Source: a virus
Direction: 5' to 3' (one strand)
Virus record (IMG/VR): IMGVR_UViG_3300031227_008087
Span: 1-26,223 of that record
DNA: 26,223 nt
The position numbers were made by a program, and so were the translations under genes. This document shows positions 1 through 26,223 of the stretch, one piece after another (positions within the stretch are counted from its first letter, which is position 1; the number at the start of each line of letters is the position of its first letter). Under the pieces are notes generated by a model. That model was not told the origin of the DNA. It did no database searches and was given only the letters and a program-made list of their open reading frames with translations.

Positions 1-49
1 ATTCAGCCTCAATATATTTGAGAAATTTTGTCACGTCTTTATTTTCCAT
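1..49 (-). CDS. Hypothetical protein, N-terminal end only
   Basis: The first 16 codons of a gene that runs out of the window, beginning MENKDVTKFLKY. The ATG at 49 directly abuts the stop codon of the GIY-YIG endonuclease gene, and an AAGGAA ribosome site lies inside that gene's last codons. Too little is present to assign a function. Confidence 0.6.
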   Translation of the reverse strand, partial: MENKDVTKFLKYIEAE

Positions 50-745
50 TTATTTCCTTCTACTTTCCCACATCATTTTATCCGCACATGGCTTTGAACA
101 AGTTTTCTTATACCTACCATTTTTGTATCATAATGGGTATGTATAAATTTCATATTCCTGCCCACAAACTGGACATTCTAATTGGAAATGTTCTTGAATG
201 GTTTTACCCTTATTCCAAGTATTTGTCAATTCCCCACTTGCAAATTTTTTCTTTTTTGTAACCTTTTGTTTCTCTGCACCAGCTAGGATTCTCGGATCAT
301 CATTGGTTAAACCTTCGTTTCACGGTTTTTGTCCTATGTGAGAATCACTATTCTTTTTCCTAGTTTCGGCCGTTTGTTTATGACCAGTTAAAGCGATAGA
401 AACTTTTCGATTGCGTTCAGCTGAATGCCATGGTTGCCCGTTGTTATGCCTCGCCTCAACTATTTTCTTGGAAGCTTCAGGTGTGCATCCACCTTCACCA
501 CCCGGATATAAATTATACCCAATATTAATGGCATCAGTTTTTTTAATTCAATATATTTCCCTGATATTCAATTGTGTTTCATCCTCACATCGTTCTATAA
601 CTTCCTTGACAAAATTTTCCTTGCCGTATTTTTGTATTGCTTTTTTCAATATGGACCCCGAACCAATATAGTCGGGGTTATCATATTTAGATTTCCCTAT
701 GTAGAATTTGCCGTTTAAGGCGTTTGTAGTTTTGTATATAATCAT
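50..745 (-). CDS. GIY-YIG homing endonuclease with three in-frame TGA codons
   Basis: A 231-residue reading frame interrupted by three TGA codons, at 548-550, 320-322 and 128-130. The N-terminus carries the GIY-YIG core (MIIYKTTN...KFYIGKS, then DYIGSG and a conserved E). The first TGA falls in REIY-x-IKK, where GIY-YIG homing nucleases usually have W. The second falls in GQKP-x-NEGL, the NUMOD3 motif normally KPWNKGL. The third lies before a Cys pair in a C-terminal Zn-finger-like segment (CPVCG...CSKPC). Reading TGA as Trp restores one continuous protein ending in TAA. The start at 745 is chosen for the AAGGAG seven bases upstream. It is a free-standing mobile gene. It could be three fragments of a dead gene, but motif conservation across all three breaks argues against that. 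Confidence 0.85.
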
Positions 746-757
746 TGTTTTCTCCTT

Positions 758-772
758 CAATAATAAGTATCA
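758..772 (-). promoter_or_regulatory. Conserved leader motif of a homing endonuclease gene
   Basis: The minus strand reads GATACTTATTATTGAAGGAG just before the GIY-YIG gene. Closely related sequences precede the other two homing endonuclease genes and a tRNA-Gln. The TATA-like core suggests a phage-type promoter. This is inferred from recurrence alone. Confidence 0.4.
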
Positions 773-807
773 TCGAGATGGGGAAAACACGCTATTACTT
801 TAGCAAC

Positions 808-1284
808 CTATTTACTGAAGCGGTCAGCAATTTCCATGGCTGCCCAGGAGTCGGGTTTTCCAACTGCTGCGAAACCAGAACCTCTAATGTACCCAAGACA
901 CTCATTCATTACAGCGTTACTTGCATTGATTGGGTCGTCACTTACATCAGCGTGAATAGCCTCTACACAGTAATTCATCTTCTCCAATATTGGATTTAAC
1001 CAAATTGCAGTTTCCACTGACATGTGCGTTTCCTGGAAAATCTTTTGTCTAATGGAAATCTTGTAACTCAATTTTTCCGTGACTTCCTTGTAGTAACCCC
1101 GTCCACCCTTACCGTCAAACAGTATAACGATAGCGGTAATGTACTTGATTTTACCATGTTTTACTTGGCTGTCACTTCCAATGTACCAAGTCAATTCCTT
1201 TGTTGGTGCATTCGCGATATCAATCATCATAGTCTTTTCCAAGTCTTCGATTTCTTCGTGTGTGAATCTTTGCCATTGTGTCAT
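808..1284 (-). CDS. YkuK/DUF458-like RNase H-fold protein
   Basis: A 158-residue protein with WYIGSDSQ at residues 33-40, followed by a strand-rich segment with an acidic HADVSDD near residue 113 and a C-terminal DSWAAMEIADRF helix. This pattern fits the YkuK (DUF458) family, which has an RNase H-like fold; activity in phages is not established. Start ATG at 1284 is preceded by a GGGG-containing ribosome site; stop is TAG. It sits downstream of tRNA-Ser(GCT). Confidence 0.7.
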   Translation of the reverse strand: MTQWQRFTHEEIEDLEKTMMIDIANAPTKELTWYIGSDSQVKHGKIKYITAIVILFDGKGGRGYYKEVTEKLSYKISIRQKIFQETHMSVETAIWLNPILEKMNYCVEAIHADVSDDPINASNAVMNECLGYIRGSGFAAVGKPDSWAAMEIADRFSK

Positions 1285-1324
1285 TTTGTAACCCCTTTTT
1301 TTAGTTTAATTGGGTATAATAATG

Positions 1325-1407
1325 CGGAAGTACTAGGAATCGAACCTAGAACCCGTTTCCGAGCCACACCTTAGCAGGGTGCTTGACGTGCCTATGTCGA
1401 TACTTCC
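1325..1407 (-). tRNA. tRNA-Ser(GCT)
   Basis: Class II tRNA with a perfect GGAAGTA/TACTTCC acceptor, loop CTGCTAA, a long variable arm, canonical T arm and G73. The 3' end is not encoded as CCA (G73 is followed by CA). Confidence 0.9.
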
Positions 1408-1447
1408 TTGTTAATAAATAGTTATTAGTGTATCCAAATACAATTAT

Positions 1448-2113
1448 TTATGCATCAATTGGATGTAATTCTGGAATGAATACTTTTGTGATTGTAACAT
1501 TCTCTGCAAATTCAAGTGGCGAATTCACATTTGTAAGGCGGTCAATTGCCATTCTATGTCGTGAATTCATCGTATCTGTAATCTGATAAATTCCATCAAC
1601 CGAATTCCCATACCCAGTAAGTTCAACATAATCACCCATTTCAAATTGACCCTTTCCATACGCTGGGTCATCCTTTGGAATTTGTGTACTGAGCCATTTG
1701 TGTAAATCCCAACTAATTGCAATCCATCTATGATTCGTAGCATCATCTGGGATAATTACTTTCATACTGGCCGTAGTAAGTGGGTCAGCGTCACATTGTT
1801 CTTCAACTGGATAGTAATTTGTCATCCGAACACTAAATGAAGTCGGTTTTACCAATTCGGATACCCTCTCTTCCAATTGTAATATGAGCAGATGTGCATC
1901 GAACAAATCCACCGTATTTCTAAATGTTTCTAAGTTGCCATGATTTATTTGTTTCTGCATTTCCCAATTAGCAGGTTCCACCCATTTTTCATGATAGGTA
2001 AACAGTGATAACGAGGTTACTATCAAAGCCACCAATATTATTGTGATAATAAATTTCTTGGCGGTCATGATAAGCATTGTTGGTATTTTAATTGGTACAT
2101 CTTCGGTTCGCAT
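1448..2113 (-). CDS. Membrane-anchored 3D-domain protein, possible cell-wall hydrolase
   Basis: 221 residues. A hydrophobic segment at about residues 20-38 predicts an N-in anchor with the rest outside the cytoplasm. The C-terminal third matches the 3D (Asp-Asp-Asp) barrel domain of MltA-like lytic transglycosylases and resuscitation factors: CDADPLTTAS near 107-116, then GIYQITDTMNSR near 174-185 and AIDRL at 189-193, giving the three Asp (about 110, 180, 191). The start at 2113 is preferred over an ATG ten codons upstream because AAAGGAG lies seven bases before it. A role in envelope degradation or lysis is inference. Confidence 0.65.
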   Translation of the reverse strand: MRTEDVPIKIPTMLIMTAKKFIITIILVALIVTSLSLFTYHEKWVEPANWEMQKQINHGNLETFRNTVDLFDAHLLILQLEERVSELVKPTSFSVRMTNYYPVEEQCDADPLTTASMKVIIPDDATNHRWIAISWDLHKWLSTQIPKDDPAYGKGQFEMGDYVELTGYGNSVDGIYQITDTMNSRHRMAIDRLTNVNSPLEFAENVTITKVFIPELHPIDA

Positions 2114-2170
2114 TGGAACTCCTTTATTGGTTAATGTGGACATAAATAGTCTTAATATTTATTTCCAGTG

Positions 2171-2242
2171 TAATCTCGGAAGGAGTCGAACCTTCATTTC
2201 GGGTTTAGGAAACCCACGCACTTTCCATTGTACTACGAGATC
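2171..2242 (-). tRNA. tRNA-Arg(CCT)
   Basis: 72 nt. Acceptor GATCTCG/CGAGATT with a G1-U72 wobble, anticodon loop TTCCTAA, T arm GAAGG/CCTTC, A73. No encoded CCA. Reads AGG. Confidence 0.88.
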
Positions 2243-2271
2243 ATGTGTCCCCATTTAAGGGGACTAGTTGT

Positions 2272-3102
2272 TTATTTCTGGTACATCGGTTGAATTTCTC
2301 TGTTCCCTACATTGATAAGTAGGTCAACATTATCCTTTTCCTTAGCCATTTCGACGATTTCTCTCTGAATTTCCAAACCACGTAGTTCAATATATTGTGC
2401 GTTTGACATTCCAAATTCATCACGGTATGCTTTATCGGCAATAGCTTTATTTGTTTCACGATCTTCTCGAGCAAGCTCAGCTTGAGCCCCAGCTTCTTCA
2501 GTCATAAATCGTTGTTTCTGTGCGGCCGTTTTAATAGTTTCATCAATAACAGCTTGTGGTGGTGTTACTTTACCAACTGATACACGGTTGACATCAATCG
2601 GCACACCTTCGGTTGCTATATGATTTACAAGACCATCAAATGCAACTTGTTGCATTTCAAGAGCTATAATTTCATTTGTGGTAAGATCAAACATTGTTTG
2701 CCCACGACCAAAATTACGAACGAATTCACGACCCTTTTTAGCTATTTTTTGCTTGTACCAATCTTTTCCAAAATTTTCAACAAGCTCTGCAGATTTACCC
2801 TTTTGAATCTGTAATTCAATATATACATCGAAATCTACTGGGTTATTGTCTTGTGTAATAAGATCAGTGAAAGTCTCTTTGTATTCCTGCGGATATACAT
2901 TAAAAAATTCAGCATAACTCGTTAAAGCGTACCATTGTGTATCCCCAGCTGGAAATGATACGGGATGAACTCCACCACTGCCAAAGAAAATTGGTTGCTT
3001 TATAATCACCAATTCCTGACCAGCATCCGCCGAATCAATACTACAGTTCATTACTGAAAACACCATCATGAACATTAACAACACCAACATAAATTTTCTC
3101 AT
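2272..3102 (-). CDS. SPFH/Band 7 (prohibitin-like) exported protein
   Basis: 276 residues. The first 20 residues form a signal peptide ending VMNC, so C20 could be a lipidated cysteine. Residues 28-190 resemble an SPFH/Band 7 domain (extended beta segment, then VDFDVYIELQIQ and a helical NEIIALEMQQVAFDGL stretch). The C-terminus (195-250) is charged coiled coil. SPFH proteins oligomerise at membranes and occur in T4-like phages with unknown role. AAAGGAG precedes ATG at 3102. Confidence 0.7.
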   Translation of the reverse strand: MRKFMLVLLMFMMVFSVMNCSIDSADAGQELVIIKQPIFFGSGGVHPVSFPAGDTQWYALTSYAEFFNVYPQEYKETFTDLITQDNNPVDFDVYIELQIQKGKSAELVENFGKDWYKQKIAKKGREFVRNFGRGQTMFDLTTNEIIALEMQQVAFDGLVNHIATEGVPIDVNRVSVGKVTPPQAVIDETIKTAAQKQRFMTEEAGAQAELAREDRETNKAIADKAYRDEFGMSNAQYIELRGLEIQREIVEMAKEKDNVDLLINVGNREIQPMYQK

Positions 3103-3127
3103 TTTTTCTCCTTTGAGTTTTATGTGT

Positions 3128-3520
3128 TTATAACTTATCCAAGCCCGTTACCAACCAAGTAAACGGCGCTCGAATTGATTTGTCAAAATTGGCCATAATA
3201 TTTATAGCCCCTGCAGGATTAAGGGAGTGGACATATATTGTCTCTTTATTACCCTTGACACCCTGTTCAACCAACCACTTTGCAAATTCAGAACCAGTAT
3301 TTGGTTCCTGAATACTTACCATCTGTTCACCACCCAGATCATGGTCTAGAAAATACATTCCGAATTCTCCATTCCACACTTCAAATAATTTCTTGGCGGT
3401 GGCCACATCTTCTGCAGCAATAATATTGTAATCGTATGAGTCCAACAATCTTGACATATTGTTATGGAACCATTCCATTCTATTCATATCATCTTCTAGT
3501 ATAAAAACATTCATTGTCAT
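3128..3520 (-). CDS. Cyclic-phosphate-processing receiver-like domain protein
   Basis: 130 residues, a single receiver-fold domain. It shows FILEDD (acidic pair D10-D11), a central FLDHDLGG (D59, D61) where a receiver phospho-acceptor would be, and a late VHSLNPAG motif typical of the cREC family associated with cyclic-phosphate or RNA-end processing rather than two-component signalling. No output domain follows. AAGGA lies before the ATG. Function in phage is unknown; an RNA-end role would fit the tRNA-rich context but is inference. Confidence 0.6.
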   Translation of the reverse strand: MTMNVFILEDDMNRMEWFHNNMSRLLDSYDYNIIAAEDVATAKKLFEVWNGEFGMYFLDHDLGGEQMVSIQEPNTGSEFAKWLVEQGVKGNKETIYVHSLNPAGAINIMANFDKSIRAPFTWLVTGLDKL

Positions 3521-3536
3521 AATTTTTCCTTTATTG

Positions 3537-3607
3537 TGGGCCCGTGGAGAATCGAACTCCCGTCGGAGGATTATGAGTCCCCTGCTCTGCCACTAAGCTA
3601 CAAGCCC
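3537..3607 (-). tRNA. tRNA-Met(CAT) (or Ile2)
   Basis: 71 nt. Acceptor GGGCTTG/CGGGCCC, loop CTCATAA, A73. A paired position 1-72 argues for an elongator rather than an initiator. CAT could instead be a lysidine-modified Ile2 tRNA; sequence alone does not decide. Confidence 0.85.
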
Positions 3608-3620
3608 TGGGGTTATACCC

Positions 3621-4223
3621 TTATTTGGATTTCCCACCGATGATTGAATCAATTATTCCATATTCTAAGGCTTCTTCAGCCGACATGAAAAAATTACGAT
3701 CCGCGTCTTTTTCAACCTTATTTAGTCTTTGACCACAAAATTTGGCGAGCATCTGATTCATTTTCTTTTTGGTTTTCATAATTTCCTCAGCCGCGATAAT
3801 CATATCTGAAGCTTGTCCGTATGTTCCACCGCTTGGTTGGTGAATCATGACTTTGGAATTTGGTAATGCAAACCGTTTACCCTTTTCTCCAGCCGCTAAT
3901 AGGAAAGCTCCCATGCTATACGCTTGCCCAACAACAATTGTGGATACATCAGGCTTGATGAAATTCATCGTATCCATAATGGCCATACCAGATGTAATAA
4001 TTCCACCGGGGCTGTTTATATAGATGTTGATATCTTTTTCACTATCTTCTGATGTCAGAAAAAGCAATTGAGCAATTACCAATGATGCAACATTGTCATC
4101 AATCGGTGTACTCATAAAAATAATTCGGTCTTTTAAGAGCCGACTGTAAATATCATAAGATCGTTCATTTCTACCATTCTGCTCAACCACCATCGGGATA
4201 AGCTGATTTGTCTCGTTTCCCAT
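3621..4223 (-). CDS. clpP: ClpP-like serine protease, catalytic Asp replaced by Asn
   Basis: 200 residues, full-length for a ClpP peptidase subunit, which forms a tetradecamer degrading proteins with an AAA+ partner. The nucleophile is S103 in [14 protein letters not shown] and the histidine H128 in MIHQP. At the third triad position the motif reads [17 protein letters not shown]. Aligned with B. subtilis [17 protein letters not shown], this places N177 where the catalytic Asp should be. Phages use ClpP-type proteases for capsid or host-protein processing; no phage Clp ATPase is visible here. The ATG abuts the preceding gene's stop, and GGAGG lies inside that gene. Confidence 0.9.
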
Positions 4224-4829
4224 TTAATCCTCCATTTCCAAAATCGGAAGTGCCATATTGACACCGTTCGTATTGGATTGTTCTGCTTGTTCAATATCAA
4301 ATAATTCTACTGTCTTTAGTGGAAATTCCCCAATCAGGTTTACCCCACCATAACCTTGTTCCGTTCTTTTAACATCCGCATACCTGCCATTCAACTCACC
4401 CTTTTCAAATCCCACATAGAATTCCAATTGGCTAGTATCCAAATTTACAATATATGCATATTCACAAAATAACGAATCTTCTAAAAACGACCTACCTTCT
4501 GCCATAAAACCGACTTCAGAATACGCTCCTAAAAGACCTTGTGCTTTTCTCAGTAAACAATACCAATCTTCATCAGATTGAGTTGCCACATTCCCATCAT
4601 ACCACCCAGCGTCCTTGCATAACTGCTTTTGAACTGTTGTGGGTTTATCATTTTCATCCACCATTTGAATGGCGTCGAAATCTGCATTCAATAGAGCCGA
4701 ATCTCGGTTTCTATTCTCCAAATATTCAATAACATTTTTACCCAATTCACTTGGATAAGAATCGAAATGATTATATGTTACTTTGTGTTGTCCATTTCTA
4801 ATGAATCCGAGCGATCCTCGTGTTCCCAT
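4224..4829 (-). CDS. Conserved phage hypothetical protein
   Basis: 201 residues beginning MGTRGSLGFIRNGQHKVTYN, resembling a widespread phage protein of unknown function with this N-terminus. Soluble, no signal or membrane segment. The start overlaps the upstream gene by 52 bases, and GGAG precedes the ATG by seven bases. It is the second gene of a probable operon from the promoter at 5152-5180. Confidence 0.7.
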   Translation of the reverse strand: MGTRGSLGFIRNGQHKVTYNHFDSYPSELGKNVIEYLENRNRDSALLNADFDAIQMVDENDKPTTVQKQLCKDAGWYDGNVATQSDEDWYCLLRKAQGLLGAYSEVGFMAEGRSFLEDSLFCEYAYIVNLDTSQLEFYVGFEKGELNGRYADVKRTEQGYGGVNLIGEFPLKTVELFDIEQAEQSNTNGVNMALPILEMED

Positions 4830-5125
4830 ATACCTACTCCATTTTTGTAATAATCAGGCATGTCATCGTATTCCAGATTAGTCTGACCATTTTCATGTTT
4901 GTCCATTAACTCTTTTAATTGTTCTGGGGTAACTTCTTCTACACTATATGCAAATGAGGCTCCGCCCAATCTTGACCCATCTCTTGCGGCATGGCTAGCA
5001 TCGTATGGGTAATTCATAAACCATTCACCAGCGATTCGTTTCAAATCTTCTTCAGAATGGTAACCATCAATTACATAGTGATGCACAGCATGTACCCGCA
5101 AATACGAGTATTGTTTTTTAGACAC
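4778..5125 (-). CDS. Hypothetical protein with GTG start
   Basis: 115 residues; soluble, rich in Asp, Glu and Tyr; no recognised domain. The GTG at 5125 is supported by AAGGAGA eight bases upstream and by a consensus promoter whose predicted start site is about 20 bases away. It is the first gene of the transcription unit leading into the next gene and clpP. Confidence 0.65.
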   Translation of the reverse strand: MSKKQYSYLRVHAVHHYVIDGYHSEEDLKRIAGEWFMNYPYDASHAARDGSRLGGASFAYSVEEVTPEQLKELMDKHENGQTNLEYDDMPDYYKNGVGIWEHEDRSDSLEMDNTK

Positions 5126-5151
5126 TTAATGTCTCCTTTTTATCGTACCAC

Positions 5152-5180
5152 AAGATACAAGATAAAAACGACAAAGTCAA
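5152..5180 (-). promoter_or_regulatory. Repeated sigma70-type promoter, copy 1
   Basis: On the minus strand, TTGACT, a 17-base spacer and TATCTT, embedded in a conserved block with TAACRG upstream and CTTG before and after the -10. Six further copies with the same architecture occur in the window. Confidence 0.8.
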
Positions 5181-5183
5181 CTG

Positions 5184-5786
5184 TTATTTTATAAATTGTC
5201 TATTTAATTCGGTGATTTTCTCACGATTTGCACCAGGAACCCAAGGGCTTTCAGCCTCAAGTCGTGCTTTCATTTCGGCTCTGATAGCCTCTTTATGTTT
5301 CATTTTCTTTACAACTGTGCTCCAATGAATTGGAGTGTAATTCCAAAGGTCGGTCCCAACATCAAAAGATAGCTTATCTTCCCATTCAGTCGCGTTACCA
5401 TGTGAGTGACCATATAGATGCCACGCACCATGAAACGACTTATTCCATTCATTCATTTGATAATGGCACATTGTAACCGATTGTCTTTCGATCCTTGTGT
5501 CATATAGTGGCTTGATGAACTCAAACCTTTTCTTAGCAATACTGTTAAGGGTATCGTGATTCCCTATGATCAATATCTTATTTCCGTTTAGTCTATCCAT
5601 CCAATAATCTGGACGCGTCCATGCAAAATCCCCTAGGACATATACAAGGTCACCATCCGATACAACCGAATTCCAATTTCTAACCAACACTTCGTTCATC
5701 TCATTAACATTTTCAAACGGCCTATCACAGTGCCGTATGATGCTCTGATGAGCGAAGTGGAGATCAGCTGTAACAAATCGTTCCAT
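5184..5786 (-). CDS. Metallophosphoesterase (calcineurin-like)
   Basis: 200 residues with all motifs of the two-metal phosphoesterase fold: DLHFAH (D8, H10), GDFAW (D53), GNHD (76-78), CHY (H108) and GHSH (127, 129). The arrangement fits small phosphohydrolases of the COG4186 type, often found in phages, with unknown substrate. The start overlaps the stop of the 51-residue gene upstream (TAATG). Stop TAA lies within the upstream block of promoter copy 1. Confidence 0.85.
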   Translation of the reverse strand: MERFVTADLHFAHQSIIRHCDRPFENVNEMNEVLVRNWNSVVSDGDLVYVLGDFAWTRPDYWMDRLNGNKILIIGNHDTLNSIAKKRFEFIKPLYDTRIERQSVTMCHYQMNEWNKSFHGAWHLYGHSHGNATEWEDKLSFDVGTDLWNYTPIHWSTVVKKMKHKEAIRAEMKARLEAESPWVPGANREKITELNRQFIK

Positions 5787-5941
5787 TATTTTCCCTTATA
5801 GTGGATGTATTCCTTGGGAACCATACATTCAGTTCCATTGTAGTTTACAACTACCACTTCTTCATTTGGGGCCATATCTCTCCCTGTAATTGGGTTGACG
5901 CCATTTTCAATCCTACTCAAAATCAGTTCATTCAGATTCAT
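5786..5941 (-). CDS. Small hypothetical protein (51 aa)
   Basis: Reading frame MNLNELILSRIENG...EYIHYKGK. The stop TAA overlaps the start of the phosphoesterase gene (TAATG), and the start overlaps the 3' end of the DUF4326 gene. Tight coupling on both sides and protein-like composition support it. No domain recognised. Confidence 0.6.
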   Translation of the reverse strand: MNLNELILSRIENGVNPITGRDMAPNEEVVVVNYNGTECMVPKEYIHYKGK

Positions 5942-6230
5942 CTGCATTTTCCTTTTTTTCCAAATTATTTACCAGTTCTATTAATATTTCACCATGACAT
6001 GCTTTTGGTTTACACCAACACCCCAATGTTTTTCCTTTTAATTCGTGCAATGTACTCATTAGATGTGGTTGTCTAACCACCCACCATTTGTACATTTCAA
6101 TTGCTTCTTCTCGAGTATCCACTTTGTACCGAGCCTGTGCTTCACCATCATGGGTAAATGGGTTTCCCCACTTTGTAGGTCGGCCGATGTAAATATCAAA
6201 CGGAGATTTTTTACAATGCACAACTTTCAT
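5913..6230 (-). CDS. DUF4326 protein, stop ambiguous because of TGA
   Basis: Signature motifs are IYIGRPTKWGNPF near residues 13-25 and GCWCKPKACHG near 70-80, typical of DUF4326, a small Cys-containing phage and bacterial family without assigned activity. The ATG at 6230 overlaps the upstream stop (TAATG), which fixes the start. With the standard code the gene ends at TGA 5928-5930 (100 aa). If TGA is Trp, it adds WTDFE and stops at TAG 5913-5915. Both ends overlap the next gene. Confidence 0.75.
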
Positions 6231-6391
6231 TATATCCCCAACTCTTTCTCTGACCAAATTTGAAAATTCCAATCATTCTTTTTTGCAAATTTTTTCATTG
6301 CAGTTATTTTTATCGGGTTATTCCACATGTTTATGGTCGCTTCCGGCTTAACTTCAATTAATTTTGGTTTGTCATTTTTATAATAAACCAA
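6230..6391 (-). pseudogene. C-terminal remnant of a PD-(D/E)XK-type nuclease
   Basis: An open frame of about 55 codons reading YYKNDKPKLIEVKPEA...WNFQIWSEKELGI. The EVKP and IWSEKEL pattern resembles the C-terminal part of TnsA-like or T4 gp4-like endonucleases, or of PD-(D/E)XK homing nucleases. An in-frame TAA lies just upstream, there is no ATG or ribosome site, and tRNA-Gly begins immediately beyond, so the N-terminal half is missing. The stop couples to the DUF4326 start. Confidence 0.5.
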
Positions 6392-6409
6392 TTTTTTACA
6401 TTATTCAAG

Positions 6410-6481
6410 TGTGGTATGGGAGAATCGAACTCCCGTCTAATGATCGGCAATCACTCATAATAACCACTATACGAATACCAC
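6410..6481 (-). tRNA. tRNA-Gly(GCC)
   Basis: 72 nt. Perfect acceptor GTGGTAT/ATACCAC, loop TTGCCGA, T arm CGGGAG-type, A73 followed by CTT. Six bases separate it from tRNA-Ser(GGA). Confidence 0.88.
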
Positions 6482-6486
6482 TGTTG

Positions 6487-6569
6487 CGGAGAATGCAGGA
6501 ATTGAACCTACAACCCGTTTCCGAGCCACACCTTTCCAAGATGCTTGACTTTCCAATGTCGAATTCTCC
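6487..6569 (-). tRNA. tRNA-Ser(GGA)
   Basis: Class II, 83 nt. Acceptor GGAGAAT/ATTCTCC, loop TTGGAAA, long variable arm almost identical to tRNA-Ser(GCT), G73. Confidence 0.9.
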
Positions 6570-6616
6570 ATTAAAATTTCTATTTCACGACCTTCTATAA
6601 AGTCCCCGATTGTACA

Positions 6617-6657
6617 CATTAACGGGTGTTTTCCCCTCTAATGTCCCTAACGAGGGA
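6617..6657 (-). other. Two tandem hairpins downstream of a gene
   Basis: GTCCCT-AACG-AGGGAC at 6642-6657 is a perfect 6-bp hairpin. Next to it, ACATTA/TAATGT encloses a GGG/CCC pair set. They lie just after the stop at 6662. There is no U run, so a processing or mRNA-end structure is likelier than a classical terminator. Confidence 0.4.
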
Positions 6658-6661
6658 CTTA

Positions 6662-7012
6662 CTACCCTATACCAAATCCCATAACACGTTCATAGAATTT
6701 AGGTTTATCCGTCGGACTCCACTTCTCAGTTTCATTGTCATACGAAAACCATTGTTCACCATCATCTCCAGGATATGGATAAATACCGGGGCCAATTTCT
6801 TCAATTACTGCCAAATTGTAATATCCATCTTCGGATAAGAATGTCCCACCACCCATTACACATGCGATGGCATTGGATTCTTCTGGATACCAAGCTACAC
6901 ATCTTGTTTTGGTTTTTGGGTAATCTTCAACCTTAAAATCTTTTGACCATGTATCTAAACCTTGAGATTCCACTGGTACAAAGATTGTTGTTACTACATA
7001 AATTTTTTCCAT
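6662..7012 (-). CDS. Hypothetical protein (116 aa)
   Basis: Starts MEKIYVVTTIFVPVES; beta-rich, soluble, with FLSEDGYYNLAVIEE in the middle. The ATG at 7012 is chosen because it lies one base after the upstream gene's stop (TAAG-ATG). A longer frame upstream would overlap that gene entirely. No family recognised. Stop TAG. Confidence 0.65.
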   Translation of the reverse strand: MEKIYVVTTIFVPVESQGLDTWSKDFKVEDYPKTKTRCVAWYPEESNAIACVMGGGTFLSEDGYYNLAVIEEIGPGIYPYPGDDGEQWFSYDNETEKWSPTDKPKFYERVMGFGIG

Positions 7013-7013
7013 C

Positions 7014-7544
7014 TTAATCCCAAAGAGCGTGGAAATGTTCCTTGAACAAATCGAACGCCCTATCCCTTTTTTCTTTACTGATAATTTCACAGTGTGGTTT
7101 CTGATATACTTTTTTCATGTGGTCGGGCAATTTGTCAAAATCCTCTTGGAAAATTGCAAATCCATCAGTCATTTTATCGGCCAATTCGAAGCCCTCAATC
7201 ATCTCATCTAATATTTTTTTCCATTCATCGAATGAATCAATTGTGGATGGGTGCCCATGAGTTTTCTCACGTAGTTCCTTTAGTGGAGGTAGAATAACTT
7301 TACAAAAATGATAATCCAAGCTCCAATGTGCTGATTCATCATATCCCCTAATGGCTCTCTGAAGAGGCCGTTTGATGTATGTTCTGTATGGTGCATTGTT
7401 GAAAAATCTATAAACTGGCCAATATGTATGGTCAGTAATGGCATCCCATATTTTTACTAACATTGTTCTATCCGCCTTTTCTTGTGCCCATCGGGCTTCC
7501 ATTTGTTCCCACGTTTCGGCTTTATTTAATTTTCTTTTAGTCAC
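7014..7544 (-). CDS. Conserved phage hypothetical protein with GTG start
   Basis: 176 residues with a central RGYDESAHWSLDYHFCKVILPPLK segment that resembles a protein shared by many tailed phages, function unknown. Mostly helical. AAGGAG precedes the GTG at 7544 by six bases. It starts just after tRNA-Thr(CGT), so the tRNAs and the gene are probably co-transcribed. Confidence 0.7.
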   Translation of the reverse strand: MTKRKLNKAETWEQMEARWAQEKADRTMLVKIWDAITDHTYWPVYRFFNNAPYRTYIKRPLQRAIRGYDESAHWSLDYHFCKVILPPLKELREKTHGHPSTIDSFDEWKKILDEMIEGFELADKMTDGFAIFQEDFDKLPDHMKKVYQKPHCEIISKEKRDRAFDLFKEHFHALWD

Positions 7545-7557
7545 ATTTTTCTCCTTG

Positions 7558-7631
7558 AGCTCTTAAACGGTTTCGAACCGATGCTTGGACATTACGAAAG
7601 TCCTGTACTAATCCAATTATACTATAAGAGC
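7558..7631 (-). tRNA. tRNA-Thr(CGT)
   Basis: 74 nt. Perfect acceptor GCTCTTA/TAAGAGC, loop TTCGTAA, discriminator T. The anticodon stem closes with a T31-T39 mismatch, and the T stem has a T-T mismatch. Confidence 0.82.
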
Positions 7632-7636
7632 AATTG

Positions 7637-7707
7637 TCCTGCCACGTGGAATCGAACCACGATCTCATGAATACCACACACGAATTCTACCATTAAACTA
7701 TAGCAGG
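7637..7707 (-). tRNA. tRNA-Thr(GGT)
   Basis: 71 nt. Acceptor CCTGCTA/TGGCAGG, loop GTGGTAT, T arm CGTGG/CCACG, A73. The anticodon stem again ends in a T31-T39 mismatch. Confidence 0.82.
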
Positions 7708-7713
7708 ATTATA

Positions 7714-7956
7714 CTAGCCAACTTTCATATCAAAATTGGCAATTAAATTTTTAACTTTATGGGGTTCTTCATGTGCCCCGCCCAAAATATAAAATTTATT
7801 CAGGGTAGCTTTCTCACCCATCATTTTCTGAAGTTTAACAGCTATCTCAAATAGCGTTTCGTCATCGACTTCGAAATCCGCATTAATATCAACACAATAT
7901 GTAAACAGAAGTGCCTCAATTATTGCATTCATTTCAACTTTACTTAACTTATCCAT
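7714..7956 (-). CDS. Hypothetical protein (80 aa)
   Basis: MDKLSKVEMNAIIEALLF..., acidic and helical, no recognised domain. GGAGG lies seven bases before the ATG at 7956, which is preferred over upstream ATGs. Stop TAG. It directly follows the Tpt1 gene and precedes the two tRNA-Thr genes, so it may share their transcript. Confidence 0.65.
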   Translation of the reverse strand: MDKLSKVEMNAIIEALLFTYCVDINADFEVDDETLFEIAVKLQKMMGEKATLNKFYILGGAHEEPHKVKNLIANFDMKVG

Positions 7957-7967
7957 AGTAACCTCCA

Positions 7968-8501
7968 TTACCAAATAATTCTATGTACCCATTGTGAATC
8001 AAAATTGTCTGTTAGCCAAACCCCATTTTCTGCTAAATAGAATGGATGCCCATCTTTGTGCAATTTTAATGCATCTATTACTAAGATGGCGGGGTCATGA
8101 TCCCTCCTCATTCCAACCACACCTGCAGTAAATTCATCTTCTGATAGATGAACATATTGTCGATTGCCCCTATTTAATCCATTTTTCATGATCGGATCAA
8201 TATTTTTAGTGGGGGTCCCATGATATAAAAATTTTGGAGGTTCAACTGATTCCAATTTCAAATCAACTTCAATGGAATGTCCCTGCATTGCCCTAACCTT
8301 TTCACCAGTGATGTCAAATGCATATCTGATTTTCGGTCCGGTATTTACGATTCCTTCCAATTCATCCATAGTAAATTTGCCAGTATCCAGTAGTTCCGAT
8401 ACATCAGCATAACCTTCAGAATCCAATGTAATATTGAATTGTTCCGGCTTGTGTCTCAAAATGAGAGCCAATAATTTACTTTTTTTAGTTAGATTAACCA
8501 C
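7968..8501 (-). CDS. kptA: Tpt1/KptA RNA 2'-phosphotransferase
   Basis: 177 residues, normal for the family. Tpt1 uses NAD+ to remove an internal RNA 2'-phosphate left by some RNA ligation or splicing reactions. Visible motifs in order are LLALILRH (R16), VRAMQGHS (R70, H75), LYHGT (92-96), RGNRQYVHLS (R111-S120) and a later MRRDHDPAILVIDA. The catalytic Arg/His set appears intact. The GTG at 8501 is preferred because GGAG sits nine bases upstream; an in-frame GTG at 8516 is an alternative. It overlaps the DUF1660-like gene by 8 bases. In a tRNA-rich phage it may repair tRNA or mature spliced tRNA; no phage RNA ligase is visible here. Confidence 0.9.
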   Translation of the reverse strand: MVNLTKKSKLLALILRHKPEQFNITLDSEGYADVSELLDTGKFTMDELEGIVNTGPKIRYAFDITGEKVRAMQGHSIEVDLKLESVEPPKFLYHGTPTKNIDPIMKNGLNRGNRQYVHLSEDEFTAGVVGMRRDHDPAILVIDALKLHKDGHPFYLAENGVWLTDNFDSQWVHRIIW

Positions 8502-8622
8502 GCAATATTTCTCCACATCTTGGGCATACTATATTCCACGTTGCCCTATTTTCCTGCCATGGTTGTGATACCATTGTATATTCTTTATGACCAAATATCC
8601 GGCACCACAATTTTTTAAGCAT
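8494..8622 (-). CDS. DUF1660-like small zinc-binding protein
   Basis: 42 residues: MLKKLWCRIFGHK... then CPRCG near the C-terminus. The C-x-x-FGHK plus CxxC layout is that of DUF1660, short phage proteins probably holding a zinc ion. The ATG overlaps the end of the upstream gene and its stop overlaps the Tpt1 start. Confidence 0.65.
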   Translation of the reverse strand: MLKKLWCRIFGHKEYTMVSQPWQENRATWNIVCPRCGEILRG

Positions 8623-8818
8623 TATTCTCTTTGTGCTCCTGCCTCTGGATTTTCTTTTTCTCTTCAGCTTCACGCTCTTTGGCAATCCGAGTGTATTCCT
8701 TCATGGAAAAACGGGCAACCCAATTTCCTCGGTCATCCTTTTCCTGATGAATCGTAACCCCATCTTTAATAATTTCCCTGAATCGTTTACCTTCACTAAC
8801 AATTTTAACTTCTGACAT
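8615..8818 (-). CDS. Hypothetical charged protein (67 aa)
   Basis: MSEVKIVSEGKRFREIIKDG...: an N-terminal beta segment then a highly charged Lys/Glu helix. AAAGGA precedes the ATG at 8818. First gene of a four-gene overlapping run ending at 7714. No known domain. Confidence 0.65.
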   Translation of the reverse strand: MSEVKIVSEGKRFREIIKDGVTIHQEKDDRGNWVARFSMKEYTRIAKEREAEEKKKIQRQEHKENNA

Positions 8819-8845
8819 TGATATTCCTTTTAATTTAATGTTTTG

Positions 8846-8920
8846 TACGAGTGGCAGGATTCGAACCGACGCTTGCCCAGGATGTCGCCCTGGAGCTCTA
8901 CCAGACTGAGCTACACCCGC
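8846..8920 (-). tRNA. tRNA-Val(GAC) with C33
   Basis: 75 nt. Acceptor GCGGGTG/CACTCGT, perfect CCAGG/CCTGG anticodon stem, A73. The loop is GCGACAT, so the anticodon is GAC but position 33 is C instead of the near-universal U. The T stem has one mismatch. Confidence 0.75.
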
Positions 8921-8926
8921 ATTTTG

Positions 8927-9154
8927 TTATTCTTGACCGATTGGCCCGTCATATAATATTTTACTGTCACCCTGTCCACGCCAAGTAGTCTTTTCAACCC
9001 TGACCATGTCGGTATCAGTTTCCTTGTCATAGTATGCGTAACATCTGATTGCTCCGCTCCATGATGCTGTATATGTTTCTAACCCTGAATTCTTAGACCC
9101 ACCACGACTGGTTTGTCCTCTATTACCTTGAACTGTGCCATAAAATTGTGACAT
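8927..9154 (-). CDS. Conserved phage hypothetical protein (75 aa)
   Basis: Begins MSQFYGTVQGNRGQTSRGGS and contains TYTASWSGAIRC and ILYDGPIG, a pattern shared with a small protein common in unrelated tailed phages; beta-rich, function unknown. GGAGG lies before ATG 9154. Confidence 0.75.
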   Translation of the reverse strand: MSQFYGTVQGNRGQTSRGGSKNSGLETYTASWSGAIRCYAYYDKETDTDMVRVEKTTWRGQGDSKILYDGPIGQE

Positions 9155-9174
9155 ATAACCTCCATTTTGTTTTG

Positions 9175-9246
9175 CTGATTCACAGGGATTTGAACCCCGA
9201 CCTGACAGGCTCAGAACCTGCGATGCTACCGTTACACCATGAATCA
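9175..9246 (-). tRNA. tRNA-Gln(CTG)
   Basis: 72 nt. Acceptor TGATTCA/TGAATCA with the weak U1-A72 pair favoured by glutaminyl-tRNA synthetase, loop TTCTGAG, G73. Confidence 0.88.
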
Positions 9247-9251
9247 ATTTG

Positions 9252-9323
9252 TGGGGATATCCAGAATCGAACTGGAATTTAAGGGTTCAAAACCCCGCGT
9301 AATTGCCGTTATACCATATCCCT
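9252..9323 (-). tRNA. tRNA-Gln(TTG)
   Basis: 72 nt. Loop TTTTGAA, T arm TCCAG/CTGGA, A73. The acceptor has an A1-C72 mismatch, then six perfect pairs. Confidence 0.85.
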
Positions 9324-9340
9324 ATTTATTATAAGTATCG
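9324..9340 (-). promoter_or_regulatory. Copy of the homing-endonuclease leader motif before tRNA-Gln
   Basis: Minus strand CGATACTTATAATAAAT, nearly the same as the motif before the homing endonuclease genes, abutting the 5' end of tRNA-Gln(TTG). A local promoter, or a scar of a lost endonuclease gene. Confidence 0.35.
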
Positions 9341-9342
9341 TC

Positions 9343-9657
9343 TTAATCTTCCAAACCACTTATTTTTTCTTCTATCCATTTAAACATTTCTTTGCGTTGG
9401 GTATCATAGTTATATGGACAAGCTTCTATAAATTCCAACGGTTTGGCTGTACCATAATGATCGTCTTCATCCCAATGTAATTCCTTGGCCAAAAATTCAC
9501 CACCGAACTTAGTTCTTATTCCGATGAACGCATTATTATGTGCTTCCTGATTATTTACAAAAACCCCATAACCAAAGTTACGAGCTTCGATTTTATAGAA
9601 TCCACAATGGGTACATTCATTGATTGGAATCCATTTTTCTATATGCTCGGTTCTCAT
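9343..9657 (-). CDS. Hypothetical protein (104 aa)
   Basis: Soluble, with a CTHC pair near residues 15-18 and a later ACPYNYDTQRKEMFKWIEEK helix. The second of two ATGs (9657) has the better-spaced AAGGA site. No family recognised. It lies between tRNA-Lys and the tRNA-Gln pair. Confidence 0.65.
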   Translation of the reverse strand: MRTEHIEKWIPINECTHCGFYKIEARNFGYGVFVNNQEAHNNAFIGIRTKFGGEFLAKELHWDEDDHYGTAKPLEFIEACPYNYDTQRKEMFKWIEEKISGLED

Positions 9658-9676
9658 TTTCATTTCCTTATTTTAG

Positions 9677-9750
9677 TAGGCCCACGGGGTATCGAACCCG
9701 ACGTTCTCTCGCTTAAAAGGCGAGTGCTTCACCATTAAAGCTTTAGGCCC
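9677..9750 (-). tRNA. tRNA-Lys(TTT), copy 1
   Basis: 74 nt. Acceptor GGGCCTA/TGGGCCT, CTCGC/GCGAG anticodon stem, loop CTTTTAA, A73. The T stem has a C-C mismatch. Confidence 0.87.
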
Positions 9751-9761
9751 ATATTGATTAG

Positions 9762-9809
9762 TAGAGCTACCTAATCGGTTTCGATAAAATCTGGGGCTCT
9801 ATCTCCCAT
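9762..9809 (-). other. Structured leader with a 12-codon ORF
   Basis: Downstream of promoter copy 2 the transcript has GGTGGAG, an ATG at 9809 and a 12-codon frame (MGDRAPDFIETD, stop TAG at 9771). Much of it is inside a hairpin closed by TAGAGC/GCTCTA with an inner ATCG/CGAT. It could be a leader peptide or just a structured 5' leader of tRNA-Lys. Confidence 0.35.
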
Positions 9810-9831
9810 AATCTCCACCTTATCATACTAC

Positions 9832-9860
9832 AAGATACAAGATAAAATCCACAAAGTCAA
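9832..9860 (-). promoter_or_regulatory. Repeated sigma70-type promoter, copy 2
   Basis: Minus-strand TTGACT, 17-base spacer, TATCTT, in the same conserved block as copy 1 (CGG before the -35). Drives tRNA-Lys(TTT) and the genes after it. Confidence 0.8.
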
Positions 9861-9868
9861 CCGTTATT

Positions 9869-10213
9869 TTACAATAATTTCAGATTTCCTGTAATTTTAT
9901 CAATTTCTTCTATTGGTCCGGGACCAACTGCAATTGAGGTTATGGTTGCAACCCCATTGAATTCAGTTCTCCCAGCGTCAGTTACCAATGAACATGGTAA
10001 TTTAGCTTCTTTAGCTTTTTCGTACAATTCCAAAAGTTCATCTTCTGAATCCACACTTACTGCTATTTTCGTAAATTGTCCAGATAACCATTCCTGAACA
10101 AATTCATGCTTTGGATAATCCAATAATACTATCATTGAAGCGTGTGCTCCTTGAGCAATCATTTTACCCTTACGCATTTTCAAATCTTTTCTCAATACTA
10201 TCACTTGTTTCAT
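9869..10213 (-). CDS. Peptidyl-tRNA hydrolase 2 (Pth2)
   Basis: 114 residues, the size of archaeal/eukaryotic-type Pth2, which releases peptides from dropped-off peptidyl-tRNA. The signature RKDLKMRKGKMIAQGAHA fills residues 8-25, followed by a typical alpha/beta pattern to TSIAVGPGPIEEIDKITG. A longer frame upstream exists, but ATG 10213 starts exactly at the family N-terminus, with AGGTG nearby, and overlaps no domain. The gene is followed by promoter copy 2. Presence of the archaeal-type enzyme in a phage is unusual. Confidence 0.9.
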   Translation of the reverse strand: MKQVIVLRKDLKMRKGKMIAQGAHASMIVLLDYPKHEFVQEWLSGQFTKIAVSVDSEDELLELYEKAKEAKLPCSLVTDAGRTEFNGVATITSIAVGPGPIEEIDKITGNLKLL

Positions 10214-10214
10214 A

Positions 10215-10343
10215 TTAACACCTATCTTTGCATTGGTATTTCCTGTATTCCTTCCAACTGCGTTCATCACCCCAATCACCATAACTTCCATTGCACCCAC
10301 TGTGGGGTCCACAGAACCAGCATTTGCTTTCACTCTGTTCCAA
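10215..10343 (-). CDS. Small Cys-rich, probably zinc-binding protein
   Basis: Frame ends CWFCGPHSGCNGSYGDWGDE...YQCKDRC with five Cys and four Trp codons, all TGG, just before the Pth2 start (TAA-TATG). No in-frame ATG exists; TTG at 10343 is the likeliest start, but the frame is open to 10404. The composition strongly suggests a real protein. Confidence 0.5.
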   Translation of the reverse strand: MEQSESKCWFCGPHSGCNGSYGDWGDERSWKEYRKYQCKDRC

Positions 10344-10409
10344 TTTAAGTATGTATAATTTGTGGTATTGTTGGCTATTGGTTGTCCAAATATTAAGAAT
10401 ACAACACCT

Positions 10410-10916
10410 TTATATAGTATTTCCAGTCGAGCCGAAACCGCTTTTACCGCGCTTAGTTCCAGAAAACTTACTAACAAGTTGTACATCGCAATGCTCTCCT
10501 ACTATTAATTGAAACAGTGAAGTTCCAGCCTTAATCATTTTTTCTGTGCCTAGATTGTCAACTTTAGAAATCAAGTCGCCTCTATATCCTGAGTCGATAA
10601 CTCCAACACTATTAGCTAAACGTAGTGAGGTTTTGGAGATACTTGAACGTGGAGTCATTAGTATATAGGAAGGTCTTAGCTTATCAAGATTTCCATGTGC
10701 TGCATTATAGAATGGTTCACTGATATGAAACTCTATCTGTACCTTGTGATTGATAACATTCGAAGTTTGCAACTTCCTTACGGCATGAGGCTCTGGAACA
10801 AATAGGTCAAATCCTGCATCCATAGGGTCACGCTCTGATATCTGCTTTTTGTATAGTTCGACAATTTCTTGTGAAATGTCCGAAACTCTTATCTTTAACA
10901 GTGAGTGATTGCTCAT
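10410..10916 (-). CDS. dut: dUTPase (dUTP diphosphatase)
   Basis: 168 residues, trimeric-type dUTPase that hydrolyses dUTP to dUMP and pyrophosphate. All five motifs are present: DAGFDLFVP (33-41), PRSSISK (89-95), GVIDSGYRGDL (105-115), GTSLFQLI (131-138) and the C-terminal RGKSGFGSTG (156-165). A loop around 55-80 is longer than in bacterial enzymes. AAAGGA precedes ATG 10916; stop TAA. Confidence 0.93.
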   Translation of the reverse strand: MSNHSLLKIRVSDISQEIVELYKKQISERDPMDAGFDLFVPEPHAVRKLQTSNVINHKVQIEFHISEPFYNAAHGNLDKLRPSYILMTPRSSISKTSLRLANSVGVIDSGYRGDLISKVDNLGTEKMIKAGTSLFQLIVGEHCDVQLVSKFSGTKRGKSGFGSTGNTI

Positions 10917-11022
10917 TTACTTTTTCCTTTATTATTATTTGTTGACCCCAATCTCATTATTTTTCTAACTCATTTTGATACCTACGTCGCTACGCTTGAG
11001 GTATAAACCACGTTATAAAGAC

Positions 11023-11295
11023 TCACTTAGTTTCCTGGTCTATCGGTTTTACCTTGGCAAAGAACATGTCGGGCGGGTTACTCATGTAGTCTATTTCTAC
11101 AAATTCAAATTGCATCCAACTGTTTTGAAATTCACCAATAAGAGTTTGTCCTTTTTTCGGCCTTGGTGTATAGTGTCCATCAACATCAAAAAGTGTCTTA
11201 TCGTCAATGTACTCATCTTCTGTCTTAAATTGTTCTGGCCTGGTCCAGCCTACACGAGCACCCCAACCACCACCTATCTTGTAATCCCCAATCAT
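11023..11295 (-). CDS. Hypothetical protein ending in TGA (90 aa)
   Basis: MIGDYKIGGGWGARVGWTRPEQF..., a small beta-rich protein of unknown function. GAGGGAA before ATG 11295. The stop is TGA (11023-11025); readthrough would add an 11-residue tail of no recognisable merit. Last gene of the standard-code-like cassette. Confidence 0.65.
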   Translation of the reverse strand: MIGDYKIGGGWGARVGWTRPEQFKTEDEYIDDKTLFDVDGHYTPRPKKGQTLIGEFQNSWMQFEFVEIDYMSNPPDMFFAKVKPIDQETK

Positions 11296-11364
11296 TTCCC
11301 TCTCCTTCCATCGTTCGCTTTCAGTGGTTTAGAACTCACTCCCCACCTCCTTCACAGACAGCAA

Positions 11365-11982
11365 TCATATCCTTTTGCCCCCATGCTTATGCCCTCGATT
11401 TTCATTCTTATCAAGTTTTGAGACTATCTCCTCGTAGGTCTTTATTCTAAGCCGTTCAGCTAAGTCTATTGCTCTGATTAGAATGTCTGCCATTTCTTCA
11501 CCAAAGTTTTCAAAATCATTATCTCTGTGCGCTTCAATAGCCTCTGAACACTCGGTCATAATTAGTCCAAGCATTGCGGTTATTTTATAATCGTCATTCC
11601 AATCCTCTAGGGTTATAGGTGTCCAGCCGTTAGCATCATTTATCTTGGCAATCCTGAGTCCAAGTTCACTAAGGGTAAGTTCAGCTATCGCCTGTTCTGG
11701 TTGGCGGATTTGCCATGCCTCAAGCTCCTTCGATTGGGCTGTGAGTTGTTGGTGTAGGTCATGCACGCGCTCATTGGCGTGATTCTCAAGGTGGTTATAT
11801 TTACCTTTCAGCTTAGTGTTCTCCTTTTGGAGTTCTTCGCACTTGGATTTCATCCATCCACTAAATCGCTCGTAATAATCAGCAAGTTTAACATTCAGTT
11901 CAAATGAATTGTAATCCCTAACGTCAGGCAACTTGTAGCCTGTCTCTTTCTCAAACTGCTCTCTAAGACTCATCTCGCTCAT
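11365..11982 (-). CDS. Phage protein with coiled coil and MazG-like domain
   Basis: 205 residues. The N-terminus MSLREQFEKETG is a motif of lambdoid-type phage accessory proteins and recurs in the gene at 12634. Residues 55-90 are coiled coil. The C-terminal half matches the MazG/RS21-C6 NTP pyrophosphohydrolase helical core, with ECSEAIEAHR and EEMADILIRAIDLAER supplying the acidic metal-binding residues. It starts in an ATGA overlap with the upstream gene and ends in TGA. Confidence 0.75.
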   Translation of the reverse strand: MSEMSLREQFEKETGYKLPDVRDYNSFELNVKLADYYERFSGWMKSKCEELQKENTKLKGKYNHLENHANERVHDLHQQLTAQSKELEAWQIRQPEQAIAELTLSELGLRIAKINDANGWTPITLEDWNDDYKITAMLGLIMTECSEAIEAHRDNDFENFGEEMADILIRAIDLAERLRIKTYEEIVSKLDKNENRGHKHGGKRI

Positions 11983-12137
11983 GATTGCTCCTTTATCCCA
12001 TTAGCTTCTCTATCAGTGAGTTCGTGCTTTACTGCAAAACTTTTCACACAAGCCTTCCACTCTCCAATTGTTTTTAATCCTGCTATCTCAAGTTGTAATT
12101 CAGATATATCTTTGATTGTTACATCATCTTTACTCAT
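11979..12137 (-). CDS. Small hypothetical protein (52 aa)
   Basis: MSKDDVTIKDISELQLEIAGLK..., helical. It overlaps both neighbours, its TGA stop sharing bases with the next ATG (ATGA). This is one of the clearest places in the window where TGA is used as a stop. Confidence 0.65.
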   Translation of the reverse strand: MSKDDVTIKDISELQLEIAGLKTIGEWKACVKSFAVKHELTDREANGIKEQS

Positions 12138-12330
12138 CATCGGCCTCCTTCAATTCTAAGGACACTCTGTAGATGCCAGCGCCTAAGCTCTTTGATTTTA
12201 TATCCCACATTCTGCCATTTGTCATAATCAAACCATCAGTGGAAAGTAATAACTCTGACAAGTCTGCCTTAGTCATTGTGGTGTTGGCAATCCTGGGGAA
12301 TGCGTAAAAATTACTTGGTGCTTGTTTCAT
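12130..12330 (-). CDS. Hypothetical protein (66 aa)
   Basis: MKQAPSNFYAFPRIANTTMTK..., no known domain. The second of two adjacent ATGs has the better-spaced AGGAG. The stop is TAA. Starts inside the TGA stop region of the zinc-ribbon gene. Confidence 0.6.
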   Translation of the reverse strand: MKQAPSNFYAFPRIANTTMTKADLSELLLSTDGLIMTNGRMWDIKSKSLGAGIYRVSLELKEADDE

Positions 12331-12644
12331 CATCGGCTCCTTTGGATTAGGATAGATTCCATTTCTTCATCTGTGCATTTGCGTTCTTTATCACACATCT
12401 TGCAACGCATCCTTGAATGTTCAACTGGATAGGTGTGAGTCGGTTCATAAATATGGTCAGCATCATTCAGACAATCCGCTTTCGCTGGTTCATAATAGAA
12501 ACTGATTGAAGTATTGAAGACGAACGTCTTGCCACATGCAGAACACTCTTGCTGGTGGGTCTCATCTTCTGCGTAACCTTGGCCATCATCGTGACATATT
12601 TCTTGTTCCGCTTCGCAATATGGACAATTCACATCATGCATCAT
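12330..12644 (-). CDS. Zinc-ribbon protein (104 aa)
   Basis: Cys pairs CPYC (residues 7-10), CSAC (34-37) and a later RCKMCDKERKC imply one or two zinc ribbons; His-rich middle. Probably nucleic-acid binding or structural; role unknown. Start overlaps the upstream TGA stop (ATGATG); its own stop is TGA, overlapped by the next ATG. Confidence 0.7.
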   Translation of the reverse strand: MMHDVNCPYCEAEQEICHDDGQGYAEDETHQQECSACGKTFVFNTSISFYYEPAKADCLNDADHIYEPTHTYPVEHSRMRCKMCDKERKCTDEEMESILIQRSR

Positions 12645-13092
12645 CGGCCTCCAATTCTACAATCGAATATTCTTTGTCAGTTTCAATAGTCCCCTCATAT
12701 ATTAGGGTCTCCATCTCAATAGATGTGCTTGCTCTTGGCGCTTCATCAATCCTACGCTGTAGCTTGTCACGCTCAGCCAATGCCTTAGTCACTGTTTGGC
12801 TCTCAACAATGTAGATGTTATCAGGCACACCAATGCCAACGATTTTAAGGGACTCTCTTTCGAAATGGTCTGTCCCATCATTGAAGCATAATTCAATAGA
12901 TGCAGAGCAGTCACGTTTTTGAAGTCTTTCCAACTCTTCCGCTTGCTTGGTGCATCGAAGAAGGAGCCAGTCCTCATAACTTGTAAGGTATGGAAAGTCT
13001 GGTTGTCCTGCCTCAAAACGCATTCTTGTCTCTTTCTCAAACTGTTCACGCAGATTCATTTTGCTCATGAGTGTTGGCTTCGCTTTTTTCAT
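12634..13092 (-). CDS. Phage accessory protein with SLREQFEKET-like N-terminus
   Basis: 152 residues. MSKMNLREQFEKETRMRFEAG near the start resembles the MazG fusion gene 1 kb away and phage Ead/Ea22-type proteins. Later residues 115-130 are coiled coil. GGGAGAG precedes ATG 13092. Ends in TGA inside the next start. Confidence 0.65.
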   Translation of the reverse strand: MKKAKPTLMSKMNLREQFEKETRMRFEAGQPDFPYLTSYEDWLLLRCTKQAEELERLQKRDCSASIELCFNDGTDHFERESLKIVGIGVPDNIYIVESQTVTKALAERDKLQRRIDEAPRASTSIEMETLIYEGTIETDKEYSIVELEADDA

Positions 13093-13115
13093 ATCTTCTC
13101 TCCCATTCTAATTGT

Positions 13116-13262
13116 TTACCAATTCCCTGCTATCATCTCCGCTACTTGCCCAAACTGGAATCCATCGTCACACTCCCAATAGTCAAGTTTCAGAACATAC
13201 TCATTGCACTTGTTGCACCAGTATGTATTTGAAAACGTGGTATCGACTTTAAATCTCGCCAT
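13116..13262 (-). CDS. Small CxxC protein (48 aa)
   Basis: MARFKVDTTFSNTYWCNKCNEYV...ECDDGF: CNKC plus a further Cys, probably zinc-binding. AGGGA sits close to the ATG. Stop TAA. First gene of the cassette, directly downstream of the VSR-like endonuclease gene. Confidence 0.55.
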   Translation of the reverse strand: MARFKVDTTFSNTYWCNKCNEYVLKLDYWECDDGFQFGQVAEMIAGNW

Positions 13263-13286
13263 TCCCTATTGTCCATCGTAATTCTC

Positions 13287-14069
13287 CTATTTAAAGTTAA
13301 TTACGACGCGGTTCCTTTTTTCATAAATATAATCTCCTATAAGCGGGGTTCTTAAAATTTCTTTAATATTAAATAATTCGCGTTCTCAAATTACCTCAAC
13401 ATCATATCCCATATCATTTAGATATTGAATACGAATTTTGTCTTTTGTCCATATAGTTTTGGCCTTAACTCGTTTACCACCAGGATATGATATTAATTCG
13501 TTAGCATCATATTTCGCTGGATTGGCATGTCAATAATCACCAAAAATTTCTATTATTAAATTTTTATTTGGTATATAGAAGTCTGTAATATAAGGCCCTA
13601 CATTATATTGAAATTCAAATGAAACATTCATATCATTTAAAACATCAATCGTTTGTTTTTCAGGTTTATTGGGACAATCGCCTCTACCTGATAATATTGC
13701 CTTTTGATGTGATTTTCTAAATTCTGGGTCATTATCTCATTTTGATTTAAGCGATTTTGAAATTTTAGATTTCGTTTCCTCGGTGGGTGGTAACCTATTA
13801 TTAGCAGCATCCACCATTTTAATTCTATAAATATTAGAATTTCATTTTTTAGTTATAGCATCACTTACTTTTTGTTTATGTTCATTTGATACTATTCTAC
13901 CTTTTTGTGATTCACTTATTTTTTGTTTTACTTCACTCGACCATTTAAAACCAACACGTTTTCTACCATTATAATTAGCCGAACAATGTTTTGAACAAAA
14001 TTTTCTATGTTTTTTTGACGGGTATGTTTTAAATACCTCACCACATTCTATACATGTAAGTTCAATCAT
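13287..14069 (-). CDS. VSR-like homing endonuclease with four in-frame TGA codons
   Basis: 260 residues when TGA at 13842, 13737, 13530 and 13386 (lowest base of each codon) is read as Trp. The N-terminus is a Zn-finger (CIECG...FCSKHC). NUMOD3-like repeats follow (FKWSSEVKQKISES, TEETKSKISKSLKSKW). The nuclease domain has ITDFYIPNKNLIIEIFGDYWH and VEVIWERE, the core of EDxHD/VSR homing nucleases. In these two motifs the W is encoded by TGA here; other Trp use TGG. GAGGAG precedes ATG 14069. Stop TAG. Confidence 0.85.
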
Positions 14070-14079
14070 AATGTCTCCT

Positions 14080-14097
14080 CTTTACTATAAGTATCAA
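14080..14097 (-). promoter_or_regulatory. Conserved leader motif of the VSR-like homing endonuclease
   Basis: Minus strand TTGATACTTATAGTAAAG immediately before the ribosome site, matching the leader of the endonuclease at 16245-16934 in 17 of 18 bases. Candidate phage promoter. Confidence 0.45.
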
Positions 14098-14136
14098 GAA
14101 AATTTCTTTTGTAACTAACTATTGACTATAAATTTT

Positions 14137-14340
14137 TAACTAATCTTCTGTAGCCAGGATTCTGTCATTTAAGCGACCCATTGAACTTGTGGCACTAACC
14201 CGGTAATCATAGAATTACGCCCATTCTATACCTGTTTAGCTTGCTCCCTCTGCGGTCCAAACGATTTATTAAATCTCCCTCATTTGCGTAATGGAGTCCT
14301 GAGCTTCCTCACCGTAGTGCGAATCGCCAAAGATTAGTTA
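14137..14340 (-). ncRNA. rnpB: Compact RNase P RNA
   Basis: About 204 nt, folding in the canonical order. P1 is an 11-bp perfect helix between 14330-14340 and 14137-14147. P2 is GCGA/TCGC. P3 is CAC-UACG-GUG. CR-I then reads GAGGAAGCUCAGGACUCC, and the 3' CR-V reads ACAGAAUCCUGGCUAC. P4 forms as AGC(U)CAGGA with UCCUGGCU, leaving the conserved bulged U. CR-IV (GGGAGCAAGCUAAACAGG) precedes a P15/P16-like hairpin. Only about 60 nt separate CR-I and CR-IV, so the specificity domain is largely missing. RNase P trims 5' leaders of pre-tRNA; here it adjoins the tRNA array. Confidence 0.85.
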
Positions 14341-14347
14341 AATTTAC

Positions 14348-14476
14348 TTGTCATTATAGTCCTGCTTTCCGACTAAACTTTTTTGAATTACATCCTCACC
14401 AGTAAAAACGACTGTTTAGGTCTCCTGAGTTAAGCAATGGTGACCCGACTTTCCTCTCCGTAGAGCGACAAGTCAG
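14348..14476 (-). ncRNA. RNase P-like structured RNA, possible diverged paralog
   Basis: A second RNA fold directly upstream. ACTTGTC/GACAAGT closes it. CTC-TACG-GAG copies the P3 hairpin, followed by GAGGAAAGTCGGGTC, a CR-I-like block. TCACC/GGTGA forms a P5-like helix. No convincing CR-V was found, so function is unclear. It may be a decayed duplicate or a separate RNA. Confidence 0.5.
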
Positions 14477-14479
14477 AGA

Positions 14480-14689
14480 TTAATTTTTTATTTTATACGG
14501 ACTGTCATCCGACAATATGCCTTGTGGCGGTATCGGTCTCGGAGCTGGCGGTTTATGATTCAACCATTGCTTGTCCGTTGGGCCGACTAATGTTGTAGTT
14601 GATCGTTTTGTTATTCTGTGACCACATCGGCATTCAAAATAATTATTGACGCCTGTTTTGTGATCGAATTTGTGCCAATGTATGTGCAT
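14480..14689 (-). CDS. Hypothetical protein (69 aa)
   Basis: MHIHWHKFDHKTGVNNYFECRCGHR...: His-rich start, one CxC, Pro-rich tail. ATG 14689 is chosen because GGAG lies upstream and promoter copy 3 would start transcription about 18 bases before it. The stop codon abuts the RNase P-like RNA, so protein and RNAs share a transcript. Confidence 0.65.
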   Translation of the reverse strand: MHIHWHKFDHKTGVNNYFECRCGHRITKRSTTTLVGPTDKQWLNHKPPAPRPIPPQGILSDDSPYKIKN

Positions 14690-14713
14690 AAAGTCTCCAT
14701 TTATTTGTACTAT

Positions 14714-14742
14714 AATATACAAGACTTTGATCACAAAGTCAA
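14714..14742 (-). promoter_or_regulatory. Repeated sigma70-type promoter, copy 3
   Basis: Minus-strand TTGACT, 17-base spacer, TATATT; the spacer diverges in its middle but the AACG upstream block and CTTG before the -10 are kept. Serves the 69-aa gene and the RNase P RNA. Confidence 0.75.
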
Positions 14743-14762
14743 GCGTTATTTTTAATAAAATG

Positions 14763-14845
14763 CAGAAACTGGAGGGATCGAACCCCTACCCGTTAGGATA
14801 CCCACGCGTTCGAAGCGTGTTGCCGGCCATTCAGCGGCAGCTTCT
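14763..14845 (-). tRNA. tRNA-Ser(CGA)
   Basis: Class II, 83 nt. Acceptor AGAAGCT/AGTTTCT, perfect CACGC/GCGTG anticodon stem, loop TTCGAAC, G73. Confidence 0.88.
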
Positions 14846-14850
14846 AAGTG

Positions 14851-14936
14851 CGGAAGTAGAGGGAATCGAACCCCCGAACCATATTTCAGGCCAGCCGCTT
14901 TCAAGGCGGTGTCCTCGTCCATGCCGGACTACTTCC
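14851..14936 (-). tRNA. tRNA-Ser(TGA)
   Basis: Class II, 86 nt. Acceptor GGAAGTA/TACTTCC, loop CTTGAAA, long variable arm, G73. Five bases from the Ser(CGA) gene. Confidence 0.88.
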
Positions 14937-15039
14937 ATATTGTCATGTCGTTTGTTGCAACATGTAATAATAACATGTCGTTAAATCGTCATAATTTAGA
15001 CACGTTATTTCTTCATGTCTATACCTTAGACATGTATTG

Positions 15040-15130
15040 TACTCCCAGTTGGACTCGAACCAACATCTCGACTTCATCTGAATCTGACCAGTTTATAAAA
15101 CTGGGGCTTTTACCATTAAGCTATGGGAGC
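15040..15130 (-). tRNA. tRNA-Ile(TAT) with a long variable arm
   Basis: 91 nt. Perfect CCAGT/ACTGG anticodon stem with loop TTTATAA gives anticodon TAT. The variable region is 23 nt and can form GATTC-AGAT-GAA(G)TC, so a normally class I isoacceptor is class II here. A73. Would read AUA without lysidine. Confidence 0.75.
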
Positions 15131-15135
15131 TTGTG

Positions 15136-15209
15136 TACTCTCGGCAAGATTCGAACTTGCAACCTTCTGGGTCGAAACCAGGAGCTCTGTCCAGTTGAGC
15201 TACGAAAGC
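15136..15209 (-). tRNA. tRNA-Arg(TCG)
   Basis: 74 nt. Acceptor GCTTTCG/CGAGAGT, loop TTTCGAC, T arm GCAAG/CTTGC, A73. Confidence 0.87.
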
Positions 15210-15214
15210 ATGTG

Positions 15215-15285
15215 TACAGGATGGGGGAATTGAACCCGCGTTTTCTGGATGTAAGCCAGATGTTCTACCATTGAACTAATCCTGC
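15215..15285 (-). tRNA. tRNA-Val(TAC)
   Basis: 71 nt. Acceptor GCAGGAT/ATCCTGT, TCTGG/CCAGA stem, loop CTTACAT, A73. Confidence 0.88.
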
Positions 15286-15409
15286 TGGTTTGTCGAGCTT
15301 TTATTAATTTCCATTCTATCTGCAGATAAATGATGATAGTGATTCACGCCAATGGCACTATAATTATTCGATACCCACAGTGCACGCGTTGCCAGTATCA
15401 AAATGATTG

Positions 15410-15480
15410 TGCTCCAGAGCAGAGTTGAACTGCCGTCTTAGGTATATCAGACCCATATTCTTCCGTTGAACTACTGGAGT
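15410..15480 (-). tRNA. tRNA-Ile(GAT), copy 1
   Basis: 71 nt. Loop CTGATAT, T arm GGCAG/CTGCT, A73. The acceptor has an A1-C72 mismatch, as in tRNA-Gln(TTG). Confidence 0.83.
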
Positions 15481-15600
15481 ATTGGTATGTTTTTATAGCG
15501 AAACATACAAAGCTGACAATGTTTGATGATTTTCGGTTGCCACATTCACTACCTGATTAGTGAAATCCCCGAGTGCTTACAATTGTCATTTGCACTAGCG

Positions 15601-15676
15601 TGGGCCATATCGGATTCGAACCGATCTGATATCCTGATTGCAAAACAGGTGACCACCCCTAGCAGTCCCATGGGCC
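15601..15676 (-). tRNA. tRNA-Ala(TGC)-like with C3-C70
   Basis: 76 nt. Loop TTTGCAA gives TGC, but the acceptor has a C3-C70 mismatch instead of the G3-U70 Ala identity pair, and the anticodon stem ends in T31-T39. Its unusual D arm (GGGACTGCTAGG) is shared with tRNA-Asp at 22044, so it is probably a diverged duplicate. Charging identity doubtful. Confidence 0.65.
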
Positions 15677-15788
15677 AGATTCAATATCCTATTCACACCT
15701 ACGCGAAGATGTGAAAATGTCTTGCACCGTTTGTTTGATAATGCATTACCATTCAAAACGATTTACGCGAAAACACTTTCGGATATGG

Positions 15789-15862
15789 TACCTCGAGTTG
15801 GAATCGAACCAACGACCTTTGGTTTATCAGACCAACGCTCTAACCTACTGAGCTACCGAGAT
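15789..15862 (-). tRNA. tRNA-Ile(GAT), copy 2
   Basis: 74 nt. Acceptor ATCTCGG/TCGAGGT, TTGGT/ACCAA stem, loop CTGATAA, A73 followed by an encoded CCA, one of four such genes in the window. Confidence 0.87.
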
Positions 15863-15952
15863 AGATGCGGACTCGCATATTTTGGGGGAAATACACAAGC
15901 CCTAAGTTGAAATTGATGTAAGTTCAATAATGATAACGAGATACATCTTTTG

Positions 15953-16026
15953 TCGCAGTAAGTGGATTCGAACCACTGATCTTCCGGATATGAGCCGACT
16001 GCCTTAGGCCTCTTGGCGATACTGCG
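15953..16026 (-). tRNA. tRNA with CAT anticodon (Met or Ile2)
   Basis: 74 nt. Perfect acceptor CGCAGTA/TACTGCG, loop CTCATAT, T arm AGTGG/CCACT, A73. Not initiator-like (1-72 paired). The last anticodon-stem pair is G-A. Confidence 0.8.
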
Positions 16027-16170
16027 ATAGGTGACTGGAATTTCGAACCGCAATGTAGATATCATAAACATGCAGTTTGGCCGTTTCTCCCGATTCATTG
16101 TACGGCATTGATTCTAGGGTTATCCCAATTGAATAATAAATGTACAAATATTATCCAACATTGTCACAAG

Positions 16171-16243
16171 TGGGACACCCCGGTAACGATCCGGACTCTC
16201 TGGAGCTTCAACCCAGCGCAAAGACCTCTCTTGCTCATGTCCC
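16171..16243 (-). tRNA. tRNA-Phe(GAA) with altered T-loop
   Basis: 73 nt. Acceptor GGGACAT/GTGTCCC, loop TTGAAGC, A73. The T-loop is ATCGTTA instead of TTCGANN (A54 and T58). Its 5' end is one base from the stop of the adjacent homing endonuclease gene. Confidence 0.82.
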
Positions 16244-16244
16244 A

Positions 16245-16934
16245 TTAATTTATTAATTTTTCATATTGTATTAATTCTTTTTTTCTAACTATTTCAATAT
16301 TTGTATCTGAATAGATTTCCATAACCAATTCCATTTTCCGCTTATCGTTTCCCCACCAATACCCTTTAATTTCGAAATATTTATTTAATAATGGGGAATA
16401 AAAATCTGGAGTATAATTATGTTTAACATTTTCATCATCCACCCATTCAAACGTGTGGGAATCCATTCCAGATGTAGGTCGTACCCAATTTGGGTCGATT
16501 AAATCCAACACTTTGGCAAATCTAATTTCCCACGTTCCTTGCAAATATACAATTTCACCATTTTGTTTAGAATATTCAAATCATTTGCATCTACCACCTC
16601 GGTTGTTTTGGGACGCGGATAAGCTCATTTTCATCTTGGATTTATCGGAATGTTTCTTGCCCAAAAATCCGGGTTGAATTTCCCCATTTTTGATTCTGGT
16701 GGAATATGTTTCACCAGCTTTTATTAAGCTGGAGTGGGTTTCTTTTGTCAACCCCCTATTCCATATAATTCTCGACCCATTTTCATATCCTTGGTTCGGA
16801 TTATGAGATTTTCCATCTCCATGTGTTCTCCATATATGAGTTGAAATCCCCTTTTTAGTGTATGTTTTTCCACAATGGGGGCATTTGTATTTTCCGTTAT
16901 CGGTGAGCCATTCTTCTTGTAAATTTATAATCAT
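16245..16934 (-). CDS. PD-(D/E)XK homing endonuclease with one in-frame TGA
   Basis: 229 residues if TGA 16581-16583 is Trp. A C2H2-like finger opens it (CPHCGKTYTKKGISTHIWRTH), then a NUMOD3-like segment (FLGKKHSDKSKMKMS), then RCK-x-FEY...GTWEIRFAKVLD and YTPDFYSPLLNKYFEIKGYWW, where D and ExK form the nuclease core. The family usually has W after RCK, exactly where TGA stands. Start ATG 16934 follows AAAGGA. The leader motif lies at 16944-16961. The gene is wedged between a broken tRNA-Thr and tRNA-Phe. Confidence 0.82.
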
Positions 16935-16943
16935 AATATCATC

Positions 16944-16961
16944 CTTTATTATAAGTATCAA
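16944..16961 (-). promoter_or_regulatory. Conserved leader motif of the PD-(D/E)XK homing endonuclease
   Basis: Minus strand TTGATACTTATAATAAAG, sharing 17 of 18 bases with the VSR-like endonuclease leader although the proteins are unrelated in their nuclease domains. Confidence 0.45.
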
Positions 16962-16975
16962 AAAGTATAATTTTC

Positions 16976-17013
16976 GTACAAGTCCTGTGTTCTACCATTG
17001 GAGCTACCGAGCC
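16976..17013 (-). pseudogene. 5' half of tRNA-Thr(TGT), broken at the anticodon loop
   Basis: Acceptor 5' strand GGCTCGG, T8-A9, a complete D arm, CAGGA and loop CTTGTAC are present. The sequence then turns into the leader of the homing endonuclease gene. No matching 3' half was found. An intact tRNA-Thr(TGT) lies at 19853. Confidence 0.7.
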
Positions 17014-17066
17014 ATAAGTAATAAGAATCGTACAACACTAAGTAATAACAATCGCACGAACTTATT

Positions 17067-17240
17067 TTATTTCTGTTTATAAGGGTAATTTACATCGGTA
17101 ATATTATTTTCTTTAAGATGAGCATCCAATTCCGCTCGAGTCTGGAAAAACCATTCTCCTTCAATGCCCTCTTCTGGGTGGAAAAAACTCAAATAAAATA
17201 AATCTTCTTCATATAAATAATGCCAATAATAACCTTCCAT
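17067..17240 (-). CDS. Small acidic protein (57 aa) inside the tRNA array
   Basis: MEGYYWHYLYEEDLFYLSFFHPEEGIEGEWFF...: aromatic and acidic, no known domain. GGAG precedes ATG 17240 by about seven bases; TAA stop. The Trp codons are TGG. Confidence 0.65.
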   Translation of the reverse strand: MEGYYWHYLYEEDLFYLSFFHPEEGIEGEWFFQTRAELDAHLKENNITDVNYPYKQK

Positions 17241-17256
17241 ATAAATCTCCTTTTTG

Positions 17257-17339
17257 TCCCGTTAGATGGAGTCGAACCAACATTGTCATATTGACGACGG
17301 CTTTACAGGCCGCGGGGCATCCACTTGCCCAATAACGGG
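17257..17339 (-). tRNA. tRNA-Tyr(GTA), class II with C1-G72
   Basis: 83 nt. Loop CTGTAAA, variable arm with GTCA-ATA-TGAC as in bacterial Tyr tRNAs, but the acceptor starts C1-G72, the archaeal/eukaryotic identity pair. A73. Confidence 0.85.
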
Positions 17340-17344
17340 TTGTG

Positions 17345-17416
17345 TACTCCCACAGGGATTCGAACCCCGACTGTCAGTTTAGAAGACTGACGTGCCTCCA
17401 GTTACACTATGGGAGC
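17345..17416 (-). tRNA. tRNA-Arg(TCT), copy 1
   Basis: 72 nt. Acceptor GCTCCCA/TGGGAGT, TCAGT/ACTGA stem, loop CTTCTAA, A73. Confidence 0.88.
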
Positions 17417-17422
17417 AGTGTT

Positions 17423-17614
17423 TTAATTTCTAGACCAGAAATAAAATCGTCTGGTAATTTCAATTGAAGCTCCAGCAACAATGCCCAAACCTGCAATAAA
17501 CAGATTTCCTGACATTAGTGCGAGTCCCGCTACAATATACAACGCGAACCTTGAGACTCCGAATATTCCAAATACACTTTCTCTAGCTTCACGATCCATT
17601 TCAAATTTTGTCAT
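17423..17614 (-). CDS. Small membrane protein (63 aa)
   Basis: A charged N-terminus, then FALYIVAGLALMSGNLFIAGLGIVAGASIEI, which can form one long or two short membrane spans, and a basic tail. AAAGG before ATG 17614; TAA stop. Function unknown; isolated among tRNA genes. Confidence 0.65.
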   Translation of the reverse strand: MTKFEMDREARESVFGIFGVSRFALYIVAGLALMSGNLFIAGLGIVAGASIEITRRFYFWSRN

Positions 17615-17632
17615 TTTATAACCTTTCTTGTT

Positions 17633-17679
17633 TCATTTTTTCTGATACATAGCCGCTTGTATCATTTTTTCTGATACAA
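17633..17679. repeat. 17-bp direct repeat, second copy palindromic
   Basis: TCATTTTTTCTGATACA occurs at 17633-17649 and 17662-17678. The second copy extends into a hairpin TTGTATCA/TGATACAA with a 7-nt loop. No U run follows on either strand. Lies between the small membrane protein and tRNA-Lys(CTT). Confidence 0.6.
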
Positions 17680-17683
17680 TATG

Positions 17684-17756
17684 TACACCCGGTAGGTGAC
17701 GATCCTACAACCTCCCGGGTAAGAACCGGGTGCTCTGCCAATTGAGCTACGGATGC
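17684..17756 (-). tRNA. tRNA-Lys(CTT) with altered T-loop
   Basis: 73 nt. Perfect CCCGG/CCGGG anticodon stem, loop TTCTTAC, T-loop ATCGTCA (A54, T58), A73. Confidence 0.83.
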
Positions 17757-17864
17757 ATGTAACTTGATAATGGGGTGATTGTACTCCTAAGAGTTGAGTG
17801 AGTCGTACACTTTACTAGATTATCGTGTCACCCTTCTACTCACGGTCATTATTACCAAGTTGTG

Positions 17865-17946
17865 CAGGGGTAGAAGGATTCGAACCCTCAAGTTCCGAAG
17901 AACACAGTTTTGGAGACTGCTTATCTCAGCCGATGAAAGTACCCCT
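17865..17946 (-). tRNA. tRNA-Trp(CCA) with remodelled D arm and extra variable arm
   Basis: 82 nt. Acceptor AGGGGTA/TACCCCT with G73 and loop CTCCAAA match the bacterial Trp pattern closely. The variable region is 14 nt and holds GTTC-TTCG-GAAC, a UUCG-capped arm not found in normal tRNA-Trp. The D-arm positions pair poorly. Only tRNA-Trp found. Confidence 0.8.
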
Positions 17947-17953
17947 ATGTTTG

Positions 17954-18028
17954 TAGCTCCCCAGGGAGTCGAACCCTGACCTAAACAGTTTCTAAAACTG
18001 CCACCTCTACCAATTGGGTTAGAGAGCC
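17954..18028 (-). tRNA. tRNA-Leu(TAG), class I
   Basis: 75 nt. GCAGT/ACTGT stem, loop TTTAGAA, A73. The variable loop is only 6 nt, whereas bacterial Leu tRNAs are class II. Confidence 0.82.
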
Positions 18029-18162
18029 ATTGAGGGAGTCTTTTTGATTTACGGATTCACTATAGTTTACCGATGAAAGCTTTACTCCCCGTCCTCTTTC
18101 AAATGGGTGGGCTCAGGAACATCACTATTGATGGGGGTCGTGAAGTCCATTTGCCCGTATTG

Positions 18163-18235
18163 TAGCGCTGGTCGGACTCGAACCGACACTTTATGATTTT
18201 TGAAACCATCTTCTCTGCCATTGGAATACAGCGCC
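18163..18235 (-). tRNA. tRNA-Leu(CAA), class I
   Basis: 73 nt. Acceptor GGCGCTG/CAGCGCT, stem ATGGT/ATCAT, loop TTCAAAA, variable loop 5 nt, A73. Shifting the loop one base would give TCA, but the stem would then have no pairs, so CAA is kept. Confidence 0.72.
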
Positions 18236-18259
18236 ATTTCCTAAATATTGTTTTGATTG

Positions 18260-18353
18260 TGGACAGTTGGGAGTCGAACCCAGAAGACGATACTAATTCT
18301 AATTTGTAATTATTGGAAATTGAATTTTGACCGTGCAACCATTGCTACTGTCC
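18260..18353 (-). tRNA. tRNA-like gene with an expanded anticodon arm
   Basis: About 94 nt. Acceptor GGACAGT/ACTGTCC and a T-loop TTCGACT are present, but the D arm is short and the anticodon region is a long hairpin: ACGGT/ATCGT, then a 3x3 internal loop, then AATTCAATTT/AAATT(A)GAATT. No anticodon can be assigned. Could be an intron-containing or decayed tRNA. Confidence 0.5.
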
Positions 18354-18369
18354 TTGTTTGGTAGGTTGA
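18354..18369 (-). repeat. 16-nt direct repeat, downstream copy
   Basis: Minus strand TCAACCTACCAAACAA; matches the copy at 19203-19218 in 15 of 16 bases. It abuts the 5' end of the tRNA-like gene. Confidence 0.7.
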
Positions 18370-18685
18370 GATTACACCTCTTATAGTATCCCTTTGGGAA
18401 GATTATTTCGTTCCTTCCTTTGTCCACGACGACCCGCTAGGGTCTTTACTCTTGCGAGTAGTAAGATACCAGTCCCAGTAGTTATAGACTACCACTCTTT
18501 TCGTTTAGGTTCTCTCCACAGTTACTAATTACTATTCAACCTTGCAGGGCTGACTGAGGTTTTAACACCACTAGCACTTTCACCATAAAACATCCGCACC
18601 TTGTGAGTTTGGTTGCCCCCAGTTCAACTATGTTGCTAGGGATTAGGGAATTTTGCTCCTAAACGCTATCGGTCTTTTTACTTGA

Positions 18686-18757
18686 TTTCAACAATGGGAC
18701 TTGAACCCATAACTGTCTGCTTAGAATGCGGAAGCTCTACCATTGAGCTATATTGAG
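18686..18757 (-). tRNA. tRNA-Arg(TCT), copy 2, embedded in the large ncRNA
   Basis: 72 nt. Loop ATTCTAA, T arm ATGGG/CCCAT, A73. The acceptor has a C1-A72 mismatch and the anticodon stem one C-A mismatch. Confidence 0.8.
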
Positions 18758-19202
18758 TCTTTGTGGACATTAGAAGCTGCGCCGATCAGCGATGGCATTC
18801 TCCCTTTTGGGGAAAACATACCATTCAACTTCATACCATTCTCTGGATAAGAGATTTTAGTGGTTCTTAATTGTTCCCAGTCTTACCCTGCGATAAGATG
18901 TTTGGTTATACTTCCAACCTATAGCGTTAGCCCTCAGTCGGATGCTTTCCCTAGAAAACACACATAATTACTAGAATCAAGCTCTCAGTATCCCTACCTT
19001 GAACAAAATTCTCTGGCATTCCCTATTGGATTTCTCCTCACCAGCTGTTCCACGACAACCAGATATTCCCCTCTTCCCGTATTAAAGGGCTGAGGCAAAT
19101 ATGTTAAACCATTGTATAGATGTCTCCCACAAGTGAGAGCGACTTTTCTACGAGTCCTTTAGTCCCGGTTTCCCAGGGTTATCTGATGACGCCATACCGC
19201 CA

Positions 19203-19218
19203 TTGTTTGGTAAGTTGA
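19203..19218 (-). repeat. 16-nt direct repeat, upstream copy
   Basis: Minus strand TCAACTTACCAAACAA, located at the predicted transcription start of the large ncRNA. Confidence 0.7.
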
Positions 19219-19245
19219 TTATACTTTTTTGAACAGTCGCATCAA
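19218..19245 (-). promoter_or_regulatory. Promoter of the large ncRNA
   Basis: Minus strand TTGATG, 16-base spacer, perfect TATAAT. Different from the repeated promoter family. Predicted start near 19211, inside the direct repeat. Confidence 0.65.
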
Positions 19246-19383
19246 TACAGATTGTTCACCAAAATTTAATTTTTCAAAAAACATTTAATATAAGATTGTT
19301 TCCAACCCTTTTTGTATATATATATATTAGGGTGGAGTCTCAAACATCGCTTTTATTTTCATAAAAGTGATATTAATTTTTAG

Positions 19384-19458
19384 TACTCCCAGAAGGATTT
19401 GAACCTACGGCCACTTGGTTCGTATCCAAGTGCTCTATCCAGACTGAGCTATGGGAGC
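19384..19458 (-). tRNA. tRNA-Arg(ACG)
   Basis: 75 nt. CTTGG/CCAAG stem, loop ATACGAA, acceptor GCTCCCA/TGGGAGT, A73. A34 is presumably converted to inosine by host TadA. Confidence 0.87.
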
Positions 19459-19465
19459 GATTATT

Positions 19466-19597
19466 TTACCAAGCTTTTTTGTGCTTAGGTTTACGATTAT
19501 ATTTCGTTTTATCCTTAAACACTTTACGAGTAGGAATTGTTTCCCTCATCGTAGGCCTGATCATCGTTTTGTCTTTTTTTATTGTTCTCTTTTTCAT
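19466..19597 (-). CDS. Small basic protein (43 aa), possibly leaderless
   Basis: MKKRTIKKDKTMIRPTMRE...KDKTKYNRKPKHKKAW: almost a third Lys/Arg, resembling small basic peptides of T4-like phages. The ATG lies at the predicted start site of promoter copy 4, so the mRNA would have essentially no leader. An internal ATG is an alternative. Ends just before tRNA-Arg(ACG). Confidence 0.6.
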   Translation of the reverse strand: MKKRTIKKDKTMIRPTMRETIPTRKVFKDKTKYNRKPKHKKAW

Positions 19598-19602
19598 ACT
19601 TC

Positions 19603-19631
19603 AAGATACAAGATAAAAACGACAAAGTCAA
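19603..19631 (-). promoter_or_regulatory. Repeated sigma70-type promoter, copy 4
   Basis: Minus strand TTGACT-N17-TATCTT with spacer identical to copies 1 and 6. Confidence 0.8.
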
Positions 19632-19658
19632 CTGTTTTCTTTTTTTATTTGAAATTAG

Positions 19659-19845
19659 TACGTGAGGGAGGAATTGAACCTGACCCCGGACAAATATTTC
19701 CTCGCACCACTTACAATTGATATGGATTGAATGTATCAATGTCACTATTACATCACTTATGAAAGACCTAAGATATAGATTGGTCATGACTCCAATGTAC
19801 TCTTAAAACCTAAAATGACAGCTCTACCATCTGAGCTACTCACGC
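19659..19845 (-). tRNA. tRNA gene interrupted by an insert of about 110 nt
   Basis: 187 nt. Both ends form a perfect acceptor, GCGTGAG/CTCACGT with one wobble, followed by T8-A9 and a canonical D arm GCTCAGATGGTAGAGC. The T-loop TTCAATT is near the 3' end with a weak stem. Between them the anticodon region runs on: GTCAT reappears as ATGAC 27 nt later, then ATTGATA/TATCAAT forms a 7-bp hairpin. The anticodon cannot be assigned (TTTAG is a candidate loop start). It could carry an intron or be a pseudogene. Confidence 0.6.
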
Positions 19846-19852
19846 GTTTATG

Positions 19853-19925
19853 ATCCCCCGGCCGGTCTCGAACCGACAAGCCCGACTTACAAGGCCGGAT
19901 ATTTACCAATTAATATTACAGGGGA
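19853..19925 (-). tRNA. tRNA-Thr(TGT)
   Basis: 73 nt. Acceptor TCCCCTG/CGGGGGA, stem CCGGC/GTCGG, loop CTTGTAA, discriminator T. Confidence 0.87.
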
Positions 19926-19931
19926 ATGTGT

Positions 19932-20001
19932 GCCATGCAATGGGATTCGAACCCATATCTGCTTCTTCAACGAAGCCGTCCTGCCATTAGACCATACATC
20001 A
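19932..20001 (-). tRNA. tRNA-like gene with a noncanonical anticodon loop
   Basis: 70 nt. T arm ATGGG/CCCAT and D arm GTCTAATGGCAGGAC are normal, but the best anticodon stem GCTTC/GAAGC leaves a 6-nt loop GTTGAA. The acceptor has mismatches. Phe(GAA) or Ser(TGA) are possible readings; decay is also possible. Confidence 0.5.
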
Positions 20002-20097
20002 TGCTTCCAACCAGTGTAGTTTTCAGCAAAGGATTTAATTTACTGTCATTCAAGTGAGTCACTACTCCCACCATTCCCATTTTCAATTAGCCCCTAG

Positions 20098-20169
20098 CTC
20101 CAAGAGAGAATTTCGAAATCTCGACCCTGCGATTAACAGTCGCACGCTCTGCCTCTGAGCTACCTTGGA
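20098..20169 (-). tRNA. tRNA-Asn(GTT), copy 1
   Basis: 72 nt. Acceptor TCCAAGG/TCTTGGA, perfect TGCGA/TCGCA stem, loop CTGTTAA, G73. Confidence 0.87.
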
Positions 20170-20247
20170 ATATGTCCCCAGTAAAATAACAGCACTTAAA
20201 GGCGCCCTGCTTATTATTCATTTTGTTATACCGCTGGGGGCGGTATG

Positions 20248-20320
20248 CTCCGACGGATGGATTCTAACCACCATCTTTCACGTTAACAGCGTGTCGTTTT
20301 AACATTAATACTACGTCGGA
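20248..20320 (-). tRNA. tRNA-Asn(GTT), copy 2, with T19-A56
   Basis: 73 nt. Perfect acceptor TCCGACG/CGTCGGA, loop CTGTTAA, G73. The T-loop is TTAGAAT (A56 for C56) and the D-loop reads AATGTTA (T19 for G19), so the elbow pair is swapped together. Confidence 0.82.
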
Positions 20321-20366
20321 AATTGGATTGGGTTTTTGAATAGAACCCTTCTGAAAACTATTATGG

Positions 20367-20439
20367 GGTGAAAGCTGAGAATTGAACTCAGGTCTCCGGG
20401 GTCACAGCCTGGCGTAATTACCACTATACCACAATCACC
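20367..20439 (-). tRNA. tRNA-His(GTG)
   Basis: Loop CTGTGAC; G at -1 opposite C73, the His hallmark. Two T-T mismatches in the acceptor stem. CCA is encoded after C73. Confidence 0.87.
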
Positions 20440-20456
20440 ATGTATGTTTTTGTTTG

Positions 20457-20530
20457 AGCACACAGTCAGATTCGAACTGACGTCCTTCGGGTTTGCAATC
20501 CGATGCCTATTGCCACTCAGCCACGTGTGC
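20457..20530 (-). tRNA. tRNA-Cys(GCA)
   Basis: 74 nt. Acceptor GCACACG/TGTGTGC, loop TTGCAAA, T arm GTCAG/CTGAC, U73 as expected for Cys. Confidence 0.88.
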
Positions 20531-20623
20531 ATTAATTGGATTCGAGGTAAGGAATTTCACCTTTGCTTTTCTAATACAATGGTTCGTCAACCAAAGCATC
20601 TACGCCTTTAACGCTCTCAAGTG

Positions 20624-20696
20624 TAGTTCCATAGGGGATCGAACCCTAATCCTCGGCTTGAGAAGCCGAAATCCTATCCGGTTAGACGATGGAACC
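20624..20696 (-). tRNA. tRNA-Glu(CTC)
   Basis: 73 nt. Perfect TCGGC/GCCGA stem, loop TTCTCAA, D arm with CCGGATAGG, A73. Confidence 0.88.
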
Positions 20697-20781
20697 ATGT
20701 GTCCAATTACGCGATTGGACTTGGAATTTCAGTTTGATTTTCTAAACACGTGGTGTCAACTCCTTAAATACCAACGCTGCG

Positions 20782-20853
20782 TCGTCTATCGGGGAGTCGA
20801 ACCCCGCTCCCAGCCTTGAAAGGGCTGTGATATAACCGATAATCCAATAGACG
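20782..20853 (-). tRNA. tRNA-Glu(TTC), copy 1
   Basis: 72 nt. Perfect acceptor CGTCTAT/ATAGACG, CAGCC/GGCTG stem, loop CTTTCAA, A73. Confidence 0.88.
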
Positions 20854-20858
20854 TTGTG

Positions 20859-20931
20859 TAGCTCCAGAGAGTCTCAATCTCTCATCCCCGGATTGAAAGT
20901 CCGGAATCCTATTCAGTTAGACGATGGAGCC
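20859..20931 (-). tRNA. tRNA-Glu(TTC), copy 2, with A19-T56
   Basis: 73 nt. CCGGA/TCCGG stem, loop CTTTCAA. The T-loop is ATTGAGA (T56) and the D-loop reads CTGAATAGG where Glu(CTC) has CCGGATAGG (A19), again a paired change at 19-56. Confidence 0.82.
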
Positions 20932-21066
20932 AAATGCTAAGGTAGGGCGGTATTGCCGCCTAAAGGAATCACCCTTTATTTTCACTCTGATTACTTTTTC
21001 TACTCGATTAACTGTTTACTTTTTCTTCAGAATGCCCCAATCCATTTCGTGATTGAATCTAGCTCG

Positions 21067-21138
21067 TGGGTTGTAAAGGAGTTGAACCTCTATCTGGTCG
21101 CTTTACAGGCGAGTGCATTACCCCAATGCTAACAACCC
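21067..21138 (-). tRNA. tRNA-Tyr(GTA), class I
   Basis: 72 nt. Perfect acceptor GGGTTGT/ACAACCC, loop CTGTAAA, variable loop only 5 nt, A73. Differs in class from the Tyr tRNA at 17257. Confidence 0.82.
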
Positions 21139-21198
21139 AGATGTAAATTTTGTGTGAGACGCTGAGCGTCTTTACGGACAAATATTACTAAAACCTTG

Positions 21199-21271
21199 TG
21201 GAAAGAGTGGGAATCGAACCCACCACAGTCTGCTTGCAAGGCAGTCTCGCCCCCTTGGAACATGTCTCCCC
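21199..21271 (-). tRNA. tRNA-Ala(TGC)
   Basis: 73 nt. Acceptor GGGGAGA/TCTTTCC includes G3-U70, the alanine identity pair. Loop CTTGCAA, T arm GTGGG/CCCAC, A73. The D arm is atypical. Confidence 0.82.
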
Positions 21272-21355
21272 GTCCTGTGAATTCTTTACAGGATATCACT
21301 AGACTGAAGGAACACCTTTGACCTATGATCACTTGATCTCCGGCTGTGTTACATG

Positions 21356-21427
21356 CGGAACTGATGGGTAACGATCCCACTTCCACGGCTTGACAAGCCG
21401 TTGTCCATGCCTACTGACTCCAGTTCC
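21356..21427 (-). tRNA. tRNA-Asp(GTC), copy 1, with altered T-loop
   Basis: 72 nt. Perfect acceptor GGAACTG/CAGTTCC, ACGGC/GCCGT stem, loop TTGTCAA, T-loop ATCGTTA, G73. Confidence 0.85.
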
Positions 21428-21641
21428 AAATATCCATATACTTCTGAAGGTAATTTAAATTACGAGGTAATTTCAATGCAGGATTGGCATCGGCGGTTGT
21501 GTCATACATCCAGCTGAAAAGGAGTACATCAGTCGTGTACCCAGACCTCGATTATTGTCCCCTCATATATCGAGAATGAGCCGAGTGGCGTAACCCTGTG
21601 TCACTCATAGGGAGTGCGATGCAGCACTATTTCAGAAATGG

Positions 21642-21714
21642 TAGCGGATGAGGGATTCGAACCCCCGACGTCTTGGTTATGAGCCAAGCAAGCTGACCAC
21701 TGCTCCAACCCGCA
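21642..21714 (-). tRNA. Initiator tRNA-fMet(CAT)
   Basis: 73 nt plus encoded CCA. The TGCGGGT...GAGCAG body matches bacterial initiators, position 1-72 is a T-T mismatch, the anticodon arm is CTTGG-CTCATAA-CCAAG, A73. It keeps two of the three G-C pairs below the loop. Confidence 0.87.
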
Positions 21715-21726
21715 ATTTTTAAATGG

Positions 21727-21793
21727 TGGCGGGGCCAGCAATCGAAGCTGGAAACGTGAGCTTATGAGGCTCCGCGGCACCTAGCTCCCCGCA
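21727..21793 (-). tRNA. Second initiator-like tRNA(CAT) with reduced D arm
   Basis: 67 nt plus encoded CCA. TGCGGGG/CCCCGCC leaves a T1-C72 mismatch; loop CTCATAA; T arm CCAGC/GCTGG. Only 13 nt separate acceptor and anticodon stem, so the D stem is at most 2 bp. Confidence 0.7.
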
Positions 21794-21802
21794 ATGTATG
21801 TT

Positions 21803-22018
21803 TTAATAAAGTTGTGTTTTTTTATGCAGGGAATACCGAGTGGTGTCTCCATTCATGATAATACTATATGTACCTGCCGTATCTGCAACGAGTTCCAAAC
21901 GAAATTCGTGATTTTCAAGTGATTCTAATGCCGTATCCCGTTGATTATCCATATAATCAAATGCGATAAGCCATACCACTAAAATTAGTAAAATCGCTAT
22001 TCCTCGTGTCATTTTCAT
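21803..22018 (-). CDS. Small membrane-anchored protein (71 aa)
   Basis: MKMTRGIAILLILVVWLIAFDYMDNQ...: one N-terminal span (about residues 5-21), then an acidic then beta-rich tail. AAAGG before ATG 22018; TAA stop. No family recognised. Lies between tRNA-Asp and the initiator pair. Confidence 0.65.
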   Translation of the reverse strand: MKMTRGIAILLILVVWLIAFDYMDNQRDTALESLENHEFRLELVADTAGTYSIIMNGDTTRYSLHKKTQLY

Positions 22019-22043
22019 TTTGTTACCTTTATTTTTTGTTAAG

Positions 22044-22120
22044 CAGACTATACGGGATTCGAACCCGCCTGACATTCTTCCTTGACAGGGAAGTGACCAC
22101 TCCTAGCAGTCCCATAGTCT
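22044..22120 (-). tRNA. tRNA-Asp(GTC), copy 2
   Basis: 77 nt. Perfect acceptor AGACTAT/ATAGTCT, CTTCC/GGAAG stem, loop CTGTCAA, G73. Shares its odd D arm with the tRNA at 15601. Confidence 0.83.
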
Positions 22121-22142
22121 ATTAATTCTTCGGGCAAACCTT

Positions 22143-22215
22143 AACGAGTAGTTGGAATCGAACCAACATTTCATCAGGTTATAACTGAGTGGGATATCCA
22201 TTACCCTATACTCAC
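22143..22215 (-). tRNA. tRNA with ATA anticodon (Tyr codon UAU)
   Basis: 73 nt. D arm GGGTAATGGATATCCC, T arm GTTGG/CCAAC, stem CTCAG/CTGAT and loop TTATAAC give anticodon ATA. A34 is very rare outside Arg(ACG). A one-base shift would give TAT (Ile) but breaks the stem. Confidence 0.65.
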
Positions 22216-22241
22216 GATTTACCCAGTTTTTTTAAACTTTG

Positions 22242-22316
22242 AACGGGATATCAGATTCGAACTGATACTTTAAGATTGGAAGTCTCGCGTGCTAAGCCGT
22301 TAAACACTAATCCCGC
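22242..22316 (-). tRNA. tRNA-Gly(TCC)
   Basis: 75 nt. Acceptor GCGGGAT/ATCCCGT, loop CTTCCAA, T arm ATCAG/CTGAT, U73 as usual for Gly. Confidence 0.86.
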
Positions 22317-22336
22317 ATTTAATTCTTTAAATACAT

Positions 22337-22400
22337 TAGAAGGATTTTAACCTTCAACACATGATAAAGTGCCTCATTAAACCAAACACCTGAACGCTTG
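22337..22400 (-). pseudogene. Decayed tRNA remnant
   Basis: GAAGG-TTAAAAT-CCTTC is a T arm with A56, and GTTTAATG resembles a D loop, but no acceptor partner or anticodon arm can be formed. Confidence 0.4.
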
Positions 22401-22491
22401 GGTCCTTTTCGCATGTCCATATCATATACGCACTGGCCAGTACTGTAATATATAATATAACAATTTACATTCTGCCATAATGTATTTAGTG

Positions 22492-22564
22492 TACACCGGG
22501 AGGGTGACGATCCCCCAACCTTGGGCTTAAAAGGCCCCTGCTCTGCCTATTGAGCTACCGGTGC
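22492..22564 (-). tRNA. tRNA-Lys(TTT), copy 2, with altered T-loop
   Basis: 73 nt. Acceptor GCACCGG/CCGGTGT, loop CTTTTAA, T-loop ATCGTCA, A73. The outer anticodon-stem pair is G-A. Confidence 0.83.
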
Positions 22565-22675
22565 ATGTGTGGATTGAGTTTTATTAAGAGCGAACCCACA
22601 AATGCTCTTGCAATATTTTGGAGCAGATTTCCACTATCACCCTGCAGGAATGAAATGGTACTCCACGGTCACAAA

Positions 22676-22757
22676 AAGTTCCTATGGGATTTGAACCCAT
22701 CCAGCTTTCGCTCCTGTCACATGCCGTAAACAGAGATAACCCGTTAACCACGCTTTT
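22676..22757 (-). pseudogene. Decayed class II-like tRNA remnant
   Basis: T arm ATGGG/CCCAT and 3' acceptor strand AGGAACT are intact, and AGC-GAAA-GCT resembles a variable arm. The 5' acceptor strand is absent and the anticodon region is a 12-nt loop. Confidence 0.45.
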
Positions 22758-22944
22758 ACTTAAATCTTAAAAACAACATTTCAGCGACCAATCGGTCTTC
22801 GGTGCTCGTTACCGCAGTTCTTTAAGGGAGACAGAGCCGAATCATCCCACTGTTATTGGTTGTAATATTTTTTATTTATATAATTTTCAATCAATCCTTC
22901 AATTTCAATCCTATGTATATTATCAATCGCAAATTATAAATATC

Positions 22945-22979
22945 AATGTCGAAAAAAAAAGTTTCGAATATTCGACATT
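22945..22979 (-). terminator. Terminator-like hairpin after tRNA-Pro
   Basis: On the minus strand TCGA-ATAT-TCGA is followed by AAC and nine T (22952-22960). A larger AATGTCGA/TCGACATT stem encloses it. Starts five bases after tRNA-Pro. Confidence 0.5.
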
Positions 22980-22984
22980 ATTTG

Positions 22985-23058
22985 TAGCGGAAGTGGGCGT
23001 CGAACCCACCTGTCCAAGTTTCCAAAACTCAGATGCCTAAACCCTCGGTCACTCCACT
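22985..23058 (-). tRNA. tRNA-Pro(TGG)
   Basis: 74 nt. Acceptor AGTGGAG/TTCCGCT, loop TTTGGAA, T arm GTGGG/CCCAC, A73. Confidence 0.86.
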
Positions 23059-23059
23059 A

Positions 23060-23275
23060 AATGTGGCTCCCAATGAAGGGAACCACTTTATATTAAATAG
23101 TCATACGAGATACCTCATAATAACTATCGTTTTTCTACTATTATACCCAATTGTCAAATAACTGACGCGGTTGATATGTCATAATCAACTGTGCAACTCC
23201 CTGTCAACGCGATGACGATTCGCGGCTATACTAACACATCGAAGGTTAGTATGCGGTTTGCCTTTTGTTCCTGTC
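23060..23275 (-). other. Structured spacer with strong hairpins
   Basis: Holds TGGTTCCC/GGGAGCCA just upstream of tRNA-Pro, GTTGAT/ATCAAC, and ATACTAAC/GTTAGTAT with a 9-nt loop at 23229-23253. No ORF. Could be a small RNA or tRNA-processing signals. Confidence 0.4.
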
Positions 23276-23286
23276 ACAAATATATC

Positions 23287-23354
23287 AAAATGTAGATGGC
23301 TCTGAATCATCTTCTCCCAGTTCGACTGGTCGCTTTCCATTAAGCTATACATTT
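23287..23354 (-). tRNA. 68-nt tRNA-like element
   Basis: Perfect 7-bp acceptor AAATGTA/TACATTT, T8-A9 and D arm GCTTAATGGAAAGC. The T-arm is GATGA-TTCAGAG-CCATC. The anticodon arm prefers CCAGT-CGA-ACTGG with a 3-nt loop, so it probably cannot decode. Confidence 0.5.
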
Positions 23355-23398
23355 TTTTCAAAAATCTTTAGAAACTTATTCCGTTTCTTTCATACCTG

Positions 23399-23427
23399 AA
23401 TATACAAGATTTAAACGACAAAGTCAA
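23399..23427 (-). promoter_or_regulatory. Repeated sigma70-type promoter, copy 5
   Basis: Minus strand TTGACT-N17-TATATT. Closest of three stacked promoters to the array. Confidence 0.78.
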
Positions 23428-23494
23428 GCTTTATTTTCGTTTATTTCAAAGTATTTTCAAAAATCTTAGGAGAGGTTCTCTTCTCACATATAAC

Positions 23495-23523
23495 AAGATA
23501 CAAGATAAAAACGACAAAGTCAA
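23495..23523 (-). promoter_or_regulatory. Repeated sigma70-type promoter, copy 6
   Basis: Minus strand TTGACT-N17-TATCTT, spacer identical to copies 1 and 4. Lies between tRNA-Leu(TAA) and promoter copy 5. Confidence 0.8.
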
Positions 23524-23555
23524 CCGTTATTTTCACTTTTCTCAAATTATTTTTG

Positions 23556-23630
23556 TACCCGCCCCGAGGCTCGAACTCGGACTGTGTGGTGTTTAAGACC
23601 AGTCCCTCTTTCCATTTGGGGTAGACGGGC
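23556..23630 (-). tRNA. tRNA-Leu(TAA), class I
   Basis: 75 nt. Loop CTTAAAC, T arm CCGAG/CTCGG, A73, variable loop 5 nt. Third Leu tRNA lacking the class II arm. Confidence 0.83.
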
Positions 23631-23654
23631 GTTTCTCTTTCAAATATCTTAACC

Positions 23655-23683
23655 AAGATACGACATTTTTACGACAATGTCAA
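23655..23683 (-). promoter_or_regulatory. Repeated sigma70-type promoter, copy 7
   Basis: Minus strand TTGACA (perfect -35), 17-base spacer, TATCTT. Heads the whole tRNA array. Confidence 0.8.
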
Positions 23684-23708
23684 CCGTTATTTTCAACTTA
23701 TGCAAAAT

Positions 23709-23737
23709 AAAAAAGGTGAACCTTAGTCCACCTTCAA
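23709..23737 (-). terminator. Rho-independent terminator
   Basis: Minus strand AAGGTG-loop-CACCTT followed by TTTT. Follows the 45-aa gene and separates it from the tRNA array promoters. Confidence 0.7.
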
Positions 23738-23760
23738 TGTATTTTTATGTTATTTACAGT

Positions 23761-23898
23761 TTACAAGAAGGTGGGTGAGTCCGGTATGGATTTTGGTTCT
23801 ACGGCATAATCAAATGATGCACAAATAGTCCCGTGGCGTAAATTGCCGAGGGATGTCAGATGCCATGTAATTTCTTGATGTCTGTAATTGTTTTGCAT
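23761..23898 (-). CDS. Small hypothetical protein (45 aa)
   Basis: MQNNYRHQEITWHLTSLGN...VEPKSIPDSPTFL. AAAGGA precedes the ATG at 23898, which is preferred over an upstream ATG lacking one. Protein-like, no domain; followed by a terminator. Confidence 0.5.
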   Translation of the reverse strand: MQNNYRHQEITWHLTSLGNLRHGTICASFDYAVEPKSIPDSPTFL

Positions 23899-23983
23899 TG
23901 AAAATAAATTCCTTTGTTTAATTTGTGTATCAAGTATATATATCATCCTACTTGATAAAAACACCGATTTATTTTAGATTATT

Positions 23984-24498
23984 TTAATTATAATCTAGTG
24001 TAATTGTAAATAGTCCACCACCATTTGTAGCAGATGCAGTATAAACGCCCGTTGCTTGACTTGTCAATGTTCCTAAATTTCCACCTACCCACAATTTATA
24101 TCCGGTTGCACCTAGAATCACTTCACCACCCTGTGTTACTAATGAGGATGTAGCTTGAGTATCTTCGTGCCCATAGATTACTGGAGTATATGTTACTATA
24201 TTTGTTCCATCACCCAATACGACTGTAGCATCAAATGATACAAGGACGCCAACTCCATCAGAGCCACCTATGTCAAATTGACCGATTGTATATCCTGCAC
24301 CCAAATCGGTATTAACTAATCCTTTTGGGTCCATGATAGGAGTGGATGTTGCTGAGATATTGCCAAAGTTAATATCCACATTTTTCGCCAAAGTAAGCAC
24401 TGATTGTACAGTTGCAGTCACTTCTGCCGTTGCTGACGTTTGTCCCATCAATCCCACTGATAGTAACAATAATAGTATAAATAAGATTATTTTTTCAT
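23984..24498 (-). CDS. Secreted DUF4402-like protein, start out of frame
   Basis: The in-frame part begins with a signal peptide (IILFILLLLLSVGLMGQTSA), then a beta-rich domain with VDINFGNISAT and GGLFTITLDYN, resembling DUF4402 (pilus or surface proteins). The only well-placed ATG (24498, AAAGGA seven bases before) reads ATG-AAA-AAA-TAA; one more A in the A run would give the expected MKKIILF. Hence an indel, slippage site or unusual start. An in-frame TTG is at 24469. Confidence 0.6.
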
Positions 24499-24515
24499 TT
24501 TCTTTTTCCTTTTAT

Positions 24516-25454
24516 TTAAGGTTTGATCCCGACTTTATTGCGGAATTCATCACTTGTTAGATTTTCTTTTTTTTTCTTAACTGGGTTATCTTTTTTGAGA
24601 TAATTGTCAATTTGTCCCTGAGATTCCTTTACCTTTTCAGGGTTGGGGATTGTTACAATGTCATCGGGTCCATACATTGATTCCTTTTTCTTGTGTTTGA
24701 ACTTATCCCACCACGATTTTTTGTCCTTGGGCAATTCCGCAAACAATTTCTGTGCGTGGTCTAATAGTACCATATTAGTTGCAACAACCAACATGACTGC
24801 CAGTGGGTCAAATACGAATATCAATATCAGTATGAAGAATTTCACCACTGTATCGACACTAGTTTCGAATGACCTAGCGATAAAAATAACAGGTCCTACA
24901 TCAACCCCAGAACTTACCAATCCGATCTTCAAATTCGAAACCATAGTGGTTAGCTCATAAATCCTATCACTTAATGGGTTGATCTTTTCCATAAATGCCG
25001 CCCTAGCTTTCCGCTTCGCGGTAGCGTAGTTATCAGGCATAGCATTTATTTCTGCAGTCATTTCATCCACAAGAAATTGTTTATCAATTTGCAATTGTTC
25101 AACTTGATCTTGATATACGTTTAGCTTGGTGGATTGGGTTTCAAAATCCAATGTTGCACCCTGATAGGCGTTGGACAAGTATCCGAAAATCCCCGCGCTC
25201 GTTATCAACATTAAGACTATCACCGCTATAGATAGATATACCTTAATCCCCACATTTATTGTGTCTCAATATCTATACAGAAATGACGCCGTAACAAGCT
25301 TTCCAAATTCCAAACTACTGGCCATAACAATTACTTGCACAGTTGCACCGGCAAATAGTTTAGCCAGCCCGAATACCGAAAAGAACGCGGCACTAGCTGC
25401 AATAGAAAATGTCGCGATCACCATCAGGATCGGAAATCATATACTATTTTTCAA
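24516..25454 (-). CDS. Four-helix phage membrane protein with two in-frame TGA codons
   Basis: 312 residues if TGA at 25437-25439 and 25266-25268 is Trp. The N-terminus reads MKNSI-x-FPILMVIATFSIAASAAFFSVFGLAKLFAGA and then SFLYRY-x-DTIN, where x is TGA. A related protein of T4-like cyanophages, as I recall it, has Trp at both. Four hydrophobic spans lie near residues 8-30, 33-52, 68-90 and 205-235, with coiled coil between 100 and 180. A TTG start is set by AGGAG seven bases upstream. Later Trp codons (SWWDK) are TGG. Function unknown. Confidence 0.8.
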
Positions 25455-25464
25455 TTTTTGTCTC

Positions 25465-25644
25465 CTAGTTATTGTCGTCCACTTCCAACTCAATAAAGTT
25501 CTGAATTGCTTCGGATGCCCTTGCAGCTTCCTGAATTAATTGTTCCAGAACTGGATTGTTGTATTGGGTTGACACTTCACTCAATTTTGTGATTATTAAT
25601 GTCAGTCTATCAATTTTGTTTTGAACTTGAATTCCGTATCTCAT
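25465..25644 (-). CDS. Small hypothetical protein (59 aa)
   Basis: MRYGIQVQNKIDRLTLIITKL..., helical and acidic at the end. GGAG precedes ATG 25644. Its TAG stop overlaps the ribosome site of the membrane-protein gene, so the two are likely co-translated. Confidence 0.65.
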   Translation of the reverse strand: MRYGIQVQNKIDRLTLIITKLSEVSTQYNNPVLEQLIQEAARASEAIQNFIELEVDDNN

Positions 25645-25715
25645 GTCATAACTCCTTATGTGTTTACTAATAAAATCCCCTATTTAGTATAAATAGTCAA
25701 ATCTTATAAAAGAGA

Positions 25716-25748
25716 TAAAAAAATGGGAGCATTGTCACCCCCATTTGT
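25716..25748 (-). terminator. Rho-independent terminator
   Basis: Minus strand AAATGGG-loop-CCCATTT continuing into a run of seven T. Ends the unit of the two small genes upstream. Confidence 0.7.
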
Positions 25749-25770
25749 AGTTGCTTATTTATTTTTTATG

Positions 25771-25959
25771 TTATACGTCGAATTTAATTGAACTCTTCGG
25801 AATAAAAAACAATTTTCCTGTACCATCTATGACGCGATAAGTACCATTCTCTGATGTTACAACGGTTACCCGTTCACCTTTGAATAACTTACTGCCATTT
25901 GATGTCCGCACGTTTTCGATTAAAACGGCTTTCTTATCAATCTTGGTTTCTTCACTCAT
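25771..25959 (-). CDS. Small hypothetical protein (62 aa)
   Basis: MSEETKIDKKAVLIENVRTSNG..., with an SH3-like beta pattern (GERVTVVTSENGTYRVIDG). AAGG before ATG 25959; TAA stop; terminator follows. Confidence 0.6.
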   Translation of the reverse strand: MSEETKIDKKAVLIENVRTSNGSKLFKGERVTVVTSENGTYRVIDGTGKLFFIPKSSIKFDV

Positions 25960-25972
25960 ATTAATTGCCTTT

Positions 25973-26215
25973 CTAGTAAATGTTTAATTTCGTTAAAGCG
26001 GCAATTTGTGTTATTGCCCGATCAAAAGTACCATTGTCAATGTTACTCAATGCCTGCTTAGCCCGTTCACTAGTAAATGGTGTATCATAGAGCCTACCAT
26101 TAAATTGAAATTGATTCTCAGCACTAACTGATATCTTTTTCAAAATGGATACTAGGTCTTTAAAATTCACAAATCCGGTATATGTCTGTGCCAACTTACT
26201 TGAATTATCCGCCAT
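25973..26215 (-). CDS. Hypothetical protein (80 aa)
   Basis: MADNSSKLAQTYTGFVNFKDLVSILKKI..., helical, with NIDNGTFDRAITQIAAL at the end; no recognised domain. The ribosome site is at the window edge. Stop TAG. Shares a transcript with the 62-aa gene. Confidence 0.6.
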   Translation of the reverse strand: MADNSSKLAQTYTGFVNFKDLVSILKKISVSAENQFQFNGRLYDTPFTSERAKQALSNIDNGTFDRAITQIAALTKLNIY

Positions 26216-26223
26216 TACTAAAT

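Follow-up and report, generated by a model that had tools for sequence, protein, structure and literature searches.

RNase P RNA is an ancient RNA enzyme that trims tRNAs. The locus studied here raises the question of whether a phage can encode its own RNase P RNA, and what such an RNA keeps when its specificity domain (S-domain) is nearly gone. The window analysed is 26,223 nt of viral DNA (IMG/VR record IMGVR_UViG_3300031227_008087, positions 1 to 26,223). A sequence-only reading had proposed a compact, phage-encoded RNase P RNA here, beside a large tRNA array, with P1 to P4 (bulged U in P4), CR-I, CR-IV and CR-V in order and almost nothing as the S-domain; it named a covariance-model search and the conservation of P4 in related phages as checks. 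The Rfam model of bacterial class A RNase P RNA (RF00010) aligned over its whole length to the minus strand at 14338-14135 with 46.4 bits and an E-value of 4.6e-13 (relaxed threshold, 861 nt; 3.3e-15 in the record-wide search), and the paired P1 flanks widened the limits of this RNA, termed A, to 14342. All of the proposed elements were found in the proposed order: A contains the universal RNase P RNA core of P1, P2, P3 and pseudoknotted P4 with its bulged U, and CR-I, CR-IV and CR-V follow in order in the alignments to RF00010 and to a model of phage RNAs (R1, see below). A lacks the CR-II and CR-III of a full S-domain, as its P5 strands enclose only 45 nt. Because the S-domain is almost gone, the 46.4 bits fall below the curated gathering threshold of 100 bits of this 367-position model, and A is therefore missed by routine annotation; a scan of the window at the Rfam gathering threshold listed GOLLD RNA and 37 tRNAs and no RNase P. 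Given a score under this threshold, A is, judged by its sequence, a type A-like relative and not a standard class A member.

The coordinates of A, its parts and the neighboring features are collected in Table 1. Of the 34 nested pairs of A, 33 are canonical, as are the eight P4 pairs formed by AGC(U)CAGGA with UCCUGGCU around the bulged U. A departs from the family consensus in J18/2 (AAGUUCAAUG vs AGAUAAAUG), in a P15 loop without GGU and in one P7 pair, which is A-G; P18 is missing from the window form. Thermodynamic folding of A by itself gave nothing remarkable (z = -2.0), since the program cannot form a pseudoknot such as P4, and we therefore judged the structure by covariation.

Table 1 Features of the RNase P RNA locus in the window and P8-loop insertions in three relatives.
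Feature	Position	Strand	Sequence or evidence
Compact phage RNase P RNA, A	14135..14342	-	~208 nt; RF00010 match, R1 match, paired P1 flanks
P1 5' strand	14330..14342	-	UUUAACUAAUCUU; own P1 duplex -14.6 kcal/mol, top of 22 possible 3' flanks
P2 5' strand	14321..14328	-	GGCGAUUC; partner 14172-14179; family covariation in 7/7 P2 pairs
P3 hairpin CAC-UACG-GUG	14310..14319	-	
CR-I	14297..14310	-	GAGGAAGCUCAGGA; includes P4 5' strand AGC(U)CAGGA (14297-14305), bulged U
Mini S-domain (P7 + P8 hairpin 14263-14275)	14248..14292	-	45 nt between P5 strands; aligned to GGAGAnnUAAnnAnUCG
P5 3' strand + CR-IV	14231..14247	-	GGAGCAAGCUAAACAGG; P5 100% paired in family, both-side changes in 4/4 pairs
P15/P16 stem-loop	14202..14232	-	loop UGGGCGUAA where family has GGUGAGCAA
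P2 3' strand	14172..14179	-	GGGUCGCU; pairs with 14321..14328; family covariation
CR-V	14148..14165	-	ACAGAAUCCUGGCUACAG; includes P4 3' strand UCCUGGCU (14152-14159); RF00010 and R1 alignments
P1 3' strand	14135..14147	-	AAGAUUAGUUAAA; P1 duplex test
3'-truncated RNase P-like RNA, B	14343..14485	-	directly upstream of A; R1 match
B parts	CR-I 14443-14456; mini S-domain 14409-14427; CR-IV 14378-14395	-	
Main tRNA array, likely substrates	14762..23630	-	ARAGORN; holds 35 tRNA genes (46 in the whole window)
P8-loop insertions	L070:6294-6906; L099:10752-11032; L087:807-1039		

Relatives of A occur in ~20 other phage contigs. Four full-length IMG/VR relatives (L004, L006, L007 and L008) share a 17-mer, and one of them, L004, by itself reached 56.3 bits with RF00010 (E = 1.5e-14); L039, L044 and L051-L056 were found with gapped patterns. 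A 65-nt BLAST match between the window and the 642 kb genome LR756502.1 covers the region upstream of the element first reported and led to an RNase P-like RNA in that genome (RF00373, E = 5.6e-6), and a 301-base BLAST query from L044 matched the 735 kb genome LR756501.1 with 82% along half of its length (E = 2e-34). Both belong to the huge phages of Al-Shayeb et al. Further members lie in contigs of 508, 527, 482, 321 and 308 kb. The final scan relied on a pattern from elsewhere in the molecule that owed nothing to CR-I or the S-domain; it yielded members in contigs of 482, 527, 154, 90, 78 and 69 kb, among others. Matches to the pattern GGAGCAAGCTAAACAGG and to two gapped patterns were rejected as coding sequence only, as were L005, L058 and the contig matches L048-L050 on inspection (coding or AT-rich).

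To judge A independently of its own sequence, we employed R1, a covariance model of 14 phage RNAs that excludes the window. R1 recovered the window at 14148-14331 with 128.8 bits (E = 1e-29), the next best match reaching 12.2 bits. A plain MAFFT alignment of the 14 non-window sequences, in which nine helices were assigned by hand, showed pairing in 92.8% of cells vs 67.2% when shuffled, changes on both sides in 34 of 42 pairs, and a covariation score of 0.716 vs at most 0.141 in slid controls. The alignment with the window added, which is fitted to the model and hence biased toward its structure, gave 94.7% paired cells vs 67% in shuffles, again 34 of 42 pairs changed on both sides, and a covariation score of 0.760 vs at most 0.12 in slid controls and 0.209 after shuffling. 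P4 was excluded from R1 because it is a pseudoknot, and P1 lies outside the model. Though absent from the model, P4 is paired in 98.3% of cells of this second alignment, with compensatory changes in six of its eight pairs. The P1 duplexes have a mean energy of -14.8 kcal/mol with their own flanks vs -4.6 kcal/mol with swapped flanks, and the own flank ranks first in 20 of 22 members. Family conservation of CR-I, parts of CR-IV and parts of the S-domain motif arises in part by selection, because these bases were fixed in the search patterns; the pairing evidence is unaffected by this. Both checks thus came out in favor of a phage-encoded compact RNase P RNA, with significant scores from two covariance models and a conserved P4, and the RNA is probably an active enzyme.

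The proposal that almost nothing stands in place of the S-domain holds for the strong reduction and fails for the near-absence: the S-domain persists as a short, conserved P7/P8 hairpin of 45 nt. Across the family it follows the motif GGAGAnnUAAnnAnUCG, with a P8 loop of seven bases (YUAAnnA) and a third P8 base pair that covaries between CG, UA and AU (GAC/GUC, GAU/AUC and GAA/UUC). The P8 loop is enlarged by insertions in three relatives, by ~450 nt in L070, ~90 nt in L099 and ~66 nt in L087. The insertion in L087 contains a stretch resembling a tRNA T-arm.

Directly upstream of A lies a second RNase P-like RNA, B, which the sequence-only reading had overlooked. B was reported by R1 only in the record search (82.1 bits, E = 1.5e-18) and in an unfiltered local search (80.5 bits over model positions 13-142). 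It has the 5' strands of P1 and P2, P3, CR-I, the mini S-domain, CR-IV and P15/P16, lacks the 3' strand of P2, the 3' strand of P4 with CR-V and the 3' strand of P1, and stops exactly at the start of A. A placement of its CR-V elsewhere in the window was ruled out, since no match exists in the window, and we read B as a truncated tandem duplicate. The true truncation of B, together with a homing endonuclease gene just downstream, might suggest that A is likewise a decaying relic, i.e. a captured RNase P fragment of no present function. We consider this very unlikely, because a relic would have lost pairs: A retains 41 of the 42 pairs scored and every pair of P1, its alignment runs from end to end with an E-value of 1e-29, and pairing in the family is clearly constrained.

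The phage origin of the RNA is supported by the phage gene families and 46 tRNA genes of the window and by the occurrence of members in LR756502.1 and LR756501.1. These observations also bear on the idea that A is a cellular RNase P RNA, for example of the reduced type of CPR bacteria, on a misassigned contig. CPR bacteria do have diverged RNase P RNAs that lack helices (PMC8172020). Nevertheless, such an origin is extremely unlikely, as family members reside in complete, curated huge phages and the window holds GOLLD RNA besides its phage families and tRNAs. Furthermore, a gapped pattern fitting four IMG/VR members matched nothing but protein-coding sequence in 84,980 species of bacteria and archaea, and R1 found no match in 693 bacterial genomes of three phyla outside the CPR, a weak negative given that 8-12 candidates per genome were scored.

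The large tRNA array said to adjoin the RNA is indeed present; the main array accounts for most of the tRNA genes that ARAGORN found in the window. The base at position -1 is U in 31 of 45 window tRNAs, and U is the base usually favored just before the RNase P cut. The RNA co-occurs with tRNA arrays, lying within or beside them in the window, L004, L039, L044, L051 and L054; in L004 it begins directly after a tRNA, and in L039 it sits between two tRNA genes. Some family loci are not near tRNAs. Just upstream of P1, 7 of 22 members have TAnnTTTG boxes of the Bacteroidota promoter type, and hairpins followed by a U-run, resembling intrinsic terminators, come after P1 in several members.

Several other features of these loci concern tRNAs or decoding. 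Discriminator-CA instead of CCA is encoded by 31 of 45 window tRNA genes (1324-23630), with CCA in only two, and likewise by 8 of 10 in L039, 10 of 14 in L054 and 3 of 4 in L006. The RNase P RNA of L052 has, at a distance of ~400 nt, a tRNA with the anticodon CUA (L052:5592-5667; ARAGORN label Pyl), a possible amber suppressor. Besides phage families and ClpP, the window encodes the RNA 2'-phosphotransferase KptA (7968-8516) and the peptidyl-tRNA hydrolase PTH2 (9869-10486), both on the minus strand near the tRNA array. The GOLLD RNA (18363-18833, minus strand; 191.6 bits, above the curated threshold) has a tRNA-Arg gene (18686-18757) inside it. Three minus-strand frames, at 50-790, 13287-14069 and 24516-25493, are open only with TGA read as Trp, and two of them are homing-endonuclease-like. 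Nearby genes, e.g. 11365-11982, appear to stop on TGA. The in-frame TGA codons may reflect recoding, suppression or decay.

RNase P RNA acts with a protein partner in the reading developed here, and two of 24 family records encode RnpA (PF00825): LR756502.1 at 525189-525473 (E = 3.4e-14) and the 508 kb contig carrying L053 (E = 5.8e-14). The RNR signature (RNRVKRLMR) is present in both proteins, and a profile built from the pair matches RnpA proteins of solved structure; one passes the NCBIfam rnpA cut-off, with the other just short of it. In neither genome is the gene adjacent to the RNase P RNA. A search of the 22 remaining records, among them the complete 735 kb genome, detected no RnpA, and a peptide-pattern search for this protein added no third phage. 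Some huge phages thus appear to carry both RNase P subunits, which suggests that they supply the tRNA-trimming enzyme themselves, while most members would depend on the host protein. We lean toward the view that very large phages encode a complete RNase P, consisting of this distinct, compact class of RNA and, in some, their own RnpA, which would make tRNA maturation independent of the host. The scarcity of phage RnpA would also suit a decoy, i.e. an RNase P RNA homolog that binds host RnpA or pre-tRNAs and dampens host RNase P without cutting, and a reduced S-domain would weaken substrate discrimination. Such a role is improbable, as the family keeps a catalytic core (P4 with its bulged U, CR-I, CR-IV, CR-V and AGAU(A/G)AAUG) beyond what a protein decoy needs, two phages do encode RnpA, and the tRNA-array setting favors use of the enzyme.

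We consider it likely that A is an RNase P RNA that matures phage tRNAs, with a type A-like core and an S-domain shrunk to the 45-nt P7/P8 hairpin. A would be transcribed, as the promoter and terminator motifs of its relatives suggest, and the folded RNA would bind an RNase P protein, either host RnpA or, in at least two huge phages, the phage's own. The ribonucleoprotein could then cut the 5' leaders of the tandem phage tRNAs, which, in the infected cell, would help to release mature tRNAs from the array. The C-domain of the E. coli RNA alone cleaves, ~100-fold more slowly (~1% active; PMC5839562), and the RNase P RNA of Pyrobaculum has naturally lost nearly its whole S-domain, as outlined in PMC4919922 (citing Lai et al. 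2010). By analogy, these two cases make catalysis by the phage RNA plausible, and the latter argues that a full S-domain is no universal requirement. The phage RNase P RNAs are a genuine class, apparently an unreported one, and most likely serve the maturation of phage tRNAs.

We found no earlier report of a phage or viral RNase P in the open-access literature, subscription papers and preprints being largely beyond reach; an earlier report is therefore possible. Phage RNase P is absent from the main text of the huge-phage paper, of a jumbo-phage comparative study and of a 2026 review. RNase P has hitherto been regarded as a cellular enzyme. If our reading is true, phage translation systems gain a new component in its RNA, in some cases with RnpA, and the near-deletion of the S-domain across diverse huge phages provides a natural test of what this domain is for. 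The compact phage RNAs are also a reason for lower Rfam thresholds in phage annotation.

Among known systems, the phage RNA resembles bacterial type A (RF00010) in sharing P1-P5, P15/P16, CR-I, CR-IV, CR-V and the bulged U of P4 in the same order; it differs in its length of ~208 nt vs the 367-position model, in the replacement of P7-P14 by the 45-nt P7/P8 hairpin and in the lack of P18 in the window form. Compared by published description, the minimal Pyrobaculum RNA (archaeal type P/T) likewise keeps the catalytic domain with the S-domain nearly lost, but it is archaeal and works with archaeal proteins, whereas the phage RNA has bacterial features, a conserved mini S-domain and, in two genomes, an RnpA of bacterial type. 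The RNase P RNAs of CPR bacteria also miss helices and score below Rfam cut-offs, yet they are cellular and lack individual helices, e.g. P12-P14 and P16-P18, rather than the whole S-domain (PMC8172020). Finally, the theta ribozymes are, like the RNA described here, phage-encoded ribozymes linked to tRNA processing, but they have a self-cleaving HDV-like fold and form a family separate from RNase P (PMC10879173).
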